From positions 3,224,001-3,288,000 of the forward strand of contig NZ_CP107575.1 of assembly GCF_025854375.1 (NCBI RefSeq): a stretch of 64,000 nt of DNA, read 5' to 3'. The notes beneath the pieces were generated by a model. That model was not told where the DNA came from, ran no database searches, and was given only the letters and a program-made list of their open reading frames with translations. Position numbers and translations under genes: made by a program. Each line of letters opens with the position of its first letter. Positions within the stretch are counted from its first letter, which is position 1. The stretch comes from Glutamicibacter sp. JL.03c (GTDB taxonomy: Bacteria; Actinomycetota; Actinomycetes; Actinomycetales; Micrococcaceae). This document shows positions 1 through 64,000 of this stretch, in pieces.

Positions 1-463
1 AGATGGAGCCGATGACGCCGATCGCCTCGCGGCGGATCGACGAGGTGTGATCGGCCGAGTACTCCCCGGTGGCTTTGCCTTCCAAGTTGCGAGCTGCGCC
101 CGAGAAGAAATCGATGTTGTCGATGGTGCCGGGCACATCGAATTCCCTGGCCAGGCGTATTGGCTTGCCAGCCTGTGCCGATTCGAGCTGCGCGAAGTCT
201 TCGGCCCGTTCTTCCATAAGCCGGGCGAACTTGGCGAGAACCGCGGAGCGCTCGGCAGGGATCGTGGTGGACCACGGGCCGAAGGCGGCTTTGGCCGCGG
301 CCACTGCCGCATCCACGTCTGCGGTGCCGGCCAGCTGGATGCTGGCGATTTCGGCACCGGTGGCCGGATTCGTCACGGATGTGTACTGGCCGCTGCTGCC
401 TTCAGTCACGCGTCCATTGATGAACTGGCCCTGAACCAGGGCGCTGAGCGTGGTTTCGCTCAT
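1..463 (-). CDS. Aldehyde dehydrogenase, N-terminal part (cut by window edge)
   Basis: The frame starts at an ATG preceded by GAGGAACAGACC and runs off the left edge, so only about 154 N-terminal residues are visible. They read like the start of an NAD(P)-dependent aldehyde dehydrogenase: an N-terminal 'FINGRV' strand, 'TNPATG' and the helix around 'AAVAAAKAAFGPW'. The catalytic Cys and Glu lie outside the window. It is the last visible gene of the hydroxyproline operon, 26 bases after the epimerase. The established pathway ends with alpha-ketoglutarate semialdehyde dehydrogenase, so oxidation of that semialdehyde to 2-oxoglutarate is the inferred role. From the N-terminus alone another aldehyde (for example an aminobutyraldehyde) cannot be excluded. 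Confidence 0.85.
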   Translation of the reverse strand, partial: MSETTLSALVQGQFINGRVTEGSSGQYTSVTNPATGAEIASIQLAGTADVDAAVAAAKAAFGPWSTTIPAERSAVLAKFARLMEERAEDFAQLESAQAGKPIRLAREFDVPGTIDNIDFFSGAARNLEGKATGEYSADHTSSIRREAIGVIGSI

Positions 464-489
464 GGTCTGTTCCTCATTTTCTTGTGCTT

Positions 490-1596
490 CTACTGGTGCA
501 TTTGATTCTGAAGCCGGGGGTTCCCAGCGGAGTTGGCGTTGCCCTGCGGGGCCCAGATATCCGAGAGCGTGTAGCCCTGCGGGAAGAGGTCCTCGGGGTG
601 CACGCTCCACTGCGCGCGGCCGGTGATCCAGCCGCGGCCGGTGATGGTGGGGCGCACCGCCTGGCGGCCGGCCACCTCTTCGGTCCCGACAAGCCGTCCG
701 GTGAATTTCGAGCCGATGATGCTGTAATGCTCGAAGTCCTCGCCCAGGGCCAGCTGGCCGCGGGCGTGCAGCGCCGCCATGCGGGCGCTGGTGCCGGTGC
801 CGCACGGGGACCGGTCCAGCACGCCCACCCAGCTGGCGGAGTCCTGCGGATCGAGCACGCCATTGGAGAGCACCACGGTGTTCTGGTTGCGCTTGCCCGG
901 TGCCGGGGCACCAGAGTGCAGCATCACCAGGGCCACCTCGTTGATTTGCGGGAACAGCGGGTGCTCTACGCGCAGCTGCTGCGCGGCGGCCATTTTCACC
1001 ATGGCACCGAGCCGGGCCAGCTCCTTGCCCCGGTCCGGGTCGAGCCCCAGGCCCAGCTGGGCCACATCCAGCTGGGCGAAGAACTGCCCGCCGAAGACCA
1101 CGTCCACCAGCACCTGGCCGGACTCCGGCAGCAGCAGCGGCGCGTCGATCTGCACGGCGAAGGATGGGACGTTGAGTACCGTGACCGATTCGACCTTGCC
1201 GTCGGGGCGCACCGCAGCCAGCGCGGTGATGACCCCGACGGCCGTATCGACCACTACCGTGGTTTGCGCGCCCCGGGCCTCGACCAGGCCGCCCTCGATC
1301 GCCGCGGTAACCGCGCAGATCGTGTTGGAGCCCGACATCGGGGTGAACCCGCCCTGCTCCAAAACGATGATGCCGAAGTCGCTGCCCTCGTTCACCGGCG
1401 GCAGCAGCAGCACCGCGCACAGCGCCGGGTAGCCGCGCGGCTCGTGGAGCACCAGCTTGCGCAGCCAGTCAAGGTGCTCCTTGCAGTAGGCCAGCCTTTC
1501 GGCCATGGTCTCGCCCTTGACCAGGTCCGCGGCGTTGAGGATGATGCGGCCGGGTTCACCCTCGGCGTGCACCTCGATAGTGTCGATATATTCCAT
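490..1596 (-). CDS. Proline racemase family protein, probable 4-hydroxyproline 2-epimerase (Ser/Cys type)
   Basis: This 368-residue protein belongs to the proline racemase superfamily, which inverts or dehydrates hydroxyprolines using two catalytic residues facing the substrate alpha carbon. The second site is the expected Cys265 in 'SPCGTGTS'. The first site reads 'MSGSNT' with Ser88 where racemases have MCGH. The family strand 'VFGGQFFAQLDV' is present. The start is taken at MEYIDT: TAA of the upstream deaminase, two bases, then ATG, so translation is probably coupled. A longer frame to 1791 only overlaps the deaminase gene. In this operon the enzyme would convert trans-4-hydroxy-L-proline to cis-4-hydroxy-D-proline. 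The Ser/Cys pair makes epimerase versus 3-hydroxyproline dehydratase activity less certain. Confidence 0.88.
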   Translation of the reverse strand: MEYIDTIEVHAEGEPGRIILNAADLVKGETMAERLAYCKEHLDWLRKLVLHEPRGYPALCAVLLLPPVNEGSDFGIIVLEQGGFTPMSGSNTICAVTAAIEGGLVEARGAQTTVVVDTAVGVITALAAVRPDGKVESVTVLNVPSFAVQIDAPLLLPESGQVLVDVVFGGQFFAQLDVAQLGLGLDPDRGKELARLGAMVKMAAAQQLRVEHPLFPQINEVALVMLHSGAPAPGKRNQNTVVLSNGVLDPQDSASWVGVLDRSPCGTGTSARMAALHARGQLALGEDFEHYSIIGSKFTGRLVGTEEVAGRQAVRPTITGRGWITGRAQWSVHPEDLFPQGYTLSDIWAPQGNANSAGNPRLQNQMHQ

Positions 1597-1598
1597 GA

Positions 1599-2513
1599 TT
1601 AAGCAGATACAGGCAGGACGCCGGCCTTGGCAAGGATGGCCTCGAACCGTGCCTTGTCGGCGGCCGAGAGTTCCTGCAGCGGGGCGCGCACCGGCCCGGC
1701 CGGGTGGCCGATCAGTTCCAGCCCAGCCTTCAGCCCTGCCGGGTAGGGCACCGACTCGAGGAAGTCGGAGATCTCCCAGAGGCTCTTCCACTGTTCGCGG
1801 GCCGCTGCGAGGTCCTTGCGCACGGCCAGGGTGTCCCAGAAGCGGGCGGCCAGTTCTGGCACCACGCCGGCAGCGCCCCAGACCGAGGCTTCGGCACCGA
1901 GGCTGACCCCCAGGAAGGTCAGGGTGTCCCAGCCGTTGAAGGCCTTGATCTTGTCCGTGTGCTTGACCAGCAACTCGGTCAAGCCCACGGCGTCGTCGCT
2001 GGTGTTCTTCAGGTAGTCCAGGCCCTCGATCTCGCCGAGTTCGGCAATTTCCTCAGCAGACAGGGCAATACCGGTGGCACCGGGAACGTTGTAGTAGACG
2101 ATCGGCAGCTCAATGGATTCGGCAACGGCCTTCAGGAAGGCCTTGAGGTTCTCGAAGGTCATCGGGTCGTAGAACGGCGGAACCAGCATGATGGCATCGG
2201 CGCCCACGCGCTCGGCATGCTGTGCCAGCTCAATGGCCTTCGCATTGGTCATGGCGCCAACGCCGGCAATCACCGGGATACGCCCGGCGGCCGCTTCCAC
2301 GTAGAGCTCGATGACCCGGCGGTATTCCTCGTCGCTGAGCGAGAGGAATTCTCCGGAGGTGCCGGTAGGCACGATGCCGTGGATGCCCCCGGCGATCAGG
2401 CGCTCGACTTGGCCGCGCAGGTTCGCTTCGTCCACGGCGCTGCCATCAGCGGTGAACGGGGTCGTGACGGCGGCCAGGATGCCCTTGAGTTCTTTCTTGG
2501 CACGGTTCGACAT
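1599..2513 (-). CDS. DapA/NAL-family lyase, probable pyrroline-4-hydroxy-2-carboxylate deaminase
   Basis: This 304-residue class I aldolase-fold protein of the dihydrodipicolinate synthase/N-acetylneuraminate lyase family has normal length. Visible motifs are the substrate carboxylate loop 'GTSGEF' (51-56), the catalytic tyrosine in 'VYYNVPG' (140-144) and the Schiff-base lysine in 'YLKNTSDD' (K169). It sits between the D-amino-acid oxidase and epimerase genes. In the known hydroxyproline route a DapA-like protein deaminates 1-pyrroline-4-hydroxy-2-carboxylate to alpha-ketoglutarate semialdehyde, so that role is inferred from context. A true lysine-pathway DapA is less likely, because the gene is not near other lysine genes. 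The start is supported by AAAAGGAACACATCG just upstream. Confidence 0.88.
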   Translation of the reverse strand: MSNRAKKELKGILAAVTTPFTADGSAVDEANLRGQVERLIAGGIHGIVPTGTSGEFLSLSDEEYRRVIELYVEAAAGRIPVIAGVGAMTNAKAIELAQHAERVGADAIMLVPPFYDPMTFENLKAFLKAVAESIELPIVYYNVPGATGIALSAEEIAELGEIEGLDYLKNTSDDAVGLTELLVKHTDKIKAFNGWDTLTFLGVSLGAEASVWGAAGVVPELAARFWDTLAVRKDLAAAREQWKSLWEISDFLESVPYPAGLKAGLELIGHPAGPVRAPLQELSAADKARFEAILAKAGVLPVSA

Positions 2514-2551
2514 GTCGATGTGTTCCTTTTCTTCAGTAGTGTTCTTGGCTG

Positions 2552-3793
2552 TCAGTGGGAGCGCGCGAAACGCGCCGGGTCGAAGATGTTCAGTTTCGGC
2601 TGGCGGTGCCCGGTGCGGATCAGCTGGGTCAGCGCCTCGGCGCTGGCCGGCGCCAGGGTGACACCGAGCATGCCGTGCCCGCTGGAGACATAGCCGTTCT
2701 GGAAGCGGGGCAGCTGGCCCATGATCGGCAAGCCGTCCGGGGTCATCGGGCGCATGCCCGCCTTGGCTTCCACCTTGTGCTCCGGAACGGTGAAGCCGCG
2801 CAGGTACTTGGCCGGGGCGCGCAGGATGGCGTCCACCCGGACCTGGTTGATGTCCTCGTCCAGTCCGCCGAATTCCATGGTTCCGGCAATGCGCAGCCTC
2901 GATTCGAAGGGCGTGATGGCCACCTTGGCATCCCAGAGGTTGGTCGCACCACGCAGTGGCAGCGGGTCCACCTCCACCGAATAGCCCTTGCCCGGGCGCA
3001 CCGGCAGGTGCAGCCCGAAGAGCTTGGACAGTTCCCCGGTCCAGGCTCCGGCGGCCAGCACGTAGTTGTCCGCGCTAATCCTGCGTCCCCCGGCGGTTAC
3101 CGAGTTGATCTTGCCCGAGCTGTGCTGCACGGACTGCAGCGGGGCGTTCTCCACGATGTCCACCCCGAGGTCCACGAGCTTGGCGTGCAGCGACCTGCAC
3201 AAGGCTCCGGGATCCAAGTGGCGTTCCTTCGGGTAGTAGATGCCGCCGCGGATGACATCGGCCAGCAGAGGTTCATGGTTGCGCACGTCATCGCCGAGCA
3301 GTACCTGCGGATCCAGGCCATAGGAGCGTGGCAAGTCCAGGTTGCCCAGGTGGTGTTCCAGGATTTCCTGCTGGGTGAAGGCCATCAGCAGGCCTTCGGA
3401 GTGCATCTCGAAGTTGATGCCGTCGGCCTGGTACTCGTCGAAGATCTCCACGGTGTCCTGGGCCAGGCGCAGGTGCCCGTCAAACCCGGCACGTTGCGCG
3501 CTGCGGTTGGACTTGCCCCACATGCCCAGCATGAACTTGACGAAGGCCGGCTCCAGGGAGGGGCGGATGTAGAGCGGGGAATCCGGGCGCAGCATCCACT
3601 TCATGGATTGCAGCACCACTCCGGGTCCGGGGACTGGAGCGGCCTCGGCCGGAACGACCCAGCCGGCGTTGACTTCGCTGGCGCCCAGGCCGGTGGCCCG
3701 GGCGTCAACCAGGGTGACCTGTTCGCCTTCACGGGCAAGATGGTAGGCCTGGGTCAGGCCGATGATCCCGCCGCCGATGACTAGGGTGTGCAC
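2552..3793 (-). CDS. FAD-dependent D-amino-acid oxidase family, probable cis-4-hydroxy-D-proline oxidase
   Basis: This 413-residue DAO-family flavoprotein opens with the dinucleotide-binding motif 'VIGGGIIGLTQAYHL' immediately after the start. A conserved C-terminal stretch 'AGMRPMTPDGLPIMG' completes the FAD site and is followed by 'SGHGMLG'. The protein resembles DadA-type D-amino-acid dehydrogenases and has no signal peptide. Between the transporter genes and the deaminase it fits the second pathway step, oxidation of cis-4-hydroxy-D-proline to 1-pyrroline-4-hydroxy-2-carboxylate. It appears to be a single-chain enzyme, since no small alpha/gamma partner genes are present. A general D-amino-acid dehydrogenase is the alternative. 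Confidence 0.87.
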   Translation of the reverse strand: MHTLVIGGGIIGLTQAYHLAREGEQVTLVDARATGLGASEVNAGWVVPAEAAPVPGPGVVLQSMKWMLRPDSPLYIRPSLEPAFVKFMLGMWGKSNRSAQRAGFDGHLRLAQDTVEIFDEYQADGINFEMHSEGLLMAFTQQEILEHHLGNLDLPRSYGLDPQVLLGDDVRNHEPLLADVIRGGIYYPKERHLDPGALCRSLHAKLVDLGVDIVENAPLQSVQHSSGKINSVTAGGRRISADNYVLAAGAWTGELSKLFGLHLPVRPGKGYSVEVDPLPLRGATNLWDAKVAITPFESRLRIAGTMEFGGLDEDINQVRVDAILRAPAKYLRGFTVPEHKVEAKAGMRPMTPDGLPIMGQLPRFQNGYVSSGHGMLGVTLAPASAEALTQLIRTGHRQPKLNIFDPARFARSH

Positions 3794-3837
3794 TGTGGTG
3801 ATGTCCTTCCGTGGATGCCTTGCTTGCCGCGTTCCGC

Positions 3838-4626
3838 CTAGAAGCGGACCGCGTCAACGAATTTCTTCAATTCCTCGTTCTCGGTGCGGTTGAACGCCTC
3901 GTCCGGGGTGGTGTTCACCGCGATCTCGCCCTCGTGGAAGAAGACCAGCCGGTCCGCCGCCTTCGAAGCGAATGCCATGTCGTGGGTGACCAGGGCGATG
4001 GCGATGCCTTCTTCTTCCTTCAGCCGGCGCAGCACGTCGAGCACCTCGGCCGCGACCGGTGGATCCAGGGCACTGGTGATCTCGTCGCAGAGCAGCATCT
4101 TCGGCTGCATCATCAGCGCCCTGGCGATGGCCACGCGCTGCCGCTCGCCGCCGGAGAGCTGGATCGGCTTGGAGCGCAGGTGCCGGGCCATGCCCACCTC
4201 GGCCAGGGCCTTTTCGGCGCGGTCCTTGGCTTCGGCGGCGGAGAGCCCGAGCTTCTTGCGCGGGGCGAGAACCAGGTTGTTCAAAACGTCCATGTGCGGC
4301 CACAGGGTGTAGCTCTGGAAGATCATGCCCACATGGGAGTTGACCTTGTTCCAGGCGGCGGTGCGCTTGCCGTTCTCGAAGACGCTCTGCCCGTCGAATT
4401 CAATGCTTCCCTGATCCGGGTCGGTCAATCCGGCCAGGGCCCGCAGCAGGGTCGACTTTCCGGATCCGGACTTGCCGATGATCACGGTGATGTCTCCGGC
4501 ATGCATGTCGAAATCGACGTTGCGCATGACCTGGATCGGCCCGAAGCTCTTTTCCAGCCCGCGTGCCGAGACCAGGACCTCGCCGATGCCGGCGGAGATC
4601 GTATGTGACAGGCTCGTTTCGCTCAT
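3838..4626 (-). CDS. Polar amino-acid ABC transporter ATP-binding protein
   Basis: This 262-residue ABC ATPase has Walker A 'GKSGSGKST', Q-loop 'MIFQSYTLWPH', signature 'LSGGERQRVAIARAL', Walker B 'MLLCDEITSALDP' and the H-switch in 'VTHDM'. It is the GlnQ/HisP type that energises uptake of polar amino acids. Its start overlaps the permease stop as ATGA. It lies in the hydroxyproline operon just before the oxidase gene, so hydroxyproline (or proline-like compounds) is the inferred substrate. The nucleotide-binding domain itself does not show specificity. Confidence 0.95.
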   Translation of the reverse strand: MSETSLSHTISAGIGEVLVSARGLEKSFGPIQVMRNVDFDMHAGDITVIIGKSGSGKSTLLRALAGLTDPDQGSIEFDGQSVFENGKRTAAWNKVNSHVGMIFQSYTLWPHMDVLNNLVLAPRKKLGLSAAEAKDRAEKALAEVGMARHLRSKPIQLSGGERQRVAIARALMMQPKMLLCDEITSALDPPVAAEVLDVLRRLKEEEGIAIALVTHDMAFASKAADRLVFFHEGEIAVNTTPDEAFNRTENEELKKFVDAVRF

Positions 4627-5360
4627 GATGAGGCCCCCATCTTTCCGGCAACCGCCAGTTTCGGCCGCAGCAAGGTCTTCTTGGTGCTGCCCTTCTTGTT
4701 TCCTTCAAGCATGTTGCGTTCGATCTTGCTCAGGATCAGCGAAGCCGGGAAAGCGATGACGAAGTACATCAACGCCGCGGTGGAGAGGATCTCCAGGGCC
4801 CGGTACGATTCGGAAGCGATCTTGTTCGCGGTGAACATCAGGTCGGCGACCGCGATCGTGGAGACCAGCGCGGTGTCCTTGAAGATCGAGATGTTCAGCG
4901 ACATGATCACCGGCAGTTGCTGGCGAAGTGCCTGCGGGATGATGATGTAGCGGATCTGCTGCATGCGGCTCAGCCGCAGCATCTTCCCTGCCTCCACCTG
5001 CTCCTCGGGGACCGCCTGGAACCCGGAGCGGTAGGCCTCGGCCATGAAGGCTGTGAGATTGGCGGTCAGTGCGATGACCGCGGAGACCATGCCGGGGATG
5101 GTGATCCCGGTCAGCGTCGGCAGAGCGTAGTACATCCAGAACAGCTGCACCAGCAGCGGGGTGCAACGGAAGATCTCGATGTACAGCTGGGCCACCCAGC
5201 GCACGACCTCGATGTTCGACATGCGCATCAGTGCCAGCGGCACCGCCAAGATCATCGACAGCAAGATCACGATCACGGTGATCTGCACGGTGAGCCCCAG
5301 GCCTTCCAGCAAGCGCGGGAAGTTGGATGTCACCACATTCCAGTCAAAGTTGTAGTCCAT
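4623..5360 (-). CDS. Polar amino-acid ABC transporter permease
   Basis: This 245-residue integral membrane protein of the HisM/GlnP family has about five membrane segments. It carries the EAA coupling loop near 'EAGKMLRLSRMQQIRYIIIPQA', followed by 'LPVIMSLNISIFKDTAL', which is typical of His/Glu-type permeases. One permease gene suggests a homodimeric channel. The gene overlaps the ATPase by four bases (ATGA) and follows the binding protein by 26 bases, so the three form a complete importer. The C-terminus has a basic cytoplasmic tail. Inferred cargo is hydroxyproline, because all other genes of the operon belong to that pathway. Confidence 0.94.
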   Translation of the reverse strand: MDYNFDWNVVTSNFPRLLEGLGLTVQITVIVILLSMILAVPLALMRMSNIEVVRWVAQLYIEIFRCTPLLVQLFWMYYALPTLTGITIPGMVSAVIALTANLTAFMAEAYRSGFQAVPEEQVEAGKMLRLSRMQQIRYIIIPQALRQQLPVIMSLNISIFKDTALVSTIAVADLMFTANKIASESYRALEILSTAALMYFVIAFPASLILSKIERNMLEGNKKGSTKKTLLRPKLAVAGKMGASS

Positions 5361-5386
5361 GACTTTCTCCTAGCCCCGTTGCCGGA

Positions 5387-6238
5387 CTACTTCATTTCCA
5401 GATCGCCGAGGGTTTCCGGGGAAATCACTCCGGCCTGGTCGAAGGCAGTGCGCAGCGTGCCGTCGTTTTGCGCTGATTGGATGGCAATGTTCAGCACCTG
5501 CAGCGAGCGGGCGTCGATGTTCTCGTTGACCCCGTAGTTCGAGTCCTGGACGAACAGCTCCGGCTTCGGCATCACGATCTTCAGCGACTTGTCCTGCTGG
5601 GCCGCGTTGGCAAGCGTCGGAAGGTCTGCGAAGACCGCGTTGGCACGGCCGGCCTTCATCGCGGTGACCGCCTGCGGAATGCTCTCCGACCCGACGACCT
5701 CGACCTTCAAGGCGGTAACGGCCCGTTCATAGGAAGTTCCCGTGGCCATGGCGACCTTCCCCGCCTTGACAATGTCGTCGGTGGTTTTCAGGCCCGAATC
5801 TTCCCGGACCAGCCAGGCGCCTTCGTAGCGGTAGACCGGGACGGTGAATTGGATAGCCAGGGACCGCTCGGACGTCGAGTCGAGGTAGGCGGCCACATCG
5901 AAGCGATCGGCCTGCAGGCCGGCGACCATCTTGCTCCATTCGGCGGCCACCGGCACATACTTCACGCCCATTTCCTTGGCGAGCTTCTGCAGCGGCGCCA
6001 CGTTCGGTCCGCCCATGGTGCCATCAGGCTGCTCCGCGGTCATCGGCGGTGCCGAGGCGATGCCCACGCGCAGTTCGCCGCGTTCGCGGATCTTCTGCAG
6101 CCAGGCGCCTTCGGCGGTAGCAGCAGCACCGCTCACGCTCCCCCCGCCCCCACGCAGGCCGGCACCGAAGTAGCCGCCGATCAGGCCGACGACGACCACC
6201 AGCACGATGGATAGTACGACTTTGCTTGTCTTAGTCAT
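5387..6238 (-). CDS. Amino-acid ABC transporter substrate-binding protein
   Basis: This 283-residue periplasmic-binding-protein-type-2 receptor starts at 'MTKTSKVVL' with a hydrophobic segment (about residues 7-27). There is no lipobox cysteine, so it is held by an uncleaved anchor or released by signal peptidase I rather than being a lipoprotein. The SBP_bac_3 fold is shown by 'RGELRVGIASAPPMT', 'DVAAYLDSTSERSLAI' and 'GKVAMATGTSYE'. It is the first gene of the seven-gene operon. A possible further N-terminal start at 6265 would add nine residues. The start used here is preceded by AGGGAAACATC. Substrate inferred from operon: hydroxyproline. Confidence 0.92.
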   Translation of the reverse strand: MTKTSKVVLSIVLVVVVGLIGGYFGAGLRGGGGSVSGAAATAEGAWLQKIRERGELRVGIASAPPMTAEQPDGTMGGPNVAPLQKLAKEMGVKYVPVAAEWSKMVAGLQADRFDVAAYLDSTSERSLAIQFTVPVYRYEGAWLVREDSGLKTTDDIVKAGKVAMATGTSYERAVTALKVEVVGSESIPQAVTAMKAGRANAVFADLPTLANAAQQDKSLKIVMPKPELFVQDSNYGVNENIDARSLQVLNIAIQSAQNDGTLRTAFDQAGVISPETLGDLEMK

Positions 6239-6379
6239 GATGTTTCCCTGGCAAATCAGTGGCACGCAGAAAACCCTTCAGAAGATTCCGAACGAGCTGC
6301 ATCCCTAGCTATTGCGTCTGCATCTTTGCAGACTCCAGACCATTCAATGGCAATCAAATCACTTCCATTCAGATTGAAT

Positions 6380-6394
6380 GATTGTCAAACAATC
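6380..6394. promoter_or_regulatory. Candidate GntR operator upstream of hydroxyproline operon
   Basis: GATTGT-CAA-ACAATC is a perfect 6+6 dyad about 140 bases upstream of the binding-protein start. An almost identical dyad (ATTGT-CTG-ACAAT) lies before the adjacent GntR gene at 7922. TTGTNNNACAA-like sites are usual for FadR-subfamily GntR proteins. Binding by the neighbouring GntR is inferred. Confidence 0.65.
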
Positions 6395-6553
6395 TGACGT
6401 TGCTATCGAGCATAGCTCGTGATCTGGGCCACGTCTAGCCCCTCGCAAAGAAAGTCGAAAATTCTCCCGGTCCGGTCCCGGGACGGGCTGCATAGCCTCC
6501 CGTGCAGCGCACGCACCCGGCACCCATGCATCGAGCGGATTGTTTCCGGGCGC

Positions 6554-6581
6554 AAAAAAGGGCCACGGTAAACCGTGGCCC
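6554..6581 (-). terminator. Rho-independent terminator of the GntR-SDR unit
   Basis: On the minus strand a 9-bp perfect stem GGGCCACGG/CCGTGGCCC with a 4-base loop is followed by six Ts, starting about 20 bases after the SDR stop codon. Confidence 0.9.
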
Positions 6582-6600
6582 TTTCCGCTCAGGTGCGGCA

Positions 6601-7194
6601 TCAGCCGACGGTGAAAATCTTCCCCGTTTCAACGCCCTCGACCGAGCGCACGTAGGCGCGGCCAACCTGCTCGTCGGTCACCTGCTCAAAACCGGGGAAG
6701 GCGCTGTGATAGCCCGGGGCGCTTTGCAGCACACTGGGGCTCACCGCGTTGATGCGAAGCCCACGTGGCAGCTCAGCCGAGGCCGCCATGACAAATGATT
6801 CCAGCGCTCCATTGGCCGCCGACGACGCGACTCCGGTTCGTATTGGTTCCCTGGCCAAGATTCCAGAGGTGACGGTAAACGATCCACCTTCGGACAGGTG
6901 TTCCAGCCCCTGGCGCACCAACTCGATCTGGCCCAGCGCCTTGTCCGCGAAGCCGCCGAGGAAGTCATCACGGCTCAGCTGGTCCAGAGGCTTGAACGGG
7001 GCCTTTCCGGTGCAGGAAATCACTGCGTCCACGGTCCCAATTCGGGCATACATGCCGGCGATGGACTCTGGATCAGTCAGATCCACACTGATTTGCGAGC
7101 TCCGGGAAACCTGGAGCACCTCATGGCGTTGCGCCAGCTCACGAGCGACGACGCGGCCAATATGCCCGGTAGCTCCAACAACTAATATGCGCAC
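6601..7194 (-). CDS. Short-chain dehydrogenase-like protein without catalytic Tyr/Lys
   Basis: This 197-residue compact SDR begins with the Rossmann motif 'VVGATGHIG'. It has 'ISCTGKAPF' in place of NNAG and 'VTSGILAREPIR' at the catalytic serine strand. The following helix reads 'GVASSAANGALESF', where classical SDRs have Tyr-x3-Lys, so neither catalytic residue is visible. Short SDR-like proteins of this kind form a recognised group of unknown activity. The GTG start directly follows the TAA of the GntR gene with no base between, indicating coupled translation. It is next to the hydroxyproline operon and possibly co-regulated. Whether it is an enzyme or an NAD(P)-sensing accessory is unknown. 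Confidence 0.8.
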   Translation of the reverse strand: MRILVVGATGHIGRVVARELAQRHEVLQVSRSSQISVDLTDPESIAGMYARIGTVDAVISCTGKAPFKPLDQLSRDDFLGGFADKALGQIELVRQGLEHLSEGGSFTVTSGILAREPIRTGVASSAANGALESFVMAASAELPRGLRINAVSPSVLQSAPGYHSAFPGFEQVTDEQVGRAYVRSVEGVETGKIFTVG

Positions 7195-7839
7195 TTACGT
7201 TTTCTCCTTGTCGGTTAAAAGTTCCAGCAGTTCCTTGACGCTGTGCATGGTGTGCTCCTCCAGAGCCTCGCGTATGGCTTCGCGATCTCCCGAGCGCAGC
7301 ACGCCCATCAGCACTTCGTGCACATGATAGGCGCGCTCTGGATCCTGGCGAATCGCCTGGTCCTGCGCGAGTGCGATCGTCATGTGCGCCCTGGTCACGG
7401 GCCAGAGCTTGAGCAGCATGGCATTATCGGATCCTGCCCAGATGGATTCATGGAAGGCCAGGTGGCCCATGTGCTGGACAAACGGATCAGGGTCGAAAGC
7501 GTGCTTCTTGTACTGCCGCCACCCCTCCTCGACCTTGTTCCAGCGTTGCCCACTCTCGTCAGCAAGGATCCCGTCGATCGCCAAGGTATCCAGCGCCATG
7601 CGCGTCCTGGCCAGATCAATCAGCATGGAATCGTCCATGGATGCCACCCGCAGCCCTCGGTAGGGCTCCTGGATGACCAGCCCTTCTTGGACCACCTTAT
7701 TAAGCGCCTCGCGCACCGTCGGTCGGCTGACATTCAGCCATTCGGACATCTGCACTTCAGTCAGCTTTTCTCCGGGCTTGACCCTTCCCAAGACAATGGC
7801 CCGGCGAATTTCTGTCACCGCTGCATCACGACGAGACAT
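7195..7839 (-). CDS. GntR-family (FadR/VanR-type) transcriptional regulator
   Basis: This is a 214-residue regulator. An N-terminal winged helix shows 'AVTEIRRAIVLGRVKPGEKL' and the recognition region 'LNVSRPTVREALNKVVQEGL'. A C-terminal all-helical FCD ligand domain has the metal-site pattern 'FHESIW' and a late 'HEVLMGVLRSGDREAI'. The start is uncertain: this ATG lacks a clear Shine-Dalgarno, and a TTG at 7908 or a GTG in between would add up to 23 residues. Its own upstream dyad (7922) matches the one before the hydroxyproline operon, so it is the likely local repressor responding to hydroxyproline or an intermediate. Confidence 0.9.
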   Translation of the reverse strand: MSRRDAAVTEIRRAIVLGRVKPGEKLTEVQMSEWLNVSRPTVREALNKVVQEGLVIQEPYRGLRVASMDDSMLIDLARTRMALDTLAIDGILADESGQRWNKVEEGWRQYKKHAFDPDPFVQHMGHLAFHESIWAGSDNAMLLKLWPVTRAHMTIALAQDQAIRQDPERAYHVHEVLMGVLRSGDREAIREALEEHTMHSVKELLELLTDKEKT

Positions 7840-7921
7840 CGTAGCCACAGGCTCGAGCCCAGCTTGCGGTTGCAGATTGCCCGCGACTGATTTGACCACC
7901 AGAACCAACTTTCGATTGCAG

Positions 7922-7934
7922 ATTGTCTGACAAT
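7922..7934. promoter_or_regulatory. Candidate GntR autoregulatory operator
   Basis: ATTGT-CTG-ACAAT is a perfect 5+5 dyad just upstream of the GntR coding region. It matches the dyad at 6381-6393 except in the three centre bases. The pair suggests that one regulator controls its own gene and the hydroxyproline operon. Confidence 0.65.
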
Positions 7935-7939
7935 GCTAG

Positions 7940-8257
7940 TTGACCAAGGTCCAATGCGCAATAGGCACCGGGAATTCACTCGGGACCGCGCCAGTTGGAC
8001 TACGCGTCGAGAGCTTGCCAGGGTGGCCGAAGCGAGTTGCGATTGCCCCCGCTTCTGCCAGGTCTTGGCAGGTCCGGTGCTCTCATGCGGCATCGGCCCA
8101 CCCGCCCACCCCGGGGCGGCGAATTGGTTGCCCGCGAGCATGCAACACCGTCGCGCATGAGCTCCGCGTGGCATGACCGGCCATAATGCAGGCAGCCAGC
8201 CGGCCAGGCCCCGCGGTGCCGCAGCATTCCACGGGGCCTGGCCTGGCCACGGTGCAC
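7940..8257. other. Intergenic stretch with SDR terminator
   Basis: No gene can be supported in these 318 bases. Short open frames exist on both strands but lack family resemblance and good ribosome sites. The right part holds the hairpin at 8202-8243. Confidence 0.55.
8202..8243 (-). terminator. Hairpin terminator downstream of SDR gene
   Basis: A 12-bp perfect stem GGCCAGGCCCCG/CGGGGCCTGGCC with an 18-base loop lies 14 bases after the SDR stop (minus strand). The U-run is poor, so termination is inferred from position. Confidence 0.6.
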
Positions 8258-9046
8258 TCAGGAGAAATTGATGCCCCCGTCGATCAGCACCGTTTGCCCC
8301 GTCATGTGATCCGAATCCGGGCCGGCCAGATAGGACACCAGCTTCGCCACGTCCTGCGGCTCGGACACCCGGCCAGCCAGGATGTTGTCCACCTGGGCCC
8401 GCAGGGCGCTGCCGCGCGGGGTCCCGTCCCGGGCGGTCAACCGCTCGTCGATCAGATCCCACATCGCGGTCCCCACCACTCCCGGGGCGTAGGAATTGAC
8501 CGTGATGCGGTGCTTGGCGAATTCCATCGCGGCGGCCTGCGTCAGCCCGCGCACCGCCCACTTCGTGGCGGAATAGGACGCCAGGACCGGGAAGGGGCGG
8601 AAGGCCACAATGGAGGCCGCGCCGATGATCTTCCCGGCCGTGCCCTGCTCAATGAAGCGCTTGGCCGCCAGCTGGTAGGAGTAGAAAACACCCTTGATGT
8701 TCACATCCAGCATGCGGTCCAAGGCCTCGGGGGCTACATCGAGGATTTCATCAACCTGCGCGATGCCCGCATTGGCAACGAACACCGTCAGGTCCCCCAG
8801 CTCCCGGGTGCCTTCCTCGATCATCCGCTGCACGTCCTCGGGGTTCGACACATCCCCGGTGACCCCGACCGCGCGGCGCCCGCGCTCCTGGACGGCGGCG
8901 ATGACCGCAGCGATATTCTCCTGGGCGCCGGGAACGTCGGCGACGATGATGTCCTGCCCGTCCTCGGCCAGGCGCTCGGCGATAGCCCTGCCGATCCCCC
9001 GTCCCGCTCCGGTGATGAGTGCGACTCCTGCGGTGGATCCTGCCAT
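8258..9046 (-). CDS. SDR-family oxidoreductase (acetoin/diacetyl-reductase-like)
   Basis: This 262-residue classical short-chain dehydrogenase shows the cofactor motif 'TGAGRGIG' near the N-terminus, 'VANAGIA', the catalytic triad Ser/Tyr/Lys in 'AASIV...YSATK' and the C-terminal 'DHMTGQTVLIDGG'. The start at MAGSTAG is preceded by GGAGGAATCACC. A longer frame to 9079 is unlikely. The closest family impression is the BudC/diacetyl reductase group, but sugar or polyol dehydrogenases look alike. It is divergent from the GMC oxidoreductase operon and shares a 290-base promoter region with it, so both may act on one alcohol or sugar. Confidence 0.9.
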   Translation of the reverse strand: MAGSTAGVALITGAGRGIGRAIAERLAEDGQDIIVADVPGAQENIAAVIAAVQERGRRAVGVTGDVSNPEDVQRMIEEGTRELGDLTVFVANAGIAQVDEILDVAPEALDRMLDVNIKGVFYSYQLAAKRFIEQGTAGKIIGAASIVAFRPFPVLASYSATKWAVRGLTQAAAMEFAKHRITVNSYAPGVVGTAMWDLIDERLTARDGTPRGSALRAQVDNILAGRVSEPQDVAKLVSYLAGPDSDHMTGQTVLIDGGINFS

Positions 9047-9148
9047 GGTGATTCCTCCTGGTAGCTGTTGCCCGGTCATCCCGGCAGGCGGTGCGCCCGC
9101 CCGGGTCTGCCCAGCTTGTCCCCGGCCCGGCCACCGGGCCTAGCCCCG

Positions 9149-9165
9149 TTCTCGCACAGCGAGAA
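9149..9165. promoter_or_regulatory. Dyad in the divergent SDR/GMC promoter region
   Basis: TTCTCG-CACAG-CGAGAA is a perfect 6+6 dyad with five-base centre, about 100 bases from the SDR start and 170 from the GMC operon start. The spacing resembles the dyad at 12823 (TTATCG-N5-CGATAA). An IclR regulator gene follows the operon. Binding is speculative. Confidence 0.4.
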
Positions 9166-9336
9166 TGCCCGCTTCCGCGATGCGGCGCAGGGCACCGGGG
9201 CATTCTCACCAGCCGATAACGGCACTGGCGGCACTGTGACGCACGCTACAGAATCCTGTTAAGGCCCCACGTCCCGATCCGGCCGGATCCAAGGGCGGCA
9301 GGCCGAGCAGACCGTCTACTAATCGAGGTGACAACA

Positions 9337-9915
9337 ATGGTGTTCCCCGCGAAATACTCATCCCTGAACGCCCTGGAACTTTCCGACGAGGCCCGGCAGA
9401 TACTCACCCGGATCATCCGGGTGTCCTTTCCGCATGCCAGCTTCCCGGACGGCCCCTACGAGCGCATGAGCGAGAAGATCATCGAGGCTTCCGCGGAATC
9501 CAGCTGGTTCCGCATGGCCCTGGCCCAGGGGTTGATGACCCTGGATACGCTCAGCGACGAGCATTTCCTGGACCTTCCCGATGACCGGGCGCTGGCGGTG
9601 CTCAAGCGCATCGCGGATCTGGAATTCTTCGCCTTCATCCGCCGCACCGTGGTGCTCAACCTCTACGACGACCCCGAAGTCCAGCAGGCCCTGGGCTATG
9701 AGGGCGAGTCCTTCTCCAAGGGCGGCTACCTGCACCGCGGCTTCAACGATCTTCGCTGGCTGCCCGAGCCGCGCATCGAGGAAAGCGCCGAACCGGTCCC
9801 GGATCTGGGCCCGCTGCCCTACACCGTCCAGGCCTATGCGCCGGAGGCCGCCACCGCGCCCGTTCAGAACATCCTCGGCGATTCAGGAATCGTGCAGGAA
9901 GGAAGCACCCGATGA
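9337..9915 (+). CDS. Gluconate 2-dehydrogenase subunit 3-like protein
   Basis: This 192-residue protein of the family that partners GMC-type FAD dehydrogenases resembles gluconate 2-dehydrogenase subunit 3. It has the helical 'LSDEARQILTRIIRVSFPH' and 'GGYLHRGFNDLRWLPEP' region. The start is ATG after GAGGTGACAACA; an upstream GTG at 9328 is less likely. No Tat signal is visible, unlike many subunit 3 proteins. It overlaps the GMC gene by ATGA, so the two subunits are made together. The role is inferred as stabilising or targeting the catalytic subunit. Confidence 0.8.
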   Translation: MVFPAKYSSLNALELSDEARQILTRIIRVSFPHASFPDGPYERMSEKIIEASAESSWFRMALAQGLMTLDTLSDEHFLDLPDDRALAVLKRIADLEFFAFIRRTVVLNLYDDPEVQQALGYEGESFSKGGYLHRGFNDLRWLPEPRIEESAEPVPDLGPLPYTVQAYAPEAATAPVQNILGDSGIVQEGSTR

Positions 9916-11498
9916 GCAACGAAGCACTCTCAGCAACCCACGACCAGGATGACGACTCGGTCGTCGTGGTCATCGGTTCCGGCGCCGGCGGAGGAACGCT
10001 GGCCCACGAGCTGGTCACCAAGGGGGTCAAGGTGGTCCTGCTGGAGGCCGGCCCCTACCTGAAGAACGAGGATTACCACCAGGACGAGTGGGCCGCCTTC
10101 AACCAGATGGCCTGGCTCGATCCGCGCACCACCTCCGGGTCGTGGCGCATCGCCCGCGACTTCCCCAACCTGCCGGCCTGGATCGTCAAGGCGGTCGGCG
10201 GCACCACCACGCACTGGTCGGGAGCCACCCCGCGCTTCAAGGCGCATGAGTTCAAGGCCCGCAGCACCTACGGCCACATCGACGGGGCGAACCTGCTGGA
10301 CTGGCCGCTGGGATTGGAGGACCTCGCGCCCTACTATGATCTCGCCGAGAAGAAGATGGGCAGCACCCACCGCCACGGTCGCCCGGCCCTGCCGGCGAAC
10401 AACAACTACAAGGTGCTGGCCAACGGGGCCGACCGGGTGGGCTACCGGCACTACGCCACCGGCCCCTACGCCACGAATGCCGAACCCTATGACGGGCGGC
10501 CGGCCTCCATCCAGGACGGCTTCAATTTCCAGGGCGACAAGAACAAGTCCAAATGGTCCACGATGGTCTCGGAAATCCCGAAGTCCCTGCGCACCGGTTT
10601 GCTCGATCTGCGCCCCGAATCCCATGCGATCCAGGTCACGCATACCGCGGCCGGGCTCGTCGACGGGGTCATCTACATTGATGCCGACGGGAACGCGCAG
10701 CGGCAGAAGGCCCGCGTGGTGGCGGTGGCCGGGAACTCCATCGAGACCCCGCGCCTGCTGATGCTCTCGGCCTCCCCGCTCTTCCCCGACGGGCTGGCGA
10801 ATTCCTCGGGGCACTTGGGGCGCAACTACATGCGCCACACCACCGGCAGCGTGTATGCGAAGTTCGACCAGCCGGTGAACATGCACCGCGGCGAAACCAT
10901 GGCCGGGCTGATCGCCGACGAATCCCGGCATGATCCCGAGCGCGGTTTCTGCGGCGGCTACTACATGGAAACGATCGCACTGGGACCGGCCTTCCTGGCC
11001 AGCTTCGTGGAACCCGGCGGGTGGGGCCCGGACTTCACCGCGCTGCTCGATGGCTACCTGAACACCGCGGGGCTGTGGATCACCGGGGAGGACATGCCGC
11101 AGGAGGGCAACCGGATCACGCTGAACACCACGGTCACCGACCGCCTGGGGCTGCCGGTGCCGAACGTGCATTTTGACGACCACCCCAACGACGCGGCCAT
11201 GCGCGCGCACGGCTACCAGCAGGGCTCGTTGCTCTTCGACGCGGTGGGGGCGCGCTCCACGCACCATACCCCGCCCTACCCCTCGACGCACAACCTGGGC
11301 ACCGCCCGCATGAGCGAGCGGCCCGAGGACGGGGTGCTCAACTCGTTCGGGCAGGCCCATGATGTGCCGAACCTGTTCATCGCCGACGGTTCGCAATTCA
11401 CCACCGGGGCCGCGGCGAACCCGACCCTGACCATCGTGGCGCTGGCCATCCGGCAGGCGCAGTACCTCATCGAGCAGATGGCGCAGGGCAGGCTGTAG
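9912..11498 (+). CDS. GMC-family FAD oxidoreductase (alcohol/sugar dehydrogenase)
   Basis: This 528-residue glucose-methanol-choline oxidoreductase has the FAD motif 'VIGSGAGGGTLAHEL' at about residues 18-32, 'GGTTTHWSG' in the flavin region, the C-terminal His in 'THNLGTARM' and 'FTTGAAANPTLTIVALAIR'. With the preceding small subunit it resembles gluconate/sugar-alcohol dehydrogenase large subunits rather than single-chain choline dehydrogenase. The electron acceptor is not encoded nearby (no cytochrome c subunit). Neighbours are an SDR, an IclR regulator and an ABM monooxygenase, pointing to an inducible oxidative pathway of unknown substrate. Confidence 0.88.
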   Translation: MSNEALSATHDQDDDSVVVVIGSGAGGGTLAHELVTKGVKVVLLEAGPYLKNEDYHQDEWAAFNQMAWLDPRTTSGSWRIARDFPNLPAWIVKAVGGTTTHWSGATPRFKAHEFKARSTYGHIDGANLLDWPLGLEDLAPYYDLAEKKMGSTHRHGRPALPANNNYKVLANGADRVGYRHYATGPYATNAEPYDGRPASIQDGFNFQGDKNKSKWSTMVSEIPKSLRTGLLDLRPESHAIQVTHTAAGLVDGVIYIDADGNAQRQKARVVAVAGNSIETPRLLMLSASPLFPDGLANSSGHLGRNYMRHTTGSVYAKFDQPVNMHRGETMAGLIADESRHDPERGFCGGYYMETIALGPAFLASFVEPGGWGPDFTALLDGYLNTAGLWITGEDMPQEGNRITLNTTVTDRLGLPVPNVHFDDHPNDAAMRAHGYQQGSLLFDAVGARSTHHTPPYPSTHNLGTARMSERPEDGVLNSFGQAHDVPNLFIADGSQFTTGAAANPTLTIVALAIRQAQYLIEQMAQGRL

Positions 11499-11517
11499 GC
11501 CCGTGCGGGGCAGCTGG

Positions 11518-12318
11518 CTACCCGGCGCCGCCGGCGTCGAGCAGCGAGGTACCCCGCAGCGCGCGGCTGACCCTGGAGGCCACGTCGCGCAGCAGCAGCG
11601 CCACCTCGAGGTGGCGCTGCTGGAATTCGGCCGGATCCATGGACACGGCCACCGACCCGACGACCTGGCCGGCCGGGGTGGTCACCGGGGCGGCCAGGCA
11701 CGAGGCCCCGCGGATGAACTCCTCGCGCTCGATGGCCAGGCCCTCGGCGCGCACCGCGGCCAGTTCCGTGGCGAAACGCTCCGGGTCGCAGATGGTCGCC
11801 GAAGTCATGGAGGGCATGCCGTGCTTCTGAAGGTAGCCCTGGCGGCGCTCGGCCTCCATGGCCGCCAACAGCACCTTGCCGAAGGCCGTGGCGTGGGCCG
11901 CGTCATTGAAGCCGAAGCCCATCGGGGTGATGCGCGGGCGGTTCGGGGATTCGACCACATGGGCCACGACGATGTCCTCGCCGCGGTGCACCGCATAGTA
12001 GGCGGCCGCATCGGCCCGCTGATGCAATTCGCGGATGAGCCGGGCCACCGCCGGCGGGGTGCCGACCTGGCGGCGCAGCGAGGTATCCAGGGCATGCAGC
12101 TTGTAGCCCAGCGCGTACAGGCCCTCCTCGCGCAGGTGCACCACGTGCCCGGAGAGCGTCAGCGTCTTGAGCAGGCGGTAGACGGTGGGCAGGGGCATCG
12201 CCAGTTCGCTGGCAATCTCCTTCGCGGCCAGGCCCCGGCGGTGGGCCGCCACCACGTCGAGCAGGGCGAAGGCCTTCTGCACCGAGGCCAGGCCGGCGAG
12301 CGAATCGTTATATCCCAT
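11518..12318 (-). CDS. IclR-family transcriptional regulator
   Basis: This 266-residue IclR protein has an N-terminal winged helix with 'ASVQKAFALLDVVAAH', recognition segment 'LAMPLPTVYRLLKTL' and a C-terminal GAF-like effector domain with 'AHATAFGKVLLA' and 'GASCLAAPV'. ATG 12318 gives the usual family length. A frame to 12405 would add 29 residues without a clear ribosome site. It converges on the GMC gene, their stops being 20 bases apart, and is followed upstream by the ABM gene. Regulation of the SDR/GMC cluster is inferred. Confidence 0.9.
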   Translation of the reverse strand: MGYNDSLAGLASVQKAFALLDVVAAHRRGLAAKEIASELAMPLPTVYRLLKTLTLSGHVVHLREEGLYALGYKLHALDTSLRRQVGTPPAVARLIRELHQRADAAAYYAVHRGEDIVVAHVVESPNRPRITPMGFGFNDAAHATAFGKVLLAAMEAERRQGYLQKHGMPSMTSATICDPERFATELAAVRAEGLAIEREEFIRGASCLAAPVTTPAGQVVGSVAVSMDPAEFQQRHLEVALLLRDVASRVSRALRGTSLLDAGGAG

Positions 12319-12414
12319 GCCACCATCTTGTCGACGGGGACCGGCAGATTCAACCTGTGTCCTGCCCGTTTCGGGCCCCGGAGCCGTGTCAAGGGCGTCA
12401 GCCATGCTGCCGGG

Positions 12415-12735
12415 CTAGTCGATTTCCAGCTCGCCCATGCGGTCCCAGGCATCGCCCTCGATCTGCCGGCTGATGATCCGCGGGGTCTCCCGCAACGCCG
12501 GGGCCATGTCGAGCATCGCCTGCTTGAAGTGGGCGCTGTTCACGTGCGCCGCCGCGGCATCATCGGCGAACGCTTCCACCAGGACGTACTCGTCAGGATC
12601 CTGCAGGCTGCGCGACCAGTCGAACCACAGGTTGCCCGGCTCGTTGCGCGTGGCCTCGGTGAACGGCCTGACCAGTTCCTCCCAGCCTTCCGCGGCCTCG
12701 GATTTCACATGGAATTTGACGACAATGAAGTACAC
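12415..12735 (-). CDS. Antibiotic biosynthesis monooxygenase (ABM/YgiN-like) domain protein
   Basis: This 106-residue single-domain ABM protein of the YgiN quinol-monooxygenase type shows 'FIVVKFHVKSEAAEGWEEL', 'NEPGNLWFDWSRSLQDP' and 'YVLVEAFADDAAAAHVNS', the canonical ferredoxin-like repeat. GTG 12735 is chosen because AAGGATACCCTC lies directly before it; frames reaching 12816 have no such signal. These cofactor-free enzymes oxidise quinols or aldehydes, or serve in small-molecule turnover. It is 97 bases upstream of the IclR start and may be co-transcribed with it. Confidence 0.85.
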   Translation of the reverse strand: MYFIVVKFHVKSEAAEGWEELVRPFTEATRNEPGNLWFDWSRSLQDPDEYVLVEAFADDAAAAHVNSAHFKQAMLDMAPALRETPRIISRQIEGDAWDRMGELEID

Positions 12736-12822
12736 GAGGGTATCCTTCCACAGCATGTTCTCCCTGCGGCAGCAGGGCCTGGTGCCAGTCTCCCGTGGCG
12801 CACCGGGCCCCGCCAAGACGCA

Positions 12823-12839
12823 TTATCGGCAGGCGATAA
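12823..12839. promoter_or_regulatory. Dyad upstream of ABM gene, possible IclR operator
   Basis: TTATCG-GCAGG-CGATAA is a perfect 6+6 dyad 88 bases upstream of the ABM start, between it and the end of the CNNM gene. Length and spacing suit an IclR dimer, and CGATAA recurs once at 9214-9219 near the SDR/GMC promoters. Confidence 0.45.
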
Positions 12840-12856
12840 CGCCGGCGCCGCGGGCG

Positions 12857-13897
12857 CTAGGTGCCCGCGGGCTCGTCCCTGATCTGGCCGACCAGCTCGG
12901 CGAGCAGGTCCTCCAGGGTCACCATGCCGTGCACCGCGCCCGTGGCGCGCTCGCGCACCAGGGCCAGGTGGGCTCCGCCCAGCTGCATTTCGCGCAACGC
13001 GGTGCGCACGCTCTGCTGCGGCTCGAAGGAGGGCAGCGCGCGGACCAGGCTGCGCGGCAGCGGCCTGGATCGCTCCGCCGCCTCGACGCCAAGCACGTCC
13101 TTGACGTGGACATAGCCCACCGGGGTGCGATCGGGCCGGAGCAGCGGGAACCTCGAGAAGCCGCGGGCGGCCGCCGCCTCGATCTGCTCCGGGGTGCAGT
13201 GCTCGGGTAGCGTCTGGACGGCATCGAAGCTGATCGCCACCGATTCGATGCTGCGCGCATCGAAGTGCAGCGCTCCCAAGAGCAACTGCTCATCCTGGGC
13301 ATCGAGGATGCCGCCTTCCCGGGATTCGGCCACCATGGACGAGACCTCATCACGGGTGAACGTGCTGGCCACCTCGTTCTTCGGCGCGACGCCGAAGATC
13401 CGCAGCACCAGATTGCCCATCGCATTCATCAGCCACAGCAGCGGGCGCAGCAGGCGCACCACCAGGACCATGCTCGGGCCCAGGATCAGCGCCATGCGTC
13501 CCGGGCCGGCCAGGGCAATGTTCTTGGGCACCATTTCGGCGAGCACCACATGCAGGTAGGTCACCAGCACCAGCGCGATGGCGTAGGACAGCGCGTCGAT
13601 CAGGCCCGCGGGGACACCCAGGGCCTCGAAGGGACCGGCCACCGCGTATTTCACCAGCGGCTTGGTGACATAGCCAAGCGCCAGCGAGCAGACGGTGATG
13701 CCCAGCTGCGCACCGGCCATCACCAGGGAGACATTCTCGATGGCCCACAGCGTCGCCTTGGCGCTGCGGCTGCCGGCCACGGCCTTCGGCTCGATGATGC
13801 TTCGGCGCGCGGAGATCAGCGCGAATTCGGCGCCGACAAAATAGAAGTTCGCTGCGAGCAGCACTATCGTGGCAAGGATGCCCAGCAGATCGCTCAT
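12857..13897 (-). CDS. CNNM/CorC-like membrane transporter protein (second of pair)
   Basis: This 346-residue protein has the CNNM (DUF21) transmembrane domain in its N-terminal half, with about four segments and the conserved 'LAEMVPKNIALAGP' motif. A tandem CBS region follows with 'GFSRFPLLRPDRTPVGYVHVKDV' and ends in 'HGMVTLEDLLAELVGQIRDE'. It lacks the C-terminal CorC_HlyC domain of its neighbour. Family members (CorB/CorC, MpfA, CNNM) are linked to Mg2+ or Co2+ efflux. Its ATG overlaps the upstream stop (ATGA), so the two proteins are probably made together and may form a heterodimer. Confidence 0.92.
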   Translation of the reverse strand: MSDLLGILATIVLLAANFYFVGAEFALISARRSIIEPKAVAGSRSAKATLWAIENVSLVMAGAQLGITVCSLALGYVTKPLVKYAVAGPFEALGVPAGLIDALSYAIALVLVTYLHVVLAEMVPKNIALAGPGRMALILGPSMVLVVRLLRPLLWLMNAMGNLVLRIFGVAPKNEVASTFTRDEVSSMVAESREGGILDAQDEQLLLGALHFDARSIESVAISFDAVQTLPEHCTPEQIEAAAARGFSRFPLLRPDRTPVGYVHVKDVLGVEAAERSRPLPRSLVRALPSFEPQQSVRTALREMQLGGAHLALVRERATGAVHGMVTLEDLLAELVGQIRDEPAGT

Positions 13898-15240
13898 CGC
13901 GCCAGCTCCCCTTCATCAAGTTCGGATACGGCCACGTCAACGGTGGCGATGCGCTGCCCCTCGGTGGCGTGGATGCGGAAGACCAGCTGCTTGCGCGGCG
14001 CACCGGGCAGGCCCGGCACCACGAGGCTGATCTCGTCGCCGACTGCGCCGAAGGCACCGAGCTGCACGGTCAGCAGGCCGGCCAGCGTCTCGTAGTCCGG
14101 CCCCTGCGGGATCTGGCAGCCCAGCACCTCGCCGGCTTCATCCGGGCGCAGGGCCGCGTCCAGCCGCCAGCTGTTCTCGGAGAGCGGCTGCACCGGGGTG
14201 CCGGTGGCATCGTGCTCGTCGCGCACTTCCCCGACGATCTCCTCGACGAGGTCCTCCAGGGTCAGCATCCCGGCCACATCCCCGGTCTCGTCGATCAGCA
14301 CCGCCAGCTGCAGCCCGTCGCCGCGCAGCTGGTCCATCAGCTCATCGAGCTCGATGGTGTCCGGGACCAGGCGGGCCCGCTGGGCGTAGCCGCCCACGGG
14401 GGTGTGCCGGCGCTGCTCATGGGGAACAGGCAACAGGCTGCGGATATGGACCAGGCCGCTCACCTGGTGTCCCGACCCGTCAACCAGCGGGAAGCGCGAA
14501 TGCCCGGTGCGTGCGGCCAGCTGCAGCACCTCATGCACGGAGTGCTGCGCTGTAACGGTGACCATCCTGGCTCTAGGGGTCATCGCGTCCCGCCCGCGGC
14601 GGTGCCCGAAGGCCACGGTCCGGCGCAGCATCTCGGCGGTTTCCGAGGGCAGCACCCCTTGGCGGGCGGAGTGCCCGGCGAGCGCGACCAGTTCCTCGGC
14701 GGAGCGGGCCGAGGCCAGCTCTTCCTGCGGCTCGATGCCGAAGCGGCGGATGATCCAGTTGGCGTTGCCGTTGAAGAAGGCGAGGAAGGGCTTGGTCGCG
14801 GCGCTGAAGCCGCGCTGGAAGCCCACCACGGCCTTGGCCGTTTCGAAGGGCTTGGCGATGGCCAGGTTCTTGGGGACCAGTTCGCCGAACACCATGGTCA
14901 GGACGGTGGCCAGCACCAATGCCAGGGCGATGGAAACCGACCGGGCGGCGGCCTCGCCGAGCCCGGCCTGCTGCAGTGGTCCGGATACGAGCGCCGCGAT
15001 GGCCGGTTCGGCCAGGAAGCCGATGCCCAGGTTGGTCAATGTGATGCCCAGCTGGGCTCCGGAGAGCTGGGTGGACAAGGTGCCCATGCCCTTGAGCACG
15101 CCGGCCGCACGGCGGTCGCCGCGTTGCGCGGCGTCTTTCACCTGGTTGCGGTTAACCGTGATCAGCGAGAATTCGGCCGCGACGAACAGTGCGCAGCCCA
15201 GAATGAGGAGCAGCGCCAGGAGCAGCGAGAACCATTGCAT
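13894..15240 (-). CDS. CNNM/CorC-like membrane transporter protein (first of pair)
   Basis: This is a 448-residue protein. The DUF21 transmembrane domain (about 1-200) includes 'FGELVPKNLAIAKP'. The CBS pair (about 210-340) includes 'HSRFPLVDGSGHQVSGLVHI' and 'DVAGMLTLEDLVEEIVGEVRDE'. The CorC_HlyC C-terminal domain starts near 'WRLDAALRPDEAGEVLGCQIP'. Full family length. It is translationally coupled to the downstream paralogue by ATGA. Probable role: divalent cation (magnesium or cobalt) export or homeostasis; the old 'hemolysin' label is not supported by anything here. Confidence 0.93.
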   Translation of the reverse strand: MQWFSLLLALLLILGCALFVAAEFSLITVNRNQVKDAAQRGDRRAAGVLKGMGTLSTQLSGAQLGITLTNLGIGFLAEPAIAALVSGPLQQAGLGEAAARSVSIALALVLATVLTMVFGELVPKNLAIAKPFETAKAVVGFQRGFSAATKPFLAFFNGNANWIIRRFGIEPQEELASARSAEELVALAGHSARQGVLPSETAEMLRRTVAFGHRRGRDAMTPRARMVTVTAQHSVHEVLQLAARTGHSRFPLVDGSGHQVSGLVHIRSLLPVPHEQRRHTPVGGYAQRARLVPDTIELDELMDQLRGDGLQLAVLIDETGDVAGMLTLEDLVEEIVGEVRDEHDATGTPVQPLSENSWRLDAALRPDEAGEVLGCQIPQGPDYETLAGLLTVQLGAFGAVGDEISLVVPGLPGAPRKQLVFRIHATEGQRIATVDVAVSELDEGELAR

Positions 15241-15480
15241 TATCTACACCCCCTGACCATCCGGTGCGCACGGGCATTCCTGCCGGGCAGAGGGTAAAAC
15301 CTATGAGATCTACTGTCGCCTGAAGCGTCCATCATTCCCTTCCGGCCGCAGTATCTTCCTGCGGCCATTGATGCTTCCTCCAAGTATTGCGCATTCCGGG
15401 CCGGCAATTGCTTGAACTGTACATTGTTTGCCGGATTCAGCTGATCCGCACAGCCTATTCACAAGCAGCGGGTGCGGCGG

Positions 15481-17358
15481 CTACCGGAACACGTCCAGAT
15501 AGGCCAGCGCATAGCCCACCCGATACTCCGAGGCGGGAGTGCTGGCCACCATGTGGCGGTCGGAGATGGCCAGTTCCACCGCATCGGTCACGATCCCGTC
15601 CACCGGCAGGCTCAGCAATTCACGGATGGTGGATTCATCATTAACTGTCCAGACATAGACATCCTGGCCTTGCTCGTGGGCCTGGTCCAAGAGCTCTGGA
15701 CGGAAGGATGCCTGTTCCAACGTGTAGAAGTCGCAGTTCACTCGCGGAAGCTTGCCTACGCTCATGGCAACAGTCAGGCCAACGCGGAGCTCGGGACGCT
15801 CGCGCTTGATTTCATTCACTGCCGTCGGGCTCAACGAATGGTAGATGTTCTTGGTGGTTGTCCCCGTGGCATCAATATCTTCAAGGAAACGGTCCAGATA
15901 CCCCTTGGATTCATGGCCCGTCACCTTGAGCTCGACCAGGACCGGGATCCCCAGCTCGTCAGCATGTTCAAGATACTCCTGCATGGTGGGAATGTGATCG
16001 GTGAACCCGCCTTCGCGCACCGTTACATCTCGCACTTGTTCCAAGGTCATCTCGTAGATGTTCTTGTTGACCCCGGACACCATGAGCAAGTTGGTGTCGT
16101 GGCTGGCAACAAAATGCCCGTCTTTGGTTTGCTGGAAATCTGCCTCGACATAATCCGCGTGGTGCTGGGCGGCCGCATCCAGTGCCCCGAGGGTATTCTC
16201 GACACCACCGGCAGAATAACCGCGGTGCGCCAGAATCCTGGTGTCTTCCGCACCGGAAACGGTTTGCCCCGAAGCTGGCATTGCATAGAAGCTCACGGCC
16301 ACGGCAAGCCCGAAGGCCACCGTTCCCGCCGAAGCACGGGCAGCACGTGCCGGGACTGTTCGATGGTCCTTGGTCCGGACTTCAAATTCCGATGTGAGAC
16401 CGAGCCGATCCCGGGTCAAAGCAACCAATATCTGGAGGGCAACAACTGTTGCGCCGCCAATGATCATGAAGCCCGCTGTGTGGCCCAACCCGATGCACAC
16501 GCTGGCAATCATAGCCGAGCTTCGTTCCGTCTTCAGGCTGGTTGCAAGGTCCGAGATCCAGACCAGGGCTTCAACCAGCACCGAGGCGGACAATGCTGCC
16601 AGGCCCAGGGGCAGTCCAACCAGGACCAGGTATCTGAAGAAGTTCTTATGCGTTGCACGCAAGCTTCCGACCAGCGCCGGCAACGATTTCTTCTCTCCGA
16701 CAACCATCATCGGCAAGGTCAGGACCAGGCGGAGATTCACCCAGAGAATGGAGCCGATCATCAATACGTAGATGGCAGTGCTGAGCGGAACCTTCAGATA
16801 CTCACGGGTGATGAACGGGGGAATTCCGACGCCTTGAATCAGCACCGAAGAAAGGCCCAGCCCGCCTAGCGGCAGCGCGAGGAAGAAATAGACCATCAGC
16901 AGCGGTGACGGATAGCTGAGCAGCCTGCCCAAACATGTCAGGGTGTCGGCAAGCATCTCGCCGAGGTTTGGCGGTCGCCCCGACTGCTGCCGATTGACCA
17001 TCACAATCAGTGCGACAAATTGGAGGCTCACGGCGGCCAGAGCCAGAACGGCAATGGCCGCAAGCAACAGCACGGAAATGGGCTGGCTCAACAGCACGGT
17101 GTACGTCCGGTCGGTGACGTTCTCAAGGTGGCTGGTTTCAAGAGCCAGGCCGAAAAGGTACCGAATGGCTGGCAGGACACCCAAGCCGTTCACCAGCTGG
17201 ATGACGCTGATCACCAGAAGATAGCGGAAAACGCGTGCATGGCTCAATCGCCAGATACGGCGAAGGAACTCTGGTATTTCGGTGAACTTCGGGGCGCCCT
17301 GAGCGGAATCACCTTGGATTTGAGCAGATTGATCGTGGCCGGTTGAACCAACACCCAT
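15481..17358 (-). CDS. Membrane-anchored glycerophosphodiester phosphodiesterase
   Basis: This 625-residue two-part protein has an N-terminal half (about 30-360) with eight or so hydrophobic segments, the GDPD-associated membrane domain, and a C-terminal GDPD catalytic domain (about 375-620). Catalytic motifs are 'ILAHRGYSAGGVENT' with the HR pair and the E-N, 'EADFQQTKDGHFVASHD' with metal ligands E-D and the general-acid His, and 'VLVELKV'. It would hydrolyse glycerophosphodiesters, or polyglycerolphosphate as proposed for some Gram-positive homologues, at the outer face. It stands alone with its own promoter region at 17359-17549. Confidence 0.93.
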   Translation of the reverse strand: MGVGSTGHDQSAQIQGDSAQGAPKFTEIPEFLRRIWRLSHARVFRYLLVISVIQLVNGLGVLPAIRYLFGLALETSHLENVTDRTYTVLLSQPISVLLLAAIAVLALAAVSLQFVALIVMVNRQQSGRPPNLGEMLADTLTCLGRLLSYPSPLLMVYFFLALPLGGLGLSSVLIQGVGIPPFITREYLKVPLSTAIYVLMIGSILWVNLRLVLTLPMMVVGEKKSLPALVGSLRATHKNFFRYLVLVGLPLGLAALSASVLVEALVWISDLATSLKTERSSAMIASVCIGLGHTAGFMIIGGATVVALQILVALTRDRLGLTSEFEVRTKDHRTVPARAARASAGTVAFGLAVAVSFYAMPASGQTVSGAEDTRILAHRGYSAGGVENTLGALDAAAQHHADYVEADFQQTKDGHFVASHDTNLLMVSGVNKNIYEMTLEQVRDVTVREGGFTDHIPTMQEYLEHADELGIPVLVELKVTGHESKGYLDRFLEDIDATGTTTKNIYHSLSPTAVNEIKRERPELRVGLTVAMSVGKLPRVNCDFYTLEQASFRPELLDQAHEQGQDVYVWTVNDESTIRELLSLPVDGIVTDAVELAISDRHMVASTPASEYRVGYALAYLDVFR

Positions 17359-17549
17359 TCCACTGCCCCCTGCTGTAAATCCCGTTCCTGTGGTGCGAAT
17401 TGCTAATAAAGACCAGCTGCCATTCTATCGCGGTGGCCCTGTTCCGGCTGTGGAGGAGGTCTCAAAAAGCCCGTCAAAATGCTGGAGATCGCTGAACAAT
17501 AGCTTGGAGCCAGCATTCAGCCGAAGAGCCAAGGGGCGCAGTGATTCGC

Positions 17550-18023
17550 CTACTCCTTAAAGGCCGGAGTGGTGACATCGCATTGGACGCGTTCACCTGG
17601 GGCGCCGGTTGCGGAGGCGATTTCCTTGACGCCGTCCAAGAGAACCCGGCAGGTCGCGGTGCCGTCCTTATCTGGTGTCGCGGCGACCGATGCATCCTTC
17701 TGGGCGGTGACCATGCTCTCTATGGACCAGACCTTGTTCTTTTTCTTGCCTGTGGCTTCCGATGTACTGACGGATTCTTCAGTCACCGAGGTGGAATCCT
17801 CGCCACGCTTTTCGGCTTCAAGGTAGGACACGTCCTTCAGGCTGTTGCTCGTGCCTCCGGTGACGGTGACTTCATAGGTCACAGCCCAGGCATCAGAGGT
17901 GGCTTTGTCCCAGGATTCGACGGCGCCGCATCCGGCCAGGCCGATACCGAGCGCCAGGACAGCCGAGCCGATCGAGATGCGGGTGGCAGTGCGGGTATGG
18001 GATGACGTGGCGAAGCTGGTCAT
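17550..18023 (-). CDS. Putative secreted lipoprotein
   Basis: This 157-residue lipoprotein begins at MTSFATSS after AAAGGACCTTC. It has a basic n-region, a hydrophobic core and the lipobox 'GLAGC' followed by 'GAVESWDK'. The mature part is rich in Thr/Ser/Glu and Lys ('TGKKKNKVW'). Two further cysteines, in 'TATCRVLL' and 'VQCDVTTP', could form a disulfide. No family is recognised; small Actinobacteria lipoproteins of this architecture are common and uncharacterised. Gene order (after the glycerophosphodiesterase) gives no functional clue. Confidence 0.75.
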   Translation of the reverse strand: MTSFATSSHTRTATRISIGSAVLALGIGLAGCGAVESWDKATSDAWAVTYEVTVTGGTSNSLKDVSYLEAEKRGEDSTSVTEESVSTSEATGKKKNKVWSIESMVTAQKDASVAATPDKDGTATCRVLLDGVKEIASATGAPGERVQCDVTTPAFKE

Positions 18024-18366
18024 GAAGGTCCTTTGCGAAGTTGGCCGAAGAACAGTTTTCTCTGCCTTCAACTGTAGAACCGCCGCCGCCAGCCGGTGAT
18101 GGCATTGGAGAATGATCTTCGGCCCAGGCTCTCACACTCAGGGTGGAAAACTCGGGTGCGCCGCCAAGCTTAGCGAACTCGGGCCCATCCCGAACTTGGT
18201 CGTGAGCGTGTCAACCTTGCTATTGATGATGGCACTGCCATATCCACCGAGGAATACTCCGGGCACGGCAATCAGCACCACGCCTTGGGCTCTGGCCAAC
18301 GTCACTTGGGAAAGGCGCCAAGGCTATCGATCGTGGCGTGCTTGGCCACCGGCCGGGCACGGTCAG
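18024..18366. other. Intergenic stretch, possible decayed membrane-protein fragment
   Basis: No gene is supported. On the minus strand a 48-codon frame, roughly 18130-18290, contains a hydrophobic run 'VVLIAVPGVFLGGYGSAII' that could be the tail of a decayed membrane protein, but it has a stop upstream and no start signal. Confidence 0.35.
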
Positions 18367-19068
18367 CTAGCGATCAAGCACAAAGGTGTTCAGGTCATCC
18401 AGGGTCTGTTGCATATGCTCGTCCATGGCCTCGCGCGCGCTGGAGCTGTTGCGCAGCGACAGGGCCCGGAGGATTTGTTCGTGCTCGTGAATCGCGTGTT
18501 CCTGGATCTGCGGGAAGGCGCTGGTTTCGCGCCGGCGCGAGGAGAGCACTCGCCCCAAGGGCTCGTAGAGCGCAGAGACGAAAACATTGCCCGAGGCGTG
18601 CAAGATGATGTCGTGGAACCCCAGATCGGCATCCACGAATCGGTCCAGGTCTCCGGCTGCATGAGCCTCGCGCATGGTTTCGAGCAGTACGCCCATGTGC
18701 TCGAGCTGCTCATCGGTGATTCGTGCCGCAGCCAATTCGCAGGCGCCGGTCTCCAGCATGCGGCGCAGTTCAATGAGCTGGACCGCTGCAGCGGCAGCGC
18801 CCACCCCCGCTGTGGTGGCACGAACCACGGCCTCCAGCGAATTCCACATGTTGATCGGATTCACATAGGTTCCGCGCCCGCGCTCAATGCGAATGATGTT
18901 CTGGGCGGCCAAGGTCTTGATCGCTTCGCGCACCGTCATCCGGCTGACTTCCAGGGTGTCGCAAAGTTCCAATTCTCCCGGAATCATCTGGTCAACCGAT
19001 AGCTCCCCGCTGACGATGCGGTCAAGCACGCTATCGACGACCTGTACCACCAGTGATTTCCGCGCCAC
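18367..19068 (-). CDS. GntR-family (FadR/FCD) regulator of the acid-sugar operon
   Basis: This 233-residue regulator has an N-terminal winged helix ('LELCDTLEVSRMTVREAIKTL', with wing 'IRIERGRGTYV') and an FCD domain with the metal-binding pattern from 'DADLGFHDIILHASGN' through 'HEQILRAL'. The GTG start is preferred because GCTGGAGGAATC lies just before it; an ATG nine codons upstream lacks such a site. It is divergent from the kinase operon, and a perfect dyad lies in the spacer between likely promoter elements of that operon. It is therefore the probable repressor, released by an acid sugar or its phosphate. Confidence 0.92.
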   Translation of the reverse strand: MARKSLVVQVVDSVLDRIVSGELSVDQMIPGELELCDTLEVSRMTVREAIKTLAAQNIIRIERGRGTYVNPINMWNSLEAVVRATTAGVGAAAAAVQLIELRRMLETGACELAAARITDEQLEHMGVLLETMREAHAAGDLDRFVDADLGFHDIILHASGNVFVSALYEPLGRVLSSRRRETSAFPQIQEHAIHEHEQILRALSLRNSSSAREAMDEHMQQTLDDLNTFVLDR

Positions 19069-19165
19069 GATTCCTCCAGCTTTGGGATGATCCATCCTCT
19101 TCGAGACTTGTCCAGTCTATGTCCCCGAACGGCTTGCGGCGGACAGTGATCCATGCGACACTAAA

Positions 19166-19194
19166 TTGCACACCAGATGTCTGACATCTTACCT
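19166..19194 (+). promoter_or_regulatory. Predicted promoter of the acid-sugar operon
   Basis: TTGCAC, 17 bases, TTACCT, followed by the kinase start 42 bases on. The -10 is weak. The regulator dyad fills the spacer. Confidence 0.4.
19175..19189. promoter_or_regulatory. Candidate GntR operator in acid-sugar promoter
   Basis: AGATGT-CTG-ACATCT is a perfect 6+6 dyad in the 168-base region between the divergent GntR and kinase genes. Its TGTCTGACA core resembles the ATTGTCTGACAAT site at 7922 but has different flanks, as expected for a related but distinct FCD-type GntR. Confidence 0.7.
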
Positions 19195-19236
19195 GTGAAA
19201 TTGATGGGTTGCCCAATGACAAAGGAGTCCTTGTTC

Positions 19237-20685
19237 ATGCTTGAGTCCGATTTGCTCGCCGGATACCTTCCGGAGCGAGACATGGCCCCCGCGCAGATCG
19301 CCGCGGCGGCACGTGCCACCGGACGAGTGCTGGTGGTCCTCGATGACGATCCCACCGGAACGCAGTCGGTCAGCAACCTGCCGGTGCTCACTGCCTGGGA
19401 AGTCGAAGATTTCCGGTGGGCCTTCGGCCTGGAACTCGACGGCGAGCGCCCGCTGGCCGTCTACGTCCTGACCAATACCCGCTCCCTGGACGCCTCCGAT
19501 GCCGCCGTCCGCAATGAGCAGGTAGCCCGCGCCGCCCTGCAAGCTGCCAGCGAAGCGGGAATTTCCGTATCCTTCGTCAGCCGCAGCGACTCCACCCTCC
19601 GCGGGCATTTCCCGTTGGAAACCGACACCCTGGCCGCGACCGTGGCCGCAGTGGATCCCAACGAAGCAGTGGATGCCATCCTGATGGTTCCCGCGTTCGG
19701 CGAAGCCGGCCGGATCACCGTGGCCGGCGAGCACTACATGCGCAGCGGCAAGGGCGAGCTGGCCAAGGTCAGCGACACCGAATTCGCCAAAGACGCCACC
19801 TTCGGATTCAGCACCAGCTACCTGCCGGACTACGTCGCCGAGAAGACCGGCGGCCGCAAAGCCGCCGAGGATGTGATGGTCTTGGATCTGAACACCATCC
19901 GCGCTGGCGCTTCGTCCATCGCCGGCACACTGGCCCAGGCATCCAACGCACAGGTGGCCACCGCAGATATCGTCACGGAAAACGACCTCCTGGCACTGGC
20001 CGAGGGGCTGCAGCTGGCCGAAGCATCTGGCACCCGGGTGCTGTGCCGTGTGGGCCCGCCCTTCATGCGTGCGCGCATCGGCCAAGAGCAGCGCGAGCCG
20101 CTCACCGCCGAAGAAATCTTTGCGGACAACGGCTCCGAGCAGCGGACCGCGGGCGGGCTGATCGTGGTCGGATCCCACGTCGGAGTGACCACCCGCCAGC
20201 TGGCTGACCTCACCGCGGTGCATTCGAACGCCACGGTCTTCGAGCTGGACGTGCCCACCATCCTCGCGGAGGAAAGCGAAGCCTATATCTCCTCCAAGGT
20301 GGCGCAGATCGGACAGGCCCTGGCCACCGGCGACGTCATCGTGCACACCTCGCGCACGCTGGTGAAGACCGAGGATGCCGCCCAGTCCCTGGATATCGCC
20401 CGGACCGTGAGCGCCGCAGTGGTCGCCGTGGTCAACCGGACCCTGCATGCTAATCCGCCGCGCTTCGTGATCGCCAAGGGCGGGATCACCTCGTCGGACG
20501 TCGCGGCCTTCGGCCTGGAAATGCGCCATGCAATCGTGCGCGGGTCCATGCTCCCGGGCATCGTCTCGCTCTGGGAATCCGTGGATGGACCGGCCGCCGG
20601 CATCCCGTACATCGTCTTCGCCGGCAATGTGGGCGATGACAGCTCGCTCACCGCTGTCACCCGCAAGCTGAGCGCCACCTTCTAA
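19237..20685 (+). CDS. DUF1537-family four-carbon acid sugar kinase
   Basis: This 482-residue kinase of the family formerly called DUF1537 (OtnK/DtnK) phosphorylates four-carbon acid sugars. The N-terminal substrate domain shows 'VLVVLDDDPTGTQS' and 'YVLTNTRSLD'. The C-terminal nucleotide domain shows 'FVIAKGGITSSDVA' and 'GSMLPGIVSLWES', followed by 'FAGNVGD'. The start is placed at MLESDLL because AAAGGAG lies nine bases before it. The longer frame from 19177 would begin inside the operator. It is the first gene of an operon with a dehydrogenase, permease and aldolase. Substrate (3-oxotetronate, threonate or a related acid) is not determined by sequence. Confidence 0.92.
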   Translation: MLESDLLAGYLPERDMAPAQIAAAARATGRVLVVLDDDPTGTQSVSNLPVLTAWEVEDFRWAFGLELDGERPLAVYVLTNTRSLDASDAAVRNEQVARAALQAASEAGISVSFVSRSDSTLRGHFPLETDTLAATVAAVDPNEAVDAILMVPAFGEAGRITVAGEHYMRSGKGELAKVSDTEFAKDATFGFSTSYLPDYVAEKTGGRKAAEDVMVLDLNTIRAGASSIAGTLAQASNAQVATADIVTENDLLALAEGLQLAEASGTRVLCRVGPPFMRARIGQEQREPLTAEEIFADNGSEQRTAGGLIVVGSHVGVTTRQLADLTAVHSNATVFELDVPTILAEESEAYISSKVAQIGQALATGDVIVHTSRTLVKTEDAAQSLDIARTVSAAVVAVVNRTLHANPPRFVIAKGGITSSDVAAFGLEMRHAIVRGSMLPGIVSLWESVDGPAAGIPYIVFAGNVGDDSSLTAVTRKLSATF

Positions 20686-20713
20686 TCACCACCCGAACCT
20701 TTTGGAGCATTAA

Positions 20714-21607
20714 ATGAACACCACCGCAGTTGCCGTTCTGGGCCTGGGAGCCATGGGCCTGCCCATGGCCACCCGCCTGGCGGCCAAGTTTTCCGTCCAC
20801 GGCTTCGACATCAGCACCGACCGCATGGAGCTGGCCAGCAAAGCCGGCATTGCCACCTTTACTAGCGCCCGCGATGCCGTGGCCGGCGCCGACGCGCTGA
20901 TCCTGGCTGTGCGCAATGGCGAGCAACTGAACGCCGTGCTCTTCGGCGATCACGGCGTGGCCCAGCACCTGAAGTCCGGTGCCGTGGTCATCCTGACCTC
21001 CACCGTTGGGCTGGATGCCGTACCGGCCACCGCCGCCCGACTGGGCGAGCTGGGCGTGGGCCTGGTGGATGCGCCGCTCTCCGGCGGCCCGGTGCGCGCT
21101 GGCGAAGGCGACCTGCTGATCGTAGTCGGCGCCGAACCTGAACAGCTGGCCAAGGTCCGCCCGGTGCTGGACCAGCTGGCCTCCACCTTGAGCATCGTGG
21201 GCGACAAGCCAGGTGATGGCCAGGCGCTGAAGACCGTGAACCAGCTGCTGTGCGGCGTGCATATCGCCGCCGCCGCCGAGGCGCTGGCCCTGGCGGACCA
21301 GCTTGGCCTGGACCAGGCCACCACCCTGGATGCCTTGCAGGCCGGCGCCGCCGGCTCCTTCATGCTCGGCAACCGCGGGCCGCGCATGCTCGAGGCCTAC
21401 ACCGAAGAAGGCGCCGAGGTGCTTTCACGGCTGGATATCTTCGTGAAGGACCTGGGGATCGTGACCACGGCGGCCCGCGCGCTGCATCTGGCTACCCCGG
21501 TGGCTTCCGCCGCGGAGCAGCTCTTCCTGCTGGGCGAAGCCCACGGGCTGGCCGCAGCCGACGATTCAGCGCTCATCAAGGTCGTCGCGCCGGAAACCGG
21601 CAACTAA
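20714..21607 (+). CDS. Beta-hydroxyacid dehydrogenase family (L-threonate/tartronate-like)
   Basis: This 297-residue NAD(P)-dependent 3-hydroxyisobutyrate dehydrogenase-family protein has the Rossmann motif 'VLGLGAMGLPMATRL', the catalytic strand 'LVDAPLSGGPVRAGEGDL' and the active-site lysine in 'GDGQALKTVNQLL'. LtnD-type L-threonate 2-dehydrogenases belong to this group and commonly neighbour DUF1537 kinases, so oxidation of an aldonate before phosphorylation is the inferred step. It follows the kinase by 28 bases with a GGAG site. Confidence 0.9.
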   Translation: MNTTAVAVLGLGAMGLPMATRLAAKFSVHGFDISTDRMELASKAGIATFTSARDAVAGADALILAVRNGEQLNAVLFGDHGVAQHLKSGAVVILTSTVGLDAVPATAARLGELGVGLVDAPLSGGPVRAGEGDLLIVVGAEPEQLAKVRPVLDQLASTLSIVGDKPGDGQALKTVNQLLCGVHIAAAAEALALADQLGLDQATTLDALQAGAAGSFMLGNRGPRMLEAYTEEGAEVLSRLDIFVKDLGIVTTAARALHLATPVASAAEQLFLLGEAHGLAAADDSALIKVVAPETGN

Positions 21608-21664
21608 CCTCATCATCGCGCGGGCTAAACCCCCGCTGGCAACGTCAAAGGAGACGAAACTGTC

Positions 21665-23053
21665 ATGAGCCCGATTATGCTCCTGCTGATCGCTGCGGCC
21701 GCCGTGGCCCTGCTGTTGGTCGGCGTCATCAAATTCAAGATGCCGGCATTCATTACCCTGTTGCTGGTCAGCATCCTCGTGGCTCTGGCCGCGGGCATCC
21801 CCATCCAGGATGTGGCCGGCCTGGTCACCACCGGCATGGGCGGCACGCTGGGCAGCGTGGCCGTGCTGGTGGGCCTGGGCGCCATGCTCGGCAAGGTCAT
21901 CGAGATCTCTGGCGGCGCCCAAGTGCTGTCCACCCGTTTCACCGCGCTCTTCGGCCCGCGCCGGGTAATCGCGGCGCTGACCACCGCCGCATTCCTGCTG
22001 GCCATCCCGGTTTTCTTCGACGTCGGATTCATCGTGCTGGTGCCGATCATCTACGGCTTCGCCAAGGCGCTGAACGTTTCCCCAGTGAAGATCGGCCTGC
22101 CCGTGGGCGCGATCATGCTGGCTATCCATGTGGTGGTTCCGCCGCATCCGGGCGTGGTTGGCGGCGCCCAGATCCTCGGCGCGGATATCGGCTGGGCCAC
22201 CATCTTGGGCCTGGCTTTCTGCGCCCCGCTGGGCGTGCTCGGCTTCTTCGTGGCCAAGCGCATCAACCGCCGCGAGATCCCGATGCTGCCCGAAACCCAG
22301 GAACAGTACGAATCCTTTGGTGCCAGCACGGACACTGGCAAGGGAAGCACCCTGGCCAAGACGAAGGCTCCGACCTCGGGCATGGTCATCTCGATGATCC
22401 TGCTGCCCATCGTGATGATCATGTTCGGCACCGTGGGCACCACCTTGGTTGACGCGGAATCCACCGCCGCCAACATCCTGGGCTTTGTCGGTTCGCCATC
22501 CATCGCCCTGCTGACCACCGTGCTGGTCTCCTACTACCTGCTGGGCGTGCGCAGCGGCTGGAGCAGCGAAAAGACCGGCAAGGTCATGGACTCGGCTCTG
22601 GCCCCAGCGGCCATCGTGATCCTGGTGACCGGTGCTGGCGGCGTCTTCGGCAAGGTGCTCACCGAATCGGGGATCGGCACGGTGCTGGCGCAATCCCTGG
22701 CATCAGCGGGCTTGCCGATCATTGTCATGGCCTTCATCCTGGCTTCCATCCTGCGTGCTTCGCAAGGTTCAGCCACGGTCGCAATCATCACCACCACAGG
22801 CCTGCTGGCTTCCGCGGTGGAAGCAGGCGATTACTCCCCCGTGCAGACCGCACTGATTCTCGCATCGGTCGGCTTTGGCGCCTTCGGCTTGAGCCATGTG
22901 AATGACTCGGGATTCTGGATCGTCACCCGCTTCCTGGGCCTGTCCGTGGCTGATGGTCTACGCACCTGGACGGTGCTGACCACCATCCTGGGCGTGGCCG
23001 GCTTCGCGCTCACCGCCCTTGTCTACTCCATCGTCACCGCGGCAGGAGCCTGA
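21665..23053 (+). CDS. GntP-family gluconate/acid-sugar:H+ symporter
   Basis: This 462-residue permease has about twelve hydrophobic segments and typical GntP features: an N-terminal 'IKFKMPAFITLLLVSILVAL', 'GGTLGSVAVLVGLGAMLGK', 'HVVVPPHPGVVGGAQILG' and 'LRASQGSATVAIITTTGL'. Full family length. In operon with the kinase and dehydrogenase it would import the acid sugar with protons. It is separated from the dehydrogenase by 57 bases and from the aldolase by only three bases. Confidence 0.95.
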   Translation: MSPIMLLLIAAAAVALLLVGVIKFKMPAFITLLLVSILVALAAGIPIQDVAGLVTTGMGGTLGSVAVLVGLGAMLGKVIEISGGAQVLSTRFTALFGPRRVIAALTTAAFLLAIPVFFDVGFIVLVPIIYGFAKALNVSPVKIGLPVGAIMLAIHVVVPPHPGVVGGAQILGADIGWATILGLAFCAPLGVLGFFVAKRINRREIPMLPETQEQYESFGASTDTGKGSTLAKTKAPTSGMVISMILLPIVMIMFGTVGTTLVDAESTAANILGFVGSPSIALLTTVLVSYYLLGVRSGWSSEKTGKVMDSALAPAAIVILVTGAGGVFGKVLTESGIGTVLAQSLASAGLPIIVMAFILASILRASQGSATVAIITTTGLLASAVEAGDYSPVQTALILASVGFGAFGLSHVNDSGFWIVTRFLGLSVADGLRTWTVLTTILGVAGFALTALVYSIVTAAGA

Positions 23054-23056
23054 TCC

Positions 23057-23896
23057 ATGCTCAAGCCAATGAACCAGATGGTCGCTGAGGCCATCGCCGC
23101 AGGCCACGCTGTTCCCGCGTTCACCTGCTACGACTTCACCACAGCCCTGGCCATGGTGGCCGAGGCCGAAGCGCAGCAGCGCGCGGTCATCCTGAACGTC
23201 GCGCCGAAAACTGCAGGCTCCGCCTCGGGCCTGAGGCTGATCACTGCCCTGCGCGCCCTGGGGGAGCAGGCCAGCATCCCGGTGGCGGTCCAGCTGGACC
23301 ATGCCAGTGACGAGCAGCTGATCGTGCGCGCAGTGCGCGCTGGTGCCACCGCGGTGCTGGCCGACGGCTCGGCTGGCACGCTGGAGGCAAATATCGCTTT
23401 CGTGCAGCAGGTGCGTTCATTGGTCGGGCCGGACATCGTCATGGAAGCGGAGCTGGGCGCACTTCCCGGTAACGAAGACAAGGCCTTTGAGCAGATGGCC
23501 TCGCAGCTGACCGACCCGGCACAAGTGGCCGGATTCCTGGCAGGCAGCGGCGCGGACCTGCTCGCGGTGGCCATTGGCAATGTCCACGGACGCTACAAGG
23601 GAGAGCCGAAAATCCATTGGGAGGTGCTAGAGGCCATACAGGCAGCATCCACGGTGCCGCTGGTGTTGCACGGTGCTTCGGGCATCGCCCCAGCTGATCT
23701 TTCGCGCACCATCGCGTACGGGGTGGGCAAGGTCAACCTGAATACCGAGCTGCGCACTGCGGTGCTCTCCACCCTGTCCGGACAGCTAGAGCCCCGCCGA
23801 GAAGACGGGCAGAATATGCTCGGCCTGCTGGGAGATTGGGAACGCGCAGCCACCGAGGTGGCCGCGGCAACCTTCACTGCCCTCGTAGCGAAGTAG
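23057..23896 (+). CDS. Class II fructose-bisphosphate aldolase family protein
   Basis: This 279-residue zinc-dependent aldolase of the FbaA/GatY/KbaY family shows an 'AVPAFTCYDF' N-terminal strand, 'VAVQLDHASDEQLIVRAV' with the catalytic Asp and first zinc His, 'EAELGALPGNED', 'VAIGNVHGRYKGEP' and 'LVLHGASGI' with the remaining zinc histidines. The 'GKVNLNTELR' phosphate loop is present. In this operon it probably cleaves a phosphorylated keto-acid sugar to pyruvate- or glycolate-type and triose-phosphate-type products. It is not the OtnC decarboxylase fold, nor PdxA, that usually follow DUF1537 kinases. Confidence 0.9.
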   Translation: MLKPMNQMVAEAIAAGHAVPAFTCYDFTTALAMVAEAEAQQRAVILNVAPKTAGSASGLRLITALRALGEQASIPVAVQLDHASDEQLIVRAVRAGATAVLADGSAGTLEANIAFVQQVRSLVGPDIVMEAELGALPGNEDKAFEQMASQLTDPAQVAGFLAGSGADLLAVAIGNVHGRYKGEPKIHWEVLEAIQAASTVPLVLHGASGIAPADLSRTIAYGVGKVNLNTELRTAVLSTLSGQLEPRREDGQNMLGLLGDWERAATEVAAATFTALVAK

Positions 23897-23926
23897 TATC
23901 CAAGGGCCAAGGCCGTCATTAACGCA

Positions 23927-23966
23927 GAAAGCCAATCACGGCACCCGTCATCCGTGATTGGCTTTC
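23927..23966. terminator. Bidirectional terminator between aldolase and purU
   Basis: A 15-bp perfect stem GAAAGCCAATCACGG/CCGTGATTGGCTTTC with a 10-base loop lies between two convergent genes. A T/C-rich tail follows on the plus strand. Confidence 0.85.
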
Positions 23967-23982
23967 CTTCTTCTTGGCTGAA

Positions 23983-24855
23983 CTAGCGCAGCACGACCGT
24001 GCGCGAACCGTCCAGGAAGACGCGGTCCTCGCAGTGCCAGCGCACTGCATCGGACAGTGCCTTGCACTCGGTGTCGCGGCCAGCGGCGACCAGGTGCTCA
24101 GGCTCGTAGCTGTGGTCCACTTCCTGTACCTTCTGGGTGATGATCGGGCCCTCATCCAGCTCGCTGTTCACGTAATGCGCGGTGGCACCCACCGTTTTCA
24201 CGCCGCGTTCGAACGCCTGGTGGTAGGGCTTCGCGCCCTTGAAGGATGGCAGGAAGGAGTGGTGGATGTTGATGGCTCGTCCGCTGAGCTTGCGGGTCAG
24301 GTCATCGGAGAGGATCTGCATGTACCGGGCCAGCACCACCAGATCCACGTCGAAACGGTCCACCAATTCCATCAGCTTGTCCTCGGCCTCGGGCTTGGTC
24401 GCCGCGGTGACTGGTACGTGGAAGAACGGGATGCCGTTCCACTCGACCTGCTGGCGGTGATCCGGGTGGTTGGAGACCACTGCGGCGATTTCCACTGGGA
24501 GCTCACCGATCCTCGAGCGGAACAGCAGATCGTGCAGGCAGTGGCCAAACTTGGAGACCATGATCAGCACGCGCTTCTTCTGTCCGGCTGGCCGCAGGCC
24601 CCAGCTGGCCTGGTGCTCATCCGCCAGGTCCTTGAGGCTGGATTCAAGCTCGGCGATATCCAGTGCGTTGCCTTCGCTGGAAGAGATCTCGAATTCGATG
24701 CGCAGGAAATAGGTGCCGGAGCGCTGGTCATCATGCTGCTTGAGTTCCCGGATATTGCCATGATGGGTCAACAGCAGGCCAGTGACCGCATGCACGATAC
24801 CCGCACGTTCGGCGCAGGTGAAGGTCAGGACGTATTTGTTATTCGGTTCGGTCAT
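23983..24855 (-). CDS. purU: Formyltetrahydrofolate deformylase
   Basis: This 290-residue PurU has an N-terminal ACT domain ('YVLTFTCAERAGIVHAVTGLL') and a C-terminal formyl-transferase fold with 'KFGHCLHDLLFR', 'VVSNHPDHR', the catalytic 'INIHHSFLPSFKGAKPYHQA' region with Asn and His, and Asp in 'ELDEGPIITQ'. The start is MTEPNN after AAGGAGCGGCACG; a frame to 24987 adds 44 residues without support. It hydrolyses 10-formyl-THF to formate and THF. Next to betaine-demethylation genes it would recycle THF loaded by dimethylglycine oxidase. Confidence 0.95.
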   Translation of the reverse strand: MTEPNNKYVLTFTCAERAGIVHAVTGLLLTHHGNIRELKQHDDQRSGTYFLRIEFEISSSEGNALDIAELESSLKDLADEHQASWGLRPAGQKKRVLIMVSKFGHCLHDLLFRSRIGELPVEIAAVVSNHPDHRQQVEWNGIPFFHVPVTAATKPEAEDKLMELVDRFDVDLVVLARYMQILSDDLTRKLSGRAINIHHSFLPSFKGAKPYHQAFERGVKTVGATAHYVNSELDEGPIITQKVQEVDHSYEPEHLVAAGRDTECKALSDAVRWHCEDRVFLDGSRTVVLR

Positions 24856-24976
24856 CGTGCCGCTCCTTGCGTTCGCCGAGTTAGCGCTAGCTCCGCCATG
24901 GCTCGTGGTGGTGGTGTAAGAACAAATGAGGGGTATTACGTGGTGATCGGTCCCTCGGGGACTCCCCGTTGACAAC

Positions 24977-24986
24977 TGATATATCA
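24977..24986. promoter_or_regulatory. Palindrome TGATATATCA upstream of purU
   Basis: A perfect 10-base palindrome about 120 bases upstream of the purU start, directly beside a TTGACA box. It could be an operator of the adjacent GntR regulator or another protein; no second copy was noticed in the window. Confidence 0.35.
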
Positions 24987-25123
24987 ATAGCTGATCACAA
25001 TACTATGTGTGCCCCGGCACAGCGTCAATAAGAACTTTTGAGGAGTTTCCGCAGCCGCGGAGGCGAATCGGAATCACGCGCCACAGGTGCCTGTTCGTCG
25101 ACTGGAAATCAGTCAATGCACCT

Positions 25124-25140
25124 TAAAGCGATACGCTTTA
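25124..25140. promoter_or_regulatory. Candidate GntR autoregulatory dyad
   Basis: TAAAGCG-ATA-CGCTTTA is a perfect 7+7 dyad with three-base centre, 46 bases upstream of the proposed GntR start. It lies inside the longer open frame, which argues that the real start is downstream of it. Confidence 0.6.
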
Positions 25141-25185
25141 TCTAGTGGCACAATCAATGCGAACAGTGAAGAGAGCGAGTTCTCA

Positions 25186-25848
25186 GTGACGACGGAATTC
25201 TCAAGCACCATTACGGAGCAAGGCTCAATGGCCGACCGCGCCTACACGGCGCTGCGCGACCGCCTGATGCTGCTTGAGATCGCTCCGACCCACCCGATCC
25301 ACGAACCGCAGCTTGCCGAGGAACTGGGCGTCGGGCGCACCCCGATGCGCGAGGCGCTCAAGCGCCTGGAAACCGACCACCTGGTGGTGTCCTACCCGCG
25401 CCGCGGCACCTTCGCCACTGCGGTGGATTTCCATGAACTGAACTACATTTCAGAGATGCGCCAAGCGCTTGAGCCCTTGGCGGCCCGCAATGCCGCCGCC
25501 AACAAGGATCCCGAAATCCGCGAGCAGCTGGCCAACTACCTCCAGCGCATCGATGAACTGGACCCCACCTTGGATCAGCGTTCGCTGCTGCTGCTGGATA
25601 TCCAGATGCACCGGTTGATCTACAAGGCGGCTGGCAACAAGCATTTGGAAGAGACCCTGGTGCGCCTGGATAACCTGGTCACCCGCATCTGGTGCCTGGT
25701 CATTGACCAGATGCCACCGATTGCCGAGCACATCAAGGAGCATTCGGCCATGCTGCGCGCGGTCCTGGACGGCGACGCGGATCTGGCCGCAGAACTCGTG
25801 AGCAAGCACGTCAGCCACTTCGAGCAGGCGCTGCGCAGCGCCCCTTAG
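25186..25848 (+). CDS. GntR-family (FCD) regulator next to betaine/one-carbon genes
   Basis: This 220-residue regulator has a winged helix with 'RAYTALRDRLMLLEIAPTHPI' and 'LGVGRTPMREALKRLETDHL', wing 'PRRGTFATAV', and an FCD domain ('LDIQMHRLIYKAAGN', then 'HSAMLRAVLDGD' and 'VSKHVSHFEQALR'). GTG 25186 is chosen as start because it follows an AGAGCGAG stretch and leaves the dyad outside. ATG 25228 (206 residues) is the alternative. It is divergent from purU and convergent with the BCCT transporter gene, so control of betaine uptake or one-carbon genes is plausible but unproved. Confidence 0.88.
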   Translation: MTTEFSSTITEQGSMADRAYTALRDRLMLLEIAPTHPIHEPQLAEELGVGRTPMREALKRLETDHLVVSYPRRGTFATAVDFHELNYISEMRQALEPLAARNAAANKDPEIREQLANYLQRIDELDPTLDQRSLLLLDIQMHRLIYKAAGNKHLEETLVRLDNLVTRIWCLVIDQMPPIAEHIKEHSAMLRAVLDGDADLAAELVSKHVSHFEQALRSAP

Positions 25849-25880
25849 CCCGAAAGCCAGGGGCGCCACGCACACCGCAT

Positions 25881-27758
25881 TTACTTGCCGGCGCCTTCCG
25901 GCTCCAGGTCGGTGTCCCGCGCCGGGTCCGGCACCGGATCCAGCGCGCCACCGGCCGCCTGCGCCGGTTCCGCGGCCGGCAGGATCACCGGATCGCTGCC
26001 GGCCGCTTGGACAATCGGCTGCTCGGAGGTCATCAGGCTGAAATGCTCTCCGGCGTGGCGGTCGATGCCTTCATCCACGGCCTGCTCCAGGACTTCCTGG
26101 GCCACCTTTTCTCGGAGCACCAGCGGGTCGCGGCTCAGGTCCTTCCACAGCGCCACGCATAGCAGCAGCATCACCAGCACAAAGGGCAGGGCCGAGACAA
26201 TCGTGATGTTCTTCAGCCCGTTCAGTGCCGCCGCCGGATGATCCCCGCCGGCCAGCAGCATCACCGCGGCCACCGCACCCACCGAAACGCCCCAGAAGAT
26301 CACGGACTTCTTCGTGGGTTCTTCGGCTCCGCGCTCGCTCAGCGCCCCCATCACGATGGAGGCCGAGTCGGCGCCGGTGACAAAGAAGATCGCGATGAGC
26401 ACCACGGTGAGCACCATCAGGGCCGTGGCGATCCAGCCGGGCAAGTTCAGGCTGCCCAGCAGGGTGAAGAGGATGGAGTCGAAGTTGATATCCGGTGCGC
26501 CGTCGACCATCCTGGTCAGCGCCGCTCCCATCTCTCCCCCGCGCTCGGCGCGTTCCTGGATGCCGATGGCCCCGCCGCCGAAGATCGCGAACCACAGCAG
26601 GGTGACCGCCGAAGGAACCAGCAGCACGCCGGTGACGAACTGGCGGATGGTGCGGCCGCGCGAAATGCGCGCGATGAACAAGCCCACAAACGGGGTCCAT
26701 GAGACCCACCAGGCCCAGTAGAAGATGGTCCACGAGGACAGCCAGCTGGCCATGTCCGCGTCCCCCGAGGATGCGGTGCGCGAGGCCATCTGCGGCAAAT
26801 CCGCGATGAAGGAACCCACGGCGTTGGGAATCACGTTCAGGATGAACAGGGTCGGGCCGCCGATGAACACCACCAGGGCCAGGGCCACGGCCAGCACCAT
26901 GTTGATATTCGAGAGCCATTGGATGCCGCGCTCGATGCCGGAAACCGCCGAGGCCACGAAGAGGGCGGTGAGGATGGCGATGATCAGCACCAGCACCCCG
27001 GAACCCACCGAGGACATGATGCCGGCGGATTGGATGCCGCCACCGATCTGCAGCGCGCCCAGGCCCAGGGAACAGGCCGAGCCGAAGAGCGTGGCCAGGA
27101 TGGCCAGGATGTTGATGGTTTTCCCGCCCCAGCCGTTGACCACGCGGTCGCCGAAGATCGAGGAGAACATCGAGGAGAACAGCTGCGGGCGGCCCAGCCG
27201 GAAGCTGCCGTAGGCCATGCCCAGGCCGACGATGGCGTACATCGCCCACGGGAACAAGGTCCAGTGGAACAAGGTGGTGCCCATGGCGGTGCCCACGGCG
27301 GCCGAGGTTTGCCCGCCTACGGTTTCCGGCGGCGGCACCATGTAGAAGTACAGCGGTTCGCCGACCCCGTAGAACACCAGGCCGATGCCCATGCCGGTGG
27401 CGAACATCATGGAGATCCACGAGATGGTGCTGAACTGCGGCTTCTCCTCGTCCTTGCCCAGCGGGATGCGCCCGAAATTCCGCGCGGCGACCACCAGGAC
27501 GAAGATGGTGAAGACGGTGGCTGCGATCACGAAGACCCAGCCGGTGTTGGTGATGACCCAGTCCAGCGCGCTGGAGGCGACGCTGCCCAGGCCTGCCGGG
27601 GAGGCAAAGCCCCAGGCGATGAAGGCGAGGGTCAGGATTCCTGCGATGCCGAAGACCCAGTAGTCGGTGCCGCTGCTCAGGTAGCGCCGGGGCCTTCGTC
27701 TTCGCGCCGAATGCAGCTCGCTGACGAGGTCTTTGACAGGTTGCTCAGTGCTCTTCAT
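25881..27758 (-). CDS. BCCT-family glycine betaine/choline transporter
   Basis: This 625-residue betaine-choline-carnitine transporter has twelve membrane segments. The glycine-rich substrate/Na+ motif 'MGIGLVFYGVGEP' and the signature 'WAWWVSWTPFVGLFIARISR' are present, including the aromatic box tryptophans. 'GADSASIVMG' lies in a later segment. A cytoplasmic tail of about 90 residues rich in Ala/Pro/Glu ends the protein, as in osmo-sensing members. Given the betaine-demethylation genes nearby it probably brings in betaine as a carbon and nitrogen source, perhaps also under osmotic stress. The start follows GAAGGACATGCT. Confidence 0.95.
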   Translation of the reverse strand: MKSTEQPVKDLVSELHSARRRRPRRYLSSGTDYWVFGIAGILTLAFIAWGFASPAGLGSVASSALDWVITNTGWVFVIAATVFTIFVLVVAARNFGRIPLGKDEEKPQFSTISWISMMFATGMGIGLVFYGVGEPLYFYMVPPPETVGGQTSAAVGTAMGTTLFHWTLFPWAMYAIVGLGMAYGSFRLGRPQLFSSMFSSIFGDRVVNGWGGKTINILAILATLFGSACSLGLGALQIGGGIQSAGIMSSVGSGVLVLIIAILTALFVASAVSGIERGIQWLSNINMVLAVALALVVFIGGPTLFILNVIPNAVGSFIADLPQMASRTASSGDADMASWLSSWTIFYWAWWVSWTPFVGLFIARISRGRTIRQFVTGVLLVPSAVTLLWFAIFGGGAIGIQERAERGGEMGAALTRMVDGAPDINFDSILFTLLGSLNLPGWIATALMVLTVVLIAIFFVTGADSASIVMGALSERGAEEPTKKSVIFWGVSVGAVAAVMLLAGGDHPAAALNGLKNITIVSALPFVLVMLLLCVALWKDLSRDPLVLREKVAQEVLEQAVDEGIDRHAGEHFSLMTSEQPIVQAAGSDPVILPAAEPAQAAGGALDPVPDPARDTDLEPEGAGK

Positions 27759-27900
27759 AGCATGTCCTTCAGGGAGGGGGAAGAGGCGGGGCGCCTGTTG
27801 GGTGTGGTCCGCGGCGGCCGGCCTGTGTCCAGATCACGAGTGGCTTCATGATGCTGAGGGGGGGTAGAAGGGTGCGCCGGCCCAGGGCCGGGCAAGCGCT

Positions 27901-27947
27901 GGCAGGCCACCGGGCTGGCACGCCAGCTCTCCAGCCCGGTGGCTGCC
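27901..27947 (-). terminator. Hairpin downstream of fdhA
   Basis: GGCAgGCCACCGGGCTGG pairs with CCAGCCCGGTGGCTGCC (17 bp with one bulge, 12-base loop), 24 bases after the fdhA stop on the minus strand. No U-run. Confidence 0.6.
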
Positions 27948-27970
27948 ACGAGTCCAGATGGGCGCGGGTC

Positions 27971-29185
27971 TCAGGCGCCGATCAGACCGTGCGGGTCCAG
28001 CACGAACTTCTTTGCCACGCCGCTGTCGAACTCGGCGTAGCCCTTCGGGGCGTCCCCCAGCGAGATCGCCGTGGCGTTCACGTTCTTGGCGATCGAGACC
28101 TTGTCGTTCAAGATCGCATGCATCAGGCCGCGGTGGTATTTCATCACCGGGCACTGCCCGGTCACGAAGGTGTGGGACTTGGCCCAACCCAGGCCGAAGC
28201 GCATGGACAGCGAACCAACCTTGGCGGCCTCATCGACTGCGCCCGGGTCTCCGGTGACGTACAGGCCCGGGATGCCCAGGGAACCGCCGGCGCGGGTGAT
28301 CTCCATGATGGAGTTCAGCACGGTGGCCGGCTGTTCGGTGGCTGCGCCGTGGCCGTGGCCGCGGGCCTCGAAGCCCACGGCGTCAATGGCGCAGTCGACC
28401 TCGGGGACGCCGAGGATCTGCTCGATCTGTTCCGCAGGATCGCCCAGCGCCACGTTGACGGTTTCGCAGCCCATGGCGCGAGCCTGGGCCAAGCGGTCCT
28501 CGTTCAGGTCGCCGACGATGACCACTGCGGCGCCCAGCAGCTGCGCCGAGGTGGCGGCGGCGATGCCCACCGGACCGGCGCCAGCCACGTAGACGGTGGA
28601 GCCGACGGTGACACCGGCACCCACTGCCCCATGGAAGCCGGTGGGGAAAATGTCCGAGAGCATGGTCAGGTCCAGGATCTTCTCCATGGCCTGGTCGCGG
28701 TCAGGGAACTTCAGCGCGTTCCAGTCCGCGTAGGGCACCAGCACGTATTCGGCCTGGCCGCCGACCCAGCCGCCCATGTCCACGTAGCCGTAGGCGGAGC
28801 CCGGGCGATCCGGGTTCACGTTCAGGCAGATGCCGGTCTGCCCGGTCTTGCAATTGCGGCAGCGGCCGCAGGAGATGTTGAAAGGCACCGAAACCACGTC
28901 GCCGACCTTGAGGAATTCGACGTCGCGGCCGACTTCCACGACCTCTCCGGTGATTTCATGGCCAAGCACCAGGCCCTCCGGTGCGGTGGTGCGGCCACGG
29001 ACCATGTGCTGGTCAGAGCCGCAGATGTTGGTGGCGATGGTCTTGAGGATGACGCCGTGGTGGACTTGGCGCCCGATGTTGGCCGGGTGGACTCCCGGGC
29101 CATCCTTCAATTCGAACTCCGGGTACGGGGTGTCGATCAGTTCGACTTTGCCCGCTCCTGCATAACTTACTGCTAGGTTGCCCAT
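27971..29185 (-). CDS. fdhA: Glutathione-independent formaldehyde dehydrogenase
   Basis: This 404-residue zinc-dependent medium-chain dehydrogenase is of the Pseudomonas putida FdhA type. The catalytic zinc site is in 'NICGSDQHM' and 'VLGHEITGEVVEVG', the four-cysteine structural zinc in 'SCGRCRNCKTGQTGIC', and the NAD fold in 'VYVAGAGPVGIAAATSAQLL'. The extended N-terminal and insertion segments ('DRPGSAYGYVDMGGWVGGQ') fit this subgroup, which keeps NAD tightly bound and oxidises formaldehyde to formate. It would remove formaldehyde released during betaine and dimethylglycine demethylation. The start is preceded by AAAGGTCTGGC. Confidence 0.94.
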   Translation of the reverse strand: MGNLAVSYAGAGKVELIDTPYPEFELKDGPGVHPANIGRQVHHGVILKTIATNICGSDQHMVRGRTTAPEGLVLGHEITGEVVEVGRDVEFLKVGDVVSVPFNISCGRCRNCKTGQTGICLNVNPDRPGSAYGYVDMGGWVGGQAEYVLVPYADWNALKFPDRDQAMEKILDLTMLSDIFPTGFHGAVGAGVTVGSTVYVAGAGPVGIAAATSAQLLGAAVVIVGDLNEDRLAQARAMGCETVNVALGDPAEQIEQILGVPEVDCAIDAVGFEARGHGHGAATEQPATVLNSIMEITRAGGSLGIPGLYVTGDPGAVDEAAKVGSLSMRFGLGWAKSHTFVTGQCPVMKYHRGLMHAILNDKVSIAKNVNATAISLGDAPKGYAEFDSGVAKKFVLDPHGLIGA

Positions 29186-29314
29186 GCCAGACCTTTCGCA
29201 TGAAATATCAGTTGGATACTAATCGGATGTAGGAAAGTCTCCCCATGAGTGTGATCCATGTCAATAGCCCGGGCAGGTGATCCGCCGAAGATGTCGGAAG
29301 GCCCGCCGGGCGCA

Positions 29315-30250
29315 TCAGTCCAGTTCTTCGGCGGAACGCTGGGAAATAATCCCCTTGGCCGTGTCCTGCAAAATTTTCAAGGATTCCTCGATCATCGGAG
29401 AACCCAGCGACCCCTTGCGGGTGACCGCGACGATGCGGCGCGAGGGCTTGGCCACGCCGCTGATGCGACGGCGCACCACATTTTCGACACTGCCCAAGGT
29501 GGCCAGCCGCGGCAGCAAGCCAACCCCGAGCCCGGCCCCGATGAACGCAATCATGGTTTCCCATTCCACCGCCTCGTGGGCGACATGCGGGGTGATGCCC
29601 AACGACGTGAAAGCGGCCACGAAGAGCGCGCGATAGACCGACTGCTCAGACTCGGTGATCCACGGATCATCAGCCAGCTGCTCCAGGGACACCGACTTGT
29701 TCATTGCCAGCCGATGGTCGGCGGGCAGCACCACATCCAGCGGATCATCGAGCAGGACCGTCTGCTCGAACCTGGCCTGCACCAGGGTTCCGGTCTGCGA
29801 TTGGCTGGCAACGATCACCGCCAGATCGATGCGCTCGGAGAGCAGCAGGTCCAGGCAGCGCTGGGGCTGGGCTTCGATGAGCCGCACTTCCATCTCCGGC
29901 CGGCTGGTGCGCAGCTTGGCTGCCAGCGGGGCGAGCAGCTCGGCAGCCGCGGTGGAAAATCCGCCGAGGCCGAAGCTTGCCTGCAGCTGCCCCGAGGCGG
30001 TGCGCGAGGAGGCCATCAGCAGCTCCCACTGCGTCACAATCGAGTCCAGGCCCGCCACAAAGTGCCGCCCCGCAGCGGTCAGCCGCACCCCCCGCCCGTC
30101 CTTGACCAGCAGCTGGATCCCGAGGCCGCGCTGCAGCTCGCGCAGCTGCGCCGAGACCGCCGAGGGAGAGTATCCGGTCAGTTCCGCGGTGCGCGCCACA
30201 TTGCCGGTGGACGAGAAGACGCGGAGGGTGCTCAAGCGTGGATCAATCAT
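29315..30250 (-). CDS. LysR-family transcriptional regulator of the gbc operon
   Basis: This 311-residue LysR protein begins directly with the HTH ('LSTLRVFSSTGNVARTAELT', 'GYSPSAVSAQLRELQRGLGI'), followed by a two-lobed effector domain ('GLGGFSTAAAELLAPLA', 'DDPLDVVLPADHRLA', 'GAGLGVGLLPRLA'). It has normal length. It is divergent from gbcA across 156 bases. A strong dyad overlaps its start codon and no Shine-Dalgarno is seen, which suggests a leaderless transcript and autoregulation. Activation of gbcAB in response to betaine is inferred. Confidence 0.92.
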   Translation of the reverse strand: MIDPRLSTLRVFSSTGNVARTAELTGYSPSAVSAQLRELQRGLGIQLLVKDGRGVRLTAAGRHFVAGLDSIVTQWELLMASSRTASGQLQASFGLGGFSTAAAELLAPLAAKLRTSRPEMEVRLIEAQPQRCLDLLLSERIDLAVIVASQSQTGTLVQARFEQTVLLDDPLDVVLPADHRLAMNKSVSLEQLADDPWITESEQSVYRALFVAAFTSLGITPHVAHEAVEWETMIAFIGAGLGVGLLPRLATLGSVENVVRRRISGVAKPSRRIVAVTRKGSLGSPMIEESLKILQDTAKGIISQRSAEELD

Positions 30251-30266
30251 GCACTAATTGTGCATG
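30248..30266. promoter_or_regulatory. LysR-type dyad overlapping regulator start codon
   Basis: CATGCAC-TAATT-GTGCATG is a perfect 7+7 dyad. Its left end is the ATG (minus strand) of the LysR gene. It is 140 bases from the gbcA start. An AT-rich centre in a dyad between divergent genes is usual for LysR autoregulation. Confidence 0.6.
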
Positions 30267-30406
30267 ATTTCATTCGATATCTTGCGCTTTTCATGGACAC
30301 TAATTATTCCTAGTCTCGATTCATGCGGTTGATCATTTCCGTGATCCAGCTCACCGCACCACCACACCTCAAGGGCGCTCAGGCGCTGTGTTCCTAGGAG
30401 TAACAG

Positions 30407-31711
30407 ATGACCGCTTCGGTAAGTGCCGCGCGCAGCACGCGTGGCAAGCTCGCTTCGACTGTGGAGACTCAACAGCTCGCCGAAATTACCGAACTCTTCC
30501 AGAACCGGCGCAAGGGCTTTTCCCTCGACGCCCCGTTCTACACCGACCCAGCGATCTTCAAAGTCGAGATGGAAGCCATCTTCGGCACCCACTGGCTCTT
30601 TGCCGCCAGCGTGGCCGAGGTGCCCGAGCCCGGCGACTACGTCACGCTGGATTACGGACCGCACTCGCTGATCGTGCTGCGCACCGATGATGGCGGGGTC
30701 AACGTCCTGCACAACGTCTGCCGCCACCGCGGCGCCCGCGTGCTGACCGAGGCCTCAGGCAGCACCGGCAATCTGGTCTGCGGCTACCACTCGTGGACCT
30801 ACGACTCCGAAGGCAACCTGATCCACGCCTCCTCCCCGGGCGAAATCGACTTCGACAAGAACTGCTTCGCCCTCAAGCGCGCCCACGGCCGCATCCACGC
30901 GGGCCTGATCTTCGTCTGCCTCGCCGCCGAACCGCCCACCGACTTCGACGAGGTCTCCGCGATCTTCGAGCCCTACCTGGCACCGCACGACCTGGGCAGC
31001 GCCAAGGTCGCCTACCAGCAGGACATCATCGAAGAAGGCAACTGGAAGCTGGTGATGGAAAACAACCGCGAGTGCTACCACTGCGATGGGCACCCGGAAC
31101 TGGCCTGCTCGCTGTTCCCGACCTGGGGCCTGACCGACGAGCTGGTCCCGCCGCACCTTGAAGAGGTCTGGGAGCGCAACAAGGCTGCCAAGCAGGCGCT
31201 GGAAGAGCGCTGCCGCCGCTACTCGCTGCCCTACGAGGTCATCGAGGAGCTCGACACCCGCATCGCCGGCATCCGCATCTCCCGCGAATCCCTGGATGGC
31301 GAGGGCGAGTCCTTCTCCCCTGACGGCCGCCGCCTGTCCAAGAAGCTGCTGGGCGATCTGCGCGACTTCCGCCTGGGCCGCTGCTCCATGCACCTGCAGC
31401 CCAACTCCTGGTTCCACTTCCAGTCCGACCACGTGATCACCTTCGGCGCCTACCCGATCAACGAGCACCAGACCCTGGTGCGCACCACCTGGCTGGTGGC
31501 CGATGACGCCGTGGAGGGCGTCGACTACGACCTGGAGAAGCTGACCCACACCTGGAAGCAGACCAACATCCAGGACAAGGCCTTCGTGGAGCTGTGCCAG
31601 ACCGGCGCGGGCAGCCCCGCCTACCAGCCCGGCCCCTACATGAAGAGCGAATACCAGGTCGAGGCCTTCATCAACTGGTACACCCAGCGCGTGCTGGAGC
31701 ACCTGGCATGA
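30407..31711 (+). CDS. gbcA: Rieske oxygenase, glycine betaine demethylase large subunit
   Basis: This 434-residue ring-hydroxylating-type oxygenase alpha subunit has a Rieske 2Fe-2S centre from C105-x-H107 ('CRHRG') and C125-x2-H128 ('CGYHSW'). The mononuclear iron site lies around 'MENNRECYHCDGHPEL', with histidines after the NNRE motif. It resembles GbcA, which demethylates glycine betaine to dimethylglycine and formaldehyde, and the next two genes are the reductase and dimethylglycine oxidase. Stachydrine demethylase is a close relative and is the main alternative. The start follows TAGGAGTAACAG. It overlaps gbcB by ATGA. Confidence 0.92.
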   Translation: MTASVSAARSTRGKLASTVETQQLAEITELFQNRRKGFSLDAPFYTDPAIFKVEMEAIFGTHWLFAASVAEVPEPGDYVTLDYGPHSLIVLRTDDGGVNVLHNVCRHRGARVLTEASGSTGNLVCGYHSWTYDSEGNLIHASSPGEIDFDKNCFALKRAHGRIHAGLIFVCLAAEPPTDFDEVSAIFEPYLAPHDLGSAKVAYQQDIIEEGNWKLVMENNRECYHCDGHPELACSLFPTWGLTDELVPPHLEEVWERNKAAKQALEERCRRYSLPYEVIEELDTRIAGIRISRESLDGEGESFSPDGRRLSKKLLGDLRDFRLGRCSMHLQPNSWFHFQSDHVITFGAYPINEHQTLVRTTWLVADDAVEGVDYDLEKLTHTWKQTNIQDKAFVELCQTGAGSPAYQPGPYMKSEYQVEAFINWYTQRVLEHLA

Positions 31712-33096
31712 GCCAAGGCGCAACCATCGTGGGAACCTCCACCGCGCAGCGCATCCGCGGATTGGAAATGCCGTGGAACCGGGTGCTCAGCACCCAGGAC
31801 CAGGCAGCCAGTGCCGCCAAGGCCCTAGGCCCCTGGCACCCGCAGGAGTTCCTGGCCGAATGCGTGCAGAACATCGAGGAAGCCGGCGGGCTGATGACCT
31901 TCGTCTTCCGCCGCCTCGACGGAGCGCCGCTGGCCTTCCGCGCCGGCCAGTACCTGAACATCGCCTTCCCGGTCTATGGCGAGGGCGAGGACACGGTGGA
32001 CCGCAGCTACTCCATTTCCAGCGCGCCCACCGTACCGTGGACCTTCAATGTCAGCATCAAGCGCGACCCCAAGGGCCTGGTCTCCAATTGGGCGCACGAG
32101 AACCTGCGCCCGGGCATGGTGCTGGATATGCTCGGACCGGTCGGGGCCTTCCACCTGGGCGACTCGGACCGCCGGGCCCGCTACCTGTTCTTGTCCGCCG
32201 GGGCCGGGATCACCCCGATCATGTCCATGGTGCGCACCATCCACTCCCTGCCCGGCCAGGCCGATGTGATCGTGCTCTGCCACGGCACCGTGCCCGGGGA
32301 CTTCCCCTTCTGGCAGGAGCTGGAATACATTTCCAAGGTCGATACCCGCATCAAGGTGTTCTACTCCTTGGGCGACCGCGACAAGCCCAAGAGCTGGAAG
32401 GGCTTCGCCGGCAGGCTTTCGGCGAAGATGATCGACGAGGTCGCCCCGGATGCCAACGGCCGCAAGGTCTTCGCCTGCGGACCGGAAGGCTACCTGAACT
32501 CGGCCGCGCAGCTGCTGCGCGAGGTCGGGGTGGATGACACCTCCGTCTTCATGGAGTTCTTCTCGGGCGACCGCAAGACCCTGCTGGAATACCAGAAGGA
32601 AATCGTGCTCGCCGAGTCCATCGCCGAGGAAGTGGCCGAGTCGGTGGAGGAGTTCTACGAGAGCCAGCCGCCAGAGCTGGGCATGTACGAGCCGGAGTAC
32701 GACGAAACCGGCACCATCGAGGCCAGCGGCCAGGAGCTGATCGCGGTGCCCGCCGACGCTCCGGTGCCGGCCGCCGAACCAGCCGGCGAGCAGCTCCCGC
32801 CGGATACCTCGGGCTTCGAGACCGTGGGCGAAGGCACCATCACCATGAGCTTCGTGCGCACCGGGATCAACGTCAAGATCAATCCCGAGGAAAAGATCCT
32901 GGGTGCGGCCCAGCGCGCCGGGGTGCGCATCGGGGCCAACTGCCAGGAGGGCATGTGCGGCTCGTGCAAGGTCGTCAAGCTCTCCGGCGAAGTGGCCATG
33001 AATCACCAGGGCGGCATCCGCGCCCGGGAGATCTCCGCCGGCAAGTTCCTCCCGTGCTGTTCCACCGCCCAATCAGATCTGGTCATCGACGCGTAG
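31708..33096 (+). CDS. gbcB: Ferredoxin reductase component of betaine demethylase
   Basis: This 462-residue electron-transfer protein has an FAD-binding ferredoxin-reductase domain with 'DRSYSISSAPT', an NAD-binding domain with 'LFLSAGAGITPIMSMVRT' and 'KVFACGPEGYL', a long acidic linker, and a C-terminal plant-type 2Fe-2S domain with 'NCQEGMCGSCKVVKL' and a final cysteine pair near the end. The linker (about 305-375) is longer than in most GbcB proteins and rich in Glu/Pro/Ala. The start is the ATG overlapping the gbcA stop; a frame to 31594 is not credible. It passes electrons from NAD(P)H to GbcA. Confidence 0.92.
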   Translation: MSQGATIVGTSTAQRIRGLEMPWNRVLSTQDQAASAAKALGPWHPQEFLAECVQNIEEAGGLMTFVFRRLDGAPLAFRAGQYLNIAFPVYGEGEDTVDRSYSISSAPTVPWTFNVSIKRDPKGLVSNWAHENLRPGMVLDMLGPVGAFHLGDSDRRARYLFLSAGAGITPIMSMVRTIHSLPGQADVIVLCHGTVPGDFPFWQELEYISKVDTRIKVFYSLGDRDKPKSWKGFAGRLSAKMIDEVAPDANGRKVFACGPEGYLNSAAQLLREVGVDDTSVFMEFFSGDRKTLLEYQKEIVLAESIAEEVAESVEEFYESQPPELGMYEPEYDETGTIEASGQELIAVPADAPVPAAEPAGEQLPPDTSGFETVGEGTITMSFVRTGINVKINPEEKILGAAQRAGVRIGANCQEGMCGSCKVVKLSGEVAMNHQGGIRAREISAGKFLPCCSTAQSDLVIDA

Positions 33097-35655
<2,559 letters not shown>

Positions 35656-35670
35656 CACCTGGCTGCACTG

Positions 35671-35712
35671 CGCCAAGGGCCGGTACCGCGTTCGCGGTAC
35701 CGGCCCTTGGCG
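35671..35712. terminator. Strong terminator after dimethylglycine oxidase gene
   Basis: A 42-base perfect palindrome: CGCCAAGGGCCGGTACCGCG and its complement separated by TT, starting 16 bases after the stop. No T-run follows. Confidence 0.8.
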
Positions 35713-35881
35713 TTGCCGGACTAGGTGACGGACCCGTTTTCACACCAGCAGGTTCGCTGCCGAGCGCTTCATTGCTTCGAGCTGCACCTCACGGCTCGAC
35801 TCCGTACCGTGGATGGTGTCCACCGGCCCGAGTCTGTACGCTGAAGCCAGTTCCCGCATGTTTGCAACCGGAGGAGAACCC

Positions 35882-36097
35882 ATGGCCACACCGGATGTGC
35901 GTCCCGTCGGAGACCTGCCCCATGAGCTGGGGAAAACCGCCCCGCGGGAATTGCAGCTCGCCGGACTGGACAGCCTGGAAAAGATCAGCCGGTGCACTGA
36001 AAAGGAGCTGCTCTCCATTCATGGGGTCGGCCCCAAGGCGATCAGGATCCTGGGCTCCGCCTTGGAGCAGAAGGGCCTGGGGTTTCGCACGGCCTAG
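35882..36097 (+). CDS. Small helix-hairpin-helix protein
   Basis: This 71-residue protein starts at ATG after CCGGAGGAGAACCC. Almost the whole chain is one helix-hairpin-helix unit: 'APRELQLAGLDSLEKI', 'TEKELLSIHGVGPKAIRIL', then 'LEQKGLGF'. The GVGPKA hairpin is the DNA-backbone-binding type seen in RNA polymerase alpha C-terminal and TfoX C-terminal domains. Small proteins of this kind are widespread in Actinobacteria and not functionally assigned. A frame beginning at 35813 lacks a ribosome site. Single-gene unit. Confidence 0.8.
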   Translation: MATPDVRPVGDLPHELGKTAPRELQLAGLDSLEKISRCTEKELLSIHGVGPKAIRILGSALEQKGLGFRTA

Positions 36098-36318
36098 CCG
36101 GGCACGTCGGAGGGTGTGGTGGCCGCCCGGGCCCGTTGCGCGCCCGCCCCGGGCTGTGCTAAGTAGCATGGTGACTTTCCGGCGACCGCCAAGACCAGGC
36201 TCCCAGGAGGCACCCAGTTTTCCAGCGACGGCCAGGGCGCATCTAGTAGCTTGCTGATTTGGAAGACGGTGCCGGTACCCGTTACCGAGGCACCATGAAA
36301 CCGAGCAAAGGGGAAACC

Positions 36319-36579
36319 ATGGGCATCATCGGATGGATCGTTTTGGGACTGATCGCCGGGGCTATCGCCAAGGCCATCAAGCCGGGGCAGCAGGGAGGCG
36401 GATGGCTCGCCACGCTGCTGCTGGGCGTCGTCGGCGCCCTGGTGGGCGGCTGGATCGGCTCCGCGGTCTTCGGTGTGGGAATCAACCAGTTCTGGTCGCT
36501 CTCGACCTGGCTGCTGGCTATCGGCGGTTCGCTCGTGGTCCTGGTCCTCTGGGGGCTGCTGACCCGCAAGCGGGCCTAG
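36319..36579 (+). CDS. GlsB/YeaQ/YmgE family membrane stress protein
   Basis: This 86-residue protein has three hydrophobic segments and the family's 'MGIIGWIVLGLIAGAIAKAI' opening, glycine-rich 'LLLGVVGALVGGWIGS', then a third segment before 'LLTRKRA'. The ATG is preceded by AAAGGGGAAACC. Family members are transglycosylase-associated or general-stress inner-membrane proteins of unknown mechanism. It is monocistronic with its own terminator. Confidence 0.9.
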   Translation: MGIIGWIVLGLIAGAIAKAIKPGQQGGGWLATLLLGVVGALVGGWIGSAVFGVGINQFWSLSTWLLAIGGSLVVLVLWGLLTRKRA

Positions 36580-36593
36580 GGATTACTTGAATC

Positions 36594-36635
36594 GACCGCG
36601 GGCCCGCACCTGATCAGGGGTGCGGGCCCGCGGTC
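36594..36635 (+). terminator. Terminator after GlsB-like gene
   Basis: A 17-bp perfect stem GACCGCGGGCCCGCACC with its complement and an 8-base loop, 15 bases after the stop. It may also serve the convergent gene ending at 36670. Confidence 0.8.
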
Positions 36636-36669
36636 GGCAGCACGGGTGCCACCGGGTCACAAGCATGCG

Positions 36670-36957
36670 CTAGTCGCGCGGATCCGGTTGCCCACCGCGC
36701 TCCAGCCCCTGCGAGGGCTCCGCGGACTGCGCCGGCTCGTCGGCGGTGTCAGCTTCTTCGCGGCTATGCTCCTGGACCTTTTCGAGCAGGTTTTGCACCT
36801 CGCTGGCCCGGCCCGACCAGTACTCGGGTTCCAGGCCAAAGCCATTGGCTGCTTCCTTCGCAAGATCCGTGAAACCATCACGGTGGTCTTCGAGCGCGTT
36901 ATTGAGATCTTCGAACTCGTCGTGGCTGACACTGACATCGATGCGCCTGCGCGGCAT
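36670..36957 (-). CDS. Small acidic hypothetical protein
   Basis: This is a 95-residue protein with an N-terminal basic 'MPRRRIDVSVSHDEFEDL' and a central helical part. The acidic disordered-looking tail is rich in Glu, Gln and Pro. No family is recognised. The start has AGGGTGATTTGA before it. The frame is supported by codon-position GC and by convergent position to the preceding terminator. Antisense frames across the same stretch look less protein-like. Confidence 0.55.
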   Translation of the reverse strand: MPRRRIDVSVSHDEFEDLNNALEDHRDGFTDLAKEAANGFGLEPEYWSGRASEVQNLLEKVQEHSREEADTADEPAQSAEPSQGLERGGQPDPRD

Positions 36958-37108
36958 TCAAATCACCCTAACTTGTGTGAGGTCACCTGTTTCCGTTTGG
37001 CTTCAACCTACGCGTGCAGCGGCACTGCGGCATCTGCCTTGAGGTTTTTTCCAGCAACCCGCTGCCCTGACCGTCGCGCTCAGGTGGCGCGGGGTTCCAG
37101 CGGGCAGG

Positions 37109-37669
37109 TCATGAGGACGTCAGATTGCTCCCTGGGACATCGCGCAGCTCGTGATCGCGTTGCGCCGACTGGCCGAGGTCATGCTCATTCCATTCCACGC
37201 TGGCAATGAGGGCATGCAGGAACTTCGCCGCGGCCCGCCGCTCATCTGCGCTGAGCCCATCGACGGCGGACATCATCCGCTCATGCATCTGCTGCAGGGT
37301 CTCGCGCACCTCGGTGTCGCTGTGCCGGGTCGGAACAATGCCCACCGATCTGCGGTCGGCCGGATGCATGATCCGTTCGGCGTACCCGTCGCGGCAGAGC
37401 CGATCAATCAGCGCTGATACCGAGGCATTGGAGATGCCGAGCTCCTCGGCGAAATCGCGCTGGCGGGGCACCTCGCCCTTGCGGTGCGCCCTTAAGAGGA
37501 AGCGCAGGGCGGTCATGTCGGTCTCGTTCATCCCCATGGATCCGCGAGTCTGGGCACGCATTTTCCGCTCTGCGTCACGGTAGCGGCGCATGAGGTTCAA
37601 CAGGTCAACGGCTTCCGGAGCCGATTGGCCCTCACCATACCAATATCCACTGGCCTCATAGCGACTCAT
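37109..37669 (-). CDS. MarR-family transcriptional regulator
   Basis: This 186-residue winged-helix regulator shows 'NETDMTALRFLLRAHRKGEV' and recognition helix 'ELGISNASVSALIDRLCRDGY', with wing 'RIMHPADRRSVGIVPT'. Terminal helices form the dimer interface. It starts at MSRYEAS after AAAGGAGTTCTC. The N-terminal 35 residues are an extension beyond the core MarR fold. The upstream 170 bases, shared with a divergent hypothetical gene, are AT-rich and contain CTAA-TAG-TTAG at 37780-37790, a possible binding site. Confidence 0.88.
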   Translation of the reverse strand: MSRYEASGYWYGEGQSAPEAVDLLNLMRRYRDAERKMRAQTRGSMGMNETDMTALRFLLRAHRKGEVPRQRDFAEELGISNASVSALIDRLCRDGYAERIMHPADRRSVGIVPTRHSDTEVRETLQQMHERMMSAVDGLSADERRAAAKFLHALIASVEWNEHDLGQSAQRDHELRDVPGSNLTSS

Positions 37670-37779
37670 GAGAACTCCTTTCATCGGATACGAGCACAAC
37701 ACCCGAGAGCCTTGCCGGCCTTCCACTGATTCTTCTGAAATTCCAGCTTGCGTCTCTTGAAAAAAATAATGTAGCCTGT

Positions 37780-37790
37780 CTAATAGTTAG
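37780..37790. promoter_or_regulatory. Short dyad in MarR/hypothetical divergent promoter
   Basis: CTAA-TAG-TTAG lies in a GTAGCC...CTAC-flanked AT-rich segment between the divergent MarR gene and the gene at 37842. This is a typical place for a MarR operator, but the dyad is short. Confidence 0.35.
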
Positions 37791-37841
37791 CCAGTCTACA
37801 GATATTCTACTACGAAACACCGAAGAGTGCCGGAGCGCAGG

Positions 37842-38300
37842 ATGAAAGAGCATTTAGCAGTTCCCGCAGATACGAGTACTACGGGCCACGAAGCATGGAT
37901 CGCAAGGATGCAGAACATCGCATCCTTCGGCACCCAGGAGTGCAGAAGCAAAAGCACGGTGCATTCTGCGATCTGCACCATCCAGGGCACGCCTGACAAG
38001 CTGATTGTCAACTTGGCCTGCACCGCGACGGGCGAGGAACATGTCACCGAGCTCATGCAGTACGTCAATGACACCCTGTTGCCGCAGATGGAGCAGCTGC
38101 TGGGCATCCAGTTCGAGGTGCGGAACCTGCAGTTCGCGGTGGCCGGCCGGGAAAATCTCCTGTCACAACCCGAAGAGCTGGACAAGGGCGATGCCTCCAC
38201 AGATTGGCTGGATGACCCCTTCTCCACCCCGACCCTGACCCCCACCCAAGGCTGGCGGCCGGAGACAGGAGGAAAATCCGCGGATTTGAGCATGGCCTAG
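37842..38300 (+). CDS. Hypothetical protein divergent from MarR
   Basis: This 152-residue soluble protein starts at ATG after GCCGGAGCGCAGG; a GTG at 37827 is possible. It has a mixed alpha/beta centre ('SAICTIQGTPDKLIVNLACT', 'EEHVTELMQYVNDTLLPQ') and a Pro/Asp-rich disordered tail. No family is recognised. Divergent from a MarR regulator, it may be a target of it. It is followed after 132 bases by another unknown gene on the same strand. Confidence 0.6.
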   Translation: MKEHLAVPADTSTTGHEAWIARMQNIASFGTQECRSKSTVHSAICTIQGTPDKLIVNLACTATGEEHVTELMQYVNDTLLPQMEQLLGIQFEVRNLQFAVAGRENLLSQPEELDKGDASTDWLDDPFSTPTLTPTQGWRPETGGKSADLSMA

Positions 38301-38432
38301 GCCCGCCAGGGCCAGTGCGGAGCGTTTGGCTCTGCACGCACACAGGGTGATCGACGAGGCTCCGGCCCGTCTAAACCGCACCCCGCGCAGCACCATATTC
38401 ACTGAGGAATGCAAGAAAGGGAAGTATCTACA

Positions 38433-38903
38433 ATGCCAGGCCGTATTGCCAGAACCCAGACCGCTGTCAGGGTCGCCGATTTTCTCGCCACCCGTGAGGG
38501 CAAGTCCCACCTAGCTTCTTTTGGCTGGGCCCCGGGCATGCCCATCGTGATGACCCGCCCCAGCGAACCACTGCATGACGTGATGGCGATGGTCTCCGTC
38601 CACGGCCGGGCGGCGCTGGTCGCCATGCTCGACCCGCGCAGCGAAGAACTGCGCATGCTGCACATCACCACCCCGCAATCGGCGCTGCGTGTTGTTGCCC
38701 CATCCCCCGCGTCCACCACCATCGGCGCGTTCTTAGACCGGGTCGCATCGGCGACCATTGCCGAATTCCGCGTGAAATTCTGGCAGCACACCGCCGTGGC
38801 CCACGTGATTCCTTCCTGTCCCGCCATGCACAGTTCCGGCGCCGCCAGCAAGAGATACCAGCTGCCATCGCGGCCAGCCTTGGCAACCGCCGACGTGCAG
38901 TAG
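38433..38903 (+). CDS. Hypothetical protein
   Basis: This 156-residue protein, predicted to be soluble, starts at ATG with GGGAAG nine bases upstream. An upstream in-frame ATG at 38409 is an alternative. It has hydrophobic strands ('HDVMAMVSVHGRAALVAML', 'LRMLHITTPQSALRVVAP') and one long helix. No family is recognised. It lies downstream of the MarR-divergent gene and upstream of a strong terminator, so the two hypothetical genes may be one transcript. Confidence 0.6.
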   Translation: MPGRIARTQTAVRVADFLATREGKSHLASFGWAPGMPIVMTRPSEPLHDVMAMVSVHGRAALVAMLDPRSEELRMLHITTPQSALRVVAPSPASTTIGAFLDRVASATIAEFRVKFWQHTAVAHVIPSCPAMHSSGAASKRYQLPSRPALATADVQ

Positions 38904-38932
38904 CCAGCACTGCGCTTCCCCGGCATCATCGC

Positions 38933-38972
38933 GTGGGCAGCTCCCAGCCATTAAGCGGCAGGAGCTGCCCAC
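38933..38972. terminator. Bidirectional terminator before photolyase gene end
   Basis: A 12-bp perfect stem GTGGGCAGCTCC/GGAGCTGCCCAC with a 16-base loop lies between two convergent genes. Confidence 0.75.
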
Positions 38973-39010
38973 CGTTGCCTTGTGCAGACAACCGGCGGCC
39001 GGGCCCCGAA

Positions 39011-40414
39011 TCACTTTCCCTGGGCAGATTTCATGTGCTGGTAGGCATCGAGCGCCGCCTGCCGCGATTCCTTCAGATCCACCAGCGGTTCAACGGCCAA
39101 CGGCGCATAGCGGGCCACATAGTTGCCCGAGGGATCGAATTTCTTGGCTTGGAGTTCTGGATTGAACACCCTGAAATAGGGTGCGGCGTCGGCGCCGCTG
39201 CCGGCCACCCACTGCCAGTTGGCGGTATTGCTCGCCAAGTCCGCGTCCACCAAGGTGTCCCAGAACCATTGCTCGCCGACCCTCCAATGCAGCCCCAGAT
39301 TCTTGACCAGTAAGCTGGCCGTCACCATGCGCACGCGATTATGCATCCAGCCGGTCTGCCACAACTGGGCCATCCCGGCATCCACCAACGCGAATCCGGT
39401 GCGGCCCCGCTGCCAGGCCGTGGCCAGGTGCGCCGCCCGGGCCGAATCCTCGGGCCAGGACCAATCAAAATCATCAAACTCTGCCCGCAGGTTTTCGGTG
39501 GGCAGTTCCGGGTGATGGTAGTAGAGGTGCCAGCAGAAATCCCGCCAGGCCACCTGGCGGCGCAATCCCAACGCGCCCTCGGCGGCCCCCGGGGTGCGTT
39601 GGGCCAACGTACTGAGCTCGTGCCACAGCTGGTGCGCGCTGAGGTGCCCCCAACGCAGCGCTGGCGACAGCGCGGAGGTCCCATCGCGGTCCGGGCGATC
39701 ATGCAGGTCCTGGTAATCCCGCGCGATCTCGTCGAGCACCGTTTCCAGGCGCTCATGGGCCGCCGCTTCCCCCGGCGTCCATGCTTCGGCCAGGCCAGTG
39801 GACCAATCCGGCGAGGTGGGCAGCAAGTCCCAGCTCTCCAGATCTTCGCCGGGCGGCCTCTTTCCCTGCGGCGAGGCCTGCCGCTGCGGCGCGGGCTGGG
39901 GTGGGCGGATGTCGGTGGCGCACAAGGCCTTATGGAATGCGGTGAACACCTTGTAGCCGGTGCCTGATTGGGTCAGCAGCTCCCACGGTTCGTGCAGCAG
40001 GGTTCCGGCATAGCTGTGCGCAGGGATCCCGGCCTCGCCCAAGGTGCTCTTGAGCTCGGTGTCGACGGCGCGCTCGGCCTGGCCATAGCGCCGGTTCCAG
40101 TGCACCGCAGCCACGGCGCCCTCGGCGACCACCTCCTGGAGGATCCCCACCGTGGCTCCGCGCCGCAGCACCAGCGGAATGCCGAGTTCCTCGAGCGAGG
40201 CGCGCAGGCTCACCAGTGCGTGGTGCAGCCACCAGCGCGCCGCGCCGCCCAGCGGCCTGATCCCGGCTGAATCCTCGTCCAGGATGTACAGGCCCACCAC
40301 CGGGCCCGCGTCGCGGGCCGCCAACAGCGCCGGATGGTCTGCGGTGCGCAAGTCATCGCGGAAGAGCACTAGCTGGTAGTCCTGGGGCTGATCATGGCTG
40401 CGGCTGGAGTTCAT
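39011..40414 (-). CDS. phr: Deoxyribodipyrimidine (CPD) photolyase
   Basis: This 467-residue class I photolyase/cryptochrome-family protein has an N-terminal antenna domain ('YQLVLFRDDLRTADHPALLA', 'GLYILDED') and a C-terminal FAD domain ('LHYHHPEL'-type region, 'GFALVDAGMAQLWQTGWMHN', 'RVRMVTASLLVKNLGLHW', 'FWDTLVDADLASNTANWQWV'). These include the Trp and Asn residues around FAD and the tryptophan electron chain. It repairs UV-induced cyclobutane dimers. The start MNSSRSH is chosen at the family-typical N-terminus. There is no clear ribosome site, so leaderless translation is possible. It stands alone on the minus strand. Confidence 0.93.
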   Translation of the reverse strand: MNSSRSHDQPQDYQLVLFRDDLRTADHPALLAARDAGPVVGLYILDEDSAGIRPLGGAARWWLHHALVSLRASLEELGIPLVLRRGATVGILQEVVAEGAVAAVHWNRRYGQAERAVDTELKSTLGEAGIPAHSYAGTLLHEPWELLTQSGTGYKVFTAFHKALCATDIRPPQPAPQRQASPQGKRPPGEDLESWDLLPTSPDWSTGLAEAWTPGEAAAHERLETVLDEIARDYQDLHDRPDRDGTSALSPALRWGHLSAHQLWHELSTLAQRTPGAAEGALGLRRQVAWRDFCWHLYYHHPELPTENLRAEFDDFDWSWPEDSARAAHLATAWQRGRTGFALVDAGMAQLWQTGWMHNRVRMVTASLLVKNLGLHWRVGEQWFWDTLVDADLASNTANWQWVAGSGADAAPYFRVFNPELQAKKFDPSGNYVARYAPLAVEPLVDLKESRQAALDAYQHMKSAQGK

Positions 40415-40570
40415 GCAGCCAGCGTAGATTAACCGCGGAACCTGCATCGCGAACCTGTGTACCAGCAGGGTGCGGTGCTTCCAGTGGCCGCTACTGCTCG
40501 ACATCGGCACAGGCCAGTTCATAGACTCGTGGGTGAACGCATACTCACCGACCTGAAAGGAGCTCAGCCC

Positions 40571-40798
40571 ATGAAGGACACCCCAAGGAACAACCGGCTC
40601 TCCTGGCTACTCGTCGTTGGTTCGGGCCTGGTCGTGCTCGTGCTGTCGGTGCTGCGGCTGGCCGACGCTACCGGCTCCCCCTCGACCTCGATAACGGGCT
40701 CAATCGTGCAGCTGTTGATCGGGGCCTTCGTCACTGCGCTGGGGCTATGGCAGTTGCGCGCACCGAAGCAAGAACGCCCCGAAGCCGACCAGCAGTAG
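40571..40798 (+). CDS. Small two-span membrane protein
   Basis: This 75-residue protein starts after GAAAGGAGCTCAGCCC. It has two hydrophobic segments ('WLLVVGSGLVVLVLSVLRLA' and 'IVQLLIGAFVTALGLWQL') with a short Ser/Thr-rich loop and a charged C-terminus. No family is recognised. It is divergent from the photolyase gene and 131 bases before the membrane protein of the copper cluster. Confidence 0.7.
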   Translation: MKDTPRNNRLSWLLVVGSGLVVLVLSVLRLADATGSPSTSITGSIVQLLIGAFVTALGLWQLRAPKQERPEADQQ

Positions 40799-40929
40799 CC
40801 CCGCACCGAGCTGCCGCAGGGCTGGAGGCAGAAGCCCTGGCCGCAGCGGCGGCGCACGAGCAACGGCCCAGTGGCACCCGAATTCTACGCAATGTCGAAT
40901 TCTTGCCAGCGATCTGGAATACTAATTCT

Positions 40930-41547
40930 GTGGCCCCTTCTTCCCGCTCAGCACGCGCTCTCAGAGGCACGAGCGCCGCGCTCTTCGCGACGTTCGTTTC
41001 CCTGGCCTCGCATATGCTCGCGGGCGGCCCGGTCCCCTCGCTGCTGAACATCGCCCTGCCGCTGTCCCTGTCACTGCTTGTGTGCATGCTGCTCAGCGGC
41101 AAGCAATTCACCCTGTTGCGCCTGGCCGTCATGGTCGGCTTCAGCCAGCTGCTATTCCATTTCCTGTTCTCGATGGGCTCCGGCAGCTCCGTGGCCGCCG
41201 CCAGCGGGCCTCACCTGCATCACGGCACGCCGCTGAACCTCGACGTCACTTCCGTGGCGCATCATGCCGCTGCTAGCCACGGCGAGAGCACCATGGTTCT
41301 CGCCCACCTGGGCGCGGCCTTGGCCACGGTGCTGGTCCTGCACCGCAGCGAACAGGTCTTGATCGGGATCTCGAGCATCGTTGATGTTCTCACCTGGAAA
41401 TTTGTCCTGGCGCTTGTCAACTACGTCTTCCATCCGTTCACGCCACGCGTGGCAGCGGTTGAATCGCGTGACATCCCAGCAGCCACGCTGGCCGTTGACA
41501 CCACGTCAGTGATCCGCCGCGGCCCGCCCGCGTTCACCACGGCCTAA
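40930..41547 (+). CDS. Membrane protein with histidine-rich loop, copper cluster
   Basis: This 205-residue integral membrane protein has four or five hydrophobic segments. A loop (about residues 90-120) is rich in His ('GPHLHHGTPL', 'VAHHAAASHGES'), which suggests metal contact. It precedes a PCuAC copper chaperone, a Dyp peroxidase and a PepSY protein, a combination seen in Actinobacteria copper or iron handling. GTG 40930 is used as start; a frame to 40747 is much longer but its N-terminus overlaps the preceding gene and is not protein-like. Function not known. Confidence 0.7.
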   Translation: MAPSSRSARALRGTSAALFATFVSLASHMLAGGPVPSLLNIALPLSLSLLVCMLLSGKQFTLLRLAVMVGFSQLLFHFLFSMGSGSSVAAASGPHLHHGTPLNLDVTSVAHHAAASHGESTMVLAHLGAALATVLVLHRSEQVLIGISSIVDVLTWKFVLALVNYVFHPFTPRVAAVESRDIPAATLAVDTTSVIRRGPPAFTTA

Positions 41548-41797
41548 GACACGGCAGCCCTGGCCCACGGCCAGCAGATCCATTTCCCGACCCCTTTTTA
41601 CGGGCCTTGCACCCCGTTCGCTCTGCCCTGCCCTGCTTGCGCTTTCACCCTGTACGGCCCCGGTATCCCGGGCCGTTCCTTCCCCGTGCTGCACCCTGCT
41701 TGCCGCGCGCCCGCAAAGGGCACCACGCGCCACGCGAAGGCTCCAGCACCCCCGACGTGAAGCACCCTCGCTGCTTCCAGACTTCCTAGGATGATCC

Positions 41798-42349
41798 GTG
41801 AAAAATTCCCTAACCCTACGTATCGCTGCCCTGTGCGCGGCAGCCGCCGTCACACTGAGCGGATGCGCCGCCACCGGCGCTGATGACACCAGCACCCCCG
41901 CGCAGGGCGCGTCAGCCACCATGAAAGATCCCTGGCTCAAGGCCGTGGACGATGGCATGACCGCCGGCTTCGGCACCATCGTGAACAACGGCGACCAGGA
42001 CGTCACGGTCACTGCTGTCACCAGCCCGGCCTCCGATGACCTCGAGCTGCACGAAACCGTGGCCAACGAATCCGGGGCCATGCTCATGCGCGAGAAGACC
42101 GGTGGCTTCACCATCCCCGCCCACGGCGAGCTCCACCTGGAGCCCGGAGGCAGCCACATCATGCTCATGGACCTGCCCAAGGCACTGGCCCCGGGCAGCG
42201 AAGTCAGCATGACGCTGCAGTTCTCTGATCAGAGCACCCTCGAATTCTCCGCTCCGGTCAAGGACTTCGCCGGAGCGAACGAGAACTACCACGGGGGCGA
42301 GCCTGGCGATCTGGACGATGCCCCGGCAGAAAGCACCCACGATCACTGA
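41798..42349 (+). CDS. PCu(A)C-type copper chaperone lipoprotein
   Basis: This 183-residue lipoprotein has the lipobox 'LSGC' after a normal signal sequence, then a PCuAC domain with the copper motif: His in 'LELHETV', Met in 'AMLMREK', and 'GGSHIMLM' with His-x-Met, matching the H-x(n)-M-x(n)-H-x-M pattern. The tail ends with 'STHDH', another possible metal ligand. The family delivers Cu(I) to the CuA site of cytochrome c oxidase. The GTG start has AGGATGATCC before it. The next gene's ATG overlaps the stop (TGATG). Confidence 0.93.
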   Translation: MKNSLTLRIAALCAAAAVTLSGCAATGADDTSTPAQGASATMKDPWLKAVDDGMTAGFGTIVNNGDQDVTVTAVTSPASDDLELHETVANESGAMLMREKTGGFTIPAHGELHLEPGGSHIMLMDLPKALAPGSEVSMTLQFSDQSTLEFSAPVKDFAGANENYHGGEPGDLDDAPAESTHDH

Positions 42350-43551
42350 TGGCACGCAAAGAATCTGACTCCGCCCTGCGCCCGAGCCGCCGCGGGATCT
42401 TGTTCGGCGGGGCCGCCGCCGGCCTGGGGGCCGTGGCCACCCTGGGCGTGGAATCGCTGGCCGGGCGCGGCACCACGGCGCAAGCCTCCGAGGAACTCCA
42501 TGGCCAGGAGGTGTTCCCCTTCTACGGCCAGCATCAAGCAGGAATTGCTACCGCGCCGCAGGCCCATGCCGTCTATCTGGCGCTTACGTTGCGCGACGGC
42601 GTGGACCGCGAGGGGCTGATGCGCCTGCTGCGGCTGCTCACCGACGATGCGGCCCGGCTGACCCAGGGCGAGGCGGCCCTGGCGGATACCGAACCCGAAT
42701 TGGGGACGGTGCCGGCCCGCTTGACCGTCACCTTCGGCTTCGGCCCAAAGCTGGTGGAGATGGCTGGTTCCTCTGCCGCGGACATTCAGCCGCTGCCTAA
42801 GTTCAGCATCGATCGGCTGCAGGAGCGCTGGAATGATGGGCATCTGCTGCTGCATCTGGGCTCGGATGACCCCTTCACGCTCGCCCACGCCCAGCGCATG
42901 CTCTTAAAGGATGCCCGCAGCTTCTGCGATGTGAAATGGGTGCAAACCGGGTTCCGACGCTCGCGGGGCTCGGAGGCCAGCGGGACGACGATGCGCAACC
43001 TGTTCGGACAGGTCGACGGGACCGTGAACCCGGCACCGGCCACCGATGATTTCACGTCCCTGGTGTGGAATGAGGACGGCAGCACCACCATGGTGATCCG
43101 CCGCATCCACATGGACGTTGACACCTGGGATGAGGTGGATCGATCCGGCCGGGAATTCAGCGTCGGCCGCACCCTGGGCAACGGCGCACCAACCACCGGA
43201 ACCAATGAGCATGACGAACCGGATTTCGGCGCCACCACGGCCCTGGGCTTCCCGGTCATCGCTGACCAGGCCCACATCCGGCGAGCGCGCTCGGAGAACA
43301 CCAGCGAGCGGATCTTCCGCCGGGGCTACAACTACGATGAGCAGCCCAGCGGAACGCAGATTTCCGATTCCGGGCTGATTTTCGTGTCCTACCAGAAAAG
43401 CGTGGAACGCCAATACATTCCGTTGCAGAAGCGGCTGGCCGAACTGGACGCCTTGAACCAGTGGACCACGCCCATCGGCTCCGCCGTGTTCCTCATCCCG
43501 CCGGGCTGCGCCGAGGGAGGGTTCATCGGTGAACCCCTCTTCACGCGCTAG
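42349..43551 (+). CDS. Dyp-type peroxidase, Tat-exported
   Basis: This 400-residue dye-decolorising peroxidase begins with a twin-arginine signal ('RPSRRGILFGGAAAGLGAVA'). The haem-side motif 'GQVDGTVNP' supplies the catalytic Asp. The proximal His lies in 'DQAHIRRARSEN', and the distal Arg in 'ERIFRRGYNYDE'. It is of the EfeB/A-class group. Membership in EfeUOB iron uptake is not supported, because no EfeU or EfeO gene is present. Here it is coupled to a copper chaperone gene, so it probably acts extracytoplasmically in copper-linked oxidative stress handling. Confidence 0.92.
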   Translation: MARKESDSALRPSRRGILFGGAAAGLGAVATLGVESLAGRGTTAQASEELHGQEVFPFYGQHQAGIATAPQAHAVYLALTLRDGVDREGLMRLLRLLTDDAARLTQGEAALADTEPELGTVPARLTVTFGFGPKLVEMAGSSAADIQPLPKFSIDRLQERWNDGHLLLHLGSDDPFTLAHAQRMLLKDARSFCDVKWVQTGFRRSRGSEASGTTMRNLFGQVDGTVNPAPATDDFTSLVWNEDGSTTMVIRRIHMDVDTWDEVDRSGREFSVGRTLGNGAPTTGTNEHDEPDFGATTALGFPVIADQAHIRRARSENTSERIFRRGYNYDEQPSGTQISDSGLIFVSYQKSVERQYIPLQKRLAELDALNQWTTPIGSAVFLIPPGCAEGGFIGEPLFTR

Positions 43552-43587
43552 CGCCCCTCATCGCTTCTCTTCTTCCAAGGACCACTC

Positions 43588-44659
43588 ATGACACTTCGTG
43601 GACCCCGCCACTGCTGACATCCGCGGCGACCTCACCGCCTACGGCACCAGCGGCGCCCTGCCATTACGCACCTGGATCGACCAACTGCATCGCAATCTGC
43701 AGCTGGGGGAACCCGGGCGCATGTACAGCGAGCTGGCCGCTTCCTGGCTCGGCATCATCGCCCTTGCCGGCGTAGGTCTGTGGATTGTGCGGATCAGGCG
43801 CACCAAACGCAAAAAAGACCTCCTGCGCCCCAATACCCAAGCCACCGGCTACCGCCGGCTGGCCAGCTGGCACGGATCCTTGGGGATCTGGGTCCTGCTC
43901 GGCGCGTTCTTCCTCTCGGCCACCGGGATCACCTGGTCCACCTACGGCGGCGCCAACGTGAGTGAAGTGCGCACTGCATTGAATTGGGGCACCCCCTCGG
44001 TGAGCACCGATCTGACTGCTTCTGGGGACAGTTCCGCTGACGAGCATGCCCACCATCATGCAGCTGCCGCGGCACCCACCGGGGACTCCGTGAACCCGGC
44101 AGCTTTCGACACGATGCTCTCCATCGGGCAGGAAGTCAATGTCAACACCGGGCAGGTGGAAATCAAGCCGCCCGCTGCGAAGGGGCAGGCCTGGGTGGTC
44201 CAGGAAATCCAGCGCTCCTACCCCACCGAGGTCGATGCCGTGTCCATCAACGGCCAAACGCTTCAGGTCGTGGACCGGGTCGATTTCAAGGACTTCAGCC
44301 TGGCCGCAAAGCTCTCCCGCTGGGGCATCGACATCCACATGGGATCCATGTTCGGGTTGCCGAACCAGATCCTGCTGTTCCTTGTTGCCTCCACCATCGC
44401 CGCCATGGTGGTACTGGGGTATGCGATGTGGTGGAAACGCCGACCCACGAAAAACCCGAGCCGGCGCATGGGCAAGGCTCCAGCCCGGGGCGGCCTGTTG
44501 CGGGCCCCGTGGTGGGCGGCCCTTCTGGTCCTGGCCGCAGCGGTCCTCGTGGGCCTGTTCTTGCCGCTGATGGGGGCAAGCCTCGCGCTGTTCATGCTCA
44601 TCGATGTGATTGTTGGCTGGGTTCAGCGATCGCGATCCCGGACGGCGGCGACCCGCTAG
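43588..44659 (+). pseudogene. PepSY-domain membrane protein, 5'-truncated
   Basis: An ATG with AAGGACCACTC before it (43588) reads ten codons into a stop at 43617. A shifted frame from 43598 then gives 353 residues matching the middle and end of PepSY-associated TM proteins. It starts inside the family at 'DPATADIRGDLTAYGTSGAL', continues with 'RTWIDQLHRNLQLGEPGRMY' and membrane segments, and ends with the final helices after 'KLSRWGIDIHMGSMFGLPNQ'. Relatives have about 120-150 more residues, including the first membrane anchor and PepSY part. The sequence looks like an in-gene deletion that joined start codons to mid-gene out of frame. A shortened product from GTG 43598 is possible. Confidence 0.75.
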
Positions 44660-44929
44660 CCAAAGGATCGCCCACACCGTGTTCGATATTGATGGTGGTC
44701 GTGCGCTCCGGCGCGACTACTCACCGGCCGCGGCGGTGCCCGCTTGACTGCCGAAGGGCAGCCCGGTGCTGTGGCGCTTCAGACAAGCACCACAGCACCG
44801 TGGCAGCCGCTGCATGCACTGGCTCCCCGGTATCCCGCAACGCTTAATGGGATGGAATACCAAGTGCATTTGCTGATGTATTCTGCGAATGGGCCCCATC
44901 GGACGGCATCATTGACGCATCTGGGTGCC
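44660..44929. other. Intergenic sequence before IS remnant
   Basis: No supported gene. Codon-like frames here are short and without ribosome sites. The right edge adjoins the putative IS terminus at 44930. Confidence 0.4.
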
Positions 44930-45253
44930 TGAACCATCCCGGGTTTGATTCCGCTGTCTTTCTTGAAAGAGATAGCCACCATGCCCACGAAAGATGTCGC
45001 CGCGGTCTGTGACTGTGCCGCGCGGATGATTCTCGACCGGCTCTTCGAGCACCCCTCCGTGTACGCGGCTTGCTAGGCAGTAGCACCGAAACTGGATGTG
45101 GGGCCGGAATCCTTGCCTCGCTGGGTGGCGCACTTCCAGCTGGATGCCGGCCAGGGGGATAGATCGAGCACCGATGAGCTCGAGGCGTTGCGGAAAAGAA
45201 CGCAGGCAGTCAACGGAACGCGCGATTCAATGCCGAGAATTATCACGTTTTGA
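44930..45253 (+). mobile_element. Remnant of IS3-family element, left end
   Basis: TGAACCATCCCGGGTTTGAT at 44930 resembles the terminus of actinobacterial IS3-family elements, which often begin TGAACC-CCCCGG-TTTG. It is followed by a decayed orfA (44981-45253). The element stops after orfA; no orfB or right end is visible, so it is a deletion remnant. Confidence 0.6.
44981..45253 (+). pseudogene. Decayed IS3-family transposase orfA
   Basis: ATG follows AAAGAGATAGCCACC. The frame reads 'DRLFEHPSVYAAC', then an in-frame TAG (45074-45076), then 'AVAPKLDVGPESLPRWVAHF' and 'DAGQGDRSSTDELEALRKR', the helix-turn-helix and start of the leucine zipper of IS3 OrfA proteins. Reading ends at TGA 45251. 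Several conserved residues have drifted (the usual RRW/RKWV tryptophan region is PRWV), and the zipper is cut short. Confidence 0.75.
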
Positions 45254-45611
45254 TGATCTCAGCACTGCATATGTGTGCGTGGGGCCAGCCTCTTGTCCGT
45301 ACTTTCTATGCGGCGGGCCGGAAGAGGAACGACCCATGCGCCGCAGATCTTCTCAGATACTCAAGAGTGGAAAATATTATTCACAACATTAATAGCTTAT
45401 TGCCAGACGACTTCCAGTGGAACTTATTGCGCGAGTAACTTGCTCTTTACCCCCATGTCATATTCTGAATTTTCACTATTCAGTTTGTAATATCGTGAAA
45501 TAGTGCGGCCATCTTGAATGGGATTTTTTTATTAATCTGTAGGATCGAGAATTAAACGTATCCGACGCACAGAGTTCTTTCATCCCAGGAACAAGTACAC
45601 AAAGGGCGGCC
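45254..45611. other. AT-rich intergenic region upstream of SulP-carbonic anhydrase gene
   Basis: This region is noncoding and clearly more AT-rich than the flanking core genome (for example around 45370-45560). It probably carries the promoter of the transporter gene. A 62-codon frame at 45250 has no recognisable relatives. Confidence 0.5.
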
Positions 45612-47873
45612 ATGAGAACATCCATCTCGAAAACTCAATCCACCGCAAAGCGCAGATTCATGGAGTTGCCTTCAAGATCGACTTTGAGGCAGGATGCATC
45701 CGCCTCAATCGTCGTGTTTCTTGTCGCGCTTCCATTGTCGCTAGGGATCGCCGTAGCTTCCGGGGCCCCCGTCATGGCCGGACTCATAGCTGCGGTTGTG
45801 GGCGGTATTGTTGCTGGTTGCCTTGGAGGATCACCACTTCAAGTGAGCGGGCCGGCTGCAGGGCTGACCGTTATCGTAGCTGGATTGGTAGACCAATTCG
45901 GTTGGCAGGTTACATGCGCAATCACTCTTGCTGCAGGAGTACTCCAAATTTTGTTGGGCATCAGTCGCGTTGGCCGTGCAGCGCTGGCCATCTCACCCGT
46001 AGTTGTTCATGCCATGCTCGCCGGCATTGGGATCACGATCGTCTTGCAACAGCTACATGTCGTCCTGGGATCCACTCCAAGAGGCGATGCGCTTGGTAAT
46101 CTCACGTCTATTCCCGAGAGCTTCAGAGACGCTAACCCCCAGGCCATGATTCTTGGTGCAAGCGTGATAGCGATCCTTCTTTTCTGGAAAAAGCTCCCGC
46201 GGTTTTTTCAGCAGATCCCCGGGCAACTAGCCGCCGTGGTGCTTGTGACACTTCTATCGATTGGGTTCGGCGATTCTGTTGAACGCATCAAGTTCGACGG
46301 TTCTCTATTGGAAGCCATCAGCGCCCCAGTGTTGCCTCAGGGCATGTGGGGAGCTGTATTCATCGGCATTCTGACCGTGGCGTTGATTGCCAGCGTCGAA
46401 TCGCTACTGTGCGCTGTGGCCGTCGATAAAATGCAGTCCGGACCGAGAACCAACTTTAATCGCGAACTCATTGGTCAGGGCGCAGCAAACATGGCTTCTG
46501 GTGCTCTCGGAGGACTACCAGTCACGGGCGTCATCGTTCGAAGCGCTGCCAATGTTGATGCAGGAGCCCGTACACGCGCATCTGCTGTCTTGCATGGCTT
46601 GTGGGTCCTGGTATTCTCCATTTTTCTCGCCCCGGTGATCATGATGGTTCCGCAGTCTGTGCTGGCAGGTCTGCTCGTCATTATCGGAGTTCAGTTAGTC
46701 AAATTCGCTCACATCAAGACGGCTTTGCGTACTGGAGACTTCTTGGTCTATTTTGTAACAGTCGCTCTGGTGGTTTTCGCTAACCTGCTCGAAGGTGTGC
46801 TTGTGGGAGTCGGACTTGCCATGGCGTTGGTCTTGTTCAGGGTCGCCCGTAGTTCGGTCAATACGCAACGACTTCCTATGCAAGATGGCCGCGCAGTCTG
46901 GAGAGTGGGCATAGAGGGTTCCTGCAGTTTCCTGTCTCTTCCCCGTATAAATCGCGAACTCTACTCAATTCCTGCCAGTGCTACCGTGTTGCTCCACATC
47001 GAAGCTGATTTCATAGATTTTTCCGTTCTCGAAGTTGTCGAAGCATGGCGAAGCCAACACGAAAGCAATGGAGGAAAAGTCCATGTTGAAGACTACGGGA
47101 CGCGTCGTCTGACCGACGCTGCACAAGGTTCTCCTAGACGCGGTTTTTCCACTGGCGTCTTGAGCAGTGGCCTAGCTGCCTGGAAACGCTGGCAACATCC
47201 CGACGTGGCTTCTGGCAATTCAAACGTGGACGCTCTGCCCGTGTTACGTGGAGTGAACAAATACCATCAGCACAACGCTGCGTTGATGATGCAAGATGCA
47301 AAACTGCTGGCGCAGGGGCAGAATCCCTCCACCCTGTTCCTAACTTGCGTGGATTCAAGGGTAGTCCCCAATGTCATCACTTCGAGTGGTCCTGGTGACA
47401 TGCTGACTGTTCGCAACGTGGGCAATTCTGTCGGTGGGGCAGGCAGTGACCTGTCTTTTGAGGCCGCCCTTGAATTCGCAATTGACCGACTCGATGTCAA
47501 TACCATCACCGTTTGTGGTCATTCAAATTGTGGTGCTATGACCGCCCTTCTCGGAAATGATCGCCTAAACGACGAAGGTAACGCTCCGGTTGACCAATGG
47601 CTGAAAGGCATGATTGAGAGCCGCCAAGCATTGTCAACAAAACACCCTGTTCTGCTAGATGCCGAAGCCGCAGGATACTCTCGTATCGATCAGCTTGCCC
47701 TAGTGAACGTTGCTGTTCAGTTGGAGAATCTGTCAAAGCACCCGCGAATAAGTGCTCGTGTTGCGGACGGATCGCTAAATCTGGTCGGCTTGTTCTATGA
47801 CCTGTCCACTGCTGCTGTCGTCCGAGTCTCTGCCCAAGGTATCGAGCAACCAGATCTTTTGAAACAAGTCTGA
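45612..47873 (+). CDS. SulP bicarbonate transporter fused to beta-carbonic anhydrase
   Basis: This is a 753-residue fusion. Residues about 25-400 form a SulP/SLC26 permease with 'GAPVMAGLIAAVVGGIVAG', 'VSGPAAGLTVIVAGLV' and 'GLPVTGVIVRSAANVDAGAR'. Residues about 420-510 match a STAS-like domain. Residues about 550-753 form a beta-carbonic anhydrase with zinc ligands in 'CVDSRV' (Cys, plus Asp-Arg dyad) and 'CGHSNCGAM' (His, Cys). The anhydrase would interconvert CO2 and bicarbonate at the cytoplasmic exit of the channel, supplying bicarbonate for carboxylases. The start follows AAAGGGCGGCC. Its base composition is lower in GC than neighbours, and IS3 remnants lie on both sides, suggesting horizontal acquisition. 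Confidence 0.93.
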   Translation: MRTSISKTQSTAKRRFMELPSRSTLRQDASASIVVFLVALPLSLGIAVASGAPVMAGLIAAVVGGIVAGCLGGSPLQVSGPAAGLTVIVAGLVDQFGWQVTCAITLAAGVLQILLGISRVGRAALAISPVVVHAMLAGIGITIVLQQLHVVLGSTPRGDALGNLTSIPESFRDANPQAMILGASVIAILLFWKKLPRFFQQIPGQLAAVVLVTLLSIGFGDSVERIKFDGSLLEAISAPVLPQGMWGAVFIGILTVALIASVESLLCAVAVDKMQSGPRTNFNRELIGQGAANMASGALGGLPVTGVIVRSAANVDAGARTRASAVLHGLWVLVFSIFLAPVIMMVPQSVLAGLLVIIGVQLVKFAHIKTALRTGDFLVYFVTVALVVFANLLEGVLVGVGLAMALVLFRVARSSVNTQRLPMQDGRAVWRVGIEGSCSFLSLPRINRELYSIPASATVLLHIEADFIDFSVLEVVEAWRSQHESNGGKVHVEDYGTRRLTDAAQGSPRRGFSTGVLSSGLAAWKRWQHPDVASGNSNVDALPVLRGVNKYHQHNAALMMQDAKLLAQGQNPSTLFLTCVDSRVVPNVITSSGPGDMLTVRNVGNSVGGAGSDLSFEAALEFAIDRLDVNTITVCGHSNCGAMTALLGNDRLNDEGNAPVDQWLKGMIESRQALSTKHPVLLDAEAAGYSRIDQLALVNVAVQLENLSKHPRISARVADGSLNLVGLFYDLSTAAVVRVSAQGIEQPDLLKQV

Positions 47874-47991
47874 AGCGATCTTGACGGAGCCTCGAATCTA
47901 TTCGGCGCAGCAGATTCCCGAGATTGACCTGAATTAGTGGACACCCGGATAAGCGGGATCAACAGATCCCAAATTTGAGAGGATGTCACTA

Positions 47992-48182
47992 ATGGGCAAT
48001 ATGGTAAACAGCCCCGGACATTTAACCAGGAGTACCGCCGCGAAGCAGCAGGCCTATTCGTCGATATCGGACGAACCATCACCGCGGTCGCTAAAGAGCT
48101 GAACATCGGCGAGCAAACCCTCGGCACGTGGGTAAAGAAATGGTGCATGGCGAGTGGCCGCACAGTGAGCGAGAGTAGGTGA
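47992..48182 (+). pseudogene. IS3 transposase orfA, frameshifted
   Basis: ATG 47992 reads MGNMVNSPG and then leaves the coding frame. The shifted frame continues 'TFNQEYRREAAGLFVDIG', 'ITAVAKELNIGEQTLGTWVK' and ends at TGA 48182. This is the HTH part of an IS3 OrfA, broken near 48015 and shortened at the 3' end (no leucine zipper). Confidence 0.8.
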
Positions 48183-48212
48183 GCCGGTGGACCCGAAAAC
48201 ATAGCTGCCTCG

Positions 48213-48836
48213 ATGCGCCGGCAAGGGAATGAAGGGACCAGCCCGCGGCGCTTCAAACCGGTGACAACGATTCCAGGAGCGAATGCTTATTACCTGCCGG
48301 ATCCTGTCTCAGACAAGTGGGATCACCTATCTGCGGACTCGTGCAGGATGGCTGTATCTGTGTGCTGTTCGCGACGGGTGCTCGCGCAGAGTATCGGGTT
48401 GGGCCATGGATTCGGTGCAGAACACCGACCTGGTGGAACGGGCGCTACAGATGGCTCGCACGTTGCGTGGCGAGCTGCCTCGGTACATCGTGTTCCACGC
48501 AGATCGCGGGGCCCAATGCACATCAGCCCAACTCTGGGAAGCAGCGAAAGAATTAGGTGTCCTGCAATCGGTCGGACGTACTGGAGTGCGCTGGGACAAC
48601 GCGATGCAAGAGTCGTTTAGGTCGACGTTGAAGTCCGAATGCTTTGACCGTCGTTCTTGGCTGACGCGGCCGAAGCGAAGACTGCTCTCGTACACTGGAT
48701 CGGGGTTTTCTATTACCGCCGGCGTCTTCATTCGAAGCTGGGGAGGGTGCCTCCGGTGGAGTTTGCGCACGTGCTCCGGGCGAGGTCTGTCCGGACTGGT
48801 TTGTCGGATGCAGGAGTGCTCACGCAGGCTGCATGA
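48213..48836 (+). pseudogene. IS3 transposase orfB (DDE integrase), multiply frameshifted
   Basis: Three frames together give the C-terminal two thirds of an IS3 OrfB. These are 'GTSPRRFKPVTTIPGANAYY' in one frame, 'GITYLRTRAGWLYLCAVRDG' through 'VFHADRGAQCTSAQLWEAAK' and 'GRTGVRWDNAMQESFRSTLK' in the second, and 'FYYRRRLHSKLGRVPPVEFA' ending in TGA in the third. Shifts fall near 48315 and 48650. Of the DDE triad, the second Asp (HADRG) and Glu (ESF) are visible and the first Asp has become Gly (GITYL for DITYL). Nonfunctional. Confidence 0.85.
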
Positions 48837-48856
48837 TGCGGACCGCGTGTCCACTA

Positions 48857-49286
48857 GTTGCGGGCAACCCCAGCCGTTCACGGTCCGCTAAGAAGAAACA
48901 ATCTTCATGGCGGCGTAACGCTCTGAAAGAAGCTTTCCGGATTGGCCCGGTCGAACCTGAGCAACACCAGAAGACGACGCCCTGCCGCACAATTGCAGCA
49001 GGGCATCTGCGAGTGGACTGAACGGAGACTGCTGCCGCCCCTAGACGGTACAGGTCAAGGCTCCTATAGGCGCCCCGCGCCCTGAGTCAGCCGCAAAACC
49101 TATGCATATCGTACGTGCGGAAACACCCGCGCATCCCCAAAAAATGCAGGAAAACACAATGCAGGTAGCATTCGACTAAAGAATCGGTAGTGCCTTGGTG
49201 AACACAGCTTTCGATCCCGAGATCTTCCTGACAAGTGCGCATTTAGATGGATACAGTTCTCTGCAGGCCGTTGCGAGGACAGCCTG
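48857..49286. other. Intergenic stretch after the IS element
   Basis: No gene is supported. A weak hairpin GCCCTGC/GCAGGGC at 48979-49004 is present. Sequence is mixed in composition and may be island debris. Confidence 0.45.
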
Positions 49287-50255
49287 TTAGCTGTTTTTCC
49301 TGGCTTGATCACGACACTGGTATTTCTGCTGATACATTAAGGCATCAGCCGCGGCAATACACTGATCAATGTTGGTAGTACCTGGCTGTGCTGAATAGAA
49401 TCCCATGGCTGAAGGAATCCCTGCCTCTTCCAAGGAATCTCTGAATACTGAGAAATAAGCTTCTGTCTGGGATGGAGCTACTCCGTTGGCCAAAATCATG
49501 AACTCATCACCCCCATATCGAGCGACGCGGCAGGACTCGGTGCTTTTACTTCTCAGGATCTCACCAGCGCGCTGCAACAATAGATCCCCAGCTGCATGAC
49601 CCTGGCTGTCATTGACCTGCTTAAGCCCATTGAGGTCAATCACAGCAACCGAGACGGAATCGCCAAAAGCGTCGAGACGTTCTTGCGCATCACTGGTGAT
49701 CTTGTCCCAGCCGCGTCGGTTCAACAGACCAGTCAAAGCATCTGTTTGCGCCAAGGCATCGGATAGCTCACTATTTCTCCGCTCTCTATCAGCTACTCTG
49801 GCTAACTTCAATTGGGCAGATAGAAGTGAACTGATGAGGGCAACGAGTTCTTCATCTATTGCCTCTCCTTCAGTGAGCGGATCGGTGCGCACCCCGCACA
49901 GGACACCAAACATCTCATCCCGGTCATCATTGATGGTGTACCCGGCATAGGCCCCTACCTCGGCTGAAAATCGCATACACGAATAGTCGGGATCTAGCTG
50001 CGTATTGTTCACAATATGCGCAGCACCATTGGCCATTCGACTGCATAAAGATTCCTCCCACTCAACACGTTGACCGGTTTTGAGCAACTGATCCGGTTGC
50101 ACGTGCAAGTGGACCTGCTCTCCATCGATTACGCGAGAAACTGACCAATCTGTCAGCGGGGTATGCAGTTTAAGGTAAGAAATAGCCTGTTCAGCCGAAT
50201 CTGTGAATATCTGAGCACCGTTAAATACCTGTGCGTCTTTCGCAATGCGTGTCAT
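49287..50255 (-). CDS. GGDEF diguanylate cyclase with N-terminal sensory domain
   Basis: This 322-residue cytosolic protein has an N-terminal part (about 1-150) like a GAF domain ('MANGAAHIVNNTQLDPDYSC', 'GAYAGYTINDDRDEMFGVLC'), a short coiled helix, and a C-terminal GGDEF domain (about 165-315) with 'TDALTGLLNRRGWDKI', 'VAVIDLNGLKQVNDSQGHAA' and the intact active site 'RYGGDEF'. The inhibitory RxxD site expected five residues before GGDEF is absent (sequence 'STESCRVARYGGDEF'), so product feedback by c-di-GMP is unlikely. It would synthesise c-di-GMP. GGAGGTTAAGG precedes the ATG. Confidence 0.92.
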   Translation of the reverse strand: MTRIAKDAQVFNGAQIFTDSAEQAISYLKLHTPLTDWSVSRVIDGEQVHLHVQPDQLLKTGQRVEWEESLCSRMANGAAHIVNNTQLDPDYSCMRFSAEVGAYAGYTINDDRDEMFGVLCGVRTDPLTEGEAIDEELVALISSLLSAQLKLARVADRERRNSELSDALAQTDALTGLLNRRGWDKITSDAQERLDAFGDSVSVAVIDLNGLKQVNDSQGHAAGDLLLQRAGEILRSKSTESCRVARYGGDEFMILANGVAPSQTEAYFSVFRDSLEEAGIPSAMGFYSAQPGTTNIDQCIAAADALMYQQKYQCRDQARKNS

Positions 50256-50633
50256 TTTAGGCCTTAACCTCCATGCAGCTCAGGCGATAACACCCTCAGA
50301 GCACCATACGAAATTATTCAAACTTATACTCTCAACGAGAACAAGGATCCTGTGTGAAACCGATTCCTGGTACTCAGGATAACAACCATCAGGTGCTGAA
50401 TTGATGTATGTCCTCTCTATATCCCACCAGAGCCGTTTGGGTATCTAACGAAAGATCAAGCATTGATTGAGACAAGCACCGGAATAGTTTCAGAACTTGG
50501 GTAAGTATCGCTAGCCTGTATTCGCTTGTAGTGGTGGTTACGGCACCTACTAGGACCGGTTCCCCTGTTGCTTGTATGCCATGCGAACACTTCAGTGACA
50601 GGTGCAGCAGGCCCATTGGTTACCTGTATGAGC
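50256..50633. other. Intergenic stretch upstream of diguanylate cyclase
   Basis: No gene is supported. It should hold the promoter of the minus-strand GGDEF gene. No operator-like dyad was noticed. Confidence 0.4.
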
Positions 50634-50669
50634 GCAACGGACCTCCAACTTCAGCTGGAGGTCCGTTGC
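50634..50669 (-). terminator. Terminator of the small minus-strand gene
   Basis: A 14-bp perfect stem GCAACGGACCTCCA/TGGAGGTCCGTTGC with an 8-base loop directly after the stop at 50672 (minus strand). Confidence 0.8.
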
Positions 50670-50671
50670 AG

Positions 50672-51151
50672 CTACGCGTTATTCATCGAACTGTCCAGTT
50701 GCTCAGTTTGTGTTTGAAGCTGGGTGGTTGCTTGCTCAATCGGGCCCACGGCGATCTTGTGCAGGGTTTCTGCAAATCCGGTATCGAAACTAGTGTCGGG
50801 GCTACTGGCAACCTGAGCGTAATCCGTAAGCTCACGTTGAAGTTCTTGCAGTGTCTGGATCGAAGCATCCAAAACTGATTTCAGCATCCGATCTTCGGCA
50901 TGCTCAAGATGCACCAGGTCCAAGACATACAACGAAGACACCGCGAGAGAAGCTGCCAGCCTTTCGGCGCCTTCCAACGTTGAAATCCAAGCAGTGATGA
51001 ACTCATCAACGGTGTCAGGGCGCTCTCCCGCAATGCTGCGAAGAACATGAGCAACTCCCGAAATTGACTGCTTTGACGCAACTTCTACCGCGACATCCAC
51101 CTTTGCGGATTGTTCGACCAAGAGGCGTTTGAGCTTATCAGCCCCATCCAT
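50672..51151 (-). CDS. Hypothetical helical protein in island
   Basis: This 159-residue soluble, mostly helical protein shows 'LKRLLVEQSAKVDVAVEVAS', 'DEFITAWISTLEGAERLAAS' and a Gln/Thr-rich C-terminal helix ('EQATTQLQTQTEQLD') with coiled-coil character. No family is recognised. It starts after GGAGGGAGCGTAGGCC and has a strong terminator immediately behind. It sits between the diguanylate cyclase and a coupling-protein remnant; a role in the mobile element is possible but not shown. Confidence 0.6.
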   Translation of the reverse strand: MDGADKLKRLLVEQSAKVDVAVEVASKQSISGVAHVLRSIAGERPDTVDEFITAWISTLEGAERLAASLAVSSLYVLDLVHLEHAEDRMLKSVLDASIQTLQELQRELTDYAQVASSPDTSFDTGFAETLHKIAVGPIEQATTQLQTQTEQLDSSMNNA

Positions 51152-51290
51152 GGCCTACGCTCCCTCCGATTCGCGGCAAGGGCGGTGGTTCCGCCCGTGC
51201 GATCACCGCAGCTTTGGTCATAGCGGTCATGACCTAGGCTGATAAAACCGCTGCCAACTAACCAGCCAGCCAGCAGGCCGCTTTAAAACC

Positions 51291-51769
51291 CTGCTCGCAG
51301 CCGTGCTCGACGAGGCAGCGTACGGCGTGCGATGACGCGAGCGCCCGACGTGTATTCGCACTACTGATCGCGGGGCATTGTCGTGTCCACGTTCCTCCAA
51401 TCCTACAACCAAGGCGTGGAAGCCTACGGGAAGAAAGGCATGAACAAGCTCTGGGGAGCCGCGAATATCCGCGTGGCCGGATCGGGCCTGTCTGATGACA
51501 AGTTCCTTCCGTTCCTCACCCAGGAGATCGGTGAGCGGGACGTGCTCAAACGCTCGTCCAGCGCCAGCGGCCGCACCGGCCGCTCAGTGTTCAGCTCAAT
51601 GCAGCGCGAGAAGATCCTGGATGTGGCCGACCTGGCAGCCTTGCCACGGGGGCGGGCGATCCTCACCAGCTCCGGGCTTCCAGCAGGCCTGATCGAGCTA
51701 CAGCACTACTCCACCAAACCGTACGGAGAAGATGTGAAGCTCTCGCAGGAATGTTACGAGGTCAACTGA
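51291..51769 (+). pseudogene. Type IV coupling protein (TraG/TraD-like) C-terminal remnant
   Basis: Reading from 51291 gives 'LLAAVLDEAAYGV', the Walker B region of conjugative coupling ATPases, then a stop. A second frame continues 'DVYSHY', a TGA where glycine is expected (51365), then 'SRGIVVSTFLQSYNQGVEAY', 'GMNKLWGAANIRVAGSGLSD', 'SVFSSMQREKILDVADLAAL', 'PRGRAILTSSGLPAGLIELQ' and a stop at 51769. This is the TraM-recognition tail of TraD/TraG proteins. Everything upstream of the Walker B strand is missing. It is evidence for a decayed conjugative element. Confidence 0.8.
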
Positions 51770-52030
51770 GCACATAACACCTGCCGTGGAGTGCTGCTTG
51801 TGCGCATTTCTACTGCACATGATGAAAACTAGGGACTTGACTAGCCGAAACAGAACCGCAGCCTATGCGTATCGATTGATCTACTCGTTTCGTAAAGAGT
51901 TTAAGTAAATAACATTTGGGCAACTTTTTCCTTGTGAGGCCCTTTTTGGTATTTCGCGCGTGCCAGATATAGCAGAATCTATGTGCTGGCTATGTGACAG
52001 CTTAATTTCTTATCGAAAATCGGGGTCAAA
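51770..52030. other. Upstream region of the RHS toxin gene
   Basis: An AT-richer noncoding stretch that must contain the RHS gene promoter. The GTG at 52031 is preceded by GGGGTCAAA. No regulatory dyad noticed. Confidence 0.4.
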
Positions 52031-55000
52031 GTGCACCTTCTCAGAGGGGATACCTCTGCGCGCCTGTGGACAGATTTCACAGTACGCAAGAGAAAAATCC
52101 TATCGACTATCGCGATCACCAGCACCAGCGCGTTGCTGGCCTCGGGTTTAATCGCCCCGTCGGCATTCGCCGACGAAGAACCGCAAGACACCACACAAAC
52201 CGTTCAAGACGTCACCGAACGTCCCGACGGGGTGTCCGCCCAAATTACCGCGAAAGCCACCGGCCACCGCGTCGAAGATTTGTCCCTCCGCACGGCCACC
52301 GAACAAGTGTTCGCCAACCCGGACGGAACCTGGACGTCCGAAACGACCCCAGCAGCCCGCTTCAAAGAAGAAAAAGGCAACTTCGTACCCCTGGGCACCG
52401 ACGGTGAACTGACTGACACCGTGTCACCGGTCGTAAGTGATGGCACCGAACTCACCATCGCTGACGGCAAGGACGCGCTCGGCGATGGTCCCACCCAGGA
52501 TTCGGTCGTGCTCGCTGAGCTGGAATCCACCGGGGATCCCGAAGGCTCCACCTTGAAACTGGGATGGGAGGGTGAACTGCCCGCCCCGCAGATCAGTGAG
52601 AACCAAGCCACCTACACCGATCAGGTGCAGGTGCCCGTCATCGAAGATCCATCCGGCGACATCATGCCACAATCCTCCACCGTGGACCCAGTGCCTTCGG
52701 AGACTCCTTCCGAGTCTCCCAGCGACACCAAGGCTCCAGAGATCATTGATGAACAGCCCGAAGAGGACGAAGCCGCTTCTTCCTCCGATCCGACTCCCGA
52801 GCCTTCAGAGTCCTCCACTGAATCATCGGAGCCATCGGACGAATCAGAAGCGCCGTCACTCGATATGCCCGCCGACACCCAGCCGGTGAATGCGAGCGTG
52901 GTCGTTGAGCCGTTGCGGTCGGGCTTCTCGCACCGCACCGTGCTGGAGCAGGCTCCTGAGGGTGAGGTGTCGCTGCGTTTCCCGATCAAGCTGTCCAAGG
53001 GCTTGAAATTGAGCAAAGACCAGGACACCGGAGACCTGCGCGCGGTGAACGGCAAGGGCGAGACTGTGTTCTTCGCCCCAGCACCGACGATGTGGGATGC
53101 CAAAATCGATGAGGCTTCCGGCCTTCCATCTGCTGAGCGTTTCGTCGACACCGACCTCACCGAAGAAGACGGCGTCCCAGTACTCACGCTAACCGTCGAT
53201 AAAGAGTGGCTGCAGGATCCAGACCGCCAATATCCTGTCACGATTGACCCCACGTGGTCCTCCGGCGTATCCGATACATGGGTTCAGGCCGATGTTCCCG
53301 GCTCCAAGGCCGGCGACCCTGAACTTCGAGTTGGTACATTCAACGGCGGTTCGTTGAAGTCCCGCTCGTTCGTGCAGTTCGCTTCCACCGCCTTGAACGG
53401 GAAAAAGATCACCAAGGCCGAGCTGCGGATGCATAACTATCATTCGTACTCGTGCACCTCGGCACCGATCAAGGTCCAGCGGTTAACAAGCGCCTGGATT
53501 TCCTCTGACGTTCGATGGACTGACCAGCCAACGGCAACGTCCACAGGTGAAGGACAAAACAACGTTTCCAAAGGCTACTCCTCCAGTTGCGCAGCCGGCT
53601 ACGTCTACTACCCGATCACCCCGATCGCCCAGTACTGGGCTGATAACCCCACCAAGAATTTTGGTGTTCGACTGATCGCTGCGGATGAAACGAATAATTA
53701 TTCGTGGAAACGGTACCGGTCTGCAAACTACATCACCGGATCTAACGACCCCATCGAACCGCAATTCATCGTCACCTATAACTCCTACCCGGGCACCCCA
53801 TCAAGTGTCTCCTTCAACTCCGGTGAGTCAGTCAAGGACGCTGCCGGTAAGACATGGGTGAGATCCAAGACTCCGACATTCCGCTCGACCGTGACGGACC
53901 CTGATGGCGGTAACGTCAAGGCTGAGTTCGACATGTCCGGCACCAGCACGTTGACCAAGCAGGCTGGCTCGACGGTTGCTTCCAAGCAGGTCTCCACCTA
54001 TAAGGCCTCCTTGGCTGAGAACGGCACCTACACGGTCAAGGCCTGGGCCAATGACGGCTCGCTGCGTTCCAAGGCAGCCGGCTCTTCGACGACTTTCACT
54101 GTTGACTCGGTGGCGCCGTCTGCTCCTTCGATCTCCTCCTCAGGAGGCATCACAAACAACGGGTGGAAAACGTCAAAACCAAGCTCGAATACTTTCACGT
54201 TCTCTTCCAGCGCTGATACCGACAAGTTCTCGTACCAGTTGAACAACGATGCCTGGAAGACGGTCACCGCGACCTCAGGCAAGGCAACCTTGTCGTGGAA
54301 CCCTACGGGAGCGAATATCCTCAGGGTCAAGGCGAACGACAAGGCGACCAACACCTCGGGCACGACCACGTGGACCTTCGGCAACGGCGCTGCTTCATTG
54401 ACCTCCCCAGCAGGCGGTTCCACCACTTCGGATTCGTTCAAGGTCACTGGCCAAGGACCGAGTTCATCGACCGGCGTGGTGACCCCGAAAGTGTATTGGC
54501 GTGAAGCGGACAGCGTCAGCGCAGATACAACGACCTACGGTTCGAACAGCGGATGGTATGAAGCCGCCACCTTGCCGGATATCGCTGCGGGGCAACCGGT
54601 CAAAGTCGACACCATGGTGAACGTCGCAGCAGCTCCCGCAGGCAAACTGAAAGAACTCGGCAAAGACCGCCTGGCTACATTGGTGGAGCTGCAGGTCTGC
54701 TTCGACTATGCGGGCGCCCCGGCCGCTTCGAAGCTGCAGTGCACCACGAACAAATCCAAGAAACCAGTGCAAGTCACCAAACTGCCGCATGCCTTCGGGG
54801 ATAACTACCCTGTGGCCGAAGCCGGCGACGGACAGGTCGCGCTGACCACCGGCGAGCTGAACCTCTCGGAAACCGACGTCGAAGTCAATGCGGGCAACAC
54901 CGGTTTATCCGTGAGCCGCTCCTACTCCTCCTATTCGGGGATTGGAGCGAACTCCCGCATCTTCGGCAAGGGCTGGCGGGTGAATATCGAAGGTCCCGAC

Positions 55001-58000
55001 GAAGGGCTTTCCGGGCTGATGGTCGCTGAATCCACTGCTCTGGATGGCACCGTCACGCTGATCAATGATGATGAAACCGCAGCGGTCTTCCGCCAACCAG
55101 GAGGCGGCCGTGTCTCCTTGAAAACCGGCACCTATGTGGCGGCGAATGACGACGCGAGCGCTTCCGGTTGGAAACTCGCATTGTCCGGAACGGGTACTTC
55201 GGCGCGGATCAAGATCACTGAGGAAGACGGCACGGTGACCACGTTCAAGCGTGGTGCGATCTTGGAGGGCAACTCCAAGATCTATGAATGGATCACTGAA
55301 ACCGTCACTGGCGGCAACGGCACGGGCACAGCCAAGTTCGTTTCGAACACTGCCGGGCAGACCACGATGGTTGTTGCTGGCACCGAGACCAACTTGACAT
55401 GCGACACGACCACCCCAGTGAAGGGGTGCCGGCGCATCAACCTGGCCTATGACGCCTCCGGCAAGATCACGAAAGTCACCTACACCGCCTGGGATCCAGC
55501 CGCCAACGCGATGAAAACCGTGAACATTGCCGAGTACGGGTATGACGGAACGACTGCTGATGCACGACTGGTCAGCGTGAAGGATTCCCGCACAGGGGAT
55601 ATCACTTCCTACACCTATGCCGCTGACTCGGCCGCTGGCGTGCCGCTGATTGCTTCCACCGAGGAAAAGACCAGCGGCGGCACACGTGTAGATGCCCCGA
55701 CCTACTATTCCTATGGGCTCGGGAACACCGGATCCGGGCGTGCTGATTGGCTGGAAAAGGTCGAGCGCGGCAACACCACCGACGGAAATACGCGAGTGCA
55801 AACAGCGCGCTTTGTCTACGGGATCAATCCTGTGGCGGATGGAAACATCCTGCCAGATCTGCGTGAAGCACGAGTCAAGCTCTGGGAACAGGAGGGTACC
55901 AAGCGTCCCGTGACCGGTTATGCGGTGTTCGGGGCAGGAAAGAACATCGCTTCGTCCAAGGCCGGATCCGTCGCTGCCAGCGACTTCAAGTATGCGGATC
56001 TGCAGTATGTGGATTCGCAGAACCGGGTCGTGAATACGTCCTCGTACGCTGCCGGCGCCTGGCAGAGCACCGCAAGCGTCTTCAACGAAGACGGCAATGT
56101 CGAACGGTCCTACGACGAGCGTGCCCTGCGCATGATCCAGACCTCGGCGGCAACCCCTGAGAATGTTGTTGGCGGCGTCGTCAACGGACACAAGGACCAA
56201 GCTTCCTTGTCTTTCTACTGGTCGGATCTGTCGGCCTATGTCGATGAGAACGGCGAGGGCATCTCCACCGCCACTGACCCTGTCGTCAAAGCTGATGAAA
56301 TCGCGAAGAATGAAGCCACCGCTGAATTCCTGCGCGGGTATGTCACTGACTCCTATTCACCGGTGACCACCGATGAGAACGATGAGCCGGCCCGCATGCA
56401 GACCAAAACGACCTACACCGCGTTGAGCGAGGTCGATGCTGGCGGCATGCCACGCATGCTCACCACGAAAGTGGTCACCTCGAAAGCGAATTCCGGCGAC
56501 ATTGACCTATCGGTCACTGGCGAGCCTGTCCTTTCTGAGGTGCACAACGGCTATGACGCGTACACCGTCGACAAGAATGGAAAGGCGGCTACCGACAAGA
56601 ACAACCTGCGCTCAGGCTGGGTGATCGGCACACCGACCAAGGTCACTCAGGTCCTCTCCCCGACGACAAACAACATCGTCACCGAAACCAGGTACGACGA
56701 CCAGGGCCGCGTCATCGAGACCCGCCAGCCGAAGTCAGCAGGAGCCGACGCCGGAACCACCCAGAGCATCTACTACACCGCTGGTGCCAATGCCGTTGAT
56801 GCTGTGTGCGGCAACGTTCCAGAATATGCGGGATACCTGTGCAAGAACACTCCGAAGGGTGCTGGCTCGGTGTCGAAGCATCAGACCGGGTTCAACATCT
56901 ATGGCCAGCCGGCGACGTTCACCGAAGCGTCGACCGGGACTGATGGTGCAAAGCGCACGACAACCCAGACCTACCGCGCTGACGGGCAGGAGCTGAAAAC
57001 CACGGTCACTACCAGTGGCATCACTACTACTGCAGTGCAACCGGTGGAGAAGCTCTATGACGCTACCGGTGTCCAGAACGGTGTACGGGCCCTGGCCTCG
57101 GGCACGTTGCCGCAGTCAGAGGTGAAATGGACCCAGGATTTGTGGGGGCGTACCATCTCCTACACGAACTCCCTGGGAGAGACGACTACCACCGAGTACG
57201 ACGGATTCGGCAACGTGTCCAAGACCGTTTCGCCGGTGTCCACCTCGACCTACAAGTACGGGGCGCTCTCAGGGGACGGCACCGCGGAATACCAGGGCGT
57301 GGTCACGAGCATGACCGTGTCCAAGCATGGTGGAACGGGAACCGGCACTTACAAGGCGTCCTACGATGGCGATGGCAACATCCTGACCCAGAGCATCCCG
57401 GGCGGATTCACCCAGAAGATGGACTACGACGAATCCGGCAAGCAGGTCCGCCTGGCTTACGACGGACCGCTGAAAGCCGAGGACGGGACTACGTCGAACG
57501 GCACGTGGATAGCGTGGGAACTGAACCGCGACACCACCGGACAGATTGTCGGCGAGACGACCCCCGAGGGTGACGTCCTTGCTGGTACCTCCACTGCCGG
57601 TGACCGTGGTGCAGCCTACGACAGGGCGTTCACCTATGACCGGGCTGGCCGTTTGACCGAAGTGCAGGATGTGACCGCGCAGCCAGGCGAGACGGTCAAC
57701 ACCGACCCCGTCGAAGGCGCGGTGACTCCTACAACGGTTCGGAAGTACGCATTTGATAAGAACGGCAACCGCACCTCACTGACCACTACCGTCAATGGCA
57801 CCCAGACTGCTTCGCGGTCCTGGACCTACGATGCGGCTGACCGGGTCGGTGTAGGCGCCGGATACGTGTATGACGGATTGGGCCGGCAGACCACGATTCC
57901 AGCAGCGGATGCGCCGGCTGCTGCTGGTGGAGTGAAGGCTGGTGCCGGGGCAATCACGGTGAAGTACTTCGCTGATGATGCTACTGCAGCCATTACCCGC

Positions 58001-58966
58001 AACGGCACCACCTCCACCATCGCCCGCGACCCGGCAAGGCGCCGACTATCGGTAACCTCCACAGGCACCAACGCTGCAGGGACCGAAACGAAGCACTACG
58101 CTGATGATTCGGATAACCCTGCATGGAGCAGCCGTGTTCAAGGAACCCAGACGATCACGACAAGGTATGAGTCGACGATCGGGGGCGACCTGGCTCTGAC
58201 GATCACCGATAACACTGTCGAACTGGCGTTGAGCAATCCCCATGGCGATGTGGTGGCCACCGTGCCAGTCACCGGCACCAACGCAGGACAGGGAATCACC
58301 GGGTGGGCGCAGTACGACGAGTATGGCAACCAGCTATCGGAACCAGTGAATACCGGTGCCACATCGTATGGCTGGCATGGAGCCGATGAACGCGCGGTCG
58401 ATACCAGCGGACTGATCCTGATGGGCGCGCGGCTGTATAACTCGGTCACCGGGCTGTTCACCAGCCGAGACCCGGTAGAAGGCGGCAACACAACAAGCTA
58501 CACCTACCCGCAGGATCCTGTGGGGATGAGTGACATCACCGGCCTATGGAGTTTAAAAAGAGCTTGGGGTACGGCAAAACGAATATGGCGAAACCCGTGG
58601 TTCCAAGTCGGGCTTGGGATTGGTCTAGCGTTTATCCCCGGTGGTTTAGCTGTTCGAGCAGGAATAGGTATTGTTTCTAGGATAGGAGGAATGCATCGGG
58701 CAGCGAGGGTTGCTAGAACTGCAATACGTTTCCGGTCGGTAAAAGGTTTCACCAGGCACGGCCTTAATCAGACTGTATCTCGTGGAGTTTCACCTCGAAT
58801 AATAAGAAATACAGTTAATCACCCCATTGCGATGAAGCCCCAATATCACGGAACCCTATATTTTGGAAGAAAAGGCAATGTAGTGCTCAATAAATCCAGA
58901 AAGGTCGTAACAGCATACAAGTCATCCAAACTCTGGAAAAAAATGAAGAGAATGGGAAGGAAATAA
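52031..58966 (+). CDS. Secreted RHS/YD-repeat polymorphic toxin
   Basis: This is a 2311-residue protein. A Sec signal ends after 'SAFA' (residue 47) but is long, with the basic n-region at 'RKRK'. A Ser/Pro/Glu-rich linker spans about 205-285. A DNRLRE-like beta module (about 405-580) has 'TWSSGVSDTWVQADVPGS', and Ig-like/big-domain repeats lie at about 585-780. The RHS shell begins near 920 ('GDGQVALTTGELNLSETDVE', DUF6531-like) with YD repeats to about 2130. The RHS core end 'YNSVTGLFTSRDPVEGGN', then 'YTYPQDPVGMSDITGLW' (2133-2173), marks autocleavage. The last 138 residues (2174-2311), lower in GC, have a hydrophobic glycine-rich segment and a basic domain 'FTRHGLNQTVSRGVSPRII' ending 'VVLNKSRKVVTAYK'. 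These resemble small BECR/DUF4258-type RNase toxins, which is an inference. GTG start. Confidence 0.93.
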   Translation: MHLLRGDTSARLWTDFTVRKRKILSTIAITSTSALLASGLIAPSAFADEEPQDTTQTVQDVTERPDGVSAQITAKATGHRVEDLSLRTATEQVFANPDGTWTSETTPAARFKEEKGNFVPLGTDGELTDTVSPVVSDGTELTIADGKDALGDGPTQDSVVLAELESTGDPEGSTLKLGWEGELPAPQISENQATYTDQVQVPVIEDPSGDIMPQSSTVDPVPSETPSESPSDTKAPEIIDEQPEEDEAASSSDPTPEPSESSTESSEPSDESEAPSLDMPADTQPVNASVVVEPLRSGFSHRTVLEQAPEGEVSLRFPIKLSKGLKLSKDQDTGDLRAVNGKGETVFFAPAPTMWDAKIDEASGLPSAERFVDTDLTEEDGVPVLTLTVDKEWLQDPDRQYPVTIDPTWSSGVSDTWVQADVPGSKAGDPELRVGTFNGGSLKSRSFVQFASTALNGKKITKAELRMHNYHSYSCTSAPIKVQRLTSAWISSDVRWTDQPTATSTGEGQNNVSKGYSSSCAAGYVYYPITPIAQYWADNPTKNFGVRLIAADETNNYSWKRYRSANYITGSNDPIEPQFIVTYNSYPGTPSSVSFNSGESVKDAAGKTWVRSKTPTFRSTVTDPDGGNVKAEFDMSGTSTLTKQAGSTVASKQVSTYKASLAENGTYTVKAWANDGSLRSKAAGSSTTFTVDSVAPSAPSISSSGGITNNGWKTSKPSSNTFTFSSSADTDKFSYQLNNDAWKTVTATSGKATLSWNPTGANILRVKANDKATNTSGTTTWTFGNGAASLTSPAGGSTTSDSFKVTGQGPSSSTGVVTPKVYWREADSVSADTTTYGSNSGWYEAATLPDIAAGQPVKVDTMVNVAAAPAGKLKELGKDRLATLVELQVCFDYAGAPAASKLQCTTNKSKKPVQVTKLPHAFGDNYPVAEAGDGQVALTTGELNLSETDVEVNAGNTGLSVSRSYSSYSGIGANSRIFGKGWRVNIEGPDEGLSGLMVAESTALDGTVTLINDDETAAVFRQPGGGRVSLKTGTYVAANDDASASGWKLALSGTGTSARIKITEEDGTVTTFKRGAILEGNSKIYEWITETVTGGNGTGTAKFVSNTAGQTTMVVAGTETNLTCDTTTPVKGCRRINLAYDASGKITKVTYTAWDPAANAMKTVNIAEYGYDGTTADARLVSVKDSRTGDITSYTYAADSAAGVPLIASTEEKTSGGTRVDAPTYYSYGLGNTGSGRADWLEKVERGNTTDGNTRVQTARFVYGINPVADGNILPDLREARVKLWEQEGTKRPVTGYAVFGAGKNIASSKAGSVAASDFKYADLQYVDSQNRVVNTSSYAAGAWQSTASVFNEDGNVERSYDERALRMIQTSAATPENVVGGVVNGHKDQASLSFYWSDLSAYVDENGEGISTATDPVVKADEIAKNEATAEFLRGYVTDSYSPVTTDENDEPARMQTKTTYTALSEVDAGGMPRMLTTKVVTSKANSGDIDLSVTGEPVLSEVHNGYDAYTVDKNGKAATDKNNLRSGWVIGTPTKVTQVLSPTTNNIVTETRYDDQGRVIETRQPKSAGADAGTTQSIYYTAGANAVDAVCGNVPEYAGYLCKNTPKGAGSVSKHQTGFNIYGQPATFTEASTGTDGAKRTTTQTYRADGQELKTTVTTSGITTTAVQPVEKLYDATGVQNGVRALASGTLPQSEVKWTQDLWGRTISYTNSLGETTTTEYDGFGNVSKTVSPVSTSTYKYGALSGDGTAEYQGVVTSMTVSKHGGTGTGTYKASYDGDGNILTQSIPGGFTQKMDYDESGKQVRLAYDGPLKAEDGTTSNGTWIAWELNRDTTGQIVGETTPEGDVLAGTSTAGDRGAAYDRAFTYDRAGRLTEVQDVTAQPGETVNTDPVEGAVTPTTVRKYAFDKNGNRTSLTTTVNGTQTASRSWTYDAADRVGVGAGYVYDGLGRQTTIPAADAPAAAGGVKAGAGAITVKYFADDATAAITRNGTTSTIARDPARRRLSVTSTGTNAAGTETKHYADDSDNPAWSSRVQGTQTITTRYESTIGGDLALTITDNTVELALSNPHGDVVATVPVTGTNAGQGITGWAQYDEYGNQLSEPVNTGATSYGWHGADERAVDTSGLILMGARLYNSVTGLFTSRDPVEGGNTTSYTYPQDPVGMSDITGLWSLKRAWGTAKRIWRNPWFQVGLGIGLAFIPGGLAVRAGIGIVSRIGGMHRAARVARTAIRFRSVKGFTRHGLNQTVSRGVSPRIIRNTVNHPIAMKPQYHGTLYFGRKGNVVLNKSRKVVTAYKSSKLWKKMKRMGRK
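57813..58121 (+). repeat. RHS core repeat, copy 1 (within toxin gene)
   Basis: This 309-base segment recurs at 59531-59839 with about seven differences, all in the first 110 bases. The last 200 or so bases appear identical. It encodes residues about 1928-2030 of the RHS shell. Confidence 0.95.
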
Positions 58967-58967
58967 A

Positions 58968-59243
58968 ATGCGGAATCAGCACAAGCAACTCTTACGTCTC
59001 ATTAGAAATGAATTGCAATCGGTTCGGCTTCCCGTTCCGATGAACGACGTACCGGATGACGAGTACGAAAAACTTGAGTCAAAAATCCTATCAGTGTCTA
59101 TGAAGCTGGGAAGAAATGAGGCCAGCATCGAAATATCAAAATTCATGGAAGATGAATTCAATACTTTCATAGATGAAAAACAGATGAACGGATTTACAAG
59201 AATAATTGAAAAAGTTCAAGAAAGATTAAATTTAGAATCTTAG
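58968..59243 (+). CDS. Candidate immunity protein of the RHS toxin
   Basis: This 91-residue, largely helical, acidic protein shows 'NDVPDDEYEKLESKILSVSM', 'EISKFMEDEFNTFIDEKQM' and 'RIIEKVQERLNLES'. Its ATG is one base after the toxin stop codon, with GGAAGG upstream, and the next feature is a strong terminator. Low GC matches the toxin C-terminus, as usual for horizontally exchanged toxin-immunity tips. An acidic partner for a basic toxin is the common pattern. The family is not recognised; assignment rests on position and composition. Confidence 0.75.
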   Translation: MRNQHKQLLRLIRNELQSVRLPVPMNDVPDDEYEKLESKILSVSMKLGRNEASIEISKFMEDEFNTFIDEKQMNGFTRIIEKVQERLNLES

Positions 59244-59249
59244 TACGAC

Positions 59250-59295
59250 GTCACGCAAAACACTCGGACGAATTTCCATTCGAGTGTTTTGCGTG
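59250..59295 (+). terminator. Terminator after the immunity gene
   Basis: A 16-bp perfect stem TCACGCAAAACACTCG/CGAGTGTTTTGCGTGA with a short inner hairpin lies just after the stop at 59243. Confidence 0.85.
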
Positions 59296-59530
59296 AGATC
59301 GACCGACCGACAATAAGACTCATTCACGAACTGGTAGGTCCGATAGATTCCGGTTGTCGGTATGCATCGACTACATGATAAGCGCAGGAAACCAAGTGGA
59401 CCGCCTAGTAAAGCACAAGACCTCCCAACGAGCTCTGATTATGGGAATTCGCATATAACATTCCCGTTCTTTATTCACCGGAAACATACCCGGTAGCTCC
59501 GGTGCATCACCTTGGCATACGCGTGCAACA
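59296..59530. other. Spacer with a fragment of DUF4913-like sequence
   Basis: No gene. At 59484-59520 the minus strand reads like the end of the DUF4913 gene, aligned with 60829-60868 and differing by several substitutions and small indels. The fragment borders the orphan RHS repeat, so it marks a recombination or duplication junction. Confidence 0.5.
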
Positions 59531-59839
59531 CGCGGTCCTGGGCCTACGACGCTGCTGACCGGGTCGGTGTAGGCGCCGGATACGTGTATGACGGATTGGG
59601 ACGCCAGACCACGATTCCAGCAGTAGATGCGCCGGCTGCTGCTGGTGGAGTGAAGGCTGGTGCCGGGGCAATCACGGTGAAGTACTTCGCTGATGATGCT
59701 ACTGCAGCCATTACCCGCAACGGCACCACCTCCACCATCGCCCGCGACCCGGCAAGGCGCCGACTATCGGTAACCTCCACAGGCACCAACGCTGCAGGGA
59801 CCGAAACGAAGCACTACGCTGATGATTCGGATAACCCTG
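59531..59839 (+). repeat. RHS core repeat, copy 2 (orphan cassette)
   Basis: Second copy of the 309-base RHS core segment, in the same reading frame as in the toxin gene. At 59839 homology to the RHS gene stops. The frame then runs on without a toxin domain into the next immunity-like sequence, 'DSKMDSVSTLDFEEEP'. This is a displaced RHS tip cassette. Confidence 0.95.
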
Positions 59840-59889
59840 ATTCTAAGATGGACTCAGTATCCACTCTTGACTTTGAGGAAGAGCCATAT

Positions 59890-60318
59890 ATGAATGACGA
59901 TAATTTAACCCAGCCGCATGGTAATTATGCAAGGCACTTCACTGCGGAGTTCTATGAAGATCTAGCCAACGAGTTCGCTCCATTTGGTTCGGATGAAGGC
60001 TTTGACGTAATTTCCTCGGCAGAAGACCATCGAGATGAGATCTCCGCATCAACAACCGTTCAAGAGCTGCTGGAGATAATAGACGCACCACTTAGCGACG
60101 AGTGGAGTCAGGTGCTAAAAGGTGAGGAAGCTGTGGATGACGCAGTGTTCATTTCATCAGCTGCGTTCGCATTGATTCGCATTACTGGAAGGATAGACCC
60201 GCGCGGTCACAAAAAAGCGCTTAAATCATTGAAGGTTCTCACGGATAACTTCGGGGATGAAAGCGAACTGGTGCAGCAGAAAATTGATCTGGAATCTTGG
60301 ACTAATTCCACTACCTGA
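59890..60318 (+). CDS. Candidate orphan immunity protein
   Basis: This 142-residue acidic soluble protein starts at ATG 59890 after GAGGAAGAGCCATAT. It is in frame with the preceding RHS fragment, so a fused product from 59512 is conceivable but that start is weak. It shows 'YARHFTAEFYEDLANEFAPF', 'GSDEGFDVISSAEDHRDEIS', 'SDEWSQVLKGEEAVDDAVFI' and 'AAFALIRITGRIDPRGHKKA'. No named family is recognised with confidence; the length and acidity fit an immunity protein. There is no similarity to the immunity candidate at 58968, so it should counter a different, now missing, toxin. Confidence 0.7.
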   Translation: MNDDNLTQPHGNYARHFTAEFYEDLANEFAPFGSDEGFDVISSAEDHRDEISASTTVQELLEIIDAPLSDEWSQVLKGEEAVDDAVFISSAAFALIRITGRIDPRGHKKALKSLKVLTDNFGDESELVQQKIDLESWTNSTT

Positions 60319-60431
60319 CAAGAATCATGGTTGAGCGCTAGGAGGATCACAACTATAAGGTGATTCTGAATTGCCCTCGTTCTGCCAAGCTAATTGCCGG
60401 GTTTTGGGTAGTTCGATAGAAAAGCTACAGA

Positions 60432-60472
60432 ATAAACCAGGGTGGAGAGAAAATCTTTCCATCCTGGTTTAT
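60432..60472 (+). terminator. Hairpin downstream of the orphan immunity gene
   Basis: ATAAACCAGGGTGGA pairs with TCCATCCTGGTTTAT (one G-T pair, about 12-base loop), 114 bases after the immunity stop. Confidence 0.55.
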
Positions 60473-60737
60473 GCTGCGCTCTGATTCCGGACAGGCCGTA
60501 GGCGACGAACCTTTATGAATCTCGGCCGATACTGTTCCTGGCAGTTGCTAAATAGTATTTGCCTGCGTTGATGGCTAGTTCCACCGCCTGGTACCAATCG
60601 CTCACGTAGGCCGCTAAGTCAGCAAGGACAGTAAGGACAGCAAGAATCAGTTGTTGAGTGTTCACAAAATGTATGTGTGCGGAACCATGCTTCTGTCTCT
60701 CCGGTGGGCGCCGTGTGTACAAGAGATGGCATTAAAA

Positions 60738-60778
60738 GCAAGAAGCTGGCCAGCGAAATTCGCTGGCCAGCTTCTTGC
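60738..60778 (-). terminator. Terminator of the DUF4913 gene
   Basis: A 19-bp perfect stem GCAAGAAGCTGGCCAGCGA with its complement and a 3-base loop, followed by TTTT on the minus strand, just after the stop. Confidence 0.9.
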
Positions 60779-60783
60779 TGCCG

Positions 60784-61230
60784 CTATACCGAGGAACGGA
60801 AATAACCGTCCGGTGCTTGATGCACTGGGAACATCCCGGGAAGTTCCGGGTGCATCACCTTGTCATACTCATGGAACGGGCCATCCTGCGCGGTAACCCT
60901 GTCCATCAACGGGTAGAAGTAGTCCCGATAGAACACCAGTATCTGCAGCGGGCCATCCCACCGCATTTGCTCCCACGTCTCCCACAACGCGGTAACCACC
61001 GAATACACTTCCGGGTACTCGTACCAATTCGGTGCCCACGCGCGTCCTGACGGCCCCTGCTTGCGCAGGTAGCGCGGCAACGCATACCCATGCAGCCACT
61101 GCTCTGCGTCCTCATAGACGAAGGAACGTCCCTCCGCCTCCTGGCCGGCCGCTGATGGCCCGGGCGCTGGCTCGCTTCCCTCTCCGCCATCCAGATCCAG
61201 CTCGTCATCGTTCGGGGGCATGCCGATCAT
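60784..61230 (-). CDS. DUF4913 domain protein (conjugative-element associated)
   Basis: This 148-residue protein has an N-terminal acidic linker ('DELDLDGGEGSEPAPGPSAA') and a C-terminal DUF4913 domain: 'YEDAEQWLHGYALPRYLRKQ', 'WAPNWYEYPEVYSVVTALWE' and 'HEYDKVMHPELP'. The family is found on actinobacterial mobilisable and integrative elements, mostly near relaxase genes, and has no known function. Its ATG overlaps the stop of the preceding frameshifted gene (ATGA). A fragment of its end is duplicated near 59500. Confidence 0.8.
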   Translation of the reverse strand: MIGMPPNDDELDLDGGEGSEPAPGPSAAGQEAEGRSFVYEDAEQWLHGYALPRYLRKQGPSGRAWAPNWYEYPEVYSVVTALWETWEQMRWDGPLQILVFYRDYFYPLMDRVTAQDGPFHEYDKVMHPELPGMFPVHQAPDGYFRSSV

Positions 61231-61500
61231 CGCGAAAGCTCCTGTCCCTGGGAGCGGGCTGGGCCCCCTCCGGCCATGACCCGCTTGCGGTTCTTCATCG
61301 CTGTCTGCGGATTAGCGGTAGTTGGTGCCAACGGGAAATCAGCATCCTTGCCGCCCTTCTCTTTCCACACGGTCAAAAGTCGCTGTGCGGCAGCACTGTT
61401 CTGCCCCTGCTGTCCCTCACCAGTGCCGGGCTTGGCTCCATCGCTCTGGCCAAATGCTGCCGAAGTCCTGCATCATCTCGGTTTCTTTCTGGTTTTCCAC
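61227..61500 (-). pseudogene. Small conjugative-element gene with one frameshift
   Basis: A GTG with AGAGGAAACACC upstream (61500) reads 'MENQKETEMMQDFGSIW' before going off frame. The other frame carries on from 'FGQSDGAKPGTGEGQQGQNS' through 'AAAQRLLTVWKEKGGKDADF' to a TGA that overlaps the ATG of the DUF4913 gene. The 274-base span is one base more than a multiple of three, which fits a single-base insertion near 61450. Function unknown; translational coupling to the DUF4913 gene suggests an operon. Confidence 0.55.
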
Positions 61501-61527
61501 GGTGTTTCCTCTAGCTAGGTATGTGCC

Positions 61528-61980
61528 CTATCGTTCGTACCCTTGGTCAGTCCCTGATCCCGGATGCGCCCCGGCGTTCCAATCCCGGTAAGGCACCTGC
61601 GGTGCCTTCGACGCGTTCACTTTCTGGGCTTCCTGCGCCCGCAGGCGCTGCATTTCCGCGTTCACGATGTTCTCGGCATCGTTGATCAGCCGATCAACGC
61701 CTGACGCAAAACGCGGCCGATCCGCTGCCATCTGGTTTTGCATCATGACCCGTCCTAAGCGCCCTGCCTGCTTCGCCAAAGCCACCCACCCATAGCCCTT
61801 GCGGGCGTTGAATCGCTGGTTCAGTCGTGCCGCGTAGCGCACGTTTCCTGAACCTTGGGCGGCCCGCGCGTAGGACTCCGATAGCTGTGGGAAAGTTCCT
61901 GGCTTGCCGCGCTCGAACTGCAACGACAAGCGGGCGTAACTGTTCGCCAGCGTATCCGGACCGGTCTTGTGGCTCATCAT
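61528..61980 (-). CDS. Relaxase/mobilisation-type C-terminal fragment
   Basis: This 150-residue stretch from an ATG at 61980 reads 'MMSHKTGPDTLANSYARLSL', 'RYAARLNQRFNARKGYGWVA', 'KQAGRLGRVMMQNQMAADRP' and a final basic/Gln-rich tail. It is helical and basic, like the C-terminus of actinobacterial mobilisation proteins that precede DUF4913 genes. The open frame continues upstream to 62217, but that part is not protein-like, so the gene is probably 5'-truncated. Assignment as a relaxase tail is from context and general resemblance only. Confidence 0.45.
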   Translation of the reverse strand: MMSHKTGPDTLANSYARLSLQFERGKPGTFPQLSESYARAAQGSGNVRYAARLNQRFNARKGYGWVALAKQAGRLGRVMMQNQMAADRPRFASGVDRLINDAENIVNAEMQRLRAQEAQKVNASKAPQVPYRDWNAGAHPGSGTDQGYER

Positions 61981-62132
61981 CCGATCCAGCTGCTGCACGC
62001 TGACCGGACGGGCCACTATTCTAAGGGGCTCGTGCAACCTGTGTGTTTCCTGGACGAAGTAGTGAGCTTTACCCGCACTTCGACCACGATGACTAGGGTA
62101 AATACTTGTATAACTGAAAAATTGCCTTTTCG

Positions 62133-62171
62133 CACTAATGCGCCTCGCAGTCATCGCGGGGTGCATTAGTG
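62133..62171 (+). terminator. Hairpin with T-run
   Basis: CACTAATGC/GCATTAGTG (9 bp) with a 21-base loop, followed by TTTTT on the plus strand. The gene it would serve is not visible. Confidence 0.5.
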
Positions 62172-62218
62172 TTTTTGCTGGTGGAACCTCGCAAATAGTC
62201 GACGGATCACCTGACACT

Positions 62219-62402
62219 AGCAGTCACAAAAGTTCCCCGGATCTCGTGATGCCAAGTCCACGACCCAAATCCTGCTCGGCATCAAACGCTACGATGGCGG
62301 CTGTGCGCATTTGCAGATTGCGGCTCGTCGAATGGCTCACGGTGCCAGCGCCAAGAGGCCAGCGGGTTCTGGCAGCTTGAAGTCCAGCGAGCGTGGCTCA
62401 GG
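62219..62402. other. Unassigned stretch, possible gene remnant
   Basis: A plus-strand frame from about 62222 reads 'STTQILLGIKRYDGGCAHLQ' and 'IAARRMAHGASAKRPAG' without a start signal. It looks more like a gene fragment than random sequence but matches nothing I recognise. Confidence 0.35.
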
Positions 62403-63125
62403 CTATCCAACACCATCGCGATTCGCCGATGAGTCGGCAATCAAATCTGCAGCGGTCACGAGACCAGCATCGCTGGCAATAAGAGTCAACTGCACCCTTT
62501 TCGAAATACCCAAATCGAGGCACATATCCGTCAAGTACCGTTTCACAGCTCCCTCGCTGATAAATACTTTTTCAGCGATTTGTGAATTTGTCATTCCCAA
62601 AGCCACACACCGCAGGAGCTGCTGTTTCAGCGGGTCCAAAGCTCGAATGTACTTCTTGTATCGTGATTCAAGGCCGGAGCAACGACCCTTTGGAGCGCCG
62701 GATTCGGGGCGGATGAAAACCCAATAGCCTTGGATCATCGCTCTCACATAATGAGCCAGCTGTGCCGTCCCAACTCTCTTAGAAATCACACCAGCTATTC
62801 CCATTTCATAGGCATCATCCAATGACTGCATCGACGGGTTTGCCGCCAGCAGTGCGATCTTGCTCTGTGGCAGATGATTTATGGCTTGACCTATTGACTG
62901 GTTTTCCAGCAGCTCAGCATCCGCTGTATTGATCAGCACCATATCTGGTGCCGGAAAATCCTTTTGCGAAAGCGCAGTGTCAATATTTACGAAAGAAGCC
63001 TCGACCTTCAAATCACTCGCCGCATTGAGCTGGCTTAAGATCGCAGTTCTCGAAAACTCATCGGAATCCACGAGGTGAATTCGAGCTCTGAGGTGACACG
63101 AGTTTCGGGAATCATCGCTAGACAT
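62403..63125 (-). CDS. Atypical response regulator with LuxR/NarL HTH
   Basis: This is a 240-residue protein. The receiver-like domain (about 12-135) has 'ARIHLVDSDEFSRTAILSQL' at the acidic cluster and a lysine in 'GVISKRVG', but the phospho-acceptor position reads 'DMVLINTADAEL', Asn instead of Asp, so ordinary phosphorylation is unlikely. The C-terminal LuxR HTH (about 165-225) has 'QQLLRCVALGMTNSQIAEKV' and 'FISEGAVKRYLTDMCLDLGI'. No kinase gene is nearby. The start has GAAAGG ten bases upstream. Confidence 0.85.
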   Translation of the reverse strand: MSSDDSRNSCHLRARIHLVDSDEFSRTAILSQLNAASDLKVEASFVNIDTALSQKDFPAPDMVLINTADAELLENQSIGQAINHLPQSKIALLAANPSMQSLDDAYEMGIAGVISKRVGTAQLAHYVRAMIQGYWVFIRPESGAPKGRCSGLESRYKKYIRALDPLKQQLLRCVALGMTNSQIAEKVFISEGAVKRYLTDMCLDLGISKRVQLTLIASDAGLVTAADLIADSSANRDGVG

Positions 63126-64000
63126 TCCGTGGCGCCTTTCGCATTGGTTTTAGTAAATTGACTTCTCCTTTGTAGTAAATATAGAACACCCCAAGGAACA
63201 CAGGCAGTACAACTAATGCGCGTTGAGTCGAAAAAATGCGTTTTATATTGTTGCCCGCAGGTTCCGTGAGCGCAGTTTCACATTCGATCAAAAGCCCGTT
63301 GCTTCAGGATTGCAGGCACCCACAGGTTACTCGGGAAACAATGAACCAAGCGGACCCAATCTCCCTAGCCAGAAGGCCCGGGACGCCGCACCGTGCATAC
63401 CGCGCTGCTGGATCACAGCCCAAGGGAGTAATGCCAAGAAGCTTGGGTCAAATTTGCGTGGTGGACATCAGATGCGCGGCAGGTGCGCTACCCTAGATTC
63501 GAGCGCGGTCAGGGCTTCGACCTGCACCTCGCTCTGTGTGGATCGAGCGTTTCACCTCACTCATCCACGCGGGAACCCCTAGCGAATGGCCGGGTGCCGC
63601 AGCGGGCGTCTGGCCATTCGTGCCCATAGGGCGTCCGTGCTCCTCAGTGGATGCGGAAGAGCCCGGGCATATCTGCGCCCCGGAAGGCGATGAGCGAATC
63701 CAGCGCAAGGAGTAGCGGCTGCACTTGTTTCAGCTTGCAGACATTTCCTTGGAGCACCAGAAACGCTCTGCAAACTTGCGCACGGCCACCTCTGGCCAAC
63801 CCGTCCTCAATGCGCCCACGACTCATCTCCAGAGCGCAAACTGGGCACAAGGCTCACCCTAAGGAACGCTCCTGATCACAGGTGCCAGATGGCGTTCGAC
63901 GCTCAAAGCGCAGTGCGGGGCTGGAGGCCAAATTGCTGTAGCGAGCAGAACGGCAACAAGAACCAGCACGCACTAGCAGCTACCGTTAAGCCAAGTGCCA
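63126..64000. other. Right-hand end without a supportable gene
   Basis: No coding sequence, RNA gene or repeat could be supported in these 875 bases. Short frames on both strands lack ribosome sites and family resemblance. The first 50 bases should contain the promoter of the minus-strand regulator. Confidence 0.5.

Follow-up and report, generated by a model that had tools for sequence, protein, structure and literature searches.

L-Threonate is a breakdown product of vitamin C. A four-step L-threonate operon, ygbJKLMN, encoding LtnD, OtnI, 3-OtnK, and 3-OtnC, is said to have been described in Escherichia coli and its relatives by Zhang et al. in PNAS in 2016. A shorter, three-step L-threonate route, comprising LtnD, the DUF1537 kinase 2-OtnK, and 2-OtnC and lacking OtnI, was reported for Arthrobacter sp. 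ZBG10 (Guo et al. 2024, BBRC 695:149440, as presented by Yamamoto et al. 2025, PMC12540250). According to the account in PMC12540250, the ZBG10 route needs no isomerase and ends in dihydroxyacetone phosphate, and the last enzymes of the two routes belong to different domain families, the three-step 2-OtnC having an F_bP_aldolase domain and the four-step 3-OtnC an Aldolase_II domain. The same account describes the land-plant protein LTD (AT1G18270) as the same three enzymes in one fused protein and states that Arabidopsis L-threonate dehydrogenase activity depends on LTD.

Here we describe a locus of Glutamicibacter sp. JL.03c that we assign to the three-step L-threonate route because its enzyme families match the ZBG10 set, as given in PMC12540250, gene for gene. 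We put the probability that it is a GntR-controlled catabolic operon for L-threonate working by this route at about 0.86.

Organization of the operon

The locus lies in a 64,000-nucleotide stretch (the window; G000:C1:3224001-3288000) of a genome of 3.59 Mb assembled as a single contig, which was searched by family, by protein, and by pattern. Four genes, all open and on the same strand, encode a DUF1537 kinase, a dehydrogenase, a GntP permease, and a protein of the FBA/GatY fold, and a gene for a GntR/FCD regulator diverges from them. The features, in window coordinates, are as follows.

18367..19095, minus strand: GntR/FCD-family regulator (Pfam GntR, 66.6 bits; FCD, 96.7 bits)
19175..19189, strand not applicable: operator AGATGTC-T-GACATCT, a perfect 7+7 palindrome (inverted repeat just 5' of the kinase gene)
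19237..20685, plus strand: DUF1537 (SBD_N plus NBD_C) kinase, predicted 2-oxo-tetronate kinase (2-OtnK) (Pfam, 153.7 and 113.2 bits)
20714..21607, plus strand: beta-hydroxyacid dehydrogenase, predicted L-threonate 2-dehydrogenase (LtnD) (best NCBIfam model, NF043037)
21665..23053, plus strand: GntP-family permease of the YgbN type, predicted to take up L-threonate (NF007332)
23057..23896, plus strand: class II aldolase-fold enzyme, predicted 2-oxo-tetronate 4-phosphate decarboxylase (F_bP_aldolase-type 2-OtnC) (Pfam F_bP_aldolase, 216.7 bits)
23927..23966, plus strand: terminator-like hairpin of 15+15 bases with a 10-base loop (inverted repeat; folding z-score)

The Pfam domains of the four gene products (SBD_N and NBD_C, which make up DUF1537; NAD_binding_2 and NAD_binding_11; GntP_permease; and F_bP_aldolase) all scored well over their cut-offs. 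The initial annotation of this DNA had the coordinates and order of the genes right, including the kinase start at 19237, and was equally correct that an FBA-type aldolase gene follows the GntP permease gene by three bases (permease stop at 23053, aldolase ATG at 23057). The kinase start at 19237 is backed by a ribosome-binding site, AAAGGAG, at 19221-19227 and is a better choice than the mechanically called ORF start at 19177, an ATG that lies inside the operator palindrome. At the other end of the operon, the hairpin had a folding z-score of -4.06, and none of 200 shuffled sequences was equally stable; a consensus terminator scan missed it because its loop is 10 bases long.

Kinase, dehydrogenase, and permease

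The kinase has both DUF1537 domains and, as in a 2-OtnK, sits on a branch far from the 3-OtnK represented by E. coli YgbK: it is 52 to 86% identical to the kinases of complete cassettes of the same kind (described below), compared with 20% to YgbK and 22% to a DUF1537-PdxA fusion encoded elsewhere in the genome. Its N terminus reads LDDDPTGTQ, whereas the kinase of the E. coli ygbJKLMN operon has ADDFTGA. A search of the PDB by sequence gave no match to it at an E value of 0.001.

The dehydrogenase carries both of the domains typical of LtnD (NAD_binding_2 and NAD_binding_11). Its best NCBIfam model was that of L-threonate dehydrogenase (NF043037), with a score of 250 bits that lies below the model's cut-off of 350, and the next best model scored 171. 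It is 36% identical to E. coli YgbJ and mostly 68 to 86% identical to its counterparts in related cassettes. The permease scored 619 bits against NF007332, for which the cut-off is 524, and at 54% identity resembles E. coli YgbN, which belongs to the ygbJKLMN L-threonate operon. Both this dehydrogenase model and this resemblance to YgbN favor L-threonate as the probable substrate.

The aldolase-fold enzyme

The last enzyme of the operon has an F_bP_aldolase domain and not an Aldolase_II domain. Its AlphaFold model (pLDDT, 92.2) matched class II aldolases with Z scores of 34 to 35 over residues 1 to 277. Residues D81, H82, E132, H177, H205, S208, and N227 are invariant in the clade of cassette enzymes and in the sampled aldolases, and T230 is nearly so. 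We take D81, H82, E132, H177, and H205 to be the metal and catalytic residues of class II aldolases, and by alignment with GatY and KbaY, S208, N227, and T230 should presumably bind dihydroxyacetone phosphate at its phosphate end. In the cassette clade, Thr23 and Asp26 stand where the sampled FBA and GatY enzymes keep two asparagines. None of the GatY/KbaY/Fba equivalog cut-offs was reached by this enzyme (183 of 383 bits for GatY; 180 of 423 and 172 of 343 for the FBA models), and the database label "fructose-bisphosphate aldolase" is probably wrong for the cassette clade.

Regulator, operator, and the classic pathway enzymes

The GntR/FCD regulator adjoins the cassette in nearly all relatives, with identities of 51 to 85%, and is likely a substrate-responsive repressor. 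The palindrome AGATGTCTGACATCT 5' of the kinase gene is the sole site with zero or one mismatch in the 3.59-Mb genome; nine further genomic sites resemble it, all with two mismatches, and the backwards control sequence gave six. Nearly all cassette loci contain an exact match to the operator; the list runs to 50 loci, among which some are copies that overlap at a single place.

Two loci, L102 and L103, each have two exact operator copies approximately 0.9 kb apart, one adjoining the gene for the regulator and the other preceding that for the kinase.

By the Pfam domains of its genes, the operon encodes no OtnI, OtnC, or PdxA, as the initial annotation had stated, so that it has neither the OtnI and Aldolase_II-type OtnC of the four-step pathway nor the PdxA-type last enzyme of the DUF1537-PdxA2 D-threonate pathway. 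Family and protein searches of the whole genome found no dedicated OtnI or OtnC, and no OtnI, OtnC, or separate PdxA gene in the genome is under control of the operon's operator. The initial annotation had named OtnI or OtnC homologues elsewhere in the genome under the same GntR operator as the finding that would tell against its observation; since that operator occurs only once in the genome, the test comes out in favor of the observation.

The nearest OtnI-like protein in the genome shares 30% identity with E. coli YgbM, obtains a better score as a hydroxypyruvate isomerase, and is encoded alongside glyoxylate carboligase and tartronate semialdehyde reductase; as a member of a glyoxylate operon without the shared operator, it was rejected as the pathway isomerase. 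There are two Aldolase_II genes in the genome, both outside the operon. The best OtnC-like candidate was rejected as AraD (L-ribulose-5-phosphate 4-epimerase), encoded beside AraA (arabinose isomerase), and the second, weaker gene (G000:3417126-3417707; 67 bits) gave no match to the E. coli OtnC query. The only PdxA is part of a DUF1537-PdxA fusion of 770 residues located outside the window (G000:C1:3351029-3353341; L021:6030-8342), whose neighbors, read from their translations, are an oligopeptide-type ABC transporter and a DeoR-like regulator. This looks like a separate, D-threonate-type system with an unusual transporter.

Conservation of the cassette

The neighborhood analysis proposed in the initial annotation for kinase, dehydrogenase, GntP permease, and FBA-type enzyme showed that the linkage recurs in dozens of genomes, with the permease variable. 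When 197 Micrococcaceae genomes were searched for the aldolase, each of the 22 best matches (46 to 100% identity, window included) lay beside genes for the regulator, the kinase, and the dehydrogenase, and 21 of the 22 loci also had the permease. Weaker FBA paralogues begin below 40% after a gap in identity, and four of these that were sampled (35 to 36%) have no regulator, kinase, dehydrogenase, or permease as neighbors. The cassette and its operator are conserved across Micrococcaceae; in the named Arthrobacter and Pseudarthrobacter cassettes, the aldolase-fold enzyme is mostly 52 to 58% and the kinase mostly 56 to 63% identical to that of the window.

Wider relatives were collected with an alignment of the aldolase clade, as a single aldolase query of the genome collection gave none. 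Among 33 named loci at an identity of at least 49% (L078-L110), the kinase, dehydrogenase, and aldolase genes are adjacent in 30; L104 and L106 have the order regulator-dehydrogenase-aldolase, with a more distant kinase gene several kilobases away. In Streptomyces sp. SA15 (L118), the order is regulator-kinase-aldolase-dehydrogenase-permease. The cassette permeases vary in identity class and are absent from L059, L083, and L087, and we therefore regard the three enzymes as the constant core. Cyanobacterial and clostridial aldolases at 32 to 42% identity had no cassette partners within the sequence stretches examined and were not counted as members.

Several of these loci have peculiarities of their own. 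At L104 (Cryobacterium psychrotolerans, 5175-14262), the DUF1537 kinase gene is 5 kb off, together with genes for PdxA, a DeoR regulator, and an Asp/Glu racemase-like protein, and the cassette and the PdxA system may share one kinase. L110 (Leucobacter musarum, 3435-7756) encodes a GntR regulator, an MFS transporter, a divergent DUF1537 kinase (35%), and an aldolase-fold enzyme (52%), with no adjacent LtnD-like gene. The class II aldolases of L115 and L123 (Trichodesmium and Microseira; 35 to 37%) share the GNVHG motif with the cassette clade and have no dehydrogenase or kinase gene within the stretch examined.

Proposed pathway and alternatives

L-Threonate would be taken up by the YgbN-type permease and oxidized at C2 with NAD+ by the LtnD-like enzyme, giving 2-oxo-L-threonate, which the DUF1537 kinase would phosphorylate at O4, using ATP. 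From the resulting 2-oxo-tetronate 4-phosphate, the class II FBA-fold enzyme would then produce dihydroxyacetone phosphate and CO2. In this last step, an enediolate on the metal would plausibly allow the carbonyl to move from C2 to C3 before CO2 is lost, and that loss would leave the same metal-bound dihydroxyacetone phosphate enediolate that ordinary class II aldolases form. Until an inducer arrives, the operon is probably kept silent by the GntR/FCD protein acting from 19175-19189. The operon is predicted to let a soil-type actinobacterium feed on L-threonate.

The same chemistry could instead have as its physiological substrate another C4 acid such as D-erythronate, or L-threonate plus another acid. 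Stereochemistry is fixed neither by the regulator nor by the permease type and is not readable from sequence, and the title of Guo et al. 2024, as cited in PMC12540250, spans both L-threonate and D-erythronate pathways. We nevertheless consider this unlikely, since the dehydrogenase is clearly nearest the L-threonate dehydrogenase model and the permease is of a type that comes from an L-threonate operon. Somewhat less probable again is the idea that the clade enzyme acts on a substrate other than that of ZBG10 (another C4 acid or a branched one), with Thr23 and Asp26 serving a structurally undescribed isomerase-decarboxylase bifunction.

The initial annotation took the unusual last enzyme to suggest a different acid sugar or aldol cleavage, that is, a five- or six-carbon acid that is phosphorylated and then split by the FBA-like enzyme in a true retro-aldol reaction. 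In keeping with this reading, the enzyme retains the complete fold and metal site of class II aldolases, but the dehydrogenase and the permease indicate a C4 acid, the clade has Thr23 and Asp26 in place of the two asparagines kept in sampled class II aldolases, and we regard the reading as very improbable. For a C4 2-oxo acid 4-phosphate, retro-aldol cleavage is chemically impossible, because the compound's sole beta-oxygen is the phosphorylated terminal one and no free beta-hydroxyl is left. Nor is either suggestion needed, given that PMC12540250 reports the same enzyme set as the L-threonate route of ZBG10, in which one carbon is lost to give dihydroxyacetone phosphate. What stands of that interpretation is that OtnI is absent and the last enzyme differs from classic OtnC and PdxA2; it does not follow that the acid sugar is an unknown one or that aldol splitting takes place. 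Likewise, the OtnC and PdxA-type endings in its list of characterized DUF1537 routes are indeed absent here, but the list predates Guo et al. 2024, as described in PMC12540250. Finally, that the FBA-like gene is a stray that landed by chance at the 3' end of a DUF1537 operon, with the true isomerase and decarboxylase elsewhere, can practically be dismissed, for although a class II aldolase is a common enzyme and readily picked up, the linkage is kept in dozens of genomes despite changes of gene order or permease, and neither a second operator nor a dedicated OtnI or OtnC was found in the genome.

Comparison with known systems

The GatY/KbaY tagatose-bisphosphate aldolases and the class II fructose-bisphosphate aldolases share with the operon enzyme the fold, the metal ligands, and the residues on the dihydroxyacetone phosphate side. 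The operon enzyme, however, is only approximately 20 to 35% identical to their solved members, is found in another gene context, and has Thr23 and Asp26. The DUF1537-PdxA2 D-threonate route has a DUF1537 kinase in common with the operon but ends in a PdxA-type dehydrogenase. The E. coli ygbJKLMN operon has a homologous dehydrogenase (36%) and permease (54%) and also a DUF1537 kinase, whereas the Glutamicibacter operon lacks OtnI and its last enzyme is of the F_bP_aldolase fold and not Aldolase_II. Plant LTD resembles the operon, as judged from its description, in having LtnD, DUF1537 kinase, and F_bP_aldolase domains, but it is a single polypeptide with two LtnD domains and comes without a permease or a regulator.

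The closest counterpart is the ZBG10 pathway as described in PMC12540250, which has the same three enzyme families, an F_bP_aldolase-type last enzyme, and no isomerase, a likeness that is drawn from the description of domains. Arthrobacter sp. ZBG10 also belongs to Micrococcaceae, probably to a genus other than that of the window. Since the same three-enzyme route was published in 2024 for this related Arthrobacter, the operon is an ordinary representative and not a new pathway. The conservation described here widens the range of this short, recently reported route for a product of vitamin C breakdown to genomes across Micrococcaceae. A candidate regulator, a transporter, and an operator that is conserved are added to the account of the ZBG10 pathway in PMC12540250, which is given without regulator, operator, or permease.
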